Virus record (IMG/VR): IMGVR_UViG_3300036766_000086
Span: 1-42,555 of that record
DNA from: a virus
Length of the DNA: 42,555 bases
Reading direction: 5' to 3' (one strand)
Shown here: piece after piece, positions 1-42,555 of the stretch
Layout of the letters: each line of letters opens with the position of its first letter
How positions within the stretch are numbered: the stretch's first letter is position 1
The notes under the pieces: model-generated
Databases searched by the model: none
The model's input: the letters and a program-made list of their open reading frames with translations, nothing else
What the model was told of the DNA's origin: nothing
Translations under genes and position numbers: made by a program

Positions 1-78
1 TGGGTTGCATTCCTCGACAGCAAGCCGATGGAGCCGCGTTGCAAAACCTGCGGGCAACTGCTGACGCCCAACGTGTGA
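1..78 (+). CDS. C-terminal end of cassette protein (same gene as at 42190)
   Basis: This is a partial reading frame open at the window edge. It encodes the last 25 residues of the 79-residue protein found complete at 42190-42429, ending in ...LLTPNV. It exists only because the window closes on itself. The last codons (TPNV and the stop) come from the attC-like core GCCCAAC and the following GTGTGA. Confidence 0.8.
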   Translation, partial: WVAFLDSKPMEPRCKTCGQLLTPNV

Positions 79-116
79 GGTAAGGGGTCACGCGCTTTTG
101 CGTGATCCCTCTTGTT
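66..116 (+). repeat. attC-like site, truncated at its 3' end
   Basis: The R'' core GCCCAAC (66-72) is followed by an imperfect stem, AGGGGTCACGC and GCGTGATCCCT around a GCTTTT loop. The 3' part that should read GACCGTCGGGTTGGGC, as in the intact near-identical site at 31972-32035 (-), is missing. After CTTG the sequence switches to TTGCAGC, the start of the duplicated phage segment. The shared TTG at the junction suggests microhomology-driven joining. Confidence 0.75.
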
Positions 117-214
117 GCAGCTTCCTGCGTTCAAAAGGTGTTTACAGGGATATTATTAAAAAAGCAGCAAAGGGATGATATGAGCCTCAAACAAGATATC
201 CGTAAAATAATCGC
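114..214 (+). repeat. 101-bp inverted duplicate of the 30829-30929 gene junction
   Basis: The + strand here is identical over 101 bases to the - strand of 30929-30829. It carries the last 20 codons of the gene at 30865-31128 and the first 12 codons of the gene at 30567-30863, including the TGATATG stop/start junction. The copy is broken on both sides: its left end fuses to an attC-like site and its right end to unrelated sequence. The open frame starting at ATG 180 stops after 16 codons, so this is a nonfunctional fragment. As an inverted repeat it could support inversion of the intervening early region. Confidence 0.9.
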
Positions 215-277
215 TCGGCAGAAAACCTGACGGTAGCTTGATTCCGGCGCAACCATTTTTACAGTCCGAATAATGAC
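215..277 (+). pseudogene. Truncated cassette gene remnant
   Basis: From the end of the duplicated segment, one frame reads RKPDGSLIPAQPFLQSE and stops at TAA 268-270, just upstream of an attC-like R'' core. A gene 3' end directly before an attC is the normal cassette arrangement, so this looks like the tail of a cassette gene whose 5' part was lost when the 101-bp segment joined here. The family is not recognised. Confidence 0.4.
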
Positions 278-333
278 GCCCAACGCCGCCTTAACCGGCG
301 CCGAAGGAGTCCGCGTTGAAGGCACAGTTATGC
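278..333 (+). repeat. attC-like site
   Basis: The R'' core is GCCCAAC (278-284) and the R' core is GTTATGC (327-333). Between them the arms CCTTAACCGGCGCC and GGAGTCCGCGTTGAAGG resemble those of the other sites. R' departs from GTTRRRY but matches the GCATAAC core of the next partial site, so the two bound one cassette (328-523). Confidence 0.7.
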
Positions 334-351
334 AACACATTGGAGACTGAC

Positions 352-522
352 ATGGATGAAAGACTTGAAGCGGTGAGCGAGAAAATAAGGATGGGCATCC
401 CGGTAAGCATGATGGAGGCGATGGAGGCTATTGACTACCAGCAAAAGCTAAAAGCTGACAGGGATGCAGCGAGGGCAAAGACACTGCTCGGGCGATTCAT
501 GCGCTGGATTCGTGGTGCATAA
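352..522 (+). CDS. Small hypothetical protein (cassette gene)
   Basis: This is a 56-residue acidic-then-basic helical protein (MDERLEAVSEKIR..., ending ...RFMRWIRGA) with no recognised domain. ATG 352 is chosen because TTGGAGAC lies just upstream. A longer frame starting at 316 would run back into the attC site. The stop codon TAA overlaps the core GCATAAC of the following partial attC. The amphipathic, charged composition could suit a small DNA- or protein-binding factor, but function is unknown. Confidence 0.6.
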   Translation: MDERLEAVSEKIRMGIPVSMMEAMEAIDYQQKLKADRDAARAKTLLGRFMRWIRGA

Positions 523-545
523 CGTGTGAGGTAAGGGGCTAACCC
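517..545 (+). repeat. attC-like 5' half site
   Basis: GCATAACGTGTGAGGTAAGG matches the 5' half of the intact sites, but the stem return arm and the R' core are missing. Sequence runs directly into the ribosome binding site of the next gene. It is probably a decayed or deletion-derived site. Confidence 0.55.
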
Positions 546-568
546 GGCAGGATAAAGGAGAAAATTAA

Positions 569-769
569 ATGAAGATACACTATTTTGGGCAAGACAAAGC
601 AGACGAAGACGACATGCAACTTGATATGGCAAAGATGAAAGGTTATGTGCCACAGAACTGCTTACTCGGCGGGATGGTTGTGATGGGCGAAGTACAGCGC
701 GGCGAGAACCCTTGCAATGGATGCAATGGGCCACGCGATAAATGTAATGGCAAGCCAAAAGTAACATGA
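569..769 (+). CDS. Small Cys-containing hypothetical protein (cassette gene)
   Basis: A 66-residue protein starts at ATG 569 behind AAAGGAG with a 9-base spacer. The C-terminal half has NPCNGCNGPRDKCNGK, where three closely spaced cysteines suggest a small metal-binding knuckle. The N-terminal half is acidic (DKADEDDMQLD). It lies between two partial attC-like sites, so it is probably a former cassette. No family is recognised. Confidence 0.6.
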   Translation: MKIHYFGQDKADEDDMQLDMAKMKGYVPQNCLLGGMVVMGEVQRGENPCNGCNGPRDKCNGKPKVT

Positions 770-770
770 C

Positions 771-800
771 GCCGAACGTAAAGGTAAGGGGCAGGCCGAC
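771..800 (+). repeat. attC-like 5' half site
   Basis: GCCGAACGTAAAGGTAAGGG follows the previous stop codon directly, as the R'' side of other sites does. No return arm or R' core is visible before the next gene. It marks the last attC trace before the NinG gene group. Confidence 0.5.
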
Positions 801-827
801 TAAAACATTAAATACGGAGAAGTGAGC

Positions 828-1067
828 ATGAAAAACCAAAACATTAAAATCGAAGTAACCATGCCAACGAAGCGCAGAATGACGGCTGACGAGCGCGATA
901 TTGAGACTTTGAAAACACATGAACGGGTAAGTATTTTTTGGATAACAGAAAGTATGAGGCGAGCAAAGCTGGTAGAGCGGCTGAAAAAAACTGGAGCAAT
1001 CAGCCTGGATAACTCGTGCGGGTATCCGTGGTTCACGGTGACTTCTAACGTGGAGCTAAATGAGTAA
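828..1067 (+). CDS. Hypothetical protein, possibly small nucleic-acid-binding
   Basis: A 79-residue protein (MKNQNIKIEVTMPTKRRMTADERDIE...) starts at ATG 828, eight bases after GGAG; an in-frame GTG at 822 is the alternative. It has a basic N-terminal half and a predicted helix-rich middle (ESMRRAKLVERLKKTGAI). The 3' end overlaps the next start by eight bases, implying translational coupling into the NinG group. Family not recognised. Confidence 0.6.
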   Translation: MKNQNIKIEVTMPTKRRMTADERDIETLKTHERVSIFWITESMRRAKLVERLKKTGAISLDNSCGYPWFTVTSNVELNE

Positions 1068-1284
1068 ATCCGAACTAAAAAGGCTTGCTATACAAACAGG
1101 CTGCCCATGTCTATCCTGTAAAAACATGAGAACCAAGACAACTGACAAACCAGCCAGTTTTTGTGCTTATAGTTGTATTCAGCCAGATATAAAAAAAGAG
1201 TTTGGACTATTCATGGATATGTTCGAAAAAGTAAAAACCTGTCAACGCCATGAAGCTAAAAACCTGCAAAGTCTGCAAAAATAA
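1060..1284 (+). CDS. Cys-rich small protein upstream of NinG
   Basis: This 74-residue protein has CPCLSCKNMR near residues 15-24 and further cysteines (FCAYSC, TCQRH), consistent with a zinc-binding fold. It overlaps the upstream gene by eight bases and the downstream ninG-like gene by 35 bases. Lambdoid ninG genes commonly sit among small nin-region genes, so a comparable role is inferred. Function unknown. Confidence 0.65.
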   Translation: MSKSELKRLAIQTGCPCLSCKNMRTKTTDKPASFCAYSCIQPDIKKEFGLFMDMFEKVKTCQRHEAKNLQSLQK

Positions 1285-1837
1285 ATTTGCCCCCATAAAA
1301 CCTTTGCAATTCCTTTGCACCGAAAACGATTTTAAATGTGCGGCAGAGTACGCACAGAATAAGCGTGACTCCAACATGGCAAAACAGATTAAAGCCGATA
1401 AAAAGGCCGTTAAAGCACGTTTAAATGAGCTTGAACCATTAAAGTATTGGGAGGATAAAGCGCAAAATGCCATGAATAAATGGGTTGTTCGAGTTAGGGA
1501 TAGAGATTTACCCTGTATTTCATGCGGTACAACTAACCCGAACGTACAATATTGTGCATCTCATTATCGAACTAGGAAGGCAGCTAATCAGCTACGGTAC
1601 AACCTGGATAACTTGCATAAAGCCTGCAATCACTATTGCAATAAACAATTGTCTGGGAATATCGAGAACTACCGCCCATCTCTCATCGCTAAAATCGGGC
1701 AAGAACGGCATGATGCATTGATTAACAATCACGAAACAAAACGCTGGACAAAAGAAGAGTGTCAAGAAATTGAGCGCTTCTATAAGGAAAAGCTGAAGCT
1801 ATTGGGTCAAAATCACATACCACAATACAACTACTAA
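1250..1837 (+). CDS. ninG: NinG/Rap-like recombination protein
   Basis: This 195-residue protein matches the layout of lambda NinG (Rap), a Holliday-junction nuclease used in phage recombination. The N-terminal zinc ribbon CKVCKNKFAP is followed by a basic coiled segment (NMAKQIKADKKAVKARLNELEPL). Then come WVVRVRDRDLPCISCGTT, a CASHYRTR motif, and the LDNLHKACNHYCNKQLSGN block typical of the HNH-like nuclease core. Length is near that of lambda NinG. It likely works with the annealing and SSB-like proteins encoded at 40713-41644 in the same rightward transcription region. The start has no clear ribosome binding site, so coupling to the overlapping upstream gene is likely. Confidence 0.9.
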   Translation: MKLKTCKVCKNKFAPIKPLQFLCTENDFKCAAEYAQNKRDSNMAKQIKADKKAVKARLNELEPLKYWEDKAQNAMNKWVVRVRDRDLPCISCGTTNPNVQYCASHYRTRKAANQLRYNLDNLHKACNHYCNKQLSGNIENYRPSLIAKIGQERHDALINNHETKRWTKEECQEIERFYKEKLKLLGQNHIPQYNY

Positions 1838-1845
1838 GCATATTA

Positions 1846-2046
1846 TTAAGATGTGCATAATGCCCCCTTTTTGGGTATTGCAGGCAATTCCATCCAGTGA
1901 GTTGGTGTTTCATCGTTAAAGGCTGATCCCTGTACTTCAAAACCATTTTTTGGGTAATTAAACCACATAATAAATGGCCGCTTCAGGCATGGGTCATAAC
2001 CCAATATTGCGCCTGTTTTTGGAGCTGATTCTATTGTTTTCCACAT
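1846..2046 (-). CDS. DUF551-like small protein
   Basis: The sequence MWKTIESAPKTGAILGYD...PTHWMELPAIPKK is typical of DUF551-type phage and prophage proteins, which carry a conserved W(K/M)xIESAPKDG start and PTHWMPLP end. The family has no known biochemical role. It starts at ATG 2046 behind AAGGAGG. It ends the leftward accessory operon and converges with ninG. Confidence 0.75.
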   Translation of the reverse strand: MWKTIESAPKTGAILGYDPCLKRPFIMWFNYPKNGFEVQGSAFNDETPTHWMELPAIPKKGALCTS

Positions 2047-2049
2047 GGT

Positions 2050-2232
2050 TTAATCCTCCTTGATATGCGGGTTTTTAAGCATACAATCTGTATCTGTATC
2101 ACAAGGGACAATGAAAGCTTGCTCATATCCTTGTTGGTCATTGCTGGCGTAATAAGACACTTGATCGTTATAATCCATGGTGGATACTGTTAAGTAAATG
2201 ATAGCGAATAATGCGATGTATAAGTATTTCAT
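2050..2232 (-). CDS. Small membrane or secreted protein
   Basis: A 60-residue protein has a hydrophobic N-terminus (KYLYIALFAIIYLTVS) that could be a membrane segment or signal peptide. A polar, acidic tail follows with two cysteines (PCDTDTDCML). Spacing to its neighbours is very tight, so it belongs to the same leftward operon. Possible roles include envelope interaction or superinfection effects, but nothing in the sequence decides this. Confidence 0.6.
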   Translation of the reverse strand: MKYLYIALFAIIYLTVSTMDYNDQVSYYASNDQQGYEQAFIVPCDTDTDCMLKNPHIKED

Positions 2233-2243
2233 AATATTTATCC

Positions 2244-2648
2244 CTATTTAATTAATGAGCGTAGCAACTCAATATTTTCTGCAAGCATTATTTTGCGTAC
2301 AGCAGCAGCAACAGCAGCAATAGCTGTATCAACATCAGCAGCAATAGCAGCAGCATAAGCAGCAACATGGCTTCTATCGGAGCCATCGAGCCAGTTATCC
2401 GCCCATTTAACCCAAGATGGTTCGAAGTAGATTTTTTTAGCTACTCTAATAGAAAATTCCTGTGCTATTTCTTTACCTCCGTCTGTGGCTCTTAATGCCC
2501 AAATACAATCCATTAACCCATTATTATCTAAGATTGTTTCTAACGAAATGTCGCCGTCAAAATCTATGCCTACATGGTTGGCTATTGCATCATATCCACG
2601 TTTACATGCGTTATTGTCTCTAAGTCTTTTTAAAGTTGTTGTTTGCAT
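2244..2648 (-). CDS. Hypothetical protein with Ala-rich tail
   Basis: A 134-residue protein resembles small phage proteins with the pattern LRxxxACxxGYDxI...LRAT (here NNACKRGYDAI and CIWALRATDGGKEIA). The C-terminal third is alanine-rich (AAYAAAIAADVDTAIAAVAAAVRK), encoded by GCA/GCT triplet runs that may be prone to slippage. The start ATG 2648 has a strong AGGGAGG eight bases upstream. Function unknown. Confidence 0.7.
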   Translation of the reverse strand: MQTTTLKRLRDNNACKRGYDAIANHVGIDFDGDISLETILDNNGLMDCIWALRATDGGKEIAQEFSIRVAKKIYFEPSWVKWADNWLDGSDRSHVAAYAAAIAADVDTAIAAVAAAVRKIMLAENIELLRSLIK

Positions 2649-2650
2649 AA

Positions 2651-2812
2651 TTAATACCTCCCTGGATTTGAGAAATGTTTATTGATCGCGCTATATGAGC
2701 AAAGATTAATAGTAGATATTGGCCTACTCATCAAGCGCCACTTGTTACGGCGTATCATTCTGGCCAGCTTGCAGAATATGCCGCATGGTGTTTTATGGTG
2801 TTTATATGTCAT
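2651..2812 (-). CDS. Small basic protein, possible
   Basis: This 53-codon frame (MTYKHHKTPCGILCKLARMIRRNKWRL...) starts at ATG 2812 behind GAGGG. It stops two bases before the start of the next gene, whose ribosome binding site lies inside its last codons. The protein is strongly basic with no recognised domain. The tight fit into the operon supports it; the lack of a known family leaves it tentative. Confidence 0.45.
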   Translation of the reverse strand: MTYKHHKTPCGIFCKLARMIRRNKWRLMSRPISTINLCSYSAINKHFSNPGRY

Positions 2813-2844
2813 GATTAATTCCCTCTTTGATTGATTATGCGAAT

Positions 2845-3087
2845 TTAGTTAAGTGCTGGACGGCCTGGCTTGGTGTACCAGTAAGGTTTGAGCGTTGCAC
2901 CCTGCGCACCCCAATAAGCAACCTGTCCATCTTCGTCTCGATCCCATCGGATACAGCATTTAGTCCCTGCTGCTGCAAATTCTGCGGCCTTAATTTCCAG
3001 CGCCTCAAATTCTGCATCCGCTCCAATTTCTCCGCCGTCAAAAATTGGCGTGTTGTTAAAGTCAAAAATGCTGGCGTATATGCTCAT
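2845..3087 (-). CDS. First gene of leftward accessory operon, hypothetical
   Basis: An 80-residue acidic protein (MSIYASIFDFNNTPIFDGGEIGADAEFEALE...). The start ATG 3087 has AGAGGTGAC upstream, and a strong sigma-70 promoter lies about 65 bases further back. It opens the operon running down to 1846. No family is recognised; the WDRDEDGQVAYWGAQGATLKPYWYT stretch is rich in aromatics. Confidence 0.65.
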   Translation of the reverse strand: MSIYASIFDFNNTPIFDGGEIGADAEFEALEIKAAEFAAAGTKCCIRWDRDEDGQVAYWGAQGATLKPYWYTKPGRPALN

Positions 3088-3151
3088 ATTGTCACCTCTT
3101 TGGTTGTTGTTGGATTGATTAATCGGTTTTAAATTGTTTGCCGATGTGTTA

Positions 3152-3179
3152 ATTATATACTCATTATAATTAATGTCAA
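3152..3179 (-). promoter_or_regulatory. Sigma-70 promoter for the leftward accessory operon
   Basis: On the - strand, TTGACA (3179-3174) is followed by a 16-base spacer and TATAAT (3157-3152), both perfect consensus hexamers. The expected start near 3145 gives a leader of about 58 bases before ATG 3087. Perfect hexamers suggest strong expression early in infection or in a lysogen. Confidence 0.75.
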
Positions 3180-3216
3180 ACTTTTATTAAGCATCATAAC
3201 CCTTGATTTTAGGGGT

Positions 3217-3233
3217 ACTGTACTAAACTGTAC
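3217..3233. promoter_or_regulatory. Candidate operator: two ACTGTAC repeats
   Basis: ACTGTAC occurs at 3217-3223 and 3227-3233, ten bases apart, so on the same DNA face. The pair sits between the divergent promoters for the genes at 3087 (-) and 3281 (+). The first copy lies within the near-palindrome GTACTGTAC. A regulator binding here could control both directions; the protein encoded at 3281 is a candidate by position only. Confidence 0.4.
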
Positions 3234-3269
3234 GGGTATTATTCGATATATTTAAATAACTTTTTGTGG

Positions 3270-3275
3270 TATAGT
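3270..3275 (+). promoter_or_regulatory. -10 element of a leaderless promoter, possible
   Basis: TATAGT lies only five bases before the start codon at 3281, and there is no Shine-Dalgarno sequence. If used, transcription would begin at or next to the ATG, giving a leaderless mRNA. A convincing -35 hexamer is not visible, so an activator may be needed. Confidence 0.35.
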
Positions 3276-3280
3276 GTGGT

Positions 3281-3475
3281 ATGGAAAATATAAATCCCAA
3301 ACGCAAAGCTGGGCGGCCAAAGCTGCCCCCAGAGCAAAAAGCCTACCCAGTAGCATTGAGACTGACACCTGCGCAGAAATTGATTTACACGCAGGTGGGC
3401 GGCGCCCGTTGGGTTGCTAGGATGATAGACAGGCTATCGAGGGAGAGTGACTTTAAGGCGTTGTCGAATAACTAA
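3281..3475 (+). CDS. Small putative DNA-binding regulator
   Basis: A 64-residue basic protein (MENINPKRKAGRPKLPPEQKAYPVALRLTPAQK...WVARMIDRL). It starts with an AT-hook-like GRPK motif. The following VALRLTPAQKLIYTQVGG...W resembles short phage regulators of the ribbon-helix-helix type. No ribosome binding site precedes ATG 3281; the closest upstream signal is a -10-like TATAGT, so leaderless translation is possible. As the first gene before the late block it could regulate the divergent promoters here. The family assignment is tentative. Confidence 0.6.
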   Translation: MENINPKRKAGRPKLPPEQKAYPVALRLTPAQKLIYTQVGGARWVARMIDRLSRESDFKALSNN

Positions 3476-3488
3476 AAAGGATAATATC

Positions 3489-3746
3489 ATGGCTAAAGTA
3501 ATATGTACGCTATGCGGCACAGTGGGGGTGCCTGCGAAAATAACCAAGGGGAATATTTTTATTGAATTGATTTTGTGGCTGCTTTTCATCATTCCCGGAT
3601 TGATTTATTCAATTTGGCGCTTGTCTACACGGCACACTGGGTGCAAGTCATGCGGCCAGATTACAATAATCGCGGTTGATTCGCCGATGGGAAAAAATCT
3701 AATTAAATCAATGGCAGATGACAAAACTGACTATCATACAGCGTAA
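3489..3746 (+). CDS. Zinc-ribbon transmembrane protein
   Basis: An 85-residue protein with CxxC pairs at both ends (CTLCGTVG and CKSCGQ) flanking one hydrophobic segment, IELILWLLFIIPGLIYSIW. This split zinc ribbon around a membrane segment is a recurrent small phage and bacterial protein type of unknown role. ATG 3489 is chosen over upstream frame extensions because AAAAGGATAATATC precedes it. The 3' end overlaps the next gene by 29 bases. Confidence 0.75.
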   Translation: MAKVICTLCGTVGVPAKITKGNIFIELILWLLFIIPGLIYSIWRLSTRHTGCKSCGQITIIAVDSPMGKNLIKSMADDKTDYHTA

Positions 3747-4152
3747 AATCAGCGAATTAATACCATATTCAAATAATGCGCGAACCCATTCAGACGCGCA
3801 AATTTTGCAAATCGCTGCATCTATAAAAGAGTTTGGGTTTACAAATCCTGTCCTGCTGGATGGAGAGAATGGCATCATAGCCGGGCATGGTCGCGTTATG
3901 GCTGCGCGCAAGCTTGGGATAGATGCTGTTCCGTGCATTGAGCTGGCACACCTCTCCCCAGCGCAGAAAAAGGCATATATTTTGGCTGACAATAAAATCG
4001 CGCTCAATAGTGGGTGGGATGCGGAACTACTGAAAATCGAATTGACCGAGCTGGATGAAATGGGCTTTGACCTGGAGTTGACGGGGTTTGATGCGCTGGA
4101 ACTTGCAAACCTATTTGATGATGGTATGCGAGGCGAGCAGGTACTCGCGTAA
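3718..4152 (+). CDS. ParB/Srx-type nuclease-domain protein
   Basis: A 144-residue protein contains the ParB N-terminal fold: NNARTHSDAQILQIAASIKE, NPVLLD, and the signature GIIAGHGRVMAARKLG (residues 52-67), followed by LADNKIALNSGWD. ParB-like domains bind nucleotide and nick or bind DNA. In phages they are often fused to DNA methyltransferases, but here the domain stands alone directly upstream of terminase. A role at the packaging site or in DNA modification is inferred from position. The start ATG 3718 overlaps the previous gene. Confidence 0.85.
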   Translation: MTKLTIIQRKISELIPYSNNARTHSDAQILQIAASIKEFGFTNPVLLDGENGIIAGHGRVMAARKLGIDAVPCIELAHLSPAQKKAYILADNKIALNSGWDAELLKIELTELDEMGFDLELTGFDALELANLFDDGMRGEQVLA

Positions 4153-4154
4153 TT

Positions 4155-4700
4155 ATGGCAACCCCGGCACTTAATCCAAATATCGCCGCCAAGATCGTGG
4201 CCGACTGGCGGACTGGCGAATACAGCCAGCAAGACCTGTCCAATAAGCACAAGGTCAGCAAGGGCAAGGTCAACAATTTGTGCAAGGGCGTTGCGCAGGA
4301 TGCGGCTGCTATTGTGACCGCTGGTGTCAACTACACACAGAGCCTGTCCGCAATAGGCGAGCATGATGACCGTATCGTGACCGCCGTGACCGATGCGGTC
4401 AATAGAATCACTGAGGGGAACAACTTTTACAATTCAGCTCAGCGGTTTGTGTCCAAGGTTGCTATTCTTGGGATTAAGAAAATGCTCGATACGAACGGCA
4501 AGCCTAACAGTGAATTCAGTATGGCGGCGGTGAATCAGGCATCATCGGCGATAAGCACATCGCGCGTAGGCGAACTCGGCAAGGCTCCTGATACTGCAAT
4601 CCAGATCAACAATCAGCAGCCGCAACAGCCTATGACGCGAGAGCAATTGGTCATGCTGGCAGAGGAACGCGGATTGCCAACTAAGATATTCCAGCAATGA
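4155..4700 (+). CDS. terS: Terminase small subunit
   Basis: A 181-residue protein begins with a helix-turn-helix (AAKIVADWRTGEYSQQDLSNKHKVSKGKVNNLCKG), followed by helical oligomerisation sequence and a Gln-rich tail (QINNQQPQQPM). This is the layout of small terminase subunits, which recognise the packaging site and recruit the motor. It overlaps the large subunit start by four bases (ATGA), the usual coupled pair. Confidence 0.8.
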   Translation: MATPALNPNIAAKIVADWRTGEYSQQDLSNKHKVSKGKVNNLCKGVAQDAAAIVTAGVNYTQSLSAIGEHDDRIVTAVTDAVNRITEGNNFYNSAQRFVSKVAILGIKKMLDTNGKPNSEFSMAAVNQASSAISTSRVGELGKAPDTAIQINNQQPQQPMTREQLVMLAEERGLPTKIFQQ

Positions 4701-6130
4701 CCGAGATAGAAATTCTGGAAGAGCTTGCTTGCATAGAGGCGAGAGAATCATTCTATGCTTACCGTCAATATATTAATCCGAAACTTAAACTAGGTTGGTG
4801 GCAGAGGGAAGTTGCAACCGAATTGCAGCAGTTTTATGAAGACCTTTCGGCTGGACATTCACCTAAGCTGGTTATTCAAAGCCCCCCACAGCATGGGAAG
4901 TCTACCATTGTGATTGACTTCTTGTCGTGGATTGCCGGGAAAGATTCATCTTTGCGGACTATTTACACGTCTTTTTCTGAGCGTCTGGGCATACGGGCAA
5001 ACCTGCGAATGCAGCGGATAATGGATGGTCAAAAATATCATCGGGTTTTCGGAGCGCGAATTGGATTGACAATATCGGTCACGATTTCCAGCCAGTTATT
5101 ACGTAATAGGGAGATACTTGAGTACATTGGCGCTGAAGGTTATTTTAGAAATACCACTGTTTGCGGTAGCATTACAGGGGAATCGCTCGACCTTGGCGTG
5201 ATAGACGACCCAATAAAGGGCAGGGAGCAAGCACAGAGCTCGGTAATACGTCAAAAAACATGGGACTGGTTGACAGATGACTTTTTCACTAGGTTCAGCG
5301 AGCATGCGGGGCTGCTAGTTATATTGACGCGCTGGCACGTTGATGACCCAATTGGGCGGCTGCTTGAAAAAGATAAAACCATAAAACTGCTTACATATCC
5401 GGCCATAGCCATAAAAGATGATACATACCGGCGTATTGGCGAAGCATTATTCCCGGAGCATAAGAGCATAGAATTCCTTGAAAATATACGCTCAGTGATG
5501 GCGGTATCATCATTTGAGGCGTTATATCAGCAGGCACCAGTACTAATGGAAGGCAATCTATTTAAGCCTGACAATATCCCGATAATTGATGCATTGCCTG
5601 AGTATATTCAATACGTGAGAGCGTGGGACTTGGCCTCAACAGCAGGGGGAGGTGATTGGACTGTAGGTGCAAAAATAGGTATCACGTCCGATGGGTCGCG
5701 CATTATAATTGCGGACATCGTAAGGCTTAGAGGTAGCCCGGAGGAAGTCGAGGCAACTATAAAAAATACCGCGCAGCGTGACGGGAAAGAATGCACAATC
5801 AGATTGCCTCAAGACCCTGGACAAGCAGGGAAGGCACAGATTGCATATTTGACAAAGCAATTGATTGGGTTCAATATTCATTCTACACCGGTATCGGGCG
5901 ACAAAATCACCCGTGCAGAACCGTTTGCATCACAGTGTAACGTGGGCAATATATCAATGCTTAAAGCCGGATGGAACGATCAACTGGTGGATGAAATGCG
6001 GATGTTCCCTAATGGAACCTTCGATGATCAAATAGATGCGGGTTCAGACGCTTTCTCGGAAATAAGTCTAATTTATACCGGGGATGCGACTGTCGAGGTA
6101 TTTGGGTCAATGACTAAAATGGATTGGTGA
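4697..6130 (+). CDS. terL: Terminase large subunit
   Basis: A 477-residue packaging motor. The ATPase domain shows a Walker A-like PPQHGKST at about residues 63-70, a Walker B-like LGVIDDP near 166-172, and the coupling segment VILTRWHVDDPIGR. The C-terminal nuclease begins at RAWDLAST (about 308-315) and ends with FDDQIDAGSDAF near 447. This resembles the Mu gp28/Terminase_6C branch. Length is normal. It pairs with the small subunit immediately upstream. Confidence 0.95.
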   Translation: MTEIEILEELACIEARESFYAYRQYINPKLKLGWWQREVATELQQFYEDLSAGHSPKLVIQSPPQHGKSTIVIDFLSWIAGKDSSLRTIYTSFSERLGIRANLRMQRIMDGQKYHRVFGARIGLTISVTISSQLLRNREILEYIGAEGYFRNTTVCGSITGESLDLGVIDDPIKGREQAQSSVIRQKTWDWLTDDFFTRFSEHAGLLVILTRWHVDDPIGRLLEKDKTIKLLTYPAIAIKDDTYRRIGEALFPEHKSIEFLENIRSVMAVSSFEALYQQAPVLMEGNLFKPDNIPIIDALPEYIQYVRAWDLASTAGGGDWTVGAKIGITSDGSRIIIADIVRLRGSPEEVEATIKNTAQRDGKECTIRLPQDPGQAGKAQIAYLTKQLIGFNIHSTPVSGDKITRAEPFASQCNVGNISMLKAGWNDQLVDEMRMFPNGTFDDQIDAGSDAFSEISLIYTGDATVEVFGSMTKMDW

Positions 6131-6134
6131 ATAT

Positions 6135-8633
6135 ATGTTCGATACGCTCCGCGATAGAGTAAGGCAAACTTTCAAACTATCTGGGGGCGTACCGACTGTC
6201 AATACATCAGAAGCAGCATGGAGCGAAAGCTCTATGTATGTCAGTTCTAATTTTGTAAAATATAACCCGGATGCCCTTCTCTCCCGCAAAGGTTATGCAA
6301 TCTATCAAAAGATGATGACGGACGAACAGATTAAAGCTGTTGTCCGATTCAAGCGTGACGCAATTACATCCCGTGATTGGCAATTCACATTTGATAATGA
6401 CGATCAGTTATCAGAAGATGAGGCCGCGCTTCGTATTGCAATATTCACTGAGATAATTGAAGAAATGGAAGCGCCTTTCTCCGATGCGCTGAACGGCATT
6501 ATGTCCGCCATGTACAACGGCTTCAGCATGACCGAGAAGGTGCAGAAGGCGATTGTAGTCGATGGCAAAACGTGGATTGGTATCAAGCGCCTCAAGTTAC
6601 GCCCCTGCGATACGTTCTTTTTCCATGTTGATGAGTACGGGAATATTGAGCGCATAACCCAGAAGTTTGAAAGCCGCGAACAAGAATTAGATATTGAAAA
6701 GTTCATTCACTACATCCAAAACCCTGATTATGATGAGCATTATGGTCGTAGTGAGTTGCGCGAATGTTATCGGGCATGGTTCAGCAAGGATATGGTTATC
6801 AAGTTCCAGAACATTCATCTTGAACGATTCGCCGCTGGTTTTATCTGGGCAGCACCCAAGGAAGGCAAGACAATCACAACCGGAAGCGCTGAATTCGCCG
6901 CGCTGAAAGATGTGATGATGAATTTGCAGGCTACCTCCTCTATTATTTTGCCTTCCGGGATTGATCTTAATATCGAACACCCAGCGACTACGGACGCATT
7001 CGAGCGTGCTATCAGCCAGCACGATAAGAGCATAGCCAAGGCGTTGTTAGTACCTAACCTGATGGGTATCAGTGAGCAAGGAAGCACGGGCAGCTATTCG
7101 CAGTCACAGACACAGCTTGAGGCGTTTTTATGGACGCTTGATGCTGATGCCACTCGTCTTGAAGCGGTTATCAACAAGCAACTGTTCAAGGAATTGGGGG
7201 ACTTAAACTTCGGGGATGGAATATACCCTGACTTTAAATTCAAGCCGGTAAGTGATACCCGTAAACTGGAAGTCGTTAAGATTTGGAAAGACTTGGTAAT
7301 GACCGGGGCTGTCCAGGCGACTGATACGGACGAGGCATATATCCGCGATGCTCTGGAGATACCCAAAAAGGCCGTGATTGAAGGCGACGCACCGGACCTC
7401 ATACTGAACGGCGCTCAAACGACTTCGCTGGTCGGTATTGTTACGGCTGTTGGCGCTGGATCAATGTCGCCAGAAGCGGCGAAGGCAATTATTACTGCCA
7501 TATTCCCAATAAGCGAGGAACAGGCGAGTGCGATGGTGGATAAGGCAAAGGTTGAACCACTAGCACCTGTGGTTGACCCAAATGCACAGGTTCCACCTGT
7601 ACCGGACGCGAATGGGAATCCAGTACAAACAGCACTTGACCCAGCAGGCAATCCAATTAAACCTATGCCAGATGCAGGAAAACCAACAGCCAAACCCCTG
7701 CCCGATGAAACAATCGTTGGCAAGATGGGCGTATCAATTTCAGCATTCAGTAAGGCCATGAAGCGCGTGGACTTCGTTGTCATCGCGAATAAGGCCGATA
7801 ATCTGGTGGGCGATACCGTGCATGAACTGGCAACAATCAACTCCGAGGCTGTGGCGCGGCTTGTATTGCTGGCCGAGGAATTGAAACTTGGCACAGCGGA
7901 AGGTAATCCAGATGACCTGAAAAAGATTGTTTATACACCTGCCGAAGTCAGTAAATTGAAATCAGCCGCGACTAAAGGTCTGCAAGGTTCTTGGGATATT
8001 GGTATAAGCCACGCCAAGAAAGAGATGGCAAAGGCCAAAGGCGCTGCATTCAAGTCTAACGATATGGCACTGCAAGACTTGGCCGCGAAGTATCTCAAGG
8101 CCAAAGGATATACGCTGGCCGGGGACATATCGGGCAACACACAAAAGAAAATACAGAACATTCTGGCCGAGGGTACAAAGGTTAGCAAGACCGCCGCCGA
8201 TGTAAAAAAGGAAATCTACAAGGCGCTCGAAGCTGACGGGATGTTGACCGAGGAAGCCGTGGTTGAAGCGCTGGGTGCGGGTACTGTGAAGAATGCCAGC
8301 GCAAGAATTGATACTGCTATTCGCACAACTTCATTCGAGGCAATAAACGAAGCGAGATATGACTTTTTCAGCGACCCAGAACTGGCGGGTTTTGTTGAGG
8401 CGCTTGAGTATAGCGCCATCTTGGATGACCGGACTACCGAAATATGCTCACAGCTCGATGGCGCAACCTACGGCATAGATGCGGAAGAATGGTCAACTTT
8501 CCGTCCACCTAATCATTTTAACTGCCGATCGATCTTGATACCCGTAACCATTCAGGATACTTGGACACCAAGCGAATCACCAACAGTTAACCCGCAAAAG
8601 GGTTTTGGATTTACACGAAAGGAACTCACATGA
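6135..8633 (+). CDS. Portal protein fused to MuF-type head morphogenesis domain
   Basis: An 832-residue fusion. Residues 1 to about 450 form a Mu gp29-like (DUF935) portal, with YQKMMTDEQIKAVVRFKRDAI, RLKLRPCDTFFF and FLWTLDADATRLEAVINKQLF. A proline-rich linker (about 475-530, DPNAQVPPVPDANGNPV) leads to a MuF/SPP1 gp7-type domain ending in LDDRTTEICSQLDGATYGI...FRPPNHFNCRS. In Mu these are two adjacent genes, gp29 and gp30 (F). A single chain would tie one MuF copy to each portal subunit. The stop codon is followed by a fresh AAGGAGG for the next gene. Confidence 0.9.
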   Translation: MFDTLRDRVRQTFKLSGGVPTVNTSEAAWSESSMYVSSNFVKYNPDALLSRKGYAIYQKMMTDEQIKAVVRFKRDAITSRDWQFTFDNDDQLSEDEAALRIAIFTEIIEEMEAPFSDALNGIMSAMYNGFSMTEKVQKAIVVDGKTWIGIKRLKLRPCDTFFFHVDEYGNIERITQKFESREQELDIEKFIHYIQNPDYDEHYGRSELRECYRAWFSKDMVIKFQNIHLERFAAGFIWAAPKEGKTITTGSAEFAALKDVMMNLQATSSIILPSGIDLNIEHPATTDAFERAISQHDKSIAKALLVPNLMGISEQGSTGSYSQSQTQLEAFLWTLDADATRLEAVINKQLFKELGDLNFGDGIYPDFKFKPVSDTRKLEVVKIWKDLVMTGAVQATDTDEAYIRDALEIPKKAVIEGDAPDLILNGAQTTSLVGIVTAVGAGSMSPEAAKAIITAIFPISEEQASAMVDKAKVEPLAPVVDPNAQVPPVPDANGNPVQTALDPAGNPIKPMPDAGKPTAKPLPDETIVGKMGVSISAFSKAMKRVDFVVIANKADNLVGDTVHELATINSEAVARLVLLAEELKLGTAEGNPDDLKKIVYTPAEVSKLKSAATKGLQGSWDIGISHAKKEMAKAKGAAFKSNDMALQDLAAKYLKAKGYTLAGDISGNTQKKIQNILAEGTKVSKTAADVKKEIYKALEADGMLTEEAVVEALGAGTVKNASARIDTAIRTTSFEAINEARYDFFSDPELAGFVEALEYSAILDDRTTEICSQLDGATYGIDAEEWSTFRPPNHFNCRSILIPVTIQDTWTPSESPTVNPQKGFGFTRKELT

Positions 8634-8654
8634 CACACCAAGGAGGTAATTAAC

Positions 8655-9164
8655 ATGGCACTCTATACAATCTGGAACGGCCCAGCACCCACGACCGCAG
8701 CGCAAGTACCTGTTACCACCGGCACAGCAATTAAAACGTTACTGCAACTCTCCACAAGCGCAACTAAGCCCGCCAAGGTTGTTGAATGGGGCATTAGCTT
8801 CGATGGCTCGGCAGCAGCAACGCCAATCAAGTGCGAGCTGATTGAAACGGATGTTGCAGCAACAGTCACCGCACATGTAACCGCTGGCATAATTAAAACT
8901 GACGGTGAAGCACTGGCCGGTGGTGATCCAGTAACTAACTTGCTTCCGGTAGGTACAGCGGCAACAGGTTACACCGCTACAGCGGAAGGAACAATCACTG
9001 CAAGCCGCGTACTGGATGCGCAACTGGTCGCGCCAACAAACCAATATGTAAAACAATTCCCATTAGGTCGTGAGCCGATCTTGCAAATATCAAAGTTCGG
9101 ACGTGTGCGAGTAACTGCTGGCGCTGCTGTTAATGCGCTCTGCTATATCGTTGTTGAAGTTTAA
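8655..9164 (+). CDS. Probable virion-associated protein
   Basis: A 169-residue, Ala/Thr-rich beta-type protein with no cysteine-rich or enzymatic motif. The start is well defined by AAGGAGG. Its composition (few charged residues, many T, A, V, G) and position after the portal suggest a capsid-associated or appendage protein. It opens a block of seven structural-looking proteins (8655-13672) that separates the portal from the protease. Function not established. Confidence 0.7.
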   Translation: MALYTIWNGPAPTTAAQVPVTTGTAIKTLLQLSTSATKPAKVVEWGISFDGSAAATPIKCELIETDVAATVTAHVTAGIIKTDGEALAGGDPVTNLLPVGTAATGYTATAEGTITASRVLDAQLVAPTNQYVKQFPLGREPILQISKFGRVRVTAGAAVNALCYIVVEV

Positions 9165-9184
9165 TTTAATTTAAGGAGAACACT

Positions 9185-9472
9185 ATGGCAGCAGCAGTAG
9201 ATTACATCCCCGTGGCAAACGTAAAAACTTGGGGGCAGCAGACCGTTACTTTGGGTAATATGCTTCGCACGATACGCGCAATGGTAAGTGACCAGAAAGC
9301 TGCGATGGATCATCTTACCGATGGTACAACTGACTTTACAAAAATCGAAGCTCAATTCGGGCTGGCTGCTGGTGATGGCATAAGACTTTATACATTGATG
9401 TCTACGCTAAATACACAGATTACAGGTAGCACAGCCGTAAACGATTTCGCCAATAAAGTGCAAGCGTCTTAA
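9185..9472 (+). CDS. Small structural-type hypothetical protein
   Basis: A 95-residue mainly helical protein (NMLRTIRAMVSDQKAAMDHLTDGTTDF...), with its start behind AAGGAGAACACT. Helical Ala-rich sequence in a block of beta-rich proteins could make it a connector or oligomerisation partner for its neighbours. No family recognised. Confidence 0.65.
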   Translation: MAAAVDYIPVANVKTWGQQTVTLGNMLRTIRAMVSDQKAAMDHLTDGTTDFTKIEAQFGLAAGDGIRLYTLMSTLNTQITGSTAVNDFANKVQAS

Positions 9473-9485
9473 TCAGGGGTAGCAC

Positions 9486-10238
9486 ATGGCTATTGCCTAC
9501 CGAGGTGGTGGATCAAACTCAAGCAACGGGAGCACAGCCACAACAGTAGTTGTAACAATGAGTTCTACCGCTCAAAGCGGTGACTATCTCATTGCTACAG
9601 TTAACGCGGATTCAAGCGGTGCTGTAAGAAGTTGGCCTGCCGGATTTACCGAGCGCGGTTTGAAAGATACAAACTTTGGCGATGGCGGGGTGATGGCTTG
9701 GGCGGATTACGTCGCCGGTGCTAGTGAGCCATCAACTTATACACTCGGCACTACCAGCAATACGCATGTTGCAGCTTCGGTCGTAGCTTATAGCGGCGTT
9801 GATAACACCACCCCGAGAGACGTAACACCAACCTCTTTAGAGACTCACGATGCAAGCAGCACGGTATTCAGCGTACCTACTACCGGACTCGCATCAGGTT
9901 CGGCGAATCGCTGGCTTGTATTTCTGGGTGGGCTGGATAACAGTTCATCGGGTACAGTCAGCAACGATATTTCAGCTCAAACTACCCCGGCAACGTGGAC
10001 TGAGCGAGTAGATAAATCAAGTACTGATTTCGCCAATATCGCTGTTTGTGATGTACTGGATAGTGCGGGGACATTTACCAGTGCCGTAACAAGCTCACAA
10101 ACCAATACGGGTTCGGCAGGAATTGCAACTGCGCTGGGGTTCCTGATTGCACTAAGGTCGGCAACGGGTGGTGGTGGCGCAAACTGGCTAAAACAAGGTT
10201 ATTGGTGGAATCATGTATATGGGAATGGGAGAAATTAA
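9486..10238 (+). CDS. Beta-sandwich appendage-like protein
   Basis: A 250-residue protein with MAIAYRGGGSNSSNGSTATTVVVTM...SGDYLIATVNADS...WPAGFTERG. This pattern is seen in jelly-roll or Ig-like surface modules of phage and bacterial extracellular proteins, with a C-terminal glycine-rich stretch (GGGGANW). It ends one base before the next gene and is probably co-translated. A role as fibre or decoration component is inferred from composition and neighbours. Confidence 0.65.
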   Translation: MAIAYRGGGSNSSNGSTATTVVVTMSSTAQSGDYLIATVNADSSGAVRSWPAGFTERGLKDTNFGDGGVMAWADYVAGASEPSTYTLGTTSNTHVAASVVAYSGVDNTTPRDVTPTSLETHDASSTVFSVPTTGLASGSANRWLVFLGGLDNSSSGTVSNDISAQTTPATWTERVDKSSTDFANIAVCDVLDSAGTFTSAVTSSQTNTGSAGIATALGFLIALRSATGGGGANWLKQGYWWNHVYGNGRN

Positions 10239-12713
10239 ATGTTACTAAGTATTCCGCAAGGAGCCACATCAAAGATAATCCTGATACCGATATTCGATTC
10301 ATCGTCGACTACTGGCGCTTTATTGACAGGATTAGCGTACAACACTGCATCACTGACAGCCTACTATAACTTGGAAGGCGCTGCTGGTGCTGCTACTGCG
10401 ATAACTCTAGCCACTGCGACCAAAGGTACATGGGCAACAGGTGGATTTATTGCTGTTGATGGTACGAATATGCCCGGGTGGTATGAATTACACGTCCCAA
10501 ACGCAGCTCTAACTGGGCAGAAATCAGTTGCGATTCATTTAAAAGGGGCCACAAATATGGTTCCAGTGGCAATTCTTATCGAATTGACCGCTACAAGTAA
10601 TCAAGATGCAGTGAGAGGTGGCATGACTGCTCTGCCCAATGCTAACGCCGCAGCTTCCGGCGGTCTCATCATAAATGGCTCAAACACTGGAACAGTTACC
10701 CTTGCAGCGGCAACTGTGACAGGAAGCTTGACGATCAGTGATGGCCTGCTGATTAGCCGGAGTTCAAGCAATGCCTCGGCTATCACAGCAACAGGGAACG
10801 GCACTGGTTCCGGTATCGTAGCCACCTCTGGCTCAGGCGCAACTGGCACTGGTATCCGGGCCGTCTCCGCAGCAACGAATGGAGATGGTATTTATTGTCT
10901 TGGGACTGGAACCCTTAATGGCATATTCGGCCAAGGGGGTAATGGGGCATCTGGCGATGGGGCGCACTTCGTCGGTGGTACTGGGGCCAGTTCAGGTATG
11001 CGTTGCATTGGCGGGGCGACCAGCGGTTCGGGCATCTATGCAACTTCAACAGCTACTAGTGGTCACGGTATCGACGCAGCCGGTATCGGAGCAAGCGCAG
11101 GCATGAACCTCACTGGCGGAGCCACGGGGAATGGCCTGTTGATTACCGGCGGAGCGACAAGCGGCGATGCAATTCTTACCGCAGGGACAAGCGGACATGG
11201 GGCGTCTTTCGTCGGGACCGGCACAGGCAAGCATGGCATCAATGCGACTGGCGGAGCGGCGGGGGCTTCCCACGGTATCGGGTCAACAGGCGGCGGTACT
11301 GGCTCAGGCATCCTTGCCACCTCGGGGGCTGGGGCTACCGGCAACGGCATAGGCGCGGTATCGAACTCCTCAAATGGAAACGGTATTGTCGGAACAGGTA
11401 CTGGTACTGGCGATGGTATGGCAGTAACAGGTGGAACTACAGGTCGAGGAATCCACGCAGTAGGCGGCGCGACTTCCGGGGCCGGAGCAAGGTTCGAGGG
11501 CACTGCGGGCAACTCAGCAGGTGTTCAAGCGGTCGGTCAAGGTTCGGCAGCCGGTGAAATATTCACAGGCGGTGCGACAGGAAACGGCGCAACATTCACG
11601 GGTGGCGCAACATCGGGCCACGGCATTCAGGCCACCGTTACAAGTGGCAACGAGATCGACGCAGATATTGTCGGCAACATGACGGGGAATATCGCAGGAA
11701 CTATCACCACAGCAACCAATGTCACCACGGTAAACGGTATTGCCGCAAACGTGATTACGGCAGCTTCCATTGCCGATGGGGCGATTGATGCAGCAACCTT
11801 TGCCGCTGATACAGGGCTTGTTCCTATCCGAAGCAACACAGCACAAGCAGGGGCAGCAACAACTATTACCCTTGACGCTTCCGCATCCGCTGTAACAGAC
11901 TTCTACAAAAATGATTTAATTATTCTCACTGGTGGCACTGGTGTTGGACAATCACGATACATAACTGCTTACAACGGCACAACCAAGGTAGCTACTGTAT
12001 CGGCGTGGGCAACGAATCCAGCGGTTAGTACGACCTTCGCTATCATTGCTGCTGATGCCATTGTGGGTGCAACTGCTCCAACAGCCGTACAAGTTGCAGA
12101 TGAAGTACAGACGAGGACAATTGCGGCAGTAACGGTTGTTAATGGATTGGCAGCGAACACAGTAACAGCCGCAGCATTGGCGACAGATGCAGTGACTGAA
12201 ATTCAATCAGGACTTGCAACGCCGACCAATATCACGGCTGGAACAATTACTACGGCAACAAACGTGACAACAGTAAACGGCCTAGCGGCAGGTGTTATCA
12301 CAGCTGCTTCAATTGCAGCGGACGCAATTACTGATGCTAAAGTCGCGGCAGATGTGACTATTGCGAGTGTGACGGGCGCGGTAGGTTCAGTCACAGGCGC
12401 AGTTGGAAGCGTAACAGCCGGTGTTACAGTGACTACAAATAACGACAAGACTGGCTATGCTTTAACTATAACCCCTCCAACGGCTGCTGAAAATGCAACT
12501 GCCGTGCTGACTACTCAAATGACTGAAAGTTACAGAGCAGACGCAGCCGCACCAACGCTCGCGCAGGGGATATGTGAGACACTCGCTCATTTAGGGGAAT
12601 CGTCTATTGCCAGCACAACCAAGACAATCAAGAAATTTGACGGTACAACATCGGCTGGGACATTTACGCTTGACTCAGCTACTACTCCGACCAGTATAAC
12701 AAGGGCGACATGA
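10239..12713 (+). CDS. Large Gly/Ala/Thr repeat appendage protein
   Basis: An 824-residue protein. The N-terminal domain (about 1-125, MLLSIPQGATSKIILIPIFDSS) looks like a globular attachment module. Residues about 165-480 are made of imperfect Gly-rich repeats of the type GxGIxAxGGATSGxG, consistent with a beta-helix or other repetitive fibre. Residues about 480-720 carry a second repeat type (TTATNVTTVNGLAANVITAASIA). Such architecture fits a fibre. It lies in the head module rather than among tail-tip genes, so a head fibre is as likely as a tail fibre. The 3' end overlaps the next start by four bases. Confidence 0.75.
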   Translation: MLLSIPQGATSKIILIPIFDSSSTTGALLTGLAYNTASLTAYYNLEGAAGAATAITLATATKGTWATGGFIAVDGTNMPGWYELHVPNAALTGQKSVAIHLKGATNMVPVAILIELTATSNQDAVRGGMTALPNANAAASGGLIINGSNTGTVTLAAATVTGSLTISDGLLISRSSSNASAITATGNGTGSGIVATSGSGATGTGIRAVSAATNGDGIYCLGTGTLNGIFGQGGNGASGDGAHFVGGTGASSGMRCIGGATSGSGIYATSTATSGHGIDAAGIGASAGMNLTGGATGNGLLITGGATSGDAILTAGTSGHGASFVGTGTGKHGINATGGAAGASHGIGSTGGGTGSGILATSGAGATGNGIGAVSNSSNGNGIVGTGTGTGDGMAVTGGTTGRGIHAVGGATSGAGARFEGTAGNSAGVQAVGQGSAAGEIFTGGATGNGATFTGGATSGHGIQATVTSGNEIDADIVGNMTGNIAGTITTATNVTTVNGIAANVITAASIADGAIDAATFAADTGLVPIRSNTAQAGAATTITLDASASAVTDFYKNDLIILTGGTGVGQSRYITAYNGTTKVATVSAWATNPAVSTTFAIIAADAIVGATAPTAVQVADEVQTRTIAAVTVVNGLAANTVTAAALATDAVTEIQSGLATPTNITAGTITTATNVTTVNGLAAGVITAASIAADAITDAKVAADVTIASVTGAVGSVTGAVGSVTAGVTVTTNNDKTGYALTITPPTAAENATAVLTTQMTESYRADAAAPTLAQGICETLAHLGESSIASTTKTIKKFDGTTSAGTFTLDSATTPTSITRAT

Positions 12714-12931
12714 TAGGCTCTCCATCCTCAATTGTTTCGTTCGGGCTAGGGTCGTGGGCTTCACCGTCCGATATAGTTACGCTTGGCTATGGTATCGGGG
12801 CGGCTGTATTGGCAAGTGCTGCAAATATATACAGACGGAATATAATAGCAGTAGAATCAAGGAACATCGTTATTCATGCCGAGGCAAGACGATTGATTGT
12901 TAAACTAGAAGACAGGGACGATGAGATATGA
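12710..12931 (+). CDS. Small hypothetical protein of the appendage block
   Basis: A 73-residue protein with a hydrophobic first half (SSIVSFGLGSWASPSDIVTLGYGIGAAVLASAANIY) and a charged second half (RRLIVKLEDRDDEI). It overlaps both neighbours by four bases, so translation is coupled. The short repeated phrase (SIVSFGLGSWASPSDIVTLGYG) suggests a compact beta element. Function unknown. Confidence 0.65.
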   Translation: MIGSPSSIVSFGLGSWASPSDIVTLGYGIGAAVLASAANIYRRNIIAVESRNIVIHAEARRLIVKLEDRDDEI

Positions 12932-13194
12932 AAACTCTGGTAAAAGACCCAAGCGCGGTAAAAGATTATGGATTTGATTGGACTTTGTGGATGTCGAGCG
13001 GGGATACAATCTCAACATCTACATTTTCAGGTGGGTTGCTTGGTGTAACTTCATCCTCAATCAGCTCATACAATACGACCTGTTTTGTTACCTGTGGGAC
13101 AGCAGGGACGTTTCATAAAGTCACAAACAGAATTATTACCTCGCAAGGCAGGACGGAAGAGCGTTCTTTTGACATGCAAATAATTAATTTATAA
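12928..13194 (+). CDS. Small virion protein, Ig-like or fibre-associated
   Basis: An 88-residue protein (FDWTLWMSSGDTISTSTFSGG...NTTCFVTCGTAGTFHKVTNRIITSQGRTEERSFDMQI). This pattern is a recurrent small beta domain in phage structural clusters, often next to fibre-like genes. It is probably extracellular or part of the particle. The start overlaps the upstream stop by four bases. Confidence 0.7.
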   Translation: MKTLVKDPSAVKDYGFDWTLWMSSGDTISTSTFSGGLLGVTSSSISSYNTTCFVTCGTAGTFHKVTNRIITSQGRTEERSFDMQIINL

Positions 13195-13204
13195 GGAGAT
13201 CATT

Positions 13205-13672
13205 ATGAGATTACCAGAAGATGATGTAGGAAACGTATTGCAAATGAGCGACCGCACCACTGAAAGCGCGGTACAAACAATGGTTGATGGGACGGTTATG
13301 TTTACGGTATCCGCGCCGATTGATATTCTTGCACTTCGTACGACGTTCGTTACTGGCAATAGTTCATTGGCTGCAACAATGCAATATAAATTTAATCCTA
13401 CTGTTGGAAGTGCTCAAGCTATTTCAGGCGCGTCTGCCGCGTTAACAAGTATGCTCGCAGGAACAGCGATTGACCTTGTACCTACTGCATTAACTACCGC
13501 CCCATTGGTTACACTAGCAGGTTCTGGTGGACTTGCTGTTCAGTCCGTGCTGAATAAAATACGAGTTCCTGCTGGCACGTTAAGCGCGGTATTCGCCACA
13601 TCGTCAGTGACAGGAACATTGAAGCACGTATTACGATATGCACCACTTACACCAGCAGCAACAGTAGTTTAA
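13205..13672 (+). CDS. Virion-associated protein of the appendage block
   Basis: A 155-residue beta-rich protein with many small residues (NSSLAATMQYKFNPTVGSAQAISGASAAL). The start ATG 13205 has AAGGAG upstream. The stop codon overlaps the start of the first radical SAM gene (TAATG), so enzyme and possible substrate are translated together. That makes this protein a natural candidate substrate, by position only. Confidence 0.65.
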   Translation: MRLPEDDVGNVLQMSDRTTESAVQTMVDGTVMFTVSAPIDILALRTTFVTGNSSLAATMQYKFNPTVGSAQAISGASAALTSMLAGTAIDLVPTALTTAPLVTLAGSGGLAVQSVLNKIRVPAGTLSAVFATSSVTGTLKHVLRYAPLTPAATVV

Positions 13673-14325
13673 TGACCCCCATCACAACAGTTCACCAGAT
13701 TGAAATTACTTCACGGTGTAACCTGAAATGTCAGTATTGCCCTCATCCTCACTTACAAAGGGTGAAGGAAGACATGACGATGAAGGTGTTTGTTGCTGCT
13801 TTGGAGTGGACTCAGACGATGGAAAGTCCGGAACTATCACTAACCGGAATGGGTGAATCAACCTTGCATCCACAGTTCTGTGAAATGCTTCGGTTGGCAC
13901 GGTATATTTTACCAGAAACAAAATTGCTGCTTTCAAGCAATGGGGTTAGGGTGTCAGACGAACAGTTAAAGGCGATGCACGACACAAATACTATCTTATG
14001 GATAAGTGCACACCGTCCCGAGGTAGCTGGAAAGACATTGCAGCGCAGCCTTTCCGCACGGGTGATGACCGGAATTAATAACAACATCATTGATAGTGGT
14101 TTTAATTGGGCGGGGCAAGTTAATTGGGCGAACATGGCACCGCCTCACGTGTGCCAGTACCTAGAAAAAGGATGGGCAACTGTATTGTCAAATGGTGATG
14201 TTGTATCCTGCTGTATGGACGCTCACGGATTGCACCCATGGGGCAATGTCATGGATGAAGTAAGGCCAACACATATAGGGGAGATGTCTTTGTGTAAAAA
14301 CTGTCATTTGAGTGTGCCACAATGA
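13672..14325 (+). CDS. Radical SAM protein with SPASM-like C-terminus (copy 1)
   Basis: A 217-residue enzyme. C16-x3-C20-x2-C23 (CNLKCQYC) is the radical SAM iron-sulfur motif, followed by LTGMGESTLHP, which matches the family's glycine-rich SAM-contact region. The C-terminal part has further cysteines (CQYLEKG..., SCCMDAHG, CKNCH) like a shortened SPASM or auxiliary-cluster domain. Radical SAM enzymes of this size modify peptides or proteins, among other substrates. The start overlaps the upstream structural gene, and the 3' end overlaps the second copy by four bases. The substrate is not visible from the sequence. Confidence 0.85.
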   Translation: MTPITTVHQIEITSRCNLKCQYCPHPHLQRVKEDMTMKVFVAALEWTQTMESPELSLTGMGESTLHPQFCEMLRLARYILPETKLLLSSNGVRVSDEQLKAMHDTNTILWISAHRPEVAGKTLQRSLSARVMTGINNNIIDSGFNWAGQVNWANMAPPHVCQYLEKGWATVLSNGDVVSCCMDAHGLHPWGNVMDEVRPTHIGEMSLCKNCHLSVPQ

Positions 14326-14981
14326 TCATCACACAGATTCACCAAGTCGAAATAACCAGTAATTGCAATCTGCGATGCAAATATTGTGTACATGGCAAGA
14401 TGCCGCGCCCTAAAATGGACATGACGCATGAGGTATTCGAGAGGGTGATTGACCTTGTATCGCACTATGTAAAACTAGGTTATCAGCATGAATTAAACTT
14501 GTGCGGGATAGGTGAAAGCACAATTCACCCAAGATTTATACAGTTTATTGATTATGCGCGGGAAAGATTGCCCGACATAGATTTGACTATGGCAACAAAC
14601 GGTGTAGGATTGACACCTGTGATGGCAGAGACATTGTTACGCAATAGGGTTAGAACGTGGGTAAGCCTGCACCGACCTGAAAAAGCAAGCCTTGCAGTTG
14701 AGCTATTAAAGAAACATGGGGTGCTGGCAGGTGTAAGTGCTGACCCTTCGGTGGCCGCAGTTGATTGGGCTGGACAGATTGATTGGCATGTAAGTGCTGA
14801 AAAAATACCGTGCATGTGGCTGGCCTTGGGGTATGGGATAGCATGGTCAGATGGCCGCATAGGTACATGCAGCTTTGACGGACAAGGCGAGGATGGTGCA
14901 ATTGGAACGGTATGGGATGACCCCGCCACACTGTACAGTAAGCCATATTTGCTTTGTGAGAAATGCCACATGACGCACTAG
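14322..14981 (+). CDS. Radical SAM protein with SPASM-like C-terminus (copy 2)
   Basis: A 219-residue paralog of the preceding gene. It shares ITSNCNLRCKYC (C15, C19, C22), GIGESTIHP at the equivalent place, a VDWAGQIDWH segment (copy 1 has FNWAGQVNWA), and C-terminal cysteines in CMWLALG, CSFDG and CEKCH. The pair probably arose by tandem duplication and has diverged strongly. Retention of all iron-sulfur cysteines in both argues that both are active, perhaps on different residues or as a heterodimer. Confidence 0.85.
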   Translation: MIITQIHQVEITSNCNLRCKYCVHGKMPRPKMDMTHEVFERVIDLVSHYVKLGYQHELNLCGIGESTIHPRFIQFIDYARERLPDIDLTMATNGVGLTPVMAETLLRNRVRTWVSLHRPEKASLAVELLKKHGVLAGVSADPSVAAVDWAGQIDWHVSAEKIPCMWLALGYGIAWSDGRIGTCSFDGQGEDGAIGTVWDDPATLYSKPYLLCEKCHMTH

Positions 14982-14989
14982 GAGGAAGT

Positions 14990-15139
14990 ATGGACAGAAC
15001 AGATTTTGAAGCAACCATGAGGACGCAGGGCTATAAAGTTGCGACCCGTGATGACGGTACATATTTGGCCCAAGACGTGCAAGACGCTTGGGAAAAGATG
15101 AAGCCGACAAAGATAGAAAAGCCAGCGAAGGGGGGTTAG
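14990..15139 (+). CDS. Small hypothetical protein between radical SAM and protease genes
   Basis: A 49-residue protein (MDRTDFEATMRTQGYKVATRDDGTYLAQDVQDAWEKM...) starts at ATG 14990 behind GGAGGA. The pattern FExxMRxQGYxVxxxxDGxYxxxxVQxAW resembles a small domain that recurs in phage genomes. It lacks cysteines. It ends one base before the protease start codon. Confidence 0.65.
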   Translation: MDRTDFEATMRTQGYKVATRDDGTYLAQDVQDAWEKMKPTKIEKPAKGG

Positions 15140-15140
15140 T

Positions 15141-16163
15141 ATGGAATTGAATGCTGAAATTTTTGCAGTCGGTAAATGGAACGGCATGGAGTTCAGTGCA
15201 TCCGACCTGGTCGCAATGGCTGAAACATTCGCCGCGCTTGGCGATAATCACAAAGTCCCTTTAAAGTTTGGGCACAACAACGAACAGGCAATGACAGACG
15301 GGCAACCCGCACTAGGCTGGGTTTCAAAAGTCTGGGTCGAGGGTAATAAATTGATGGCGCAATTTACCGACCTGCCAAAGATTGTCTATGACGCTATTCA
15401 GAAAAAATTATACAAGAACGTGAGTGTGGAACTTGACATGGACGTGCAATACAAAGGTTCAAGTTTCCCTTACGTTTTATCCGGTGTTGCATTACTAGGT
15501 GCTGACATTCCTGCGGTCAATACCTTGAAAGAACTGACTCACTATCTCAGCCGAGACGCTAATTTTAGCGTTGGTCGCCGCGCTGTGTTTTCAGCTATCG
15601 CAGGCAAATCAGAAGGAGATCAAAACATGGAACTAGCACAGTTGACCCAAAAGGTCGTAGAGCTAACAGCAATGGTCTCAACTTTGACAACTGATAACGC
15701 CGCATTGAAAGCCGATAAGGTAGAGATGAGCGCAAAGGTTTTAAAGTTTGAGGCTGATGCCAAAGCGAAAGAGGAATCCACTGCCAAAGCAGGTATCGTT
15801 GCGAAACGTGCCGAGGTAGTTGCTATCCTTGAAGATGGCGTGAAGTCCGAAGCAATCACACCCGCAACCCGCGAACAGTTCACAAAACTGATGCGCGTGG
15901 ATGACGATGAGGCTGTGATGGCAATCGACATCGAAGAAGTTAAAAAGCTTACCGCGAATGGTAAAAAGCAATTCAGCAAAGAGCAAGGCCGTCAAGGCCA
16001 GGGCGAAACTGAATTAGCCGTTGACGTTCAGGTGGCTAATGAGATTCAAGCATTGATGGCGAAGAAAGAAGCATCTGATTTCTTCACCGCTCAGTCTTTA
16101 GTCTTTTCCCGTAACCCGAAATTGGCTCGTGAGTATGCCGATTTCAATGATGAGAGAGGTTAA
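15141..16163 (+). CDS. Prohead protease with scaffold domain (Mu gpI-like)
   Basis: A 340-residue protein. Residues 1 to about 145 (MELNAEIFAVGKWNGMEFSASDLVAMAETF..., PLKFGHNNEQ, LGWVSKVW, NVSVEL, SGVALLGADIPAV) match the Mu gpI-like protease region. Residues about 160-290 are highly charged and helical (LTQKVVELTAMVSTLTTDNAALKADKVEMSAK), typical of a scaffold. One gene therefore supplies assembly core and maturation protease, as in Mu, where gpZ also arises from the gpI frame. An internal ATG at 15627 with AGAAGGAGATC upstream could give a separate scaffold product. Confidence 0.85.
   Translation: MELNAEIFAVGKWNGMEFSASDLVAMAETFAALGDNHKVPLKFGHNNEQAMTDGQPALGWVSKVWVEGNKLMAQFTDLPKIVYDAIQKKLYKNVSVELDMDVQYKGSSFPYVLSGVALLGADIPAVNTLKELTHYLSRDANFSVGRRAVFSAIAGKSEGDQNMELAQLTQKVVELTAMVSTLTTDNAALKADKVEMSAKVLKFEADAKAKEESTAKAGIVAKRAEVVAILEDGVKSEAITPATREQFTKLMRVDDDEAVMAIDIEEVKKLTANGKKQFSKEQGRQGQGETELAVDVQVANEIQALMAKKEASDFFTAQSLVFSRNPKLAREYADFNDERG
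15627..16163 (+). CDS. Possible internally initiated scaffold protein
   Basis: Inside the protease gene and in frame, ATG 15627 has GAAGGAG ten bases upstream (AGAAGGAGATCAAAACATGG). Initiation here would give a 178-residue protein (MELAQLTQKVVELTAMVST...) consisting only of the coiled scaffold part. Mu makes its scaffold gpZ in the same nested way. The strong ribosome binding site in mid-gene is the main evidence. Confidence 0.6.
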   Translation: MELAQLTQKVVELTAMVSTLTTDNAALKADKVEMSAKVLKFEADAKAKEESTAKAGIVAKRAEVVAILEDGVKSEAITPATREQFTKLMRVDDDEAVMAIDIEEVKKLTANGKKQFSKEQGRQGQGETELAVDVQVANEIQALMAKKEASDFFTAQSLVFSRNPKLAREYADFNDERG

Positions 16164-16165
16164 TT

Positions 16166-16546
16166 ATGAGCACTCATGGACTACAAAATGATGTGTCTAT
16201 TTCTGCAACTGTGGACTTGTCTACATTTCAGTATAAGATCGTCGCAATTGACGGAACACTTGCAGCAACGAATGCTGTTGCTTGCGGTGTTTTGTTGAAT
16301 AAACCAAAATTAGGCGAGTCTGCTAAAGTTGCTTTTCAGGGACACATGAAAGCATATTGTGGCGGTGCTGCAATCGTCGCGGGTGCACAACTGGCTGTTA
16401 CCACCAGTGGATACCTTATCACTAACGCAACATCAACAAGTGGTATCGTTGGTCGCGCACTTAAAGCTGCCACGTCTGGCTCGCTTTGTGAGTTCATCGG
16501 GGATTTCTCGACTGCTCGCAACAGCTACAGCATCGGCATAATCTAA
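16166..16546 (+). CDS. Capsid decoration protein (DUF2190-like)
   Basis: A 126-residue beta-rich protein with VVAIDGTLAATNA-type sequence and GAAIVAGAQLAVTTSGYLITNATSTSGIVGRALKAATSGSLCEF. This matches small decoration or stabilisation proteins placed directly before the major capsid gene in many phages. The start follows the protease stop by two bases. It most likely binds the capsid exterior at lattice junctions. Confidence 0.75.
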   Translation: MSTHGLQNDVSISATVDLSTFQYKIVAIDGTLAATNAVACGVLLNKPKLGESAKVAFQGHMKAYCGGAAIVAGAQLAVTTSGYLITNATSTSGIVGRALKAATSGSLCEFIGDFSTARNSYSIGII

Positions 16547-16556
16547 GGAGAACTCT

Positions 16557-17507
16557 ATGGGATCATCTACAGGTCGTGATTTACATATTGATCAGGTACT
16601 TTCTCAAATGGCGATGGGTTATCGTCCGTCTGGCTTCATTGCAGATATGATTTTCCCCACTGTTAACGTGCAGAAGCAATCTGATTTATATATGGTTTAC
16701 AATCGTGGTGACAGAACTCGTGTCGAAGATACAACTCGTGCCCCCGGAACATTGGCGCGTCGTGTAACTGAAGACACTGGGTCTGCCACTTATTTCGCAA
16801 AGAACTATGCACTTGCCGCTTCTGTTGTTCTGGAAGACAAAGCAAATGCAGACCCAATGATGTTGTCGCAATTGGTCAACGGGAAAGCAACCTACATTCT
16901 GGACAAGCTGTTGCTTGACTGGGAGCGTCGCGTTGCGTTGATGGTAACTTCTGGCTCGAACGTCGGTTCATCTTCCGCTGTAACTTCGGCATGGAACGGC
17001 GCTGGTAATCCAATTGGAAACATCAATACTGCTTTAGACAACGTCTGGGGTGCTAATGGTGTACGTCCTAACCGTATCGTTATGGGTATCAATGCTTGGA
17101 AGTCATTCCGTCGTGACAGCACTGTTCGCGGATTGATTTTTGGTAGCAACAACGGTGGTGGTTATCCAAACACCGATCAAGCTGCTGCATTGCTTGATGT
17201 TGATTCAATCCTGATTGGTGGTGCTTACCAAAACACCGCACAAGAAGGACAGAGCGATACACTTGCATCAATCTGGAATGATCAGGTTCTTGCTTACGTG
17301 GCTCCTTCTGCTCCTTCGCTGGATACACCAAGCTTCGGTTACAACTTCCGCTGGGCTGCAAACGGCTTGCCTAATATGCAAGTCGAGCGACATCCTTACG
17401 ACAGTCGTATCAAGGCTGAATTGATTGAAGCTGGATACTACCAAGATGAAAAAGTCACCGGCGCAAGCTATGGCTTCTTGTTGAAGTCGGTAAACAGTTC
17501 TACGTAA
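16557..17507 (+). CDS. Major capsid protein
   Basis: A 316-residue protein with features of HK97-fold capsid proteins of the Mu-like branch: RPSGFIADMIFPTVNVQKQSDLYMVYNRGDRTRVEDT at the N-arm, DKLLLDWERRVALMVTSGSN along the long helix, and NRIVMGINAWKSFRRD in the A-domain. It follows protease and decoration genes and is followed by terminator-like hairpins. It starts behind AAGGAGAACTCT. There is no obvious delta domain ahead of the N-arm, consistent with a separate scaffold. Confidence 0.9.
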   Translation: MGSSTGRDLHIDQVLSQMAMGYRPSGFIADMIFPTVNVQKQSDLYMVYNRGDRTRVEDTTRAPGTLARRVTEDTGSATYFAKNYALAASVVLEDKANADPMMLSQLVNGKATYILDKLLLDWERRVALMVTSGSNVGSSSAVTSAWNGAGNPIGNINTALDNVWGANGVRPNRIVMGINAWKSFRRDSTVRGLIFGSNNGGGYPNTDQAAALLDVDSILIGGAYQNTAQEGQSDTLASIWNDQVLAYVAPSAPSLDTPSFGYNFRWAANGLPNMQVERHPYDSRIKAELIEAGYYQDEKVTGASYGFLLKSVNSST

Positions 17508-17528
17508 TACCTGCTGCCGCAGGGCTTT

Positions 17529-17558
17529 GAGGGTGGTCTGTTTGATGCCCTCTTTTTT
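17529..17558 (+). terminator. Rho-independent terminator after the capsid gene
   Basis: GAGGG (17529-17533) pairs with CCCTC (17548-17552) and is followed by six T residues. The stem is short with a 14-base loop, so termination is probably partial. That would reduce transcription from the highly expressed capsid gene into the downstream genes. Confidence 0.6.
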
Positions 17559-17605
17559 AAAGGCGTATCTGAAAGTATCTGCTGGGTATTTCCAGATACG
17601 CCTTT
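17559..17605. terminator. Second hairpin after the capsid gene
   Basis: AAAGGCGTATCTG (17559-17571) is perfectly complementary to CAGATACGCCTTT (17593-17605), a 13-bp stem with a 21-base loop. It begins where the preceding terminator ends. It could act as an mRNA 3' stabiliser, an RNase processing site or a further terminator, since the arm ends in TTT. Confidence 0.6.
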
Positions 17606-17625
17606 ACTAATTTTAGGAGAGACAA

Positions 17626-17817
17626 ATGCTAACACCGTCGAGCGACGATAAAAACAGAAGCGCGGAATTAAAAAGGATGCAGGAAGACCCATCATCTTTT
17701 GGTGCACATGTATTGCCAGACAATAGAGACTTAACCGGCTCTGGATTGGTTGTTGAAAAAATAACACTCGAAACAATTTCTGCAAATAAACTTACCAAGA
17801 AAACAAAAGGAGAATAA
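17626..17817 (+). CDS. Small hypothetical protein after capsid
   Basis: A 63-residue charged protein (MLTPSSDDKNRSAELKRMQEDPSSFGAHVLPDNRDLTGSGLVVEKI...KKTKGE). ATG 17626 has TTAGGAGAG upstream. It appears largely disordered. Its place directly before the glycosyltransferase fusion and after capsid would suit a neck or connector peptide, or an adaptor for the enzyme. Family not recognised. Confidence 0.6.
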   Translation: MLTPSSDDKNRSAELKRMQEDPSSFGAHVLPDNRDLTGSGLVVEKITLETISANKLTKKTKGE

Positions 17818-17818
17818 A

Positions 17819-20701
17819 TTGTTCATAGTTATGCACTGCGGCGGTCTTAAATTTAACGGGGACACAATAAAAAAACAATCCCTAGGCGGCAGCGAAAGCG
17901 CCGCCTACTATGTAGCCCGTGAACTTGTTTCACAGGGAAACAGCGTTACTCTTTTCACAAACTCTGAGGACACTGGCGTTTTCGATGGTGTCAAATATGA
18001 GTGGGCAGGTAATCTATCAGAGGATAATCCACTAGGCGACAGGTTCACTTATTACGCCGAGAATACTCCTCACGATGTCTGCATCATCCAGCGTCACCCC
18101 CGCGCCTTCGAGAGCAAGTATGCCAGTAAGATGAATTTCTGGTGGGTGCATGACCTTGCGCTATATCGCTCGAAAGATATTGTGATTGGTCAAATGTGGA
18201 ACGTGGACGGGGTTCTGTGCGTGTCTGAATATCACAAGGAACAAATCGTAAAGGTCTACGGAATTGAAAAAGACTTTATTCATGTAATCAAAAACGGCGT
18301 TGACCTTTCGTTGTACGAATGTGAGCCGCTTGCCCTGCCTGCTGATGAGCGTCATGTATTTTACTCATCCCGACCCGAACGTGGCTTGATGAATTTGGTT
18401 ATGGCCGGTGGGATTATGGACTTGGTCAAGGATACGAATATTCACTTGCACGTATGCGGGTACGACAATACAACCTCCGAAATGGCTCCCTTGTACAACG
18501 CACTTTGGGAACGATGCGACCAACTCGACAACGTTACAAATCATGGCGCACTGACCAAACAGGAATTAGCCGCACTTCAAAAGGCTTGTGAAGCATGGGT
18601 ATATCCTACAGAGTTTGAGGAAGTATCCTGTATTACTGCAATGGAAGCGATGGCCGCTGACTGCAAGATTATTGCAAGTAATTGTGCTGCATTACCTGAG
18701 ACATGCGCGGATACTGAGGCGCATTTAGTCGCATTGCAAGACGAAAAAGTCAATCCTAAAATGTTTGCAGATACCGTGCAGTTGATGGGCGCATTCAAAC
18801 GTAATGGAGAATTTGCAGCGCAGTATTCATGGGCGAAAGTTGCTGATAGGATTATCTCGACAGCAAAGCAAATATTTTCAACCAAGAATCATCTGTCTTT
18901 GTCGCATCACTTTATCCGTCACTCAGACATTCCAACATATGAAGCATTGGGAATGATTGATACAACATCATCTTTTCAGGCTTCATTAGAAAATGAATTC
19001 GAAAAAGGGTACGCATTTTACAGGGACGATACTTATGAGCAGCACTACAAAAACTATTATCAATACGAAAAAGACAGGGGAATCGAATACGGCGCTGAAG
19101 ACGTTACTGGAACTACTCGTTTTAAGTCTGTTGCCAATATGGTTAGCCAGTTATCTGGCGGTTCTCGCGTTCTCGATTATGGCTGCGCTCATGGTCATTA
19201 CACTGTCGCTCTTGCTCGGCTGTTCCCAAATCTTGTTTTTGTTGGCGCTGACATTACGCAGAGCAATATTGATACAGCTACGAAATGGGCTGATGGGGAA
19301 GGCCTGACGAATATCACATTTCAAAAGGTGTCTGGCGTTGACGATATTAAACCTTCCTTTGATTTAATTATCGCGGCGGAAGTGATTGAACATGTTGGCA
19401 ATCCGCAGGACTACATCGACACTCTAGCAGACTCGCTTGCGACAACCGGAAAGATGGTATTAACCACTCCATATGGGGCGTGGGAAGCACAGGGTTATCG
19501 TGAGCATGGATTCTGGCGTGCGCACTTGCACCACTTCGAACGGGCAGACTTGTTTGAAATGCTCGGCCATCATCCTGAATACAAGATTATCGCTGCCCCG
19601 AGTGGGCTGTCAAAATTCCATTCAGCCCTTGGCAGTTACATTGTTTCGTTCAGCAAACCAACAGAGCCTAGCAAGCCAATTGACTATCAGCGCAAGATTA
19701 AGCAGACTATGCCAGATCAAACAGTTTCAGTATGTATGATAGTTAAAGACGGCGAGGCTGATTTAATGCGCTGCCTTCGCTCTGTTGCCCCGTATGTTCA
19801 AGAAATAATTATCGGCGTTGACGATACGACAAAGGACGGTACATTCTCAGTGATTGATAATTTTAATTTAGATAACCCATTGGTGCAGGCTTATTCATTC
19901 TCGATAGTGACGCCGCTGAAGCAAGGGTTTGCCGCTGCCCGTAATCAAACTTTGGCAAAGGCTTCCTGCGATTGGGTATTGTGGATTGATTCGGATGAGA
20001 TACTTGTCCGGGGTGATGTTATGTCCCGCTTCCTGCGTCACTCGATGTACAACGGATTCGCAGTTAAACAACATCATTTCAGCCATGACCCGACAGCAAT
20101 TATTAAAGTGGACATGCCTTGCCGATTGTTCAGAAACGATAAAGGGATTCAGTTCTTTGGTAAGGTACACGAACACCCTGAAATCGTGATGAACGAAGGT
20201 TTGGGCGCTGTTTCTATGATGCCCTTCTTGGCGATTGTCCATCATGGTTATGTCGACGAAAGGGTGCGCCGGACACGATTCAGCCGCAACCTTCCATTGT
20301 TAAAACAGGACAGGGAAGAACGCCCTAGCAGATTGCTTGGTAAGTTTTTATGGCTTCGTGACCTTGCCCAATCTTGCCAGTACGATATGGAAGACGGTTC
20401 AGCCGATCAGGGTATAATGCAGCAACGCGCAAAAGAAGGTATCAAGTTGTGGGAGGAATTGCTGGAGGCAAAGAACTGGCGTTTGCTGATTGACTCGATG
20501 CCATATTACTCGCAGCTTGTAGCAATCAAGGGCGATGGCGTAGATTTTAGTTTTATGATTGATGCCAGCTTGATGCACGAATCAGACGCATCTAAACAGC
20601 CAAAGGTTCAAGGCTATTTTGCAAACCGTGCGCATATAACTTCCGTACTTTTGGGTATGGCAGAGGATAAAATTGGCGATCAGGAAAGGCGGTATTTATG
20701 A
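17819..20701 (+). CDS. Three-domain enzyme: glycosyltransferase, methyltransferase, glycosyltransferase
   Basis: A 960-residue protein. Residues 1 to about 360 form a GT-B, GT4-type glycosyltransferase (LGGSESAAYYVARELVSQG near 20-40, VIKNGVDLSLYE, EEVSCITAMEAMAADCKIIA). Residues about 400-610 form a class I SAM methyltransferase (VLDYGCAHGHYTVALA near 450, ADITQSN, IIAAEVIEHVGNP). Residues about 634-840 form a GT-A, GT2-type glycosyltransferase (VSVCMIVKDGEADLMRCL, VLWIDSDEIL near 722). The product would build and cap a sugar chain. The start is TTG 17819, six bases after AAAGGAG, so translation may be kept low. It lies between capsid and neck genes and overlaps the next gene by four bases. 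Its substrate is not evident from the sequence. Confidence 0.9.
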   Translation: MFIVMHCGGLKFNGDTIKKQSLGGSESAAYYVARELVSQGNSVTLFTNSEDTGVFDGVKYEWAGNLSEDNPLGDRFTYYAENTPHDVCIIQRHPRAFESKYASKMNFWWVHDLALYRSKDIVIGQMWNVDGVLCVSEYHKEQIVKVYGIEKDFIHVIKNGVDLSLYECEPLALPADERHVFYSSRPERGLMNLVMAGGIMDLVKDTNIHLHVCGYDNTTSEMAPLYNALWERCDQLDNVTNHGALTKQELAALQKACEAWVYPTEFEEVSCITAMEAMAADCKIIASNCAALPETCADTEAHLVALQDEKVNPKMFADTVQLMGAFKRNGEFAAQYSWAKVADRIISTAKQIFSTKNHLSLSHHFIRHSDIPTYEALGMIDTTSSFQASLENEFEKGYAFYRDDTYEQHYKNYYQYEKDRGIEYGAEDVTGTTRFKSVANMVSQLSGGSRVLDYGCAHGHYTVALARLFPNLVFVGADITQSNIDTATKWADGEGLTNITFQKVSGVDDIKPSFDLIIAAEVIEHVGNPQDYIDTLADSLATTGKMVLTTPYGAWEAQGYREHGFWRAHLHHFERADLFEMLGHHPEYKIIAAPSGLSKFHSALGSYIVSFSKPTEPSKPIDYQRKIKQTMPDQTVSVCMIVKDGEADLMRCLRSVAPYVQEIIIGVDDTTKDGTFSVIDNFNLDNPLVQAYSFSIVTPLKQGFAAARNQTLAKASCDWVLWIDSDEILVRGDVMSRFLRHSMYNGFAVKQHHFSHDPTAIIKVDMPCRLFRNDKGIQFFGKVHEHPEIVMNEGLGAVSMMPFLAIVHHGYVDERVRRTRFSRNLPLLKQDREERPSRLLGKFLWLRDLAQSCQYDMEDGSADQGIMQQRAKEGIKLWEELLEAKNWRLLIDSMPYYSQLVAIKGDGVDFSFMIDASLMHESDASKQPKVQGYFANRAHITSVLLGMAEDKIGDQERRYL

Positions 20702-21162
20702 GCTTGGTTATTACATGGCCTGACGTTTATGCCCGTTATCAGGAGTTGGCAAAGCTTCCTGATGGCACGAGTCCAGAAGTTCAGGCAAACCTTATCCTGA
20801 TGGCCGAGGCCGGTATTCATAGCCGGCTTGCTGGTAATTTCTCAACGCCATTCAGCTCAAACAATTACACTGCCCGCGACCTGTGCGTAGATATGCTCTA
20901 CGTCCAAAACATGCTCACGCGCCAGCCAGAAAAGGCCAAGGCACTTGCTGAAAACCTTGACAAGCGGATTGATGACTTGTTAGCTGGCAAGACAAGCATG
21001 GTCACTGATGCCGGGGTTGCAACAGCCACAATGATTGGAGAGACTGTTTGGTCAAGCTCACAATTATATTCGCCAGTATTTGGCATGGGTGAGATTGAAA
21101 AATCAGTAGTTAGTTCACAGCAATTGTCCGATGAAGCTGCCACACGCGGGGAATATTACTGA
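20698..21162 (+). CDS. Head-tail connector (Mu gp36-like)
   Basis: A 154-residue mainly helical protein (WPDVYARYQELAKL...LMAEAGIHSRLAGNFSTPF...ARDLCVDMLYVQNM). Its size and pattern match the DUF1320/Mu gp36 or HK97 gp6-like adaptor group, which forms a ring under the portal. The start overlaps the fusion-enzyme gene by four bases and the stop overlaps the next start by one. Confidence 0.7.
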   Translation: MSLVITWPDVYARYQELAKLPDGTSPEVQANLILMAEAGIHSRLAGNFSTPFSSNNYTARDLCVDMLYVQNMLTRQPEKAKALAENLDKRIDDLLAGKTSMVTDAGVATATMIGETVWSSSQLYSPVFGMGEIEKSVVSSQQLSDEAATRGEYY

Positions 21163-21656
21163 TGCCTGTAAATGTCGCACTGAATAAAGCAACTTCGGAC
21201 GCTTTTAAGGCTAAGTTAAAAGCTGCACGTGAGAAACTGAATGATAACGGCGTTGCAATGAAACAAATTGCTGTTATGCTGGATTCATGGGTGCAGCGTA
21301 ATTTTCAAGGCAAGGGCGGGAATGTTGGCGGGTGGGAACCTTATAAGTATGGCGGAAGGTTGGTTCGCAAGAGCAAATCAAATGGAAAGTCAATTGAAGG
21401 TCATAAGTATATCAATGGCTCCGCTGTGATGCTGCAAGATACTGGGGCATTAAGGCATTCATTCCTTCCATTTATAGCCAAAGGAACGGCTGGAATAGGG
21501 TCTGACTTGCCTTATTCCAAACCTCATGAAGATGGAGATTCACGTCATGGATTACCACAGCGCAGAATGCTACCCAAAAATGCTGATGTTGATGTTCAAG
21601 TGCATCAAATATTAGATAATTATATTCTTGGAATTGTGAAGTTTGCCAATGATTAA
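21162..21656 (+). CDS. Virion morphogenesis / tail completion protein (Mu gpG-like)
   Basis: A 164-residue protein with MLDSWVQRNFQGKGGNVGGWEPY...MLQDTGALRHSF...GSDLPYSKPHEDGDSRHGLPQRRMLP. The LxDTGxLRxS and PYxxxHExG...PxRxxL motifs are those of the phage virion morphogenesis (Mu gpG/HK97 gp10-like) family, which joins tail to head. Its place between connector and tail terminator agrees. Confidence 0.85.
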   Translation: MPVNVALNKATSDAFKAKLKAAREKLNDNGVAMKQIAVMLDSWVQRNFQGKGGNVGGWEPYKYGGRLVRKSKSNGKSIEGHKYINGSAVMLQDTGALRHSFLPFIAKGTAGIGSDLPYSKPHEDGDSRHGLPQRRMLPKNADVDVQVHQILDNYILGIVKFAND

Positions 21657-22095
21657 CGTTAAAACCCTTACCACTGCCCTGTTTGACTTGCTTGATGCCA
21701 GCAGCACGCTGCATGTGGCCGGGTGCACGATTGAGCGAAGCACTCGAATAAACTTCGACCCGTCACGTACTCCGTGGGTGGGTGTTTATCCCGGAACTGT
21801 TACCACAACCCCCAAGGCAATGGGTGGCAGAATGTGGCAGAATGAAACTGAATTACAGATAGTAATTCAGGAGGCTTCATTATCTGATGATGGAACAAGT
21901 GCAAGCGATGCACTTGAGGATATAATAGACGCAGTTTTAACGGTGGTTGATGGCGACTTAACCCTTGGCGTTGCGAATGTTCGGGTGTTAAGTATCAACC
22001 GTGAATATAGTTATGTGGTGTTGGATGAGGAAGGTAACGGGGAATTATTTATGCCCCAAGCAATCCTAAAGTTGAAGTTGGAAGTACGGTCTTAA
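21649..22095 (+). CDS. Tail terminator / neck protein (Mu gp37-like)
   Basis: A 148-residue protein (MINVKTLTTALFDLLDASSTLHVAGCTIERSTRINFDPSRTPWVGVYPG..., ending ...LKLKLEVRS). The pattern ERS..IN.DP...PWVGVYPG fits minor tail / tail terminator proteins. ATG 21649 overlaps the upstream stop by eight bases; a TTG two codons earlier is possible but less likely. The protein should cap the tail tube at the head-proximal end. Confidence 0.7.
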   Translation: MINVKTLTTALFDLLDASSTLHVAGCTIERSTRINFDPSRTPWVGVYPGTVTTTPKAMGGRMWQNETELQIVIQEASLSDDGTSASDALEDIIDAVLTVVDGDLTLGVANVRVLSINREYSYVVLDEEGNGELFMPQAILKLKLEVRS

Positions 22096-22113
22096 ATTTA
22101 ATAGGAGAATAAC

Positions 22114-23079
22114 ATGGCATACGGTCAAGATAGCAGAGTAGGGATTAGCTTCCAAAACAGTTATGGGACGGCTAACGTCGCCTCTTTACATTGGCTGGAA
22201 CCCATTAGCGAATCACTCACTTTGAGCAAAGCACAGCTTACTCAAAAAGGATTGTGCGGAATTTATGACGCTGGGCAACTGCAAGAGGGTATGAACACCG
22301 TTGCGGGTGATGTGACCATCGAAGCAAAAGCAAATCATCTCGGAGTATTCCTTGCTGCAACAAACGGTGCGCCCTCAACCGTTACGAGTGGTGCTCTGTA
22401 CACGCACACATTTAAACCACGTCAAGCAGATCACAATCCACTGAGCGCAGAACGTCCATTTACTTATTTAAAATTTATGGGTGATACTGGATCGGCTCAT
22501 CAATTTAGCGACCTGAATGCATCAAACTTGGAATTGTCAATTTCAAACGGTGAATTGCTGACTGCAAAGATGTCAATCGTGGGCGGTTCGTATGCTCGCA
22601 TTGCAGCGGTAGCAGCGACATACTCAGTCAGCAACGCGATTGATTGGTCAGTATCGTCTGCTGTATGTGGTGGCGTTGCGTTGTCTGGTGTGCGCGCGTT
22701 GTCTATCACTCAAGAGCTTGGCGTAGAAGCGCAGCACGTTGTTGACACGGATAAATTCCCTGCCCGTATCAAGCGCAAGGATGCTCGCATGATTAGCATA
22801 TCGGGAACGATTCTGTTTGATGACCAAGTGGAATACAATGAATTCCTTGCTCAGTCAGATCAATCATTCAAGCTATTCTTGAATGGCACAGCCGCTGTTC
22901 AGTCTGGATACACTGAGTCATTGTTGATTGATATTCCCGCGATGCGCTATACAGAGTTTCCGATGGTGGTTGGTGGTGCTGGACAGATTGAGGTTAGCTT
23001 CAAAGGTCAGGCGCAATATTTGGTATCGTCTGCAACAGCAATCGCATACACACTCGCATGTGGAAAGGCAGGTTTTTAA
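22114..23079 (+). CDS. Major tail tube protein
   Basis: A 321-residue beta-rich protein (MAYGQDSRVGISFQNSYGTANVASLHWLEPISESLTLSK...LLTAKMSIVGGSYARI). It has the GI(S)FQxSYGT..., long beta-strand repeats and C-terminal extension of siphovirus tail tube proteins. It sits between the tail terminator and the frameshifted chaperone pair. No sheath gene is present, supporting a non-contractile tail. The start follows AGGAGAATAAC. Confidence 0.8.
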   Translation: MAYGQDSRVGISFQNSYGTANVASLHWLEPISESLTLSKAQLTQKGLCGIYDAGQLQEGMNTVAGDVTIEAKANHLGVFLAATNGAPSTVTSGALYTHTFKPRQADHNPLSAERPFTYLKFMGDTGSAHQFSDLNASNLELSISNGELLTAKMSIVGGSYARIAAVAATYSVSNAIDWSVSSAVCGGVALSGVRALSITQELGVEAQHVVDTDKFPARIKRKDARMISISGTILFDDQVEYNEFLAQSDQSFKLFLNGTAAVQSGYTESLLIDIPAMRYTEFPMVVGGAGQIEVSFKGQAQYLVSSATAIAYTLACGKAGF

Positions 23080-23082
23080 AAA

Positions 23083-23463
23083 ATGGGGAACTGGACAAAT
23101 AAAACTGTTGTACTTGAGCCGATTGAATTTGATGGTGACAAGATTGTATTCACTGTTAAAAGATTGTTGGTTGAGGATATGCAAGTGCTTTCACGGTTCT
23201 ATGATAATTCATCTGGCAATTTGCAATTTAGTAGCCCGTTAGATGTTTGCAAAACAGCGCAAGAAGTTTTCCCGAAGTATGTTCAAGCCATTAATGGTAT
23301 GAGCAAGGAAGATGGTTCTGCAATGACGGTTGAAGAATTCATGGAAGCCTCGAAAGAGTTTTATTTTATCACGTTGATTGGGCAATTGTTTGCAGGATTG
23401 ATTGCTGCCAGTACAGTAAAGAGTAAGGAAAAAAACTCCGCTCCGCCTTCGGTAGAATCCTGA
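23083..23463 (+). CDS. Tail assembly chaperone (G product)
   Basis: A 126-residue acidic protein (MGNWTNKTVVLEPIEFDGDKIVFTVKRL...) between tail tube and tape measure, the standard position for gpG-type chaperones. It contains the slip sequence A AAA AAC at 23430-23436 close to its 3' end. Ribosomes that slip by -1 make the longer fused product. The chaperone is expected to coat the tape measure before tube polymerisation. Confidence 0.8.
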   Translation: MGNWTNKTVVLEPIEFDGDKIVFTVKRLLVEDMQVLSRFYDNSSGNLQFSSPLDVCKTAQEVFPKYVQAINGMSKEDGSAMTVEEFMEASKEFYFITLIGQLFAGLIAASTVKSKEKNSAPPSVES

Positions 23464-23672
23464 GAAGTGTCAGGCGCTCCGACCCAGTTTATATAATGGA
23501 GTTAGAGGCGGGAGAGTGGTTAAGTATTTATGCAAATACACATGATGGCCTTCGACGTATTGAGTGGCCTGATGGTGGTTATTATCAAATTCAATTACAG
23601 ATCGTTGTTGAAATATTTTCAATCATCAGAGAAACGATAAGGGATTATCAGGATGAAAAAAGGGAAAAATAA
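23083..23672 (+). CDS. Tail assembly chaperone fusion (G-T type, by -1 frameshift)
   Basis: Slippage at AAAAAAC (23430-23436) moves ribosomes into the -1 frame, which is open through ...LRSAFGRILRSVRRSDPVYIMELEAGEWL... to TAA 23670-23672. The fusion would be about 196 residues. The T part includes a stand-alone frame from ATG 23496 (58 residues) without a clear ribosome binding site, which also points to expression by frameshift. Its stop overlaps the tape measure start (TAATG). Confidence 0.8.
23430..23436 (+). promoter_or_regulatory. -1 ribosomal frameshift slip site
   Basis: The heptamer A AAA AAC is in the correct zero-frame register (gaA AAA AAC). This is one of the most efficient X XXY YYZ slip sequences in bacteria. 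It is followed 24 bases later by the zero-frame stop TGA (23461-23463). Confidence 0.85.
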
Positions 23673-25894
23673 TGGCGAATGTAATTGAATTCTCTTTAAA
23701 GGCTGTCGATAATTTCAGTGCTGAAATGGGTACGTTATCAAAACAGATGAGTGACCTTGAAAAAACATTAGGTAAGCTTGCTATAGCTGGACTTGTCTAT
23801 AAAGCCGTAGATATGGCAAAGGCATCATTAGAAAATGCTGACGCTATGGGCAAGGCCGCACAAAAAGCAGGAACGACAGCAGAGGAATTTTCTGCACTTG
23901 CTTGGGCTGCAAAACTTTCAGAAGTTGAAACAGGTACATTGTCCGCTGGGCTTCGCGGCCTTTCTAAGGCTATGGTTGAAGGCGAAGGCGGTGCTGGAGG
24001 ATTGCAACTTGCAGAACTTGGTATTGATGCAAGAAAAGCAAACGGCGAGTTAAAGCAAACAACCGATGTGCTTATGGAAGTTGCAGATGCTTTCGCAAAC
24101 GCAAAAGATGATGCAGCAAAAACTACTGCAGCAATGGCTATTTTTAGCCGTGCTGGACGTGAGATGGTTCCCATGCTTAATGAAGGTAGCAAGGGATTAA
24201 AAGACATGATGAAGGATGCCGAAAAACTCGGCATGGTCATTAGCGGTGATTTTGCCGCATCAGCAGATAAAATCAATGATAACCTGACAACGCTTTCAAA
24301 TGTAATGAAAGGCCGTGTAAACGTGGCAATGGCCGAACTAGCTCCTACATTAGAATTATTGACAAATCAATTTGTAGAATTTTCAACAGAAGGGGATAAG
24401 GTTCAAAAAGCTGGGCATTTAATTGCTGACGTAGTAAAGGCTTTGATTGCGGCTGGTAAAATTGCGGCTGGTGTATTTGAAGTTATAGGTACTAATATTG
24501 GCGGTATGATGGCTGTAATTGTTCAGGCATTGAGTGGAGACTTTAAAGGCGCGGCTGAAACATTTAAAAATTTACAAAAGGATATGTATAAAACTGTTGA
24601 AGATACCACAAAGGGGGTGGCAGATTTATACAATGGTCAAGCGGAAAGTGTAGCCGCTGCAGAAGCAAAGAAAGTAGCCGCACTTAGAAAAACTCAGAAA
24701 GAGATGGAAACAGATAATGAAGAAAAAAAGAAAGCACGCGAAGAATTAAAAAAACTAGAAAAAGATTTAGAGGCCTTTGAAATACAAATGCAGACACAAA
24801 TTCAAACTATGGGTATGAGTTCGTCTGCTGCAAAATTATATGAGTTAGCTGTTAAAGGTTTAGGCAGAGAGGCTTTAGATACAGCAATAAACTTAAATGC
24901 TCAATTAGAAGCGAGTACAAAACTCCAAGAGTCACAAGATAAAGGCGCGGATATTATCAAGGGATTAAGAACGCCGCAAGAAGAATACAATCTTCAAATG
25001 AGTGAAACTGTTCGCATTATGAAAGAAGGTGAATTTTCTAACACGCAAATTACAGAAGCATTAGGTAGGCAAGCGGAAGCATGGGCAATTGCAAAAATAT
25101 CAACTCAAGATTATAAAGATGGGGTAACTGATGCTTTTGCCAGTGCTGGTGAAACAATGGCAGTGCATTTAGAACAGATGGGTTCCGCATCTTTCCAAAT
25201 GGGGCAAATGATCGAGTCAGTAGCAATGACAATGGTTAAAGGAGTTGGAGATTCAATTGCAGCTGTTATTGTAGATGGTGCTGACTTATCTAATGCTCTT
25301 GCTAATGTAGCAAAACAAGTTATGAAAACAGTTATATCAACTCTGATTCAGATTGGGATACAGAGAATGATATTAGCAGCGGTTGGTCGTGGTGTAGACA
25401 CGCTTGAAGGCGCTTCAAAACTTGGTACAACCTCGTCTCTTGTTTATGCAACTGCGTTTTTAGATTCCGCATCACTTGGCCCGATTGGATTGGCTGCAGC
25501 CCCAGCAGTTGCAGCAGCGTCAGTTGCAACAATGCTTGCTGGTGCAACAGTTTCAAAAGGCACAGGCGCAGCCGTTGGTTCTACGCCTGCAGCTCACGGT
25601 GGTTTAGATTATGTCCCATCAGAAACAACTTACCTCCTAGACAAAGGTGAGCGTGTTCTATCCCCAAGACAGAATACTGACTTAACCTCATTCCTTGATA
25701 ATCAAGGCGGTGGAAGTGGTATGGTCATTCAAAACCTAACCATCCATGTATTAGAAAATGCAACCAATGTTGACGCATTTACGCGTATGGACAAAATCGA
25801 ATTAAGAAACACTCTCGGTCAGCCTGTAGTCGATGCGCTCAATGAAATGTTCGGCATTGGTGTACGTCCTGATTTCGCAATGCAGGGGAGATAA
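23672..25894 (+). CDS. Tail tape measure protein
   Basis: A 740-residue protein with an N-terminal helical region (FSLKAVDNFSAEMGTLSKQMSDLEKTLGKLA), a TMP core-like segment (FSALAWAAKLSEVETGTLSAGLRGL), long coiled coils (about 325-375, AEAKKVAALRKTQKEMETD), hydrophobic segments near 525-640, and a C-terminal GGLDYVPSETTYLLDKGERVLSPRQN motif common to phage tape measures. A length of 740 residues predicts a tail of roughly 110 nm at 0.15 nm per residue. The base composition is more A-rich than neighbouring genes. Confidence 0.9.
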   Translation: MANVIEFSLKAVDNFSAEMGTLSKQMSDLEKTLGKLAIAGLVYKAVDMAKASLENADAMGKAAQKAGTTAEEFSALAWAAKLSEVETGTLSAGLRGLSKAMVEGEGGAGGLQLAELGIDARKANGELKQTTDVLMEVADAFANAKDDAAKTTAAMAIFSRAGREMVPMLNEGSKGLKDMMKDAEKLGMVISGDFAASADKINDNLTTLSNVMKGRVNVAMAELAPTLELLTNQFVEFSTEGDKVQKAGHLIADVVKALIAAGKIAAGVFEVIGTNIGGMMAVIVQALSGDFKGAAETFKNLQKDMYKTVEDTTKGVADLYNGQAESVAAAEAKKVAALRKTQKEMETDNEEKKKAREELKKLEKDLEAFEIQMQTQIQTMGMSSSAAKLYELAVKGLGREALDTAINLNAQLEASTKLQESQDKGADIIKGLRTPQEEYNLQMSETVRIMKEGEFSNTQITEALGRQAEAWAIAKISTQDYKDGVTDAFASAGETMAVHLEQMGSASFQMGQMIESVAMTMVKGVGDSIAAVIVDGADLSNALANVAKQVMKTVISTLIQIGIQRMILAAVGRGVDTLEGASKLGTTSSLVYATAFLDSASLGPIGLAAAPAVAAASVATMLAGATVSKGTGAAVGSTPAAHGGLDYVPSETTYLLDKGERVLSPRQNTDLTSFLDNQGGGSGMVIQNLTIHVLENATNVDAFTRMDKIELRNTLGQPVVDALNEMFGIGVRPDFAMQGR

Positions 25895-25898
25895 TTAG

Positions 25899-26252
25899 AT
25901 GCCTTCTTATGTCCTGAGTGACGGGTCAAGCGTAGTTAGTTTAAATCCTGACTACGACATCAAGATCCGCGATAAAAAAATAGAATCTGCCATGCGCACG
26001 CGCACGGGGGCGCAGTACAAATATATCTGGGGTAGGTATAAGGGCTTGACGATGAAAGTCGATTACCTTACGTCTGCTGACATGACCCGCGTCAATTCAT
26101 GGTGGGGGGCAAATACTCCGGTGAAATTGTTCGACCTGAATAGTGCGGTTGTGATTAGTGGATATATCAGCAATCCAGATACACCGATTGACCAATACGT
26201 AGCACCATACACAGATCAATTTAAAGGCTCTATCGAATTGGAGTCATTTTAA
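25899..26252 (+). CDS. Minor tail protein (distal-tail type)
   Basis: A 117-residue protein (YVLSDGSSVVSLNPDYDIKIRDKKIESAMRTRTGAQYKYIWGRYKGLTMKVDYLTSADMTRVNSWW...). The pattern of a short beta protein following tape measure suggests a distal tail or tip-attachment protein. Its stop overlaps the next start by one base. Exact family uncertain. Confidence 0.65.
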   Translation: MPSYVLSDGSSVVSLNPDYDIKIRDKKIESAMRTRTGAQYKYIWGRYKGLTMKVDYLTSADMTRVNSWWGANTPVKLFDLNSAVVISGYISNPDTPIDQYVAPYTDQFKGSIELESF

Positions 26253-27415
26253 TGTACTCAGTTACTTCGTCTTTTATCTCACTAGCCGCCAGCAAGCAAG
26301 CTGCATGGGCGCGTCAGTTGATGATAGGGGGAAGTGACTATTCATCGAAGGTAATGAAGTGGCCTAGCATCTCAAGAAGTTGGGACACTGCCTCACCAAA
26401 GTCAGTCACGATTGATTTGTCAAACGCAGACCGGACATTTAATTTTTTCCTGAATGACGGTACGAAGCTGCACACGTCTTGCTCAATAAATATGGGTTTT
26501 AATGTGTCGAGTGAATCTGTTCAGGTAATGGCTGGAACAATTGATTCATTAAAATTCAATAATGAAAAATGTTCAATCACGATTATTGATAAATTTAAAA
26601 TTCTGACTGATAGGCTTGTGGGCGATTCGTCTACACCAACAAATTTCATATCATCGAGTTATCTGGTGCATGATATTGCATGGTACGTCTGCACCTCGTA
26701 TGGTGGGTTGTCTGCTGTAACCAGTACCAATAATCCAGATATAGACTATGCTAGTTTCAACAGCTGGACTTCTGTATTTTCGACTGATAACGTGAGAATG
26801 CGCGGTTCGTTCTCTGGGCAAACAGCGGCTGAACTTTTGAAGAAAATTGCAAACTTAACTCAGTCAGCTATTTGGGTCGAAAATAATAAATTGAAATTTT
26901 CTCGTTTCACAATTTCGACAAGTGCCGCATTGTCGTTTGATGAAAGCACGATCATTGACGGCACGCAGGCAATGGATGAGCGCGACCTTGTGAATAAGCA
27001 TTATGTAAATGCGAACTATGATGTCACGTCTAAAGTATATGCGATAGTTGTTAACGATAATTCGTCATCCAGTATTTCACGATACGGACTTAAAGAAAAA
27101 ACTTCCAACGAAACGAATATCTGGTATACAAACTCAGCGTCTGCATTAAACTTCGCTCAGAGGATGGTATTAACTGGAAAAGAAATACTCCCAAAAATGA
27201 GTATCAAAACTCCGTTGCAATCTGTACATATTACCATTGGAGATTGCATTACAATGACTGATGCGCATTTACAAATAACCGATAATTATCGGGTGATGAC
27301 TGACCAGCTTGACATGGAGTCTGGAACAAAAACTTTGACACTTGACCAGACGCAATTTTTACAGAGGTTCAATCTTGATATTTCGGCATTGGATTCTTCG
27401 GACGTTTTAACATGA
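26252..27415 (+). CDS. Tail tip hub-like protein
   Basis: A 387-residue beta-rich protein with WARQLMIGGSDYSSKVMKWPSISRSWDTASPKSVTIDLSNADRTFNFF near the start and a C-terminal section ending ...TKTLTLDQTQFL. This layout resembles hub domains of siphovirus tail tips that continue the tube. It is the largest tail-tip gene here, since no lambda J-sized protein is present. Receptor binding is more likely done by the Gly-rich protein downstream. Confidence 0.6.
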   Translation: MYSVTSSFISLAASKQAAWARQLMIGGSDYSSKVMKWPSISRSWDTASPKSVTIDLSNADRTFNFFLNDGTKLHTSCSINMGFNVSSESVQVMAGTIDSLKFNNEKCSITIIDKFKILTDRLVGDSSTPTNFISSSYLVHDIAWYVCTSYGGLSAVTSTNNPDIDYASFNSWTSVFSTDNVRMRGSFSGQTAAELLKKIANLTQSAIWVENNKLKFSRFTISTSAALSFDESTIIDGTQAMDERDLVNKHYVNANYDVTSKVYAIVVNDNSSSSISRYGLKEKTSNETNIWYTNSASALNFAQRMVLTGKEILPKMSIKTPLQSVHITIGDCITMTDAHLQITDNYRVMTDQLDMESGTKTLTLDQTQFLQRFNLDISALDSSDVLT

Positions 27416-27422
27416 GGGTATT

Positions 27423-27608
27423 ATGGCAATCTTAAAAACAATTGAATGCGATGTATGTAAATGGTCGCTCCCTGAACACACTCCAAACGCTGGATTTCAA
27501 GGATGGGGCGCGATACAAGGTGTACAGTTAAACGGGGTGGACAATCCTACGCTATGCCCTGTTTGTTTGGGCAAGGTGATGGCTGTTATTGACATAGAAA
27601 GGAAGTAA
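27423..27608 (+). CDS. Small zinc-ribbon protein in the tail module
   Basis: A 61-residue protein with CDVCKW at residues 9-14 and CPVCLGK near 50, a treble-clef or ribbon-type metal site split by a 35-residue insert. It may be a structural metal protein of the tail tip or a regulatory protein caught in the module. The start has TGAGGGTATT upstream. Confidence 0.65.
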   Translation: MAILKTIECDVCKWSLPEHTPNAGFQGWGAIQGVQLNGVDNPTLCPVCLGKVMAVIDIERK

Positions 27609-27610
27609 TT

Positions 27611-28285
27611 ATGGCATGGACAAGTTTAACATTTGCGTATGGGTCTGTTTTGACCAGTACGAAGATGACGCAGATGTACGACAACATGGTCTCAATCTGT
27701 CCGCTCGCGGCTAGTGGTACGTTCGGGACACTCCTTAAATACACTATCATCACAGCATCCAATGCGGCATGGGCGAAACAAGCTGACACTACACTGATTA
27801 TTGTACGGTGTATAGGTGGTGGCGGTGGAGGTGGTGAAGGCGGTGGCGGAGATGGTGGGGGTAATTACGGGAATGGCGGCGGCGGTGGGTATCCTGCCCC
27901 AAGTCCTGCAAACACAGCAGTTATAACAAACCCACCGGCAACTATGTCTGCTGTTGTTGGTGCTGGTGGAACTTCTAGTAACGCAGGTGGAACATCATCT
28001 TTCAATGGTGTGGCAAGTGCTCTGGGGGGTGGTAGCGGATTTGTTGGTGCAAGTTATGCTAATACAACTGGTGGTGCGAATGGTGCGGTTGGATATTCAA
28101 GCTCATTTGCGGCTGGCGGCGCAGGCGGGGCTGGCGCAGGCACAGGCGTCGGACCAGGTAGTGTTGGAGGAAGTCCAGCGGCAAACTCACTTGCTGGCGG
28201 TGGTGGTGGCGGTGGTGGTGGCGGTACTGCTGGGCCTGGCGGTACTGGCAGCGCTGGAATAATTTATGTTTGGGAGTACGCATAA
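27611..28285 (+). CDS. Glycine-rich adhesin-like tail protein
   Basis: A 224-residue protein. The N-terminal 70 residues (MAWTSLTFAYGSVLTSTKMTQMYDNMVSI...) form an attachment domain. Residues about 74-218 have long glycine runs (GGGGGGGEGGGGDGGG and others) separated by short variable segments, with a final WEYA. This matches glycine-rich tail-tip adhesins whose polyglycine II sandwich displays variable loops to the receptor. GGT/GGC-rich repeats make it prone to recombination. It is probably the main host-range determinant. Confidence 0.75.
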   Translation: MAWTSLTFAYGSVLTSTKMTQMYDNMVSICPLAASGTFGTLLKYTIITASNAAWAKQADTTLIIVRCIGGGGGGGEGGGGDGGGNYGNGGGGGYPAPSPANTAVITNPPATMSAVVGAGGTSSNAGGTSSFNGVASALGGGSGFVGASYANTTGGANGAVGYSSSFAAGGAGGAGAGTGVGPGSVGGSPAANSLAGGGGGGGGGGTAGPGGTGSAGIIYVWEYA

Positions 28286-28599
28286 TGAGACAAGCAATAG
28301 TAGATAACGGAGTTGTGGTTAATATCGCTGTCGGTGACGCTGGCGGTATTGAGATACCTGATGATAGTCCTGTTAGCATTGGATGGACGCATAGTGCCGG
28401 GGTATTTGCTGCACCCGTACCTTTACCCCCAACTGTGAACCAGCAGAAGGATGCACTACAAGCCAAGATAGATACTATCGAAGCAGGTCAACGAACAGCA
28501 ATCAGAGAGGCTATACTTAATAAGGCGGGTGCAATGGGGAAACTTACAGCAATTGATAGCAAAGTAGTAGCTCTGAGAGCGCAGAAAGACGCACTATGA
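28285..28599 (+). CDS. Small tail fibre-associated protein
   Basis: A 104-residue protein (MRQAIVDNGVVVNIAVGDAGG...VSIGWTHSAGVFAAPVP..., then a helical charged tail QQKDALQAKIDTIEAGQRTAIRE). This resembles small phage proteins that follow receptor-binding genes and may chaperone or cap them. ATG 28285 shares a base with the preceding stop; a TTG at 28270 is less likely. Confidence 0.65.
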   Translation: MRQAIVDNGVVVNIAVGDAGGIEIPDDSPVSIGWTHSAGVFAAPVPLPPTVNQQKDALQAKIDTIEAGQRTAIREAILNKAGAMGKLTAIDSKVVALRAQKDAL

Positions 28600-28958
28600 A
28601 ATACTTTCTGATAGCTATCTTAGGTGGAATGCTGGTGGTGTTCCTAACCGCTGAATCTCGTGCGGTTGACTTGAAATACTGCGGGCAGCCATTACGAAAC
28701 GATGTTGGTGTGATTGTCAGGAGTGCCGTATCCAAAGCTGAATTTCGAAGAAACGTTGCTTGCCCGTCAACGGGATTATTTACCGGTGCATGTCCCGGGT
28801 GGAGCGTTGACCACACATGGCCGCTTGCATCTTGCGGGTGTGACACACCAACAAATATGGCTTGGTTACCCAATGCGATCAAGTCTGGATCAGGGGAGTT
28901 TCAAAAAGATAGATGGGAACGCCGTGTCTATCAATGCAGGTTAAATAAGGGACAGTAA
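28596..28958 (+). CDS. HNH-type endonuclease with signal peptide
   Basis: A 120-residue protein. Residues 1 to about 23 (MKYFLIAILGGMLVVFLTAESRAV) look like a cleavable signal or membrane anchor. The nuclease part has CPSTGLFTGACPGWSVDHTWPLASCGCDTPTNMAWLPNAIKSG...KDRWER, with the DH and N residues of an HNH/His-Me finger. Similar periplasmic-type nucleases lie beside lysis genes in other phages. A role in degrading host or competitor DNA outside the cytoplasm is inferred. Confidence 0.8.
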   Translation: MKYFLIAILGGMLVVFLTAESRAVDLKYCGQPLRNDVGVIVRSAVSKAEFRRNVACPSTGLFTGACPGWSVDHTWPLASCGCDTPTNMAWLPNAIKSGSGEFQKDRWERRVYQCRLNKGQ

Positions 28959-29213
28959 ATGGATGCTCAAATGCTTATCAACACACTACTTGGTGCAGTT
29001 GCTTTCCTTGGCGGGATATGGGTCAGGGGAATTGCCGATAGCATGAAAGAACTTAAAACAGTAGATATCGAGCTAGCTGAAAAAGTACAGAATATCGAAG
29101 TGCTAGTGGCTGGACAGTATGTAAAGCGTGACGAGCTTGAAAAATTAGGCGCAGCTATTTTTACTAAGCTGGATAGAATCGAATCAAAATTAGATTTAAA
29201 GGCTGATAAATAA
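28959..29213 (+). CDS. Membrane-anchored coiled-coil protein (XhlA-like, lysis module)
   Basis: An 84-residue protein with a single hydrophobic stretch near the N-terminus (LLGAVAFLGGIWVRGIA) and a charged coiled-coil tail (ELAEKVQNIEVLV...KLDRIESKLDLKADK). Such one-pass proteins often accompany holins. It starts one base after the nuclease stop and overlaps the next gene by one base. Confidence 0.6.
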   Translation: MDAQMLINTLLGAVAFLGGIWVRGIADSMKELKTVDIELAEKVQNIEVLVAGQYVKRDELEKLGAAIFTKLDRIESKLDLKADK

Positions 29214-29368
29214 TGCCAGACAGACGTACATCAATCCGCTGGCCTTATGTCTGTGCGTGGGTTCTGGCGGTGGTAACGATAGTTTCACTGATGGTAATTT
29301 GCATGATGCTGCTGGCTGGATTTAACGGTGTTGTTAATCAATGTATTGATAAATTGGGGCAGACATGA
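29213..29368 (+). CDS. Small single-pass membrane protein (holin-like candidate)
   Basis: A 51-residue protein (MPDRRTSIRWPYVCAWVLAVVTIVSLMVICMMLLAGFNG...) has a basic N-terminus and one strong membrane segment of about 25 residues. It overlaps the upstream stop by one base and the endolysin start by four. Size and position suit a pinholin or antiholin, but no family is recognised. Confidence 0.65.
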   Translation: MPDRRTSIRWPYVCAWVLAVVTIVSLMVICMMLLAGFNGVVNQCIDKLGQT

Positions 29369-29769
29369 GCAGAGATATATCAAAACTTAGTCCATATATG
29401 CAGGTCGCATGGCAAGCATTTAAAAAACAATGTGACGTTGAAAAACTCGGCGTTATAGTTGTATGTACTGACAGGGGCGAAGCAGAACAAGAAGCCGCAT
29501 TTAACTCTGGTGCATCTAGGGCGCATTACGGACAATCAGCCCACAATGCCTTACTATCCAATGGCAAGCCAGCGAGTGAAGCCTTCGACATCGGCGTGAT
29601 CGTAAACGGCAAGTATGTTGGGGATAGCAATCATCCCAGCTACCAAAGGGCAGGGGCAATCGGCGAAGCCTTGGGCTTAAAGTGGTACGGGAACCCAAAG
29701 TATAAGTTCGTCGAGTCAGCGCACTTTCAAAACATGACATGGAGCAAACCAGCAAAGGTGGTTATATGA
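29365..29769 (+). CDS. Endolysin, M15 family peptidase
   Basis: A 134-residue enzyme of the L-alanyl-D-glutamate / D-Ala-D-Ala peptidase group. Motifs are VVCTDRGEAEQEAAF, SxH...AxD (H60 and D75 in GQSAHNALLSNGKPASEAFDIGV), and ESAHFQ with E117 and H120, giving two zinc-ligand His, the Asp and the catalytic Glu. There is no signal peptide, so it depends on a holin. The stop overlaps the next start by four bases. Confidence 0.9.
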   Translation: MSRDISKLSPYMQVAWQAFKKQCDVEKLGVIVVCTDRGEAEQEAAFNSGASRAHYGQSAHNALLSNGKPASEAFDIGVIVNGKYVGDSNHPSYQRAGAIGEALGLKWYGNPKYKFVESAHFQNMTWSKPAKVVI

Positions 29770-30125
29770 GCGAAATTAATCAAGTGAATATGTGGCTCAA
29801 TCTCTTTACTTGGGAAAATGTTGGCAATGTAATGGCTGTCCTGGTGATCGCTGGTGCGGTCATTGGTTTTGTTCATGCCGTGACCTCAAATAAGAACGAA
29901 CATAGTCTTTTAGATATGTTCCTGCCCTTGGGTTCCAGCAAAATGAGAATTAATGGAACGTGGATTGTGGCGATGTTTATTCTTGTTTACCAAACCATAG
30001 GAAATACAGTAACCGAAGGTGTGATCGGTTTAATCATGGCTGCTTTCGTAACTGACCGTGTATTTGGCAGGAAGGACGGCAAAAAGGAAGAAGCAAAAAA
30101 GCCCGAAGCGGAGGCCAAAGAATGA
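29766..30125 (+). CDS. Holin-like two-span membrane protein
   Basis: A 119-residue protein with hydrophobic segments near residues 18-37 (NVGNVMAVLVIAGAVIGFVHAV) and 64-95 (WIVAMFILVYQTIG, VIGLIMAAFV), followed by a charged Lys/Glu tail (KKEEAKKPEAEAKE). This is the pattern of several phage holins. ATG 29766 is used rather than an upstream frame extension inside the endolysin gene. It is the best holin candidate of the cassette. Confidence 0.7.
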   Translation: MSEINQVNMWLNLFTWENVGNVMAVLVIAGAVIGFVHAVTSNKNEHSLLDMFLPLGSSKMRINGTWIVAMFILVYQTIGNTVTEGVIGLIMAAFVTDRVFGRKDGKKEEAKKPEAEAKE

Positions 30126-30559
30126 ACTGGTATGCATGGCTGTTCAACGGAACGCTTCTGCTGGCTGTTTTAGGCGCGTCCTTTGCTTTCGGGTATCATA
30201 CTGCCGAAAATAAATTACAGCCCGAAATTAGCGCCCTGAATGCTTCCCTGCTGGCGATAGATGTGATTGCAAAAGAAAATGTAAGAACTCAACAGGAGGT
30301 TGCAAATGTTATTAAACTTAAAGATGACAAGTATCGTGCTGCTATTGCTTACTATGAGCTCCTGCGTGTGCCCAAAGCCCCAAATAATCCTAGTCCCGGC
30401 CAAGCTCCCCAAGATACCACAGGAGTGGACGGAAGACCCCAAGAGCAAACCATTACTGGATGCCCTAGTGAAGTCGAAAGCGAGTTCCTTACCTGCACAA
30501 GAGTAAGGTCAGGCATGGCGGAATTTTTCAGGCGCAACCCATTCCCAGTAGAGAAATAA
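30122..30559 (+). CDS. Rz: Inner-membrane spanin (Rz-like)
   Basis: A 145-residue protein with an N-terminal membrane segment (LLLAVLGASFAFGYHTAENK) and a periplasmic helical region, the i-spanin layout. The lipoprotein partner is encoded inside it in another frame. Together they fuse inner and outer membranes at the last step of lysis. Cysteines near the end (TGCPSEV, FLTCTR) could stabilise the complex. Confidence 0.8.
   Translation: MNWYAWLFNGTLLLAVLGASFAFGYHTAENKLQPEISALNASLLAIDVIAKENVRTQQEVANVIKLKDDKYRAAIAYYELLRVPKAPNNPSPGQAPQDTTGVDGRPQEQTITGCPSEVESEFLTCTRVRSGMAEFFRRNPFPVEK
30306..30506 (+). CDS. Rz1: Outer-membrane spanin lipoprotein (Rz1-like), embedded in Rz
   Basis: A 66-residue frame lies wholly inside Rz. 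A signal peptide (LNLKMTSIVLLLLTMSSC) ends in a lipobox with the lipidated Cys at residue 20. The mature part is short and proline-containing (PKPQIILVPAKLPKIPQEW), as in o-spanins. ATG 30306 is chosen because AGGAGG lies six bases upstream, placed within the Rz coding sequence. Confidence 0.85.
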   Translation: MLLNLKMTSIVLLLLTMSSCVCPKPQIILVPAKLPKIPQEWTEDPKSKPLLDALVKSKASSLPAQE

Positions 30560-30566
30560 GATATAA

Positions 30567-30863
30567 TCATAATGTCGTGAACGGGCTTCCCGGTTGAAGA
30601 TTAAAACACTCCGGCCAAACATCTCTCCAGCCGGGTAAATCTTTACCCACTACAGGGGCTTCAATTTTCAATTCTGCAGTAGCTTTAAATCTCCCTGATG
30701 TACGGCTGATTTGCCTACCTATCTGGACAACTTCACCGCTACCGATTAATTCAAGCATGACTCTATATCTTGATGTATGTTGGGTCGGATTAACATCTTT
30801 CATCGAAAATTCTAACCCATTTTTGCGGGCGATTATTTTACGGATATCTTGTTTGAGGCTCAT
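30567..30863 (-). CDS. Small hypothetical protein, last gene of leftward operon
   Basis: A 98-residue basic protein (MSLKQDIRKIIARKNGLEFSMKDVNPTQHTSRYRVMLELIGSGEVVQIGRQISRTSGRFKA...). The middle resembles a winged-helix read: helix-rich start, then GEVVQIGRQ...SGRFKA like a wing. A DNA-binding role is possible. ATG 30863 follows the upstream stop after one base (TGATATG). Its first 12 codons are duplicated at 180-214. Confidence 0.6.
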   Translation of the reverse strand: MSLKQDIRKIIARKNGLEFSMKDVNPTQHTSRYRVMLELIGSGEVVQIGRQISRTSGRFKATAELKIEAPVVGKDLPGWRDVWPECFNLQPGSPFTTL

Positions 30864-30929
30864 ATCATCCCTTTGCTGCTTTTTTAATAATATCCCTGTA
30901 AACACCTTTTGAACGCAGGAAGCTGCAAC
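30829..30929 (-). repeat. Source copy of the 101-bp inverted duplication
   Basis: This segment spans the junction between two intact genes and is identical, in inverted orientation, to 114-214. Because both genes are intact here and fragmentary there, this is the donor copy. Position 30915 (G, - strand C) agrees with 128, not with the variant at 42479. Confidence 0.9.
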
Positions 30930-31128
30930 CAGTGACATCTTGAATCCATTCGCGCAATTCCACGTTTGGTTCAATCGGCACAAGTACATACCCTTCTTTT
31001 AGTTCTATCTCGCACTCATGTCTTTCAATCGTTATTACTGTATTGACAAGTTTTAGTATTCCAGGCGGAACCCGAACAGATAGGGGATCAATTGATTTCA
31101 TCAGGTTAAGTAATTCTTGTTCTGTCAT
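30865..31128 (-). CDS. Hypothetical protein
   Basis: An 87-residue protein (MTEQELLNLMKSIDPLSVRVPPGILKLVNTVITIERHECEIELKEGYVLVPIEPN..., ending ...RDIIKKAAKG). ATG 31128 has CGGAGGAGC upstream. The predicted alpha-beta content offers no family. It is directly upstream of, and almost contiguous with, the last leftward gene. Its final 20 codons are present in the duplicated fragment at 114-178. Confidence 0.6.
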   Translation of the reverse strand: MTEQELLNLMKSIDPLSVRVPPGILKLVNTVITIERHECEIELKEGYVLVPIEPNVELREWIQDVTGCSFLRSKGVYRDIIKKAAKG

Positions 31129-31174
31129 TTTGCTCCTCCGATATAGGCGACATTAATATTTTTCTGGTTGTTTT

Positions 31175-31354
31175 CTAAATACAGTTAAGGGATTCCTCTT
31201 TTGTAGGGAGGATTCCTTTATGTTCATCACATCGCCCTATCAATCCATCCTTAAGCATCTCTTTTGCAATTCCTTGCCCGTAGAAAATTAAGCATCTATG
31301 ATATGGGCTTGTTTCTCCGCTCAAGTGGTAGCGGCAATCATGGCAGTCATTCAT
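31175..31354 (-). CDS. Small Cys-rich protein (cassette gene)
   Basis: A 59-residue protein (MNDCHDCRYHLSGETSPYHRCLIFYGQGIAKEMLKDGLIGRCDEH...) has CHDC, C21 and C42, a likely zinc site. ATG 31354 has AGGGTAAAG upstream and lies 25 bases after the R' core of the attC-like site at 31379-31440, the usual cassette spacing. No attC follows it, so it is the terminal unit of the leftward array. Confidence 0.6.
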   Translation of the reverse strand: MNDCHDCRYHLSGETSPYHRCLIFYGQGIAKEMLKDGLIGRCDEHKGILPTKEESLNCI

Positions 31355-31378
31355 ATCTTTACCCTATTGAAAGTTATC

Positions 31379-31440
31379 CCCTAACCCATCGGTGAAGCGG
31401 GAGCCGCAAAAGCGCGGCCCCCTTACCTCACACGTTAGGG
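31379..31440 (-). repeat. attC-like site (leftward array)
   Basis: On the - strand the R'' core CCCTAAC (31440-31434) and R' core GTTAGGG (31385-31379) are perfectly complementary. The stem GGGGGCCGC/GCGGCTCCC encloses GCTTTT. The stop codon of the upstream gene (31435-31437) lies inside R''. Confidence 0.85.
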
Positions 31441-31695
31441 GCTTTCCCCCAGTATGGTCAATGCCTCGGCGATCAAAGGTTCGTCAGCCTTGGCAAGTTC
31501 GGCGCGCAATTTCAGGACACTTAGCCTCGCCAAAAATCGTACTGATATACCATTATCCTTCTCACCGTTTTCATACACTGGTTCTGCCAAGATTGCTTTT
31601 ACGCATTCCTGTAGTGTTGCCACCGTATCTTCATCCCACCATTCATCTGGTAATTCTGGCGGGTCTTCTGGTTCTCCCCACACTTCATAACTCAT
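31435..31695 (-). CDS. Acidic hypothetical protein (cassette gene)
   Basis: An 86-residue acidic protein (MSYEVWGEPEDPPELPDEWWDEDTVATLQECVKAILAEP...) has a proline/acid-rich start followed by helical sequence (RLSVLKLRAELAKADEPLIAEALTI). It sits between attC-like sites at 31721 and 31379, and its stop codon is supplied by the latter. An acidic, DNA-mimic-like composition is noticeable but not proof of function. Confidence 0.65.
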   Translation of the reverse strand: MSYEVWGEPEDPPELPDEWWDEDTVATLQECVKAILAEPVYENGEKDNGISVRFLARLSVLKLRAELAKADEPLIAEALTILGESP

Positions 31696-31720
31696 GGTTT
31701 ACCTATCTTTTAAAATTAGC

Positions 31721-31745
31721 CCCTAACCCATCATTCAAGCGTCTC
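31721..31745 (-). repeat. attC-like 3' half site (leftward array)
   Basis: On the - strand GACGCTTGAATGATGGGTTA continues into the R' core GTTAGGG (31727-31721). The R'' side and stem are absent, because the upstream gene ends directly at TGA 31746-31744. It is probably a deletion derivative that removed the 5' half. Confidence 0.6.
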
Positions 31746-31947
31746 AGTATTCCACTGATTCAAGCTTAAATTCATGTCCGCACTCTTGGCATTCGATCTC
31801 AAGTCCGCGCAAGTCATCCCATCGGTTGCTAAAAATTGCTTCCGATATGCAGTTATCTGCGTCATAGTCTCCAGATGCGAGGTCTATATCTTCCTCGCAC
31901 TTCGGGCATGAAAGCATCAAAGACCATTCAAGCTGTGCTGTTGTCAT
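31744..31947 (-). CDS. Zinc-ribbon protein (cassette gene)
   Basis: A 67-residue protein with CPKCEEDIDL and CQECGHEFKL, a classic two-knuckle zinc ribbon, separated by an acidic middle (SGDYDADNC). ATG 31947 follows ACGGAGAATATGAA; a longer frame starting at 31989 would run from within the attC. It begins 25 bases after the attC R' core at 31972-31978. Confidence 0.7.
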   Translation of the reverse strand: MTTAQLEWSLMLSCPKCEEDIDLASGDYDADNCISEAIFSNRWDDLRGLEIECQECGHEFKLESVEY

Positions 31948-31971
31948 TTCATATTCTCCGTTGAAAAAGCC

Positions 31972-32035
31972 GCCCAACCCGACGGTCAAGAGGGATCACG
32001 CAAAAGCGCGTGACCCCTTACCTCACACGTTAGCC
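31972..32035 (-). repeat. attC-like site (leftward array)
   Basis: On the - strand R'' is GGCTAAC (32035-32029) and R' is GTTGGGC (31978-31972). The stem GGGGTCACGC/GCGTGATCCC encloses GCTTTT. Its interior is nearly identical to the truncated site at 66-116 and 42417-42467, showing what those sites have lost. Confidence 0.9.
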
Positions 32036-32227
32036 ACCTCTGTGGCCTGTTTCAAGTTCGTTGAATTCATCGCACCATCCGTTTTGATAATGCACTTTTA
32101 GCTCGATCAAATCGTAATCATGCCCACCACAAAAAGGGCAGGTAAAATATACAGGTTCGGCGACTAACCCGGCGTTCAACGCAGACGTTGCGCCAGCGGC
32201 CTTGTTTCCGTTCAGTGATTCGTCCAT
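32030..32227 (-). CDS. Zinc-finger small protein starting inside an attC-like site
   Basis: A 65-residue protein. Residues about 26-38 hold YFTCPFCGGHDYD, a zinc knuckle, and W51 and C52 follow. The first 24 residues (MDESLNGNKAAGATSALNAGLVAEP) are encoded by the 3' arm of the attC-like site at 32162-32284. ATG 32227 has ACGGAG upstream. No ATG occurs in frame after the R' core, so either this chimeric start is real or a non-ATG start is used. The stop codon comes from the R'' core of the next site. Confidence 0.6.
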   Translation of the reverse strand: MDESLNGNKAAGATSALNAGLVAEPVYFTCPFCGGHDYDLIELKVHYQNGWCDEFNELETGHRGG

Positions 32228-32284
32228 GTTTTCTACTCCGTTTCGGGTGCATCGAGCGCACCGCTGGTTAACTTTACGTTACAA
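32162..32284 (-). repeat. Long attC-like site (leftward array)
   Basis: On the - strand R'' is TTGTAAC (32284-32278) and R' is GTTAGTC (32168-32162). Arms AACCAGCGG and CCGCTGG pair across a loop of about 60 bases, and GGTGC/GCACC forms an inner hairpin. At about 123 bp it is twice as long as the others, within the known attC size range. The next gene starts inside it. Confidence 0.65.
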
Positions 32285-32605
32285 AATATTTTTACCCTCG
32301 GCGCGTTGGCTGGCATTTAAACTTCTCCAGCAGTCTACCTTGGCTTGTGCCGTGTTCATCAGGTAGCGAAGGCGCAAATATTCAGTCTCAGCCGTTTGCG
32401 TTACTTCCAAGTGGTTTTTATAGTTAAAAGTACAAAGAGCGTCTTTTTCCTGTGCTGCCGAACTGGTAGATGCACTCTTTTGCATTTCCTGAGCTAATAC
32501 CACTTTTTTATAATCGTTTAAGTGATTATATTGAGCTTGGGCTATAGCTAGTTTTTCGCTGTGCGTCAGCATCCAGGTGAGTACCTGTTCAATGTTGATT
32601 TTCAA
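32279..32605 (-). CDS. Hypothetical phage protein of the recombination/accessory region
   Basis: A 108-residue helical protein (EQVLTWMLTHSEKLAIAQAQYNHLNDYKKVVLAQEM...TAETEYLRLRYLMNTAQAKVDCWRSLNASQRAEG). The EYxRLRyLMxxAxAKVdxWRs pattern recurs in phages near single-strand annealing genes, with no defined role. It starts at TTG 32605, overlapping the upstream gene by 17 bases, so translational coupling is likely. Its stop codon lies in an attC-like R'' core. Confidence 0.7.
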   Translation of the reverse strand: MKINIEQVLTWMLTHSEKLAIAQAQYNHLNDYKKVVLAQEMQKSASTSSAAQEKDALCTFNYKNHLEVTQTAETEYLRLRYLMNTAQAKVDCWRSLNASQRAEGKNIL

Positions 32606-32840
32606 AGTTATGTTCCATAGGGGATGAAATCCAGCGTTTCCTGTTATTAAGCACCATACCTACCTTTATCATCTCAATCGTTGAAAAACAACGTCTAGTA
32701 GAGTCAGCATACCCGCCTTTTATAGGCTTTCCGAAGTCACCAGAACGATGTTTATCAAAAGCACCTAAAGAATTAAATATCTCACCACAACTAGGACATT
32801 GATTAGTCATACTGCCATCGGGGATTTTAATTTTTTTCAT
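32589..32840 (-). CDS. FDXHR-type putative zinc-binding protein
   Basis: An 83-residue protein. QCPSCGEIFNSLGAFDKHRSGDF gives a CxxC plus the FDxHR motif that names a small phage zinc-binding family. RRCFSTIEMIKVGMVLNNRKRWIS follows, as in that family. ATG 32840 is preferred over ATG 32846 because GGGAGA gives normal spacing. It is probably DNA-associated, with no experimentally known role that I can name. Confidence 0.8.
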   Translation of the reverse strand: MKKIKIPDGSMTNQCPSCGEIFNSLGAFDKHRSGDFGKPIKGGYADSTRRCFSTIEMIKVGMVLNNRKRWISSPMEHNFENQH

Positions 32841-32906
32841 TCTCATTCTCCCTTAGTTAATCGGGTAATAATTATAGTTTGTATTAGGTATAAAGTAAAG
32901 ATAAGT

Positions 32907-33119
32907 TTATAGTTCATTCATTATTTCATTTAAGTGATTTTGTTCGCTGGATAGTTCTTTAATTGCGTGGGTGTGATGACTTCCATCCTCATTAGCCCAA
33001 TGATAGATTTTAGATTTTCTAATTGCTGATTGTTGCGGCCAAATTATAAAGTTTACTATTTCACCGCAAACATGACAGGGTCTAAAGACTTGTCCTTTAC
33101 TAGCTTTCTTCTTAGACAT
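32907..33119 (-). CDS. Small zinc-finger-like protein
   Basis: A 70-residue protein with RPCHVCGEIVNFI and KIYHWANEDGSHHTH, a possible CxxC...HxxxxxxHHxH metal site. The basic N-terminus MSKKKASKGQ suggests nucleic-acid contact. The ribosome binding site is TAGGAGG. It is the first gene after the long structured noncoding region. Confidence 0.65.
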   Translation of the reverse strand: MSKKKASKGQVFRPCHVCGEIVNFIIWPQQSAIRKSKIYHWANEDGSHHTHAIKELSSEQNHLNEIMNEL

Positions 33120-33144
33120 AATAACCTCCTAGTATTATATTCCC

Positions 33145-33203
33145 CTGAGAAAAGGCGAAAAGAATCTATCCCTAACAAAAGGTAAATCCTTTTCGTCTCT
33201 CAG
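33145..33203 (-). ncRNA. Leader hairpin upstream of the zinc-finger gene
   Basis: CTGAGA (33145-33150) pairs with TCTCAG (33198-33203), and GCGAAAAG (33155-33162) with CTTTTCGT (33189-33196), with a small bulge. On the - strand it lies in the leader about 25 bases before the ribosome binding site at 33119. It could be an attenuation or processing element. Confidence 0.45.
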
Positions 33204-33422
33204 AGTTATTCCCCCTCGAATGAGTACGAATCGTCAGCCTTACGGGTTCAACGTGCTAACTTCGACGCGTTGTACATTATCTCAACCCTTACCCCCCCCA
33301 GTATGCTTAAACAATAACCGCTGGTCTTTATCCTCCCCAGTTATTGCCTTTCCTGCGTAACCCTCTGGACGGGTACTTTATAAGCATCTAGTCTCGGTAT
33401 GCTTTCGCTCAGACAATAGAAA

Positions 33423-33516
33423 AAGCCCGTAAAGACATTTAATATTGTAGTTAGCAGTACCGACACGACTCGGCGGGGATTTCTCCCCCTACAATATTAA
33501 ACAACCGTACGGGCTT
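33423..33516 (-). ncRNA. Multi-hairpin structured RNA or terminator
   Basis: The outer pairing is AAGCCCGT (33423-33430) with ACGGGCTT (33509-33516). The second helix is a perfect 13 bp, TTTAATATTGTAG (33438-33450) with CTACAATATTAAA (33489-33501). Inside are CCGA/TCGG and GGGGA/TCCCC hairpins. On the - strand the outer helix is followed by a run of T (GGGCTTTTTC), so it can terminate the methyltransferase transcript. The layered three-way-junction fold is more elaborate than a simple terminator needs. Confidence 0.6.
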
Positions 33517-33570
33517 GTTTGACGTGTTAGTGACTGCTAATCACTGATACACGAATATTACTTGATAAGC

Positions 33571-34377
33571 CTATAAAGTGCAAGCGTTAAAGCATTCCTC
33601 TAATATCGAATAAGCTACTGCGGCCTGGAGGGGGACTTGACCGTTTCCGAGGGCTTTAAGTTTACCCACCCTATCGGCCACCCCATTAGCCACGCGACCC
33701 ACATCGGGTTCAGACTTCCACCACCCTTCTCTAACTTCACAGTCGTTGATAGCCCTATCTGTTTCCCTATCGCAATCCTTCGTTGTATTGACTTGTCCGA
33801 CATATTTCCTCTGTCCCTGTTGTCTGATGCTTGAGGGGTAGGCCAATCCTGCCGCCTCTTGAGTGCCTTCCTCCCGTCTGGCAAGCAACCACCACCTGTC
33901 ACGACCGTGATTTGCGCCAACATCGGAAGCTCGTATACATATCCATCTTGCAGAATACCCGCGCGCGGAAAGGTCTGCGAGAACAGTTCCCAACCCGTTA
34001 TTAAGGATTGCTGACACGTTTTCCAAGAAGAGTTCCCGAGCTCTAACCACGTCAGCGATTCGGAGGACTTCCCTATACAATCCGCTTCGTGTTTCTTCGC
34101 CAACACCAGCCTGCTTGCCTGCAACGCTAATATCTTGGCATGGGAATCCTGCATGGATGCAACCCACTCGTCCCGCGTAGTCGGATGGATCGAACAACCT
34201 AACATCTCCCTCGAACACTGACAGATCAGGGAACCATCCGTCTGCTGCTCTGGCTCTGAGGACTGAACAAGCGTATTTGTCCCATTCGACAGCGATGATA
34301 GGTCGCTTGCCGAGTATGAGGTCAGCGAGAAGCCCACCGCCTGCTCCCGCGAATAAGTGCATAGTGTTTTCATTCAT
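33571..34377 (-). CDS. DNA cytosine-5 methyltransferase
   Basis: A 268-residue enzyme with motif I LFAGAGGG (8-15), motif IV GFPCQDIS (catalytic Cys80), motif VI FLENVSAIL (118-125), motif VIII GANHGRDRWW, and motif X LKALGNGQVP near the C-terminus. The target-recognition region is short, so specificity is unknown. It probably protects phage DNA from host restriction. ATG 34377 overlaps the upstream stop (ATGA). Most of the gene is also open in the +1 frame, which encodes a second conserved protein. Confidence 0.9.
   Translation of the reverse strand: MNENTMHLFAGAGGGLLADLILGKRPIIAVEWDKYACSVLRARAADGWFPDLSVFEGDVRLFDPSDYAGRVGCIHAGFPCQDISVAGKQAGVGEETRSGLYREVLRIADVVRARELFLENVSAILNNGLGTVLADLSARGYSARWICIRASDVGANHGRDRWWLLARREEGTQEAAGLAYPSSIRQQGQRKYVGQVNTTKDCDRETDRAINDCEVREGWWKSEPDVGRVANGVADRVGKLKALGNGQVPLQAAVAYSILEECFNACTL
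33615..34373 (-). CDS. Overlapping-frame conserved protein inside the methyltransferase gene
   Basis: A 252-residue frame starts at ATG 34373, four bases after the methyltransferase start, and is open over almost the whole gene. Its product has SSWKTCQQSLITGWELFSQTFPRAG, DWPTPQASDNRDRG and GGSLNPMWVAWLMGWPIGW. I recognise these as features of a protein type commonly annotated in phages next to, or as, cytosine methyltransferases. Conserved motifs in two frames argue for dual coding. It could instead be a widely propagated shadow frame kept open by the constraints on the enzyme. Confidence 0.5.
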   Translation of the reverse strand: MKTLCTYSREQAVGFSLTSYSASDLSSLSNGTNTLVQSSEPEQQTDGSLICQCSREMLGCSIHPTTRDEWVASMQDSHAKILALQASRLVLAKKHEADCIGKSSESLTWLELGNSSWKTCQQSLITGWELFSQTFPRAGILQDGYVYELPMLAQITVVTGGGCLPDGRKALKRRQDWPTPQASDNRDRGNMSDKSIQRRIAIGKQIGLSTTVKLEKGGGSLNPMWVAWLMGWPIGWVNLKPSETVKSPSRPQ

Positions 34378-34583
34378 TTTACCAGCCTATAAAGTGCAAC
34401 CCTGCAACCCTCATTAAAACGATTTAATACTGTTTTATTTTCAGTAATAATGTTATGTCCATGATTCTTTAAATCTTTAATTCTTGCAGATAATCTGTAG
34501 CAACCTAGCTGTTCCCATGATTCTAGTGGGTCAATCTGTCCGTTTAATTCCAAGTAACTTAAAAGTCTTTCGCACTGTGTCAT
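34374..34583 (-). CDS. Helix-turn-helix protein
   Basis: A 69-residue protein (MTQCERLLSYLELNGQIDPLESWEQLGCYRLSARIKDLKNHGHNIITENKTV...). The LLxYLExNGxIxPLExWxxLGxYRLSARIxDLKxxGHxI pattern is that of a small winged-helix domain common in phages. It presumably binds DNA and may regulate the operon. The start and stop overlap neighbouring genes by four bases each. Confidence 0.85.
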   Translation of the reverse strand: MTQCERLLSYLELNGQIDPLESWEQLGCYRLSARIKDLKNHGHNIITENKTVLNRFNEGCRVALYRLVK

Positions 34584-34717
34584 TTTTGCCCCCTTAGTTG
34601 ATGAATAATCCGCTTAACCTGTCTTACACCTATCCCAAACTGTGCTGCAATTACCTTTTGTCTGATTTTACTGTCAAACATCGCTAATATTTCAATGTTT
34701 CTGCGGGTTAGGCTCAC
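34580..34717 (-). CDS. Small HTH-type protein with GTG start
   Basis: A 45-residue basic protein (MSLTRRNIEILAMFDSKIRQKVIAAQFGIGVRQVKRIIHQLRGQK), essentially one helix-turn-helix. It starts at GTG 34717, overlapping the previous stop as GTGA, and its stop overlaps the next start as ATGA, which makes the gene chain continuous and supports it. It may act with the adjacent HTH protein. Confidence 0.7.
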   Translation of the reverse strand: MSLTRRNIEILAMFDSKIRQKVIAAQFGIGVRQVKRIIHQLRGQK

Positions 34718-35025
34718 GACTTTATCACCCGCGCCAACTGTTTTAAGGTTTTCAGCTTGATTTCCGTCCCATTCGTCAGCACCACCAACATAGGCCGCCT
34801 TCCCATTTGGCAGTCATCCTGATAATACTCAAGCCAGAATCCATAGTCGCCCACTATCTCGCTGATAGCAACCGTGTACGCGCCCCATGTGTCCAATATT
34901 GGCTTAAGTAGATCGCAGTCATAGTCACAGCCTGTCAGTTTATCCAGAGCTTGTATTTGCGCCCACAGCGCAACATAGCGCTTATGCCACGCCCTCAGCC
35001 GGGTTTCAATTTCTGTGTTTGTCAT
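34714..35025 (-). CDS. Hypothetical protein of the replication operon
   Basis: A 103-residue protein, helical with aromatic residues (RLRAWHKRYVALWAQIQALDKLTGCDYDCDLLKPILDTWGAYT...), ending in a short basic region (GTEIKLKTLKQLARVIKS). It overlaps the P-like gene by four bases. No family is assigned. Confidence 0.65.
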   Translation of the reverse strand: MTNTEIETRLRAWHKRYVALWAQIQALDKLTGCDYDCDLLKPILDTWGAYTVAISEIVGDYGFWLEYYQDDCQMGRRPMLVVLTNGTEIKLKTLKQLARVIKS

Positions 35026-35369
35026 ACTTTCCCCTTCTCTAACATCTTTTTCATCTCTGAAATAAATTGACTAGCCCTCTCGGACTTTTCAAACTTGTGA
35101 GTAAGTAAAGGATGGCTTTCGGCTATTGGACGGCAGGCTTTGCACATCTGGATAAATTCAGGTAATGATGGAGGGTGTTTTTGCTCTGTCCGGCAATGTT
35201 CCAACGCTGCCTTTAAAGTTGTGGAGTCAAACTTCCATAATGCCTCACCCCACTCATTTTTTAAATCTTCTTCGTTGACGTGACGGTATTTACTGATGAA
35301 GCTCTCCCCGTAAAACAGGGAAAACCTGTTAAACAGGGCATCTATCCAGTTTCTAGGTAAGGAAGCCAT
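35022..35369 (-). CDS. Replication protein P-like helicase loader
   Basis: A 115-residue protein with NWIDALFNRFSLFYGESFISKYR...EWGEALWKFDSTTLKAALEHCRTEQKHPPSLPEFIQMCKACR. The WGxALW...ALExCxxxxxxPPSLPEFxxxC pattern is typical of lambda P-type proteins, which bring host DnaB helicase to the origin. It is shorter than lambda P. It follows and overlaps the O-like gene, the same order as lambda O-P. Confidence 0.8.
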   Translation of the reverse strand: MASLPRNWIDALFNRFSLFYGESFISKYRHVNEEDLKNEWGEALWKFDSTTLKAALEHCRTEQKHPPSLPEFIQMCKACRPIAESHPLLTHKFEKSERASQFISEMKKMLEKGKV

Positions 35370-35718
35370 TATTCCCCCTGATAGTTAGGTTCATTCCTTG
35401 TTCGTAAATCCCTCTGCCTAATAACCTATCGGCATCGTCTTTCTTTTGCTCACTAAAGCTACTACGCTTGAATTTGACAGCGTTTCTTAACCATGTACTA
35501 AATGAGCTATTCCAGTTGGCTGAAAGTGTCCCCTTGGACTCGTGGTGAAGTCTAAACAGTTCAAGCTCTTTAGTCACTGAAAGCTGGTTGAATCCTGCAT
35601 AGTCAAAATGCTCATCGGTAGGAATAAATATCCCAGATAGCTTAGTCTTCCGCTTAACCTTGCCTTCTAAGGCTTCAACCCGCTTCAGTAAAGCATCATA
35701 TTGTTCTTGAGTGACCAT
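35353..35718 (-). CDS. Replication protein O/DnaT-like C-terminal protein
   Basis: A 121-residue protein. The N-terminal part is a short coiled coil (MVTQEQYDALLKRVEALEGKVKRK). It is followed by ELELFRLHHESKGTLSANWNSSFSTWLRNAVKFK, the F..YH.SKG.....W...W..WL.NA...K pattern of O/DnaT-type DNA-binding segments. The N-terminal winged helix of a full O protein is absent here; the upstream zinc protein may supply origin recognition. Confidence 0.75.
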   Translation of the reverse strand: MVTQEQYDALLKRVEALEGKVKRKTKLSGIFIPTDEHFDYAGFNQLSVTKELELFRLHHESKGTLSANWNSSFSTWLRNAVKFKRSSFSEQKKDDADRLLGRGIYEQGMNLTIRGNNGFLT

Positions 35719-36137
35719 TATTTATTCCTTTCTAAGCAAGCTTCTTCTGCTTCTTTTAAAGTTGAAAAGAAATCCTCCATATCATGAACACTGCCTGACC
35801 CTACCCCTGTTTCTTTGCACATGGCGGTAAACCTGGCTTTGCTTCCTTTTGTATGCTCAATCCTTACTTGCCCAATTGTAAGCATTTTAACGGTTGTATC
35901 GTGCCATATACCTTGACGCTCAAAGGCGTTTTTAACTATTTGCCACTTGTCTAAGCCATATTCCATATCACCTTTTCTGCCGTAGCAGTCAGGACAAGTT
36001 CTTGTTTCGTCTTTTATCTTAATTTTCCCTACACCATCACAGAGTGGGCATTTTATAAATGTTTTCACTGCTGTTTTGTGGATAGAACATACAACATCAT
36101 CAATTGAAAAAGGAACCTTGTAAGATTTACTAGCCAT
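35718..36137 (-). CDS. DnaJ-type zinc-finger protein, first replication gene
   Basis: A 139-residue protein. CPLCDGVGKIKIKDETRTCPDCYGRKGDMEYG carries two CxxCxGxG-like knuckles as in DnaJ cysteine-rich domains, here at residues about 30-60. The C-terminal half is alpha-beta without a known match. ATG 36137 has TGGAG upstream, directly after the T-run of a strong hairpin. A role in replication initiation is inferred from its place before the O-like and P-like genes. Confidence 0.7.
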   Translation of the reverse strand: MASKSYKVPFSIDDVVCSIHKTAVKTFIKCPLCDGVGKIKIKDETRTCPDCYGRKGDMEYGLDKWQIVKNAFERQGIWHDTTVKMLTIGQVRIEHTKGSKARFTAMCKETGVGSGSVHDMEDFFSTLKEAEEACLERNK

Positions 36138-36149
36138 TTTTTACTCCAT

Positions 36150-36233
36150 AAAAAAAGCTATAAAGGTGAACTCACACTTTTTTAAGGTGGCTGGCGGCAC
36201 GGATTTTATCCCGCTGAATTCACTTTTATAGCT
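36150..36233 (-). terminator. Attenuator-like hairpin before the replication operon
   Basis: AGCTATAAAGGTGAACTC (36156-36173) pairs with GAATTCACTTTTATAGCT (36216-36233), 18 positions with two G-U-type differences. A GGAT/ATCC hairpin lies inside. On the - strand the stem is followed by seven T, the shape of a rho-independent terminator, yet it lies only 13 bases before the start of the first replication gene. Antitermination or attenuation of the operon is implied. Confidence 0.65.
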
Positions 36234-36355
36234 ACTTAAATACACCCGCCAGAGTGTTAAATTTGTGGCAAGATTCCCGCTTGCCTCGTATTACACCATC
36301 GGACTACGCTAGGCGCTGGTGTATGCCGTATCTCAACCTTCGAGGGGAGTGAGTT
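36234..36355 (-). other. Leader segment of the leftward operon
   Basis: No gene is visible between the regulator gene and the attenuator. On the - strand it contains TACACCA/TGGTGTA and GGCAAG/CTTGCC stem-loops. With the following terminator-like hairpin it forms a folded leader of about 200 bases that could be a target for antitermination. Confidence 0.4.
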
Positions 36356-36550
36356 CTATTTATTAACTAGGGCATCTTCCCTAGCCTTCTTTTTTAAAGC
36401 TGCGATTTCAACCCGTGGTTTAATCCTGGGTGTTAAAATCTCCGGCCATTGTCCGACAGCTTGGGGAGTAATATTACCTACCTCTCTAGCTATTTGAGCT
36501 ATAGAGCCGAATAAATTTATTGCGTCTTGTTTAGTGTTTAAAGTATCCAT
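36356..36550 (-). CDS. Cro/YdaS-like transcriptional regulator
   Basis: A 64-residue protein (MDTLNTKQDAINLFGSIAQIAREVGNITPQAVGQWPEILTPRIKPRVEIAALKKKARED). KQDAINLFGSIAQIAREVGNITPQAVGQW is the helix-turn-helix of Cro/YdaS-type phage regulators, and PRVEIAA matches the segment after it. No ribosome binding site is present. A -10-like TAGAAT ends seven bases before ATG 36550, so the mRNA may be leaderless, like cI made from lambda PRM. It probably binds the CTAAACTT-type sites in its own and the rightward promoters. Confidence 0.8.
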   Translation of the reverse strand: MDTLNTKQDAINLFGSIAQIAREVGNITPQAVGQWPEILTPRIKPRVEIAALKKKAREDALVNK

Positions 36551-36556
36551 GGGTGC

Positions 36557-36585
36557 ATTCTAAACTTAATTTACTAAATAAGCAA
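36557..36585 (-). promoter_or_regulatory. Leftward promoter for the Cro-like gene
   Basis: On the - strand TTGCTT (36585-36580), a 17-base spacer and TAGAAT (36562-36557) form a moderate sigma-70 promoter. Transcription would begin close to ATG 36550. CTAAACTT (36560-36567) overlaps the -10, so bound regulator would shut the promoter. Confidence 0.5.
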
Positions 36586-36593
36586 ATAAAACC

Positions 36594-36622
36594 TTGCAGG
36601 ATAAAGTTTAGTTTGGTATAAT
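36594..36622 (+). promoter_or_regulatory. Rightward early promoter with operator-like spacer
   Basis: TTGCAG (36594-36599), a 17-base spacer and TATAAT (36617-36622). The spacer contains AAAGTTTAGTTTG (36603-36615), identical to that of the promoter at 39928-39956, and AAGTTTAG is the inverse of CTAAACTT at 36560-36567. It points into the cassette array, whose first attC-like half site starts ten bases downstream, similar in layout to the cassette promoter of an integron. Confidence 0.7.
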
Positions 36623-36631
36623 TCTTACATC

Positions 36632-36661
36632 GCGCAGTCCCGCTTGAATGAAAGGTTAGAA
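36632..36661 (+). repeat. attC-like 3' half site at the head of the array
   Basis: GCGCAGTCCCGCTTGAATGA followed by AAGGTTAGAA matches the 3' arm and R' core (GTTAGAA, 36655-36661) of the intact sites. The 5' arm is replaced by the phage promoter. This is the promoter-proximal boundary of the rightward array. Confidence 0.65.
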
Positions 36662-36666
36662 CTGAG

Positions 36667-36981
36667 ATGCCCATAAGACCTGAAAACAAAGCACGTTACC
36701 CGAAAGACTGGAAACTGAGAAGCAGATTCGTGCGCTATTACCGGGCGCGTAACCACTGCGAATGGTGTGGTGTTGAAAATGGCAAGCCACATCCGATTAC
36801 AGGTAGCAAAGTAGTTTTGACAACTGCACATATTTTTGACCATAGACCGGAAGCGGCAAGCCTGTTGAACCTGGCGGCGTTGTGCCAAAAATGCCACAAC
36901 GCGCACGATGCCAAAATGCGGCGTGCAGGCAGCAAACAAAGAGCGGAACTTGCGAGTGGACAAAATACTTTGCAGTTTTAA
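36667..36981 (+). CDS. HNH endonuclease (first cassette gene)
   Basis: A 104-residue protein with YYRARNHCEWCGVENGKPHPI, TTAHIFDHRPEAASLLNLAALCQKCHNAHDAKMR. These are the paired CxxC zinc knuckles, the AHI(x)DH core and NLxxLCxxCHNxHD of phage HNH nucleases. Such enzymes act in DNA processing, packaging or homing. ATG 36667 lies five bases after the attC-like R' core. The stop codon falls within the next R'' core (TTTTAAC). Confidence 0.85.
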   Translation: MPIRPENKARYPKDWKLRSRFVRYYRARNHCEWCGVENGKPHPITGSKVVLTTAHIFDHRPEAASLLNLAALCQKCHNAHDAKMRRAGSKQRAELASGQNTLQF

Positions 36982-37002
36982 CGTGTAGTTGAGGGGTTAT
37001 GT
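36976..37002 (+). repeat. Minimal attC-like site without stem
   Basis: TTTTAAC (36976-36982) and GTTATGT (36996-37002) are only 27 bp apart, with GTGTAGTTGAGGG between them. The central stem is lost. It bounds the first noncoding element cassette. Confidence 0.5.
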
Positions 37003-37134
37003 TTCACAATAGAGTAAGCATGTAAGCCCATGCGTACCAAGCCCATAAGTATCACATCTTTGCGAAAGCATAGACTATGGCGGCAAGAGTTTGGAGTTGG
37101 AAGTTGCGACCAGCACTCTACTGTGAAACATAAC
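36997..37134 (+). ncRNA. Noncoding 138-bp cassette element, copy A
   Basis: The segment runs from TTATGTTTCAC to GTGAAACATAAC, with terminal inverted repeats of about 19 bp. It encodes no plausible protein. Inner pairings include GCATG/CATGC and GCCCATA/TATGGC. It differs from copy B (37456-37593) at four positions, so both copies are recent or conserved. It could be a small RNA or regulatory element carried as a cassette. Confidence 0.6.
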
Positions 37135-37185
37135 GTAAAGTAACCGGCTCGCTTTAGCGAGTCCGAGTTGACCGCAGGGTTGGGC
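37128..37185 (+). repeat. attC-like site
   Basis: R'' ACATAAC (37128-37134) and R' GTTGGGC (37179-37185). The stem GGCTCGC/GCGAGTCC encloses TTTA, with one extra base in the 3' arm as in the other sites. Confidence 0.85.
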
Positions 37186-37212
37186 GGCAATTTTTAACAG
37201 GAGAAATATAGC

Positions 37213-37398
37213 ATGACACCAGAACGAATTGCTGAAATAGAAGCATCCTTTGGCGAAGGAGCAAAGCTTGTGCATTACTCACCGGCGATTGATGAGACAT
37301 GCGATCACGAGTGGCGCGATGGCGTAGACGGGAACCCAGAGCAATGTACTAAATGCGGGATTAGTTTCACTAGATATATTCACTGCTGCTGCCCTTGA
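37213..37398 (+). CDS. Zinc-ribbon protein (cassette gene)
   Basis: A 61-residue protein. CDHEWRDGVDGNPEQCTKCGISFTR is a zinc motif found in small phage proteins, with C/H ligands C30, H32, C45 and C48 and a CCC near the end. ATG 37213 follows CAGGAGAAATATAGC, 28 bases after the attC R' core. Function unknown. Confidence 0.75.
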   Translation: MTPERIAEIEASFGEGAKLVHYSPAIDETCDHEWRDGVDGNPEQCTKCGISFTRYIHCCCP

Positions 37399-37399
37399 C

Positions 37400-37461
37400 G
37401 CCCAACGTGTGAGGTAAGGGGCTGCCGCTTCTGGGCAGTCACCTCGAACGTAGGGTTATGT
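37400..37461 (+). repeat. attC-like site
   Basis: R'' GCCCAAC (37400-37406) and R' GTTATGT (37455-37461). The stem GGCTGCC/GGCAGTC encloses GCTTCTG. It starts two bases after the stop codon of the zinc-ribbon gene. Confidence 0.8.
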
Positions 37462-37593
37462 TTGACACTAGAGTAAGCATGTAAGCCCATGCGTACCAAG
37501 CCCATAAGTATCACATCTTTGCGAAAGCATAGACTATGGCGGCAAGAGTTTGGAGCTGGAGGTTGCGACCAGCACTCTACTGTGAAACATAAC
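37456..37593 (+). ncRNA. Noncoding 138-bp cassette element, copy B
   Basis: This is the same length as copy A with four substitutions. One is in GAG(T/C)TGG, which pairs with CCAGCACTC, and the two versions are a G-U and a G-C pair. Two others fall in the left terminal repeat and weaken its pairing. It is followed by an attC-like site, as copy A is. Confidence 0.6.
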
Positions 37594-37647
37594 GTATGAA
37601 TTCAGCGGCTCGCGCTTCTGCGAGTCCGTTGGAATGATGGGTTAGCC
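37587..37647 (+). repeat. attC-like site
   Basis: R'' ACATAAC (37587-37593) and R' GTTAGCC (37641-37647). The stem GGCTCGC/GCGAGTCC encloses GCTTCT. Confidence 0.8.
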
Positions 37648-37687
37648 GCCTACCCCAAAAAGAGCGACATAACTGAAAGGAAATTGT

Positions 37688-37855
37688 GTGACAACAACTG
37701 TAATTATCAAAGCACATTGCTCTAGCGACAAAGAGGTGAAAGTCATTGTCCGAGACAAGATTACCGGCGAAGATTTTACTCTGCAAGATGGCGAGACAGC
37801 CGAGCATTATATTTATGATGGCCGCGAAATCAGCGTGCAGGAAGTTACCAAGTAA
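37688..37855 (+). CDS. Small hypothetical protein with GTG start (cassette gene)
   Basis: A 55-residue beta-rich protein (MTTTVIIKAHCSSDKEVKVIVRDKITGEDFTLQDGETAEHYIYDGREISVQEVTK). GTG 37688 has AAAGGAAA upstream. It reads like a small beta-barrel similar to other short phage proteins that end in (R/E)EI(S/T)V.EV. It is followed by a hairpin and an attC-like site. No family named. Confidence 0.65.
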   Translation: MTTTVIIKAHCSSDKEVKVIVRDKITGEDFTLQDGETAEHYIYDGREISVQEVTK

Positions 37856-37860
37856 AGATT

Positions 37861-37886
37861 AAAACCCCTCTCAAAAAGAGGGGCGG
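37861..37886 (-). terminator. Hairpin terminator, active mainly on the - strand
   Basis: CCCCTCT (37865-37871) pairs with AGAGGGG (37877-37883). The + strand has AAAA before the stem, so on the - strand the hairpin is followed by TTTTAATC, a rho-independent terminator. On the + strand there is no T-run. It may block antisense transcription into the array. Confidence 0.55.
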
Positions 37887-37941
37887 CAACGTAAAGTAAC
37901 CGGCTTGCTTTAGCGAGCCCGGGTTGACCGCAGGGTTAGCC
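37884..37941 (+). repeat. attC-like site
   Basis: R'' CGGCAAC (37884-37890), degenerate, and R' GTTAGCC (37935-37941). The stem GGCTTGC/GCGAGCC encloses TTTA. Confidence 0.75.
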
Positions 37942-37964
37942 ACCTTTTGGTTACGGAGAACGAA

Positions 37965-38414
37965 TTGCTAACTATAACACCTATAAATCTTGACGAAGCA
38001 AACGCCTTTGTCTCAAAGCACCACCGGCATTATAAACCAGTGCCAGGGGCGAAGTTTTGCATTGCAGTTAGCGAAGATAATGTTGTGCGGGGCGTTGCAA
38101 TTGTTGGGAGGCCAGTCGCAAGGATGAGTGATACAGGCTTTACGCTCGAAGTAAACCGCTGCTGTACAGACGGTGCGCGTAATGCCTGCTCAATGCTCTA
38201 TGGCGCGGCATGGCGGGCGGCGAAAGCTTTGGGGTATCTCAGGCTTATAACCTACACATTGCCAGAAGAGGGTGGCGCGAGTTTGCGGGCTAGTGGATGG
38301 AAGAATATAGGATTAAGAGGGGGCGGAAACTGGAATGTTAAGTCACGCCCAAGGATTGATACCGCCGAATTACTACAAGGGCAAAAAACCTTGTGGGAAG
38401 CCTGCGGTGGCTAA
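37965..38414 (+). CDS. XF1762-type phage protein, acetyltransferase-like (cassette gene)
   Basis: A 149-residue protein (LDEANAFVSKHHRHYKPVPGAKFCIAV...GVAIVGRPVARM...LEVNRCCTDGARNACSMLYGAAWRAAKALGYLRLITYTLPEEGGASLRASGWK). These motifs are those of the XF1762 family of phage proteins, which have a GNAT-like fold pattern. TTG 37965 is chosen because ACGGAGAA is four bases upstream and the family starts with MLTI.P. The stop codon lies in the next attC-like core (GGCTAAC). Confidence 0.85.
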   Translation: MLTITPINLDEANAFVSKHHRHYKPVPGAKFCIAVSEDNVVRGVAIVGRPVARMSDTGFTLEVNRCCTDGARNACSMLYGAAWRAAKALGYLRLITYTLPEEGGASLRASGWKNIGLRGGGNWNVKSRPRIDTAELLQGQKTLWEACGG

Positions 38415-38466
38415 CGTAAAGTAACCGGCTTGCTTTAGCGAGTCCGGGTTGACCGCAGGGTTGTGC
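38409..38466 (+). repeat. attC-like site
   Basis: R'' GGCTAAC (38409-38415) and R' GTTGTGC (38460-38466). The interior is almost identical to 37134-37179. Confidence 0.8.
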
Positions 38467-38494
38467 GTAAACTTTCAACAACGAAGGATTAAAA

Positions 38495-38641
38495 ATGTCA
38501 GTAGGCAACGGAGCTATCCACATATACAAGAAAATTAGGTGTCAGCATTGCGGCAAGGAAACTGACGTACTATTTAAAAATAATCATGGCGTGTTGCATT
38601 GTAGCTGTGGCGCGGTGATTAATATTGATATTAAAGTATGA
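38495..38641 (+). CDS. Small zinc-ribbon protein (cassette gene)
   Basis: A 48-residue protein (MSVGNGAIHIYKKIRCQHCGKETDVLFKNNHGVLHCSCGAVINIDIKV) with CxxC and CxC, a minimal zinc ribbon. ATG 38495 follows GAAGGATTAAAA. It ends two bases into the flank of the next attC-like site. This size is common among integron cassette products of unknown function. Confidence 0.7.
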   Translation: MSVGNGAIHIYKKIRCQHCGKETDVLFKNNHGVLHCSCGAVINIDIKV

Positions 38642-38642
38642 C

Positions 38643-38705
38643 GCCCAACGTAGAGTTAACCGGCTCCGCGCTTTTGCGGAGTCCGGGTTGAACGATGGGT
38701 TAGGC
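38643..38705 (+). repeat. attC-like site, best consensus copy
   Basis: R'' GCCCAAC (38643-38649) and R' GTTAGGC (38699-38705) both fit the integron core consensus. Arms TTAACCGGCTCCGC and GCGGAGTCCGGGTTGA enclose GCTTTT. Aligning the arms leaves an extra T (GAGTCC) and an extra G (CGGGTT) in the 3' arm, the extrahelical-base asymmetry expected of attC hairpins. Confidence 0.9.
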
Positions 38706-38737
38706 TCTCACCCTTGACGAGAGCACAGGAGAACAAC

Positions 38738-38884
38738 ATGGGATTTAGCCTTGAACAAATGATTGCAGATCTTGAGGAATTAATTGCTTTGGAAACGAAC
38801 CCAACGGGCATTTTGCCAGAACTCGCTGAGCGGCTGACGTGGTGGAAAAACTACGCAAAAGAATGTGGGCAATTGAGGGCCTAA
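38738..38884 (+). CDS. Small helical hypothetical protein (cassette gene)
   Basis: A 48-residue acidic helical protein (MGFSLEQMIADLEELIALETNPTGILPELAERLTWWKNYAKECGQLRA). The start follows ACAGGAGAACAAC. The stop TAA is part of the next R'' core GCCTAAC. No family recognised; it resembles short helix-hairpin phage proteins. Confidence 0.65.
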   Translation: MGFSLEQMIADLEELIALETNPTGILPELAERLTWWKNYAKECGQLRA

Positions 38885-38941
38885 CGTGTGAGGTAAGGGT
38901 CGCCCGCTTTTGCAGAGTCCGCGTTGAACGATGGGTTGGGC
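38879..38941 (+). repeat. attC-like site
   Basis: R'' GCCTAAC (38879-38885) and R' GTTGGGC (38935-38941). The arms are less well paired than in neighbouring sites (GGGTCGCCCGCTTTTGCAGA). Confidence 0.8.
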
Positions 38942-38964
38942 TGAATTTTAAAAGAGGATATAAA

Positions 38965-39183
38965 ATGAAGTATAGCGAATATTTAATGAGTAGACGGCCA
39001 GCGAATAAAGAAAAAGAACGAATAGAACAGCACGTACAAGAATTATTAGCTCTATGGAGAGCCACAGCAGCATCTGTTGCTGGGTCAAGTAACTGCGTAA
39101 GAGAAACATCAGCAGGTGATTTTGCAAAGCAGGTAGTGCTAGATTATCAAAAATTTTGTGCCGAAGTAGGATGGCCGATATAG
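38965..39183 (+). CDS. Small hypothetical protein (cassette gene)
   Basis: A 72-residue helical protein (MKYSEYLMSRRPANKEKERIEQHVQELLALWRATAASVAGSS...KQVVLDYQKFCAEVGWPI). ATG 38965 follows GAGGATATAAA. A longer frame starting at 38839 crosses the attC site and is rejected. Function unknown. Confidence 0.65.
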   Translation: MKYSEYLMSRRPANKEKERIEQHVQELLALWRATAASVAGSSNCVRETSAGDFAKQVVLDYQKFCAEVGWPI

Positions 39184-39185
39184 AC

Positions 39186-39247
39186 GCACAACGTAAAGTA
39201 ACCGGCTCCGCGCTTTTGCGGAGTCCGCGTTGAACGATGGGTTGGGC
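39186..39247 (+). repeat. attC-like site
   Basis: R'' GCACAAC (39186-39192) and R' GTTGGGC (39241-39247). The stem GGCTCCGC/GCGGAGTCC encloses GCTTTT. Confidence 0.85.
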
Positions 39248-39260
39248 AACGAAAGGATGA

Positions 39261-39491
39261 ATGATGATAAATACAGGAATGACAACACCGCTTTGCGGGC
39301 ATTGTGGCAGACCAGTAATAGCGGGAACGGTATATTTTGGCGGGAACGCATACCACTATGAATGTACACAAAGTCCGAGCGGGAAACAGTCTTTTGTACC
39401 AGTGCAACTTTCGGAAGAGCAAATACGCCATATTGTGCGAGAAGAAGTGGCAAGATTAAGCGCGCCTTATGGTATGCCAACGTACTTTTAG
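39261..39491 (+). CDS. LIM-like zinc protein (cassette gene)
   Basis: A 76-residue protein. TPLCGHCGRPVIAGTVYFGGNAYHYECTQSP is the C-x2-C...H-x3-C knuckle of LIM-like phage proteins. A helical tail follows (LSEEQIRHIVREEVARLSAPYG). ATG 39261 and 39264 are both possible; AAGGA at 39253 gives better spacing to 39264. Confidence 0.75.
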   Translation: MMINTGMTTPLCGHCGRPVIAGTVYFGGNAYHYECTQSPSGKQSFVPVQLSEEQIRHIVREEVARLSAPYGMPTYF

Positions 39492-39542
39492 GCGACATAA
39501 AAAGCCTCTAACCAGAATGATTATTGACGTGGCCGCTATGAA

Positions 39543-39623
39543 GCCTAACGTATGATGGAGGTCTATCAATTAATTAAACTTTTACGCGCTTTTGCGGAGT
39601 CCGGGTTGAACGATGGGTTGGGC
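39543..39623 (+). repeat. attC-like site with altered 5' arm
   Basis: R'' GCCTAAC (39543-39549) and R' GTTGGGC (39617-39623). At 81 bp it is longer than its neighbours, because the 5' arm is replaced by sequence including TCAATTAATTAAACTTTTA (39566-39584), which recurs at 39900-39918. Confidence 0.75.
39566..39584 (+). repeat. 19-bp direct repeat, copy 1
   Basis: TCAATTAATTAAACTTTTA is identical to 39900-39918. Both copies follow a shortened attC R'' side (AACGTATGATGGAGGTC and AACGTGTAATATGGGTC). They flank the last cassette before the recombination operon and suggest duplication or recombination at this junction. Confidence 0.8.
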
Positions 39624-39646
39624 GGCACTTAACAACGAGGAACAGA

Positions 39647-39889
39647 ATGAAACTCGATAGCGACACACTAAAGAAAAGATTGAGATACCAGGGTAAACAA
39701 TATTCATCTGGAATGTTGTCAAGGGGAGGTAACCCAGAATTGCATATCATGACGCAAGCGGCGGACAGAATAGATGAACTTGAAAACGCACTATTTGATT
39801 TATTAAATGATTGCATAAATTTCAATGGCGGGAAATTGACGGATTGCATCATGGAGCACGCAAGTAAAATACTGACGCCCAACGTGTAA
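39647..39889 (+). CDS. Hypothetical protein (last cassette of this array)
   Basis: An 80-residue protein (MKLDSDTLKKRLRYQGKQYSSGMLSRGGNPELHIMTQAADRIDELENALFDLLNDC...). The AADRIDELENAL pattern is frequent in small phage proteins of unknown role. The C-terminus LTPNV and the stop are encoded by the R'' side of the following partial attC (GCCCAACGTGTAA), as in the protein at 42190. Confidence 0.7.
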   Translation: MKLDSDTLKKRLRYQGKQYSSGMLSRGGNPELHIMTQAADRIDELENALFDLLNDCINFNGGKLTDCIMEHASKILTPNV

Positions 39890-39899
39890 TATGGGTCGG
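39877..39899 (+). repeat. attC-like 5' half site at the array exit
   Basis: R'' GCCCAAC (39877-39883) is followed by GTGTAATATGGGTCGG. The stem and R' core are absent, and the phage promoter region follows. This marks the border between the array and the recombination operon. Confidence 0.6.
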
Positions 39900-39918
39900 T
39901 CAATTAATTAAACTTTTA
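39900..39918 (+). repeat. 19-bp direct repeat, copy 2
   Basis: Identical to 39566-39584. It lies between the partial attC-like site and the promoter at 39928. It is probably the original copy, because it is contiguous with phage promoter sequence. Confidence 0.8.
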
Positions 39919-39927
39919 AGAAATAGC

Positions 39928-39956
39928 TTTACATGCAAAGTTTAGTTTGCTATAAT
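39928..39956 (+). promoter_or_regulatory. Promoter of the recombination operon with operator-like spacer
   Basis: TTTACA (39928-39933), a 17-base spacer and TATAAT (39951-39956). The spacer contains AAAGTTTAGTTTG (39937-39949), identical to that of the promoter at 36594-36622. This implies common control, most simply by the Cro-like protein encoded at 36356-36550. Confidence 0.75.
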
Positions 39957-39996
39957 ACGCTTCAATATGTAAGTAAATTTGTTAAGGGAGAGAATG

Positions 39997-40344
39997 ATGG
40001 ACGCTAACACTTATTACCTGAATAAACATTTGGCAAAAGAAGACGAAGCTGAACACGCTCAAGACTGGAAAGATGACTATGTCGAGGAACTTTTGGCAGA
40101 GGGTGGAGAATATTATCCTTTTAAGCCTGAAAGTCTGCAAGAAGCCATTGCTGAATTGAAATTGCATGAAGCTATCCTTTTGTCATCGTATGCTCATGTA
40201 GCTCATAAGTTACCTAGCCAGTCATCTAAAGAATATTTGGCTGAATATCTAGGTAAGATTGTTTATGATTACTGGAAAGATGCTGCTGAAAAGAAAGCTG
40301 ACGTAGATTATAACGATCACTATCAAGGGAGGAAGTATGAATGA
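39997..40344 (+). CDS. Hypothetical protein, first gene of recombination operon
   Basis: A 115-residue acidic helical protein (MDANTYYLNKHLAKEDEAEHAQDWKDDYVEELLAEGGEYYPFKPESLQEAIAEL...). ATG 39997 is six bases after AAGGGAG; ATG 39994 is the alternative. As the first product after a strong early promoter it may be a takeover or anti-host factor, but nothing in the sequence identifies it. Confidence 0.65.
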   Translation: MDANTYYLNKHLAKEDEAEHAQDWKDDYVEELLAEGGEYYPFKPESLQEAIAELKLHEAILLSSYAHVAHKLPSQSSKEYLAEYLGKIVYDYWKDAAEKKADVDYNDHYQGRKYE

Positions 40345-40504
40345 CTACGCCGAAGTAATGGCTGAAATACCTCTAAAACTTCGGCAATTGTTAGATGCAT
40401 TCAACAATAAGGACATGAGCAAGGCTTTTGAGATTGCCGATGACATTCAGAATGATTGCTTCGGATTGAAACTTTTTATTATGGCTAATAAGGGGGTTAT
40501 ATGA
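40337..40504 (+). CDS. Small hypothetical protein of the recombination operon
   Basis: A 55-residue protein (MNDYAEVMAEIPLKLRQLLDAFNNKDMSKAFEIADDIQNDCFGLKLFIMANKGVI), mostly helical. ATG 40337 follows GGGAGGAAGT, overlapping the previous stop by eight bases and the next start by four. The chain of overlaps supports it as a real gene. Confidence 0.6.
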   Translation: MNDYAEVMAEIPLKLRQLLDAFNNKDMSKAFEIADDIQNDCFGLKLFIMANKGVI

Positions 40505-40716
40505 GCATGGGAAATTACGCCTTCCAAGAAGGCGAACAGAACGACTCAGTCATTAACGAACAAGAATACATGGAATGGATTGAAAGTATTGAAGGGTCTT
40601 ACCATTGCCCGTATTGCGGAACAATATCAGCAGAGCAAAAAACGTGCTGCGGTGAAAATCACATGCAATTGATTAGTGAAATGTCTAAGGAAGAGCAAAA
40701 GGAGAAATTAGCATGA
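40501..40716 (+). CDS. Small zinc-ribbon protein of the recombination operon
   Basis: A 71-residue acidic protein with YHCPYCGTISAEQKTCCGENH, a CxxC...CC zinc motif, and a charged tail (SEMSKEEQKEKLA). It overlaps the next gene by four bases, so it is co-translated with the annealing protein and may be its partner. Confidence 0.65.
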   Translation: MSMGNYAFQEGEQNDSVINEQEYMEWIESIEGSYHCPYCGTISAEQKTCCGENHMQLISEMSKEEQKEKLA

Positions 40717-41372
40717 GCGAAAAATCGCACTTCGAAGTTCTCGCCAGCATTGATGTATCCAAGCAATGCGAGAAAAAGAACGGGTTTACTTACCTATCAT
40801 GGGCGTGGGCTGTTGATACATTGCTTCGTGCAGACCCTACAGCCTGCTGGGAATATGGCGAACCTATGCGGTTTAATGAGTCTGTGATGGTATTTTGTAC
40901 CGTTACTGCATTTGGTAAGCCGATGACCATGCAACTACCTGTGATTGATTTTAGGAATAAGCCTATCTCTAACCCTTCGGCTATGGATGTAAACACAGCG
41001 ATGATGAGGTGCTTAGTAAAGGCTATAGCACTGCACGGGTTAGGACTTTATATCTATGCTGGTGAAGATATACCGGAAGAATCAAAGAAGCCTATAACAC
41101 CGCTTACTGGTGCATGGGAATCAATGGATGAAGAGTCACAAAAGTTCTTGCAGGGAATAGCAGATGATGTCATTAAAACATTTAAAATCTCAACAATAAA
41201 AGATACTGCTGAAATGTTAGCACGGAATGTTTTAGATAACGATGAGAAAGCAGCTTTGTGGACACGGTTTGATAGTAAATTAAGGGCAGCAATTAAGAAT
41301 TTTAACGCAGAAAAAAAAGTACAAGTTACAGAAGCAAGTTTTGACGAAATAAATTCAATTGGAGACAAGTAA
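40713..41372 (+). CDS. Single-strand annealing protein, Sak/DUF1071 type
   Basis: A 219-residue protein. FTYLSWAWAVDTLLRADPTACW, VFCTVTAFGKPMTMQLPVIDFRNKPI, and MDVNTAMMRCLVKAIALHGLGLYIYAGEDIP are the core motifs of DUF1071/Sak-type phage annealing proteins. These pair complementary single strands and drive recombination between related phages. The C-terminal part is variable. With the SSB-like protein and NinG it forms a recombination module. Confidence 0.9.
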   Translation: MSEKSHFEVLASIDVSKQCEKKNGFTYLSWAWAVDTLLRADPTACWEYGEPMRFNESVMVFCTVTAFGKPMTMQLPVIDFRNKPISNPSAMDVNTAMMRCLVKAIALHGLGLYIYAGEDIPEESKKPITPLTGAWESMDEESQKFLQGIADDVIKTFKISTIKDTAEMLARNVLDNDEKAALWTRFDSKLRAAIKNFNAEKKVQVTEASFDEINSIGDK

Positions 41373-41374
41373 AA

Positions 41375-41644
41375 ATGAAAAAAGTATACGATGCAGTGGC
41401 AGTAATTGGTGAATATAAAAACAAACAGGGCGAGACTAAAAAGAACTACCTCACTGTTGGAACAGTATTCCAGAACGATGATGGAACAATGAGCTTAAAA
41501 CTGAATGCCGTTCCTGTTTCGTTTTCTGGCTGGATTAATTTCTATGTTCCAAAAGAGAAAGAATCTGCTGCACCAGAATCTAAAGCACGTCCAGTTCAGC
41601 CTCAACTTAATAACGATAATTTTGATAATGATCTGCCTTATTAA
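41375..41644 (+). CDS. Single-strand DNA-binding protein-like
   Basis: An 89-residue protein. The body (VYDAVAVIGEYKNKQGETKKNYLTVGTVFQNDDGTMSLKLNAVPV) is a compact beta fold in keeping with small phage SSBs. The tail NNDNFDNDLPY resembles the acidic SSB C-terminus (DDDIPF) that recruits partner proteins. It lies two bases after the annealing gene, a standard pairing. Confidence 0.75.
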   Translation: MKKVYDAVAVIGEYKNKQGETKKNYLTVGTVFQNDDGTMSLKLNAVPVSFSGWINFYVPKEKESAAPESKARPVQPQLNNDNFDNDLPY

Positions 41645-41702
41645 CCATGCGAATAATACATAAGCTGCATTACTGCTACATTAAAAAGGTTAGGCGCTTA
41701 CG

Positions 41703-41840
41703 ATGAAATGTATCTGTGGAATCCTCTCAGTATCTTTTATTGTTGCCTGCCTCTGTGTATTTTTCACGATCAAGCTAACACCACCACCGAACGAAAACGA
41801 TAAGAGAATTATGGCGACTAAGTGGAAAGGGAAAAGATGA
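41703..41840 (+). CDS. Small membrane or lipoprotein-like protein
   Basis: A 45-residue protein (MKCICGILSVSFIVACLCVFFTIKLTPPPNENDKRIMATKWKGKR) with one membrane segment. VACLC could be read as a weak lipobox. It overlaps the next gene by four bases. It may be an early membrane-acting phage peptide. No ribosome binding site is obvious beyond TTACG upstream, so confidence is moderate. Confidence 0.5.
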   Translation: MKCICGILSVSFIVACLCVFFTIKLTPPPNENDKRIMATKWKGKR

Positions 41841-42118
41841 ACTCAATCAAAGACCAGCTCGATGCAGCATGGACAGAACGTAACAATCTCCGGTCTGAAG
41901 GTTACAAGCTCTATGCCGAAGGTTACAAGCTCTATGCCGAAGGTTACAATCTCCGGTCTGAAGGTTACAATCTCTGCATCGAAGGTGACAAGCTATATAC
42001 CGATGGTAACAATCTATGGGCTGATAAAGTTGCCGAGGTATGTGGATCAGAAGCAACCATAGAGTGGGCAACTACTGGTTGTAGGGTGATGGACATGGAG
42101 TTTAAGTCAACAGATTGA
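41837..42118 (+). CDS. Heptapeptide-repeat protein
   Basis: A 93-residue protein made largely of seven-residue repeats, (E/D)G(Y/D/N)(K/N)L(Y/R/C/W)(A/S/I/T), six copies in residues about 17-58, encoded by 21-bp tandem DNA repeats. Regular G, L and aromatic positions imply a continuous helix or solenoid. The C-terminal part (VAEVCGSEATIEWATTGCRVMDMEF) looks globular. Similar repeat proteins occur in phages without known function. Copy number may vary by slippage. Confidence 0.7.
   Translation: MNSIKDQLDAAWTERNNLRSEGYKLYAEGYKLYAEGYNLRSEGYNLCIEGDKLYTDGNNLWADKVAEVCGSEATIEWATTGCRVMDMEFKSTD
41886..42011 (+). repeat. Tandem 21-bp repeats
   Basis: Six copies of a unit like GAAGGTTACAAGCTCTATGC. 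The second and third units are identical (AAGCTCTATGCCGAAGGTTAC twice). The period keeps the reading frame, so gain or loss of units changes repeat number in the protein without frameshift. Confidence 0.85.
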
Positions 42119-42166
42119 GGAGGGGCTGGCGCTTCTTGCCAGTCCCTCTTGACCGCCGGGTTGGGC
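42105..42166 (+). repeat. attC-like site with degenerate R''
   Basis: R' is GTTGGGC (42160-42166) and the stem GAGGGGCTGGC/GCCAGTCCCTC encloses GCTTCTT. The R'' position reads AGTCAAC (42105-42111), a poor match. It follows the end of the recombination operon and opens a second cassette group. Confidence 0.75.
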
Positions 42167-42189
42167 GGCACTTTTAACGGAGAAAAAAA

Positions 42190-42429
42190 ATGAGCGGATT
42201 TAAAACAAAGTTTTGCTGGTTTCCTGTGCGATTGGCACGACATATAAAATGCGATGAGACTAAACCATTTGCCGATATTGGGCCAAATATGGAATTCATC
42301 GGGTGGGTGTGGATGCAACGCGCGCACTTAACTGACAACTTAAACCACGGATGGGTTGCATTCCTCGACAGCAAGCCGATGGAGCCGCGTTGCAAAACCT
42401 GCGGGCAACTGCTGACGCCCAACGTGTGA
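42190..42429 (+). CDS. Hypothetical protein (cassette gene)
   Basis: A 79-residue protein (MSGFKTKFCWFPVRLARHIKCDETKPFADIGPNMEFIGWVWMQRAHLTDNLNHGWVAFLDSKP...CKTCGQLLTPNV), with a CxxC near the end. The start follows ACGGAGAAAAAAA, 24 bases after the attC R' core. The final TPNV and stop are encoded by the next attC-like R'' side. Its last 25 codons reappear at 1-78 through the circular overlap. Confidence 0.7.
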   Translation: MSGFKTKFCWFPVRLARHIKCDETKPFADIGPNMEFIGWVWMQRAHLTDNLNHGWVAFLDSKPMEPRCKTCGQLLTPNV

Positions 42430-42555
42430 GGTAAGGGGTCACGCGCTTTTGCGTGATCCCTCTTGTTGCAGCTTCCTGTGTTCAAAAGGTGTTTACAGGG
42501 ATATTATTAAAAAAGCAGCAAAGGGATGATATGAGCCTCAAACAAGATATCCGTA
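42352..42555. repeat. Terminal direct repeat (circular overlap), right copy
   Basis: Matches bases 1-204 except for 42479 (T, versus C at 128 and C in the - strand source copy at 30915). It ends inside the 101-bp duplicated segment, a plausible place for an assembler to stop. Confidence 0.9.
42417..42467 (+). repeat. attC-like site, truncated (right copy of 66-116)
   Basis: R'' GCCCAAC (42417-42423) and the stem GGGGTCACGC/GCGTGATCCC are present. The 3' end with R' is replaced by the duplicated phage segment after CTTG. Confidence 0.75.

Follow-up and report, generated by a model that had tools for sequence, protein, structure and literature searches.

Paired minimal Twitch radical SAM enzymes with kinship to BtrN in the head module of an uncultivated phage, and their possible role in glycan tailoring

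Two adjacent genes in the head module of an uncultivated phage encode radical SAM proteins, here P0001 and P0002, whose closest solved structure is BtrN, a Twitch radical SAM dehydrogenase of butirosin biosynthesis. The family to which they belong is real and carried by phages; its members are minimal Twitch enzymes of the radical SAM type with BtrN kinship, and the best-supported reading of their function, which we hold tentatively, is that they may serve in making a sugar coat. The window, by which we mean the whole stretch of DNA analysed, is a 42,555-base virus contig with terminase, portal, protease, capsid and tail genes (Table 1), and no DNA similar to it was found in the phage collection searched. 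With 217-219 aa, where the BtrN structure models 246 residues, the two products are unusually small as complete Twitch radical SAM proteins, a size useful for structural work.

Table 1. Features of the window discussed in the text
Feature	Coordinates	Strand	Match or basis
Portal fused to minor-head (SPP1 gp7-like) domain, 832 aa	6135..8633	+	phrog_113 7e-66, TIGR01641 3.7e-13
155-aa protein, substrate proposed in the sequence-only reading	13205..13672	+	no Pfam, PHROG or NCBIfam match
Twitch radical SAM enzyme, class A (P0001, 217 aa)	13672..14325	+	PF04055 3.8e-11
Twitch radical SAM enzyme, class B (P0002, 219 aa)	14322..14981	+	PF04055 1.7e-11
49-aa ORF between radical SAM and protease genes, not specific to radical SAM loci	14990..15139	+	similar ORF in L068, by eye
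Head maturation protease	15141..16163	+	phrog_976 5.1e-32
126-aa protein at decoration-protein position	16166..16546	+	conserved in most loci, flanked by protease and capsid genes
Major capsid protein	16557..17507	+	phrog_1005 3.2e-63
F5, GT4-methyltransferase-GT2 fusion, 960 aa from TTG 17819; proposed glycan-synthesis partner	17819..20701	+	Pfam
DNA methyltransferase	33574-34377	-	
Mom-like DNA modification protein	37947-38411		phrog_1384 1.4e-38

The sequence-only reading had described the pair as diverged paralogs lying upstream of protease and capsid genes, and both points held: the two ORFs are intact, their products score above the curated cut-off of the Pfam Radical_SAM model (PF04055), they are 33-34% identical to each other (BLASTP E 8e-44), and the protease and capsid genes follow in that order. 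The two genes share an ATGA overlap at 14322-14325, and the 155-aa ORF upstream ends in a TAATG at 13672 that overlaps the first of them. Because of these overlaps, translational coupling of the 155-aa ORF and the radical SAM genes is likely. The same reading had taken the coupling to tie the 155-aa protein to the enzymes; the overlap is there, but the tie is not, as no relative of this protein (E 1e-8) was found in the other 101 loci searched. The protein is unique to the window contig, so the coupling is incidental, and the 155-aa protein was ruled out as a substrate.

By motif, core-domain match and predicted fold, P0001 and P0002 are radical SAM Twitch enzymes. The CX3CX2C cluster (residues 16/20/23 and 15/19/22 in the two proteins) is present in both, and seven cysteines, the three of this cluster and four near the C terminus, are invariant in 65/65 aligned relatives, which is far from chance; the early remarks on both sets of cysteines were therefore sound. 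The C-terminal four follow the pattern C-X18-C-X27-30-C-X2-C in all 65 relatives, with X27/28 spacing in the window pair, and are the conserved cysteines after the barrel among the nine of P0001 and the eight of P0002. SPASM membership was considered and rejected. The seven-Cys motif that defines it, CX9-15GX4C-gap-CX2CX5CX3C-gap-C as set out in an excerpt of PMC6231123, is absent; the proteins have four auxiliary cysteines, enough for one cluster, and no more, and are therefore Twitch enzymes rather than "SPASM-like" as previously labelled. The letters of a reported "GES motif" are present, but they form the end of the GxGE motif and not a separate one.

AlphaFold predicted both structures with high pLDDT (96.0 for P0001, 96.3 for P0002), with five barrel strands and four helices, a short barrel, ahead of the Twitch part, and both predicted folds align along the Twitch domain of BtrN. 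BtrN (PDB 4m7s, 4m7t) was the best fold match for P0001 (Z 20.8, rmsd 2.9, 213 residues aligned) as well as for P0002 (Z 20.6, rmsd 2.6, 210 aligned), and a Foldseek search with P0002 gave BtrN at 1.6e-11 and the next protein at 2e-6. The second-best enzyme by fold was the anaerobic sulfatase-maturating enzyme anSME (PDB 4k36-4k39; Z 17.3 for P0002 and 16.6 for P0001), which acts on a protein. SpeY (PDB 7wzv, 7wzx, 7x0b), another Twitch radical SAM dehydrogenase, works in spectinomycin biosynthesis; it was matched in both fold searches, though at far lower Z (12.6 and 13.3), and is longer than the phage enzymes. When the family profile was compared with PDB sequences, BtrN matched at 3.1e-19 over barrel and Twitch domain, whereas all other matches were at 1.3e-11 or weaker and in nearly all cases covered the barrel alone. 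Against NCBIfam profiles, every match to a named maturase fell below its cut-off and indicated no more than a distant relationship.

The phage enzymes share with BtrN the short barrel followed by a Twitch domain, the CX3CX2C cluster, the four-Cys auxiliary site and a His, invariant in 65/65 relatives, that aligns with a His of BtrN. They differ in being only 17-18% identical to it and ~30 residues shorter, in a residue that is an invariant W, within a WAG motif, in the phage enzymes and is aligned with R (SNRGG) in BtrN, and in setting: they occur as paralogs in head modules in which an aminocyclitol pathway was not seen, whereas BtrN belongs to the butirosin pathway. BtrN is thus the closest solved structure by both sequence profile and fold. 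In the available parts of PMC9012708 and PMC6231123, it is described as converting an aminocyclitol alcohol to a ketone, with a fully ligated auxiliary cluster. For the phage enzymes we infer a similar dehydrogenation of a sugar; according to the same portion of PMC6231123, sequence networks make neither fold nor function easy to predict in this subgroup.

Among known phage proteins, phrog_1802 and other phage radical SAM families matched the core (4e-15 and 1.2e-11); the phrog_1802 profile has 556 positions, and the match covers the first ~115 residues of the window proteins. No INPHARED phage record covered 80% of either protein. The widest scan for relatives returned at least 599 stretches; near-identical or overlapping contigs were removed (11 loci at first, more before the later counts). 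The family itself, taken at >160 bits, is present in at least 44 non-redundant contigs: 24 carry two copies and 20 a single one, some of the latter being cut by the contig end. Below this, four loci (L047 and L049-L051; loci and contigs carry L numbers) scored 91-141 bits, and ordinary phage radical SAM proteins <62 bits. The 65-row alignment and tree comprise the 71 radical SAM genes minus six: the frameshifted L015, the partial L046 and second L101 copy, and the distant L047, L049 and L051. Class B (P0002-like) genes form one clade of 20 rows (SH-aLRT 100), class A (P0001-like) rows fall outside it, and a second lineage has two classes of its own; given this branching, the pairs are old paralogs. 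B-type genes stand alone in L017, L023, L028, L089 and L103.

The same capsid gene lies in the locus in 34 of the 44 radical SAM contigs (among the matches listed), so that diverged paralogs of this kind recur in the structural module across many phages and are not found mainly in unrelated contexts, the outcome that would have refuted the sequence-only reading. This recurrence makes it plausible that they help to build or decorate the virion. In those 34 contigs the genes take one of several places: the portal-protease interval, the stretch from capsid gene to F5, a position past F5 or, in one case, the gap separating two tail genes. They shift place, yet mostly stay in the head module near F5; an exception is L021, where the gene lies on the same contig ~28 kb from F5, far from the capsid gene and on the opposite strand. 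The family is phage-borne and patchy on the capsid-protein tree, with 13 changes in presence, of which at least 11 fall on starred branches, where shuffling gave a mean of 18.5 changes; the count may be too high, as most short contigs were scored as lacking the gene and L059, with a gene fragment, as having it. In the nearest capsid relative, L068 (93% identical), portal gene, 49-aa ORF and protease gene follow in a row, and the whole window block 8655-14981, ~6.3 kb between portal and protease, is missing; the L068 sequence can be followed as far as F5. That block also holds genes for an 824-aa protein and a gp77 fibre-tail adaptor beside the radical SAM pair. We also noted that the fused portal/minor-head gene of the window is matched in two pieces by many relatives. 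The name "decoration protein" for the product following the protease is suggested by its position.

Directly after the capsid gene lies F5, a phage-encoded glycosyltransferase sitting with head and tail genes, in which Pfam detected Glyco_transf_4 (6.6e-12), Methyltransf_31 (2.4e-16) and Glycos_transf_2 (1.5e-9) domains. For all 21 radical SAM contigs that show at least 4.5 kb past the capsid gene (among the matches listed), F5 was present. It was also present in 24/26 loci lacking a radical SAM gene, the other two ending within 0.8 kb of the capsid gene; these 26 include L080, whose contig carries the radical SAM gene of L021, so that their true number is 25, and that of the ten such loci spanning portal to tail is nine. 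F5 is thus a core gene of this capsid lineage, and its co-occurrence with the radical SAM genes within the lineage says little. Stronger evidence for a link to sugars comes from outside the lineage. L042/L043 are a single virus type that has UvsX- and SbcCD-like genes and whose contig carries no phrog_1005 capsid gene; there the radical SAM gene is ~0.54 kb from an F5 homologue. In another phage, L049, a GT2-MT-GT2 gene is overlapped by the gene of a distant member of the family. Against such a link, no F5 homologue was found in the distant-member contigs L047, L048, L049 and L051.

Between or next to the radical SAM genes, and often within 60 bases of one, we found FkbM methyltransferases (L008, L031, L034, L101), Methyltransf_11 proteins (L010, L035, L037) and sulfotransferases (L008, L032); ten neighbour proteins were scanned, one of which had no match. 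FkbM genes (PF05050) were present in 12/43 contigs with radical SAM genes and 0/25 without (Fisher 0.002), a comparison made with Pfam PF05050 counts only, the local FkbM, MT11 and Sulfo models having been seeded from radical SAM neighbours. Most FkbM carriers are related phages, and on the capsid tree the 11 independent pairs gave 0.4 in the same direction and 0.0 in the opposite one (p near 1), so that the enrichment is not phylogenetically independent. The window has no FkbM gene. Given the capsid protein, radical SAM divergence had a partial r of 0.36 with F5 and 0.61 with the protease, the portal equalling F5, and within the A/B lineage the correlation with F5 was 0.09. Co-evolution specific to F5 was therefore not supported, since the protease tracked the radical SAM genes better and the portal equally well.

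In the reading that we favour, which falls a little short of an even chance, P0001 and P0002 would be paralogous Twitch dehydrogenases in a phage glycan pathway with F5 as its core and a product most likely on the virion. Each enzyme would cleave SAM reductively at the CX3CX2C cluster and take hydrogen from the carbinol carbon of a sugar, whether free, nucleotide-linked or already attached, with the second electron passing to the four-Cys auxiliary cluster. A keto-sugar would result, or with later steps an epimerised or aminated sugar, and would then be elaborated by glycosyl- and methyltransferases and, in some phages, sulfotransferases. Dehydrogenation, sugar substrate and virion acceptor are all presumed in this scheme, and the two copies may act at different positions or in sequence. 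The basis, by sequence and predicted fold, is two intact radical SAM/Twitch proteins, BtrN kinship, location and neighbours. The neighbours point to sugar tailoring rather than to modification of a virion protein because the recurrent genes are F5, methyltransferases and sulfotransferases. It is possible, if rather doubtful, that phages use radical chemistry for virion-surface sugars: minimal Twitch dehydrogenases, usually a diverged pair, would work with F5 and with FkbM and sulfotransferase proteins to decorate the capsid with keto-, methyl- or sulfo-sugars, forming a variation module, antigenic or receptor-shielding, that has repeatedly been lost and regained. If so, a switchable surface trait would fit the patchy distribution, which shows at least 11 changes on the capsid tree (some of the absences come from short contigs).

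It counts against the glycan reading that the close folds also include RiPP maturases and anSME, a dehydrogenase that modifies protein. The sequence-only reading had proposed that the pair modifies a virion protein; direct changes of this kind might be a conversion of Ser or Cys to formylglycine as by anSME, an epimerisation or a cross-link. The nearest folds include anSME, SuiB and SkfB (Z about 15.6-17), the genes lie in the structural module and, of the distances compared, those of the neighbouring protease are tracked best. However, after correction no column marked the phages bearing radical SAM genes in the capsid (44 rows), decoration (50) or protease (46) alignments, a test that left out ten contigs too short for calling absence and that a residue common to the whole lineage would escape. 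An N-terminal RRE or peptide-recognition domain is absent, the first barrel strand starting at residue 5-6; the 155-aa protein is not conserved; and L042 has the enzyme without a phrog_1005 capsid gene. No credible recurrent precursor-like small ORF was found nearby: when 358 ORFs (25 aa or longer, no more than 2 kb from radical SAM genes) were clustered, the families present in most contigs were methyltransferases. These negatives lower the proposal to a rather unlikely one, which is still the main rival of the glycan reading; to our knowledge, anSME likewise has no recognition domain. The 49-aa ORF was rejected as a precursor peptide, because a similar ORF lies directly between portal and protease in L068, with no radical SAM gene at that place. 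A 43-aa ORF (94 aa in L013) of uncertain coding status ending at the first radical SAM start occurs in six contigs of one close group (L008 8376-8507, with equivalents in L010-L013 and L015), and may be a leader peptide or merely a conserved upstream region.

Other targets are less probable still. The enzymes might act on the host, remodelling surface glycans in superinfection exclusion or making an anti-defence small molecule, and phage glycosyltransferases are indeed often read as O-chain modifiers, as stated in part of PMC7029224. The viperin NCBIfam model also matched P0001 and P0002 weakly (5.1e-7 and 5.5e-8), but its scores of 29 and 32 bits are far below the model cut-off of 180; viperins are a worse fold match than BtrN (Z about 14), and the genes are mostly found in the late head/tail module and not in an early or moron region, so that a host target appears improbable. 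DNA hypermodification, with F5 and the radical SAM pair building sugars on phage DNA, would give a place to the Mom-like gene and the DNA methyltransferase of the window, and phage glycosyltransferases can glycosylate DNA, a point noted in an excerpt of PMC12619734. We consider it the least probable of the readings weighed here: F5 is separated from the methyltransferase gene by about 13 kb and from the Mom-like gene by about 17 kb, it and the radical SAM genes mostly keep with head genes across the family, and its GT2 domain resembles a peptide glycosyltransferase, matching the model of the S-glycosyltransferase SunS (1.6e-13, below the model cut-off). It is also very unlikely that one copy is active and the other a redundant duplicate under loss. 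The single copies in 20/44 contigs (some cut by the contig end) and the frameshifted L015 copy would fit such decay, but both window copies are full length with all seven cluster cysteines and a pLDDT of 96, and 24 contigs retain both of the two classes, which are old.

If the glycan reading is right, a class of phage radical SAM enzymes would be tied to particle making rather than to host metabolism, and virion glycosylation would be linked to chemistry known from aminoglycoside biosynthesis. In mycobacteriophages Che8, Corndog and Myrna, phage glycosyltransferases decorate capsid and tail tube, and the part of that account available (PMC12363180) does not mention a radical SAM enzyme; the glycosyltransferases described here form a GT4-MT-GT2 fusion, and glycosylation by it is predicted. 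Excerpts from two other papers place radical SAM genes in phage genomes, in pelagimyophages as cassettes in the same host-recognition regions as glycosyltransferases (PMC7029224) and in alphaproteobacterial phages as one gene named beside queuosine genes (PMC10783043). Among the open-licence PMC papers listed in our searches, none was seen from title or abstract to have radical SAM enzymes and virion glycosylation acting together, a weak negative, and none made a BtrN-like phage family evident.

Using class B patterns to scan genome contigs, we detected one contig, in a Zixibacteria MAG, that agrees with L017 in length and matches. Among 98 Zixibacteria genomes, a full-length member (299 bits) was present in that contig only, the next match being at 62 bits and covering the barrel alone. 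L017 and L063 are one and the same phage contig, whose sole family member is a class B gene; its binning in this MAG (MEWP01000162.1) hints at the phylum of the host. Separately, several radical SAM-like genes of ordinary length are arrayed in two large phage contigs (L060 9962-17319 and L061 7397-19960).

Follow-up and report, generated by a model that had tools for sequence, protein, structure and literature searches.

CALIN-like arrays of reversed-polarity cassettes in an uncultured phage genome, probably mobilised by host integrases

The viral contig IMGVR_UViG_3300036766_000086, analysed here over its whole length of 42,555 bases and hereafter called the window, harbors two arrays of attC sites. 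The + array extends from 36.6 kb to the right end and runs across the circular join into the first part of the record (1-0.8 kb), with repeats separating small genes, while the - array lies at 31.4-32.3 kb (Table 1). Given that the ends of the record overlap by 204 bp with one mismatch, it is probably a single phage genome of ~42.35 kb that is either circular or terminally redundant. Head protease and tape-measure genes are present in addition to those for terminase and portal, and this combination of terminase, portal and tail genes in one record marks a tailed phage. A gene for a Sak-like protein (40713-41372) is located beside the + array, with an SSB-like gene adjacent to it. When the array region was compared by BLAST with cultured phages and plasmids, only the Sak-like gene and single short matches came up. 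The second copy of the promoter-like element at the array start, at 39937-39956, reads 11/12 as TTTACA-17-TATAAT.

Table 1. Coordinates of the phage marker genes, attC-type sites and cassettes in the window.
Feature	Position	Strand	Evidence or remark
Terminase large subunit	4697..6130	+	phrog_38, 3e-74; marks record as phage
Portal protein	6135..8633	+	phrog_113, 7e-66
Cassette gene, 59 aa	31175..31354	-
attC	31379..31440	-	R1 61.7 bits
Cassette gene, 86 aa	31435..31695	-
Decayed attC, 3' half	31721..31782	-	R1 14.5 bits, E = 0.18
Cassette gene, 67 aa, zinc-ribbon-like	31744..31947	-
attC	31972..32035	-	R1 73.2 bits
Cassette gene, 65 aa, starts inside attC loop	32030..32227	-
Long-stem attC, next gene's start codon in loop	32162..32284	-	finder score 20.0; stretch 84% identical in G008
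Promoter-like element AAAGTTTAGTTTGGTATAAT	36603..36622	+	array start; repeat D13, 95% identical to 39937-39956
Partial attC, 3' half only, opens + array	36631..36661	+	sequence
Cassette gene, HNH-endonuclease-like by eye	36667..36981	+	no Pfam/NCBIfam match
Degenerate attC, stem deleted	36976..37002	+	sequence
Gene-less cassette copy 1	36994..37137	+	R boxes GTTATGT/ACATAAC matched
attC	37128..37185	+	R1 44.6 bits
Cassette gene, 61 aa, zinc-finger-like	37213..37398	+
attC	37400..37461	+	R1 35.3 bits
Gene-less cassette copy 2	37453..37596	+	97% identical to copy 1
attC	37587..37647	+	R1 35.4 bits
Cassette gene, 55 aa	37688..37855	+
attC	37884..37941	+	R1 38.6 bits
Cassette gene, XF1762/Mom-like family	37968..38414	+	NCBIfam XF1762_fam 202 bits; Pfam Mom below cut-off
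attC	38409..38466	+	R1 45.5 bits
Cassette gene, 48 aa zinc ribbon	38495..38641	+	relative in G012 cassette
attC, best preserved	38643..38705	+	R1 83.7 bits (site in model); DNA fold z = -3.3; extrahelical T, N and G in 3' arm
Cassette gene, 48 aa	38738..38884	+	common to phage G001 (90% aa)
attC	38879..38941	+	R1 32.5 bits
Cassette gene, 72 aa	38965..39183	+	relative in G018 (58% aa)
attC	39186..39247	+	R1 68.2 bits
Cassette gene, 76 aa, zinc-ribbon-like	39261..39491	+
attC, A+T-rich non-pairing 5' arm	39543..39623	+	R1 29.7 bits (39561-39623); poor fold
Cassette gene, 80 aa	39647..39889	+
Partial attC, 5' half, closes this array stretch	39877..39918	+	repeat D8
attC	42105..42166	+	R1 35.0 bits
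Cassette gene, 79 aa	42190..42429	+
attC without 3' core, fused to copied fragment	42417..42465 (again 66-114)	+	R1 36.4 bits (42433-42465)
attC, + array beyond circular join	278..333	+	R1 30.6 bits
Partial attC, 5' half	517..540	+	sequence
Partial attC, 5' half	771..793	+	sequence

The attC-type sites number about 20 when partial ones are included, close to the 21 claimed in an earlier note on this DNA, although several are decayed. They possess the outer R boxes (RYYYAAC and GTTRRRY) and paired stem expected of attC, as well as L arms, an unpaired central spacer, extrahelical bases, a variable terminal stem and covariation. The core pattern TCCSNSTTGAMCGHNGGGTTRGGC occurs 7 times in the window as against 0 times in 100 shuffles. 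Related attC sites were gathered from viral and bacterial contigs; when a perfect complementary 9-nt partner arm was required, 137 sites were found and 0 in reversed sequence (2.09 Mb), and the reversed-sequence control at the working threshold also gave 0 matches. A covariance model, R1, was built from an alignment of 21 equal-length sites, this restriction being adopted because aligning all window sites misplaced the short ones; window site 38643-38705 is one of the 21, so that its score is partly high by construction. Within this alignment 93.9% of cells are paired versus 79.6% in shuffles, and the terminal-stem and R-box pairs, which were not used in selection, display two-sided changes and strong covariation. 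L-arm pairing did serve for site selection, and L-arm covariation is therefore left out of the evidence.

R1 matched the window 16 times at E<1 and 15 times at E<2e-5, with the matches at 82-114 and 42433-42465 being one site counted twice via the end overlap. The long-stem site at 32162-32284 (-) was added by an independent finder. Outside the window, R1 gave 116 matches in 21 other viral records (taken from 40 overlapping pieces, so that a few sites are counted twice) and 312 in bacterial loci. The scores of this search, which the earlier note had proposed as a check, stand far above the controls, with 0 matches in 1.04 Mb of terminase-relative viral loci. Vertical inheritance of the sites with the window's terminase was rejected, since the terminase relatives (L011-L090) are devoid of them. 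Rfam contained no family for the attC-type sites or the gene-less cassette, and two short attC queries against 50,697 cultured-phage records, a weak test because of their length, produced nothing convincing. DNA folding of single sites gave mixed z-scores, to which no weight was given.

The integron integrase model NF011946, which is loose enough to match in all 14 control genomes, found no match in the window. Judged on intI, the window thus differs from a complete integron (intI + attI) and corresponds to a CALIN, that is, at least two attC sites with no nearby integron integrase. The proposal that integron-type attC sites occur in a phage without an integrase is confirmed by R1, its controls and this absence. 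No NF011946-type tyrosine recombinase was detected in the 21 viral records with the same sites either, several of these records being fragments.

Most units of the arrays are single genes with their own ribosome binding site and share one orientation per array, as had been described, but two of them are instead a duplicated gene-less cassette. This cassette (36994-37137) is identical over 126/126 nt in G013, a phage with other structural genes, and is predicted to form a strongly structured RNA (fold z = -4.4); a search for a sigma-70-like promoter within it found none. The XF1762/Mom-like gene likely acts in DNA modification, judging from its family match. A tie between this gene and cassettes was considered and rejected: Mom-like genes are widespread in phages (291 stretches), and 80 of these loci yielded only one marginal attC match. 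Following NinG neighbours led to only two loci.

On the gene strand of canonical cassettes the extrahelical bases are part of the 5' arm, the attC is located downstream of the gene, and the recombinogenic strand is the one opposite the coding strand. Read along the genes of the window, these bases occupy the 3' arm (a T, an N three pairs on, and a G after that), and the window's cassettes are for this reason taken to be reversed. The extra unpaired 3'-arm bases had been reported correctly, yet the sites were taken as canonical. Judged from sequence, the cassette genes of the window and of the other phages are in fact reversed, with the attC upstream of the gene. Extrahelical bases on one attC arm set the strand that is recombined by IntI and thereby the orientation of the inserted gene (PMC8946536).

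Polarity was counted from a Shine-Dalgarno sequence and start codon pointing away from each site end, both ends being treated alike. This gave 5 reversed and 0 canonical cases in the window, 57 and 1 in the 21 viral records, and 44 and 1 in a held-out viral set found by a different core pattern; the bacterial loci gave 23 reversed and 48 canonical. The window and viral records thus depart from the canonical polarity of gene cassettes. A longest-ORF vote, noisy since the genes are short, was replaced by the start-codon test; an initial vote of this kind had pointed in the same direction. The controls behaved as canonical: in the class 1 integron plasmid pB12 the qacG2 attC is on the strand opposite the gene, and in intI-bearing host loci the sites are on the intI strand and the array lies upstream of intI, as in canonical integrons.

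Reversed arrays occur in dozens of other uncultured viral contigs, and the portal and terminase genes of the viral records fall into at least five PHROG families, with proteins mostly unrelated to the window's, indicating that the trait is spread over several phage lineages sharing hosts. That the viral contigs are chimeras of assembly, or bacterial integron contigs wrongly labelled, is the least credible explanation, since, although the viral records are all metagenomic and the window's end overlap contains a mismatch, the same reversed arrays recur in many contigs whose terminase, portal or virion genes come from these families and their polarity is opposite to that of bacterial arrays.

Both attC R boxes of a circular cassette are its own, and within an array they flank its gene. 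The four variable R-box positions were perfectly complementary across the gene in 29/54 viral cases, as compared to 5/54 when both boxes belonged to one site and 25/236 among the other pairs (Fisher p = 3e-11 for flanking vs other pairs). The held-out viral set gave 27/42, 3/42 and 15/160, respectively, so that in both sets 54-64% are complementary across the gene versus 7-9% within the site; bacterial loci gave 75/110, 25/110 and 106/526. The complementary flanking R boxes that characterize the circular form of a gene cassette are therefore present, although some R-box pairs of the window are mismatched.

A similar picture emerges where cassettes are shared between sequences. The pair L409/L410 has 472 nt in common at 99.6%, upstream attC included, and the identity runs from the AAC of the R box before the gene to just past the next R box. 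In L384/L404 the cassette body is identical over 286/286 nt, and the upstream attC sites are 87% alike compared with 44% for the downstream ones; the identity between L234 and L396 likewise sets in at AAC. In all three pairs the attC upstream of the gene moves along with the gene, as expected for reversed cassettes from their extrahelical bases; this constitutes independent evidence for the polarity. Identity between the close relatives G010 and G017 extends to TTCTAAC, beyond which their genes differ and G017 has one gene more. The cassette exchange among relatives that the earlier note had suggested looking for is thus found, the breakpoint being the R box. For the window itself, no near relative carrying another array came to light. 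These comparisons support the view that it is exactly one cassette that passes between close relatives, and likewise between unrelated phages, with the break at the R box. Breakpoints and upstream-attC linkage both agree with recombination of the sites by IntI with preference for the bottom strand.

The same cassettes could also be shuffled by homologous recombination or single-strand annealing between attC stems, driven by the Sak-like and SSB-like proteins encoded beside the array, with the attC sites being relics without present use by an integrase. Stems that are 85-98% alike between phages offer suitable substrates, homology between L404 and L412 ends inside attC sites, and the few mismatched R-box pairs of the window point the same way. 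We nevertheless consider this unlikely, as annealing leaves unexplained why R boxes flanking one gene are complementary, why identity in the four pairs above breaks at the R box, and why one host integron has a cassette placed precisely at its attI box (see below). Less probable still is that the hairpins are retained as 5' leaders of small genes, controlling RNA structure or translation, with an inherited attC appearance that is no longer used. A hairpin does precede the gene in every reversed cassette, and at 32162-32284 as well as in L106, L115 and L118 the start codon lies inside the attC loop, so that the protein begins within attC. Leaders, however, would have no reason to pair their boxes across the gene but not within the site, or to conserve AAC and GTT cores with extrahelical bases.

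An integrase for recombination in trans could be provided by bacteria. Nitrosomonadales-like bacteria commonly have the attC type of the window, which is carried by Methylophilaceae, Gallionellaceae, Thiobacillus and their kin; R1 matched in 84/150 sampled Methylophilaceae genomes, and 25/28 bacterial genomes with this attC type contain a full-length integrase match (NF011946) at E<1e-90. Phage-type cassettes were seen in three host integrons only (L354, L203 and L173), all in MAGs. One of them is L354, a Methylotenera contig of 14,977 bases, in which an integron integrase (TIGR02249, 479 bits) adjoins ilvD and the first five cassettes after the attI box all have reversed genes and perfectly matching R boxes, the sixth being canonical (read by eye). 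Genes of the reversed cassettes include one for a C-5 cytosine methylase and another sharing 87% identity with a phage G003 cassette. Because new cassettes are normally inserted at attI, this looks like a recent capture of phage-type cassettes, with the direction of transfer being presumed. L203 (Thiobacillus, integrase 469 bits) and L173 (Nitrosomonadales) also show reversed cassettes in otherwise canonical arrays; those of L173 may alternatively be read on the other strand.

Integron-type cassettes without an integrase, moved by a host-supplied integrase, are the best-supported reading of these data. We contend, with a probability of about 0.8, that the window carries two CALIN-like arrays drawn from a reversed-polarity phage cassette pool that host integrases mobilise. 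In these cassettes the attC comes first, followed by the ribosome binding site and gene, and since the gene runs opposite to canonical polarity, the recombinogenic (bottom-type) attC strand would be the coding strand. Host IntI would act in trans on phage attC sites, excising and inserting units at the R box, so that accessory genes could pass between phages as single cassettes, and phage cassettes could also be captured by host integrons. With their genes in reverse, phage cassettes that enter a host integron would be silent from Pc, and conversely a phage would carry host cassettes in antisense; this would separate the two pools. The reversal would be uniform if only cassettes read with phage transcription were kept and the pool began reversed. 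It is IntI as the mover, transfer in both directions and the reason for reversal that we infer here. A reversed pool of the phages' own, functionally set apart from the bacterial one by its polarity, that borrows the host integrase, with host integrons as silent stores for further phages, has in our judgement slightly better than even odds.

Phage mosaicism is usually ascribed to homologous or illegitimate recombination. The arrays suggest a third route, in which single genes are exchanged at defined sites by an enzyme that the host keeps for its own use. Strand choice in integrons has been explained by the need for a gene orientation suiting the Pc promoter (PMC8946536), and a numerous natural pool of opposite orientation is an unexpected exception to this explanation, suggesting that selection can favour cassettes whose expression comes from another promoter than Pc. 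Polarity may also serve as a marker for phage-derived cassettes in bacterial integrons, many of them coding for proteins whose function is unknown. What is new in this analysis is the near-universal reversed polarity of phage cassettes; a search of open-licence papers brought up no earlier description of either reversed phage cassettes or host integrons containing cassettes of phage type.

Phage CALINs as such are already published, having been reported in 2023 by Qi et al., for example in Tetrasphaera phage TJE1, and attC x attI1 recombination by IntI1 was shown for five phage sites (PMC9892861). Like the window, those phages contain attC clusters without an integrase and small genes, some for DNA modification. 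The arrays of the window are longer, however, and their attC type is that of Nitrosomonadales-like hosts, in whose integrons cassettes of the same type occur; TJE1 is canonical in polarity by the same model, whereas the window's genes are reversed. The sedentary chromosomal integrons of Methylophilaceae, Gallionellaceae, Thiobacillus and relatives share the attC type and R-box signature with the window, but possess intI and attI and have canonical genes. The gene-less promoter cassettes of Vibrio superintegrons (PMC11014356) are, like that of the window, short and without an ORF. The window's cassette, which is duplicated and shared by different phages, differs in being predicted to be strongly structured as RNA rather than endowed with a recognizable sigma-70-like promoter.

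A stretch of roughly 100 bases from a gene on the minus strand (30822-30925) recurs on the plus strand, at 115-215 and 42465-42555, where the fragment is joined onto a truncated attC stem; this fusion is an illegitimate join at the array end. The two ends of the record, 1-204 and 42352-42555, overlap over 204 bases with one mismatch, and because of this mismatch IMG/VR does not class the record with those having end repeats. The same promoter-like sequence is found before and after the array, each copy with a half attC on its inner side, and two copies of one early promoter may flank the array.

Features in and around the cassette array of the window
Feature	Position	Description
Gene-less cassette, copy 1	36994-37137	
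Gene-less cassette, copy 2	37453-37596	
Promoter-like sequence	36603-36622	before array
Promoter-like sequence	39937-39956	after array
Coding tandem repeat	41876-42022	21-base unit, six in-register copies; directly ahead of the array's right part

The short cassette that lacks a gene shares 126 identical nucleotides with another phage (L237, 13947-14072) and has a predicted RNA fold of -47.7 kcal/mol (z = -4.4), and it can be regarded as a candidate small RNA that would move as a cassette. Long attC sites, both in the window (32162-32284) and in the compared loci L106, L115, L118, L145 and L194, hold the gene's start codon within their loop, so that the 3' arm encodes part of the protein (such as SVLTAGLG).

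A reverse transcriptase gene (phrog_1423; L246:10062-11567, minus strand) was observed in a viral contig that also has reversed cassettes. Inside the structural region of the window, two neighboring genes (13672-14981) encode products of about 218 amino acids each with CxxxCxxC-like motifs, which look like radical-SAM proteins.

The window has a minus-strand match (33229-33347, 60.9 bits) to the Betaproteobacteria-1 RNA (Rfam RF02932), a match that fits a betaproteobacterial host; window DNA that overlaps this match or lies near it also has similar counterparts in G011 and G021.

Follow-up and report, generated by a model that had tools for sequence, protein, structure and literature searches.

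A duplicated 138-bp unit in the attC array of a phage, probably a gene-less integron cassette with extended terminal arms

Integron cassettes that carry no gene are an established kind and have been described from Vibrionaceae superintegrons (PMC11014356) and from oral Treponema (PMC6557892). These gene-less or ORF-less cassettes resemble the unit reported here in having an attC site and no gene and in lying inside an array, while the unit differs from them in its 138-bp body, its 20-bp arms, its location in a phage without an integrase and the different stems of its copies. Clusters of attC sites without an integrase are likewise an established kind in phages, as given in the cited passages of Qi et al. 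2023 (PMC9892861). The phage CALINs of those passages are alike in being attC arrays without an integrase, but duplicated gene-less units with long arms are not described there. The integron-encoded Xanthomonas small RNA sRNA-Xcc1, as cited in PMC6557892 and PMC8876359, is similar in being a noncoding cassette, whereas the present unit has no Rfam match and no sign of a transcript or of interior structure. The IS1111-attC insertion sequences (PMC11187229) are mobile DNA tied to attC ends and also have inverted repeats; they carry a DEDD transposase and subterminal repeats of 11-13 bp, whereas the present unit has no gene and its terminal repeats are R boxes. Gene-less cassettes have been counted in bacterial integrons and hardly in phages. 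With a noncoding cassette that is the same in two phages and brackets further cassettes in both, it can be tested concretely whether selection for spread can act on the ends of cassettes themselves instead of on genes, and whether attC arms that reach past the R boxes influence recombination.

The window (the whole stretch of 42,555 nucleotides analysed, IMG/VR record IMGVR_UViG_3300036766_000086) contained a terminase large subunit gene, which identifies it as a phage record. Positions 1-204 and 42352-42555 form a direct terminal repeat of 204 nt that is identical at 203 positions, with one mismatch. The record, though not labelled in this way, therefore probably covers a whole phage genome that is circular or circularly permuted. 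The whole window gave no match to the PF00589 tyrosine recombinase family, so the cassette array was classed as a CALIN, with at least two attC sites and no neighbouring integron integrase. Further attC sites were located outside the main array, at 42417-42471 and within the first 600 bases. The automatic attC scan was too permissive and served as a guide only. The features of the array region are as follows.

36593 to 36622, + strand: promoter-like site before the array, with an extended -10 (TGGTATAAT) and a weak -35; it recurs at 39937-39956, just past the array
36631 to 39914, + strand: cassette array (CALIN) with attC sites, holding E1 and E2, and no tyrosine integrase in the record
36653 to 36995, + strand: HNH endonuclease cassette upstream of E1 (phrog_1571, E 2e-19)
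36996 to 37134, + strand: unit E1, gene-less cassette body running from G|TTATG to ACATAAC, 138 bp after the G
36996 to 37015, + strand: left arm of E1, the R' core GTTATGT extended to 20 nt
37115 to 37134, + strand: right arm of E1, ending in the R'' core ACATAAC
37128 to 37185, + strand: attC after E1
37179 to 37406, + strand: cassette body between E1 and E2, with a 61-aa ORF (37213-37398)
37400 to 37461, + strand: attC between the 61-aa cassette and E2
37455 to 37593, + strand: unit E2, the second copy, with four differences from E1
37587 to 37647, + strand: attC after E2

The preliminary description of this DNA had reported two 138-bp copies at 36997-37134 and 37456-37593, differing at four positions, each with an R'-like core at its start and ACATAAC followed by an attC stem at its end; the coordinates, the count and both ends were confirmed for the two units. 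Positions 36997 and 37456 are the first bases past the G of G|TT, and with that G each unit is 139 nt long. The differences between E1 and E2 are exactly four (37005 C/G, 37009 A/C, 37097 T/C and 37102 A/G). Both units start at G|TT, the integron exchange point, and end in the R'' box (ACATAAC), after which an attC stem follows. The G|TTRRRY start and the R''-attC end that bound a gene-less cassette were thus present in both copies, with a truncated attC before the first: only the left half (AACGTGTAGTTGAGG) of the 3' attC of the HNH cassette remains before the R' core of E1. For the 61-aa ORF of the cassette between the units, a GATA zinc-finger match was weak and below the cut-off.

Reading of all six frames showed no credible gene in E1 or E2, in agreement with the earlier statement that the copies hold no plausible gene, and the antisense 70-codon ORF had no PHROG match. 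A protein-coding unit was rejected, as neither the 37-codon nor the 70-codon frame had support. The two interior differences between E1 and E2 are both silent in one + strand frame; this frame has no start codon, and chance suffices to account for it.

Distant blastn searches found no homologue of the unit in INPHARED (50,697 phage records) or PLSDB (72,556 plasmid records). A bacterial integron homologue was not found either, the one exact interior 24-mer scanned being absent from genome_contigs (85,000 prokaryote genomes), and a search for a bacterial source of this type of attC gave none. In viral_contigs, six scans that used pieces or arms of the unit gave only one real relative, in phage contig IMGVR_UViG_3300032163_000050 (L007); apart from this contig, the interior and arm patterns had chance matches only. 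Matches of 18-19 nt in contig L021 and of 17 nt in contig L043 lay in unrelated sequence context and were taken as chance. The attC arrays of similar type in other environmental phages (L032, L033 and L029, the last being MW202573) make the cassette-bearing phages look like a recurring group.

The L007 copy (5344-5468) is 100% identical to E1 over 125-126 nt and then diverges. Other sequence stands in place of the right arm, and the copy has no downstream attC of its own; on its 3' side lie an intrinsic terminator and then a gene for a GH19-type endolysin. The copy adjoins two cassettes, which sit between ...ACATTATTGTGAAACATAAC-attC and attC-GTTATGTTTCACAATAGAGT..., the latter being the left end of the unit. 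A 57-aa reading frame ends at the left-edge ACATTATTGTGAAACATAAC-attC, and ACATTATTGTGAAACATAAC matches the reverse complement of the left arm of the unit at 18 of 20 positions (p ~1e-5 for at least 11 of 13 further matches, given the R'' box). The L007 layout corresponds to the E1-attC-cassette-attC-E2 of the window with its outer parts lost and, equally, to a circular permutation of the cassette. In an empty-site search, the 171-aa L007 gene upstream of the array had no relatives in viral_contigs beyond its own contig. Apart from the unit and attC-type sequence, the two phages share, at this search level, only a holin region that is 84% identical. Since the unit is 100% identical while the holin region is 84% identical, the unit would have been either exchanged recently between phages or strongly conserved. 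The presence of this third copy in a second virus indicates that the unit spreads.

The terminal inverted repeats noted in the preliminary description were confirmed and extend over 20 bp (GTTATGTTTCACAATAGAGT / ACTCTACTGTGAAACATAAC), with 19 of 20 positions complementary in E1 (36996-37015 against 37115-37134) and 18 of 20 in E2. A match of 19/20 was reached in none of 200,000 shuffles in which the body was shuffled and the 7-nt cores were kept fixed. Some terminal complementarity is expected, because once a cassette is excised as a circle its R' box pairs with its R'' box. In the other scored cassettes of the array it amounted to 3-12 bp, compared with 20 bp in the units, a comparison that omits the rows of the HNH and c10 cassettes, anchored a few bases off. 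The unit is probably a gene-less (ORF-less) integron cassette body in a phage CALIN with over-extended R' and R'' arms. The terminal inverted repeats would then be R' and R'' boxes belonging to the cassette itself and lengthened to 20 bp, where 7-12 bp is usual; the attC hairpin stem would gain about 13 bp in the excised circle or at a junction of two units. Movement would be by the integrase of a host integron acting in trans, together with homologous recombination between phages.

The stems around the units were compared with one another. The bodies of E1 and E2 are 97% identical, while the attC stems that follow them are 67% identical; two other array cassettes have attCs with 93-95% identity to the stem after E1. 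The L007 left-edge stem is 55% and 65% identical to the stems after E1 and E2, respectively, and the attC between the 61-aa cassette and E2 has a stem 83% identical to that of the attC before the L007 copy. Body and stem would stay together if the integrase acted at R' alone. An attC stem usually travels with its body, which is not strictly defining as stems may recombine, and here it did not. The mismatch counts against duplication by the integrase only, because a cassette duplicated in that way would keep its stem. E1, E2 and the L007 left edge each have a different stem, so that the unit body moves or recombines separately from the stem. The ordinary explanation would be that similar attCs within the array recombined or that template switching took place between them, and movement of the unit without its stem would be the novel one.

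Another reading, which we consider unlikely, is a small MITE-like, non-autonomous inverted-repeat element whose insertions would lie between attC sites and which would move as a 138-bp unit independently of the stem. The precise inverted-repeat ends, the bodies of 97-100% identity whose right arms are nevertheless followed by three different attC stems (E1, E2 and the L007 left edge) and the further copy in L007 are consistent with such an element. However, no target-site duplication was seen, the flanks of the units being attC cores; no transposase was found nearby; and the ends coincide exactly with the integron R' and R'' cores, which cassette biology already requires. Scans with the arm sequences gave no further family members, the left-border arm of L007 being the only end in viral_contigs that was shared without the interior, and the L007 copy has one intact end only. 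The earlier proposal of a small mobile element with inverted repeats and with attC sites as its means of movement stands in part: the 100% identical copy in an otherwise mostly unrelated phage and the different stems that follow E1, E2 and the L007 left-edge arm speak for it.

On the reading as a gene-less cassette, the long arms may have a further consequence. In both phages, removal of the cassettes would leave the attC around them with long arms. A long-armed attC might fold more readily and act as a landing pad for cassettes or as a bracket for recombination; this is suggested, weakly, because in both phages, two cases, the cassettes sit exactly between the right arm of a unit (or its remnant) and the next left arm. 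The 98-99 bp interior would in that case have little sequence-specific role. The published determinants of attC extrusion are the length of the loop (VTS), misfolding and supercoiling, and not stem length beyond the R boxes (PMC8946536), which speaks against the landing-pad step. There is a low probability that the unit is a noncoding parasite of integron arrays, bounded by inverted repeats made from the integron core sites, which would move between attC sites and phages without its stem and create long-armed landing pads that collect cassettes.

RNA folding of the whole units on the two strands, compared with shuffled sequences, gave z-scores of -4.8 and -5.9 for E1 and -3.5 and -5.0 for E2. 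Folding of the 99-nt interior gave 0.11 and -0.69 for E1 and -0.22 and -1.95 for E2. The folding excess therefore sits in the arms, as the interior alone folds no better than shuffles, whereas a structured RNA would be expected to show an excess there. When folded as a circular single DNA strand, the whole cassette had z-scores of -3.7 to -4.5, while every neighbour tested lay between -1.4 and +1.5. The retained internal pairings noted earlier do not show structure: the interior folds no better than shuffled sequence, the G-U/G-C exchange is a single substitution, and the change at 37005/37464, one of two arm differences, breaks an arm pair in the left arm of E2.

The unit is improbable as a small RNA, or as an RNA that acts in cis such as an antiterminator or a leader aiding transcription through the array, closed by the 20-bp stem. 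Folding of the whole unit better than shuffles (z -3.5 to -5.9), its location downstream of the promoter-like site, the L007 copy in the leader of the endolysin gene before the intrinsic terminator and the gene-less Xanthomonas cassette that encodes sRNA-Xcc1 (as cited in PMC6557892) agree with such a role, but the interior z-scores are about 0, no Rfam family matched, the closing stem is lost in the L007 copy and one E2 change breaks an arm pair. Scanning of the array, the units and the L007 region with Rfam covariance models (sRNA-Xcc1 or any family) gave only chance matches at the unit, and no tRNA was found. The cassette-borne small RNA suggested earlier was not supported, there being no interior folding excess, Rfam match or internal sigma-70-type promoter, and no positive evidence was obtained that the unit makes a working RNA.

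A promoter-bearing gene-less cassette that drives downstream cassettes or genes is very unlikely. Most of the gene-less Vibrionaceae cassettes tested had promoter activity that in-silico tools could not predict (PMC11014356), and the L007 unit precedes an endolysin gene; however, no sigma-70-like site was found inside the units, and the array already has the promoter-like site at 36593-36622. This site overlaps one copy of a 19/20 direct repeat that flanks the array (36603-36622 and 39937-39956). The TGNTATAAT extended -10 occurs twice in the window, both times in this repeat, and insertion of the array may have taken place next to a promoter that was duplicated.

Other observations were made on the array and the rest of the window. 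One array cassette (37947-38414) has a gene for a Mom-like protein of DNA modification (phrog_1384, E 1e-38), plausibly a defence against host restriction. Breaks in the middle of an attC were seen at the left border of the array (36631-36660, with an attC right half), at its right border (39880-39914, with an attC left half) and at the junction before E1 (36979-36995), a pattern that would fit the use of breaks at the tips of attC hairpins. At the right border of the array lies the 19-nt sequence TCAATTAATTAAACTTTTA, which is also present within one attC (39543-39623). Beyond the attC at 42417, window positions 42466-42555 repeat, in inverted orientation and with 95% identity, the end (30839-30939) of the gene at 30865-31128; the G|TT of the attC is joined to the duplicated gene end at G|TTGCAGC, and the join looks like a cassette insertion at a secondary site. 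A Betaproteobacteria-1 RNA (Rfam RF02932) was detected at 33229-33347 on the - strand, with 60.9 bits against a gathering score of 49.4, and an inverted repeat lies upstream of it on that strand, at 33420-33519.
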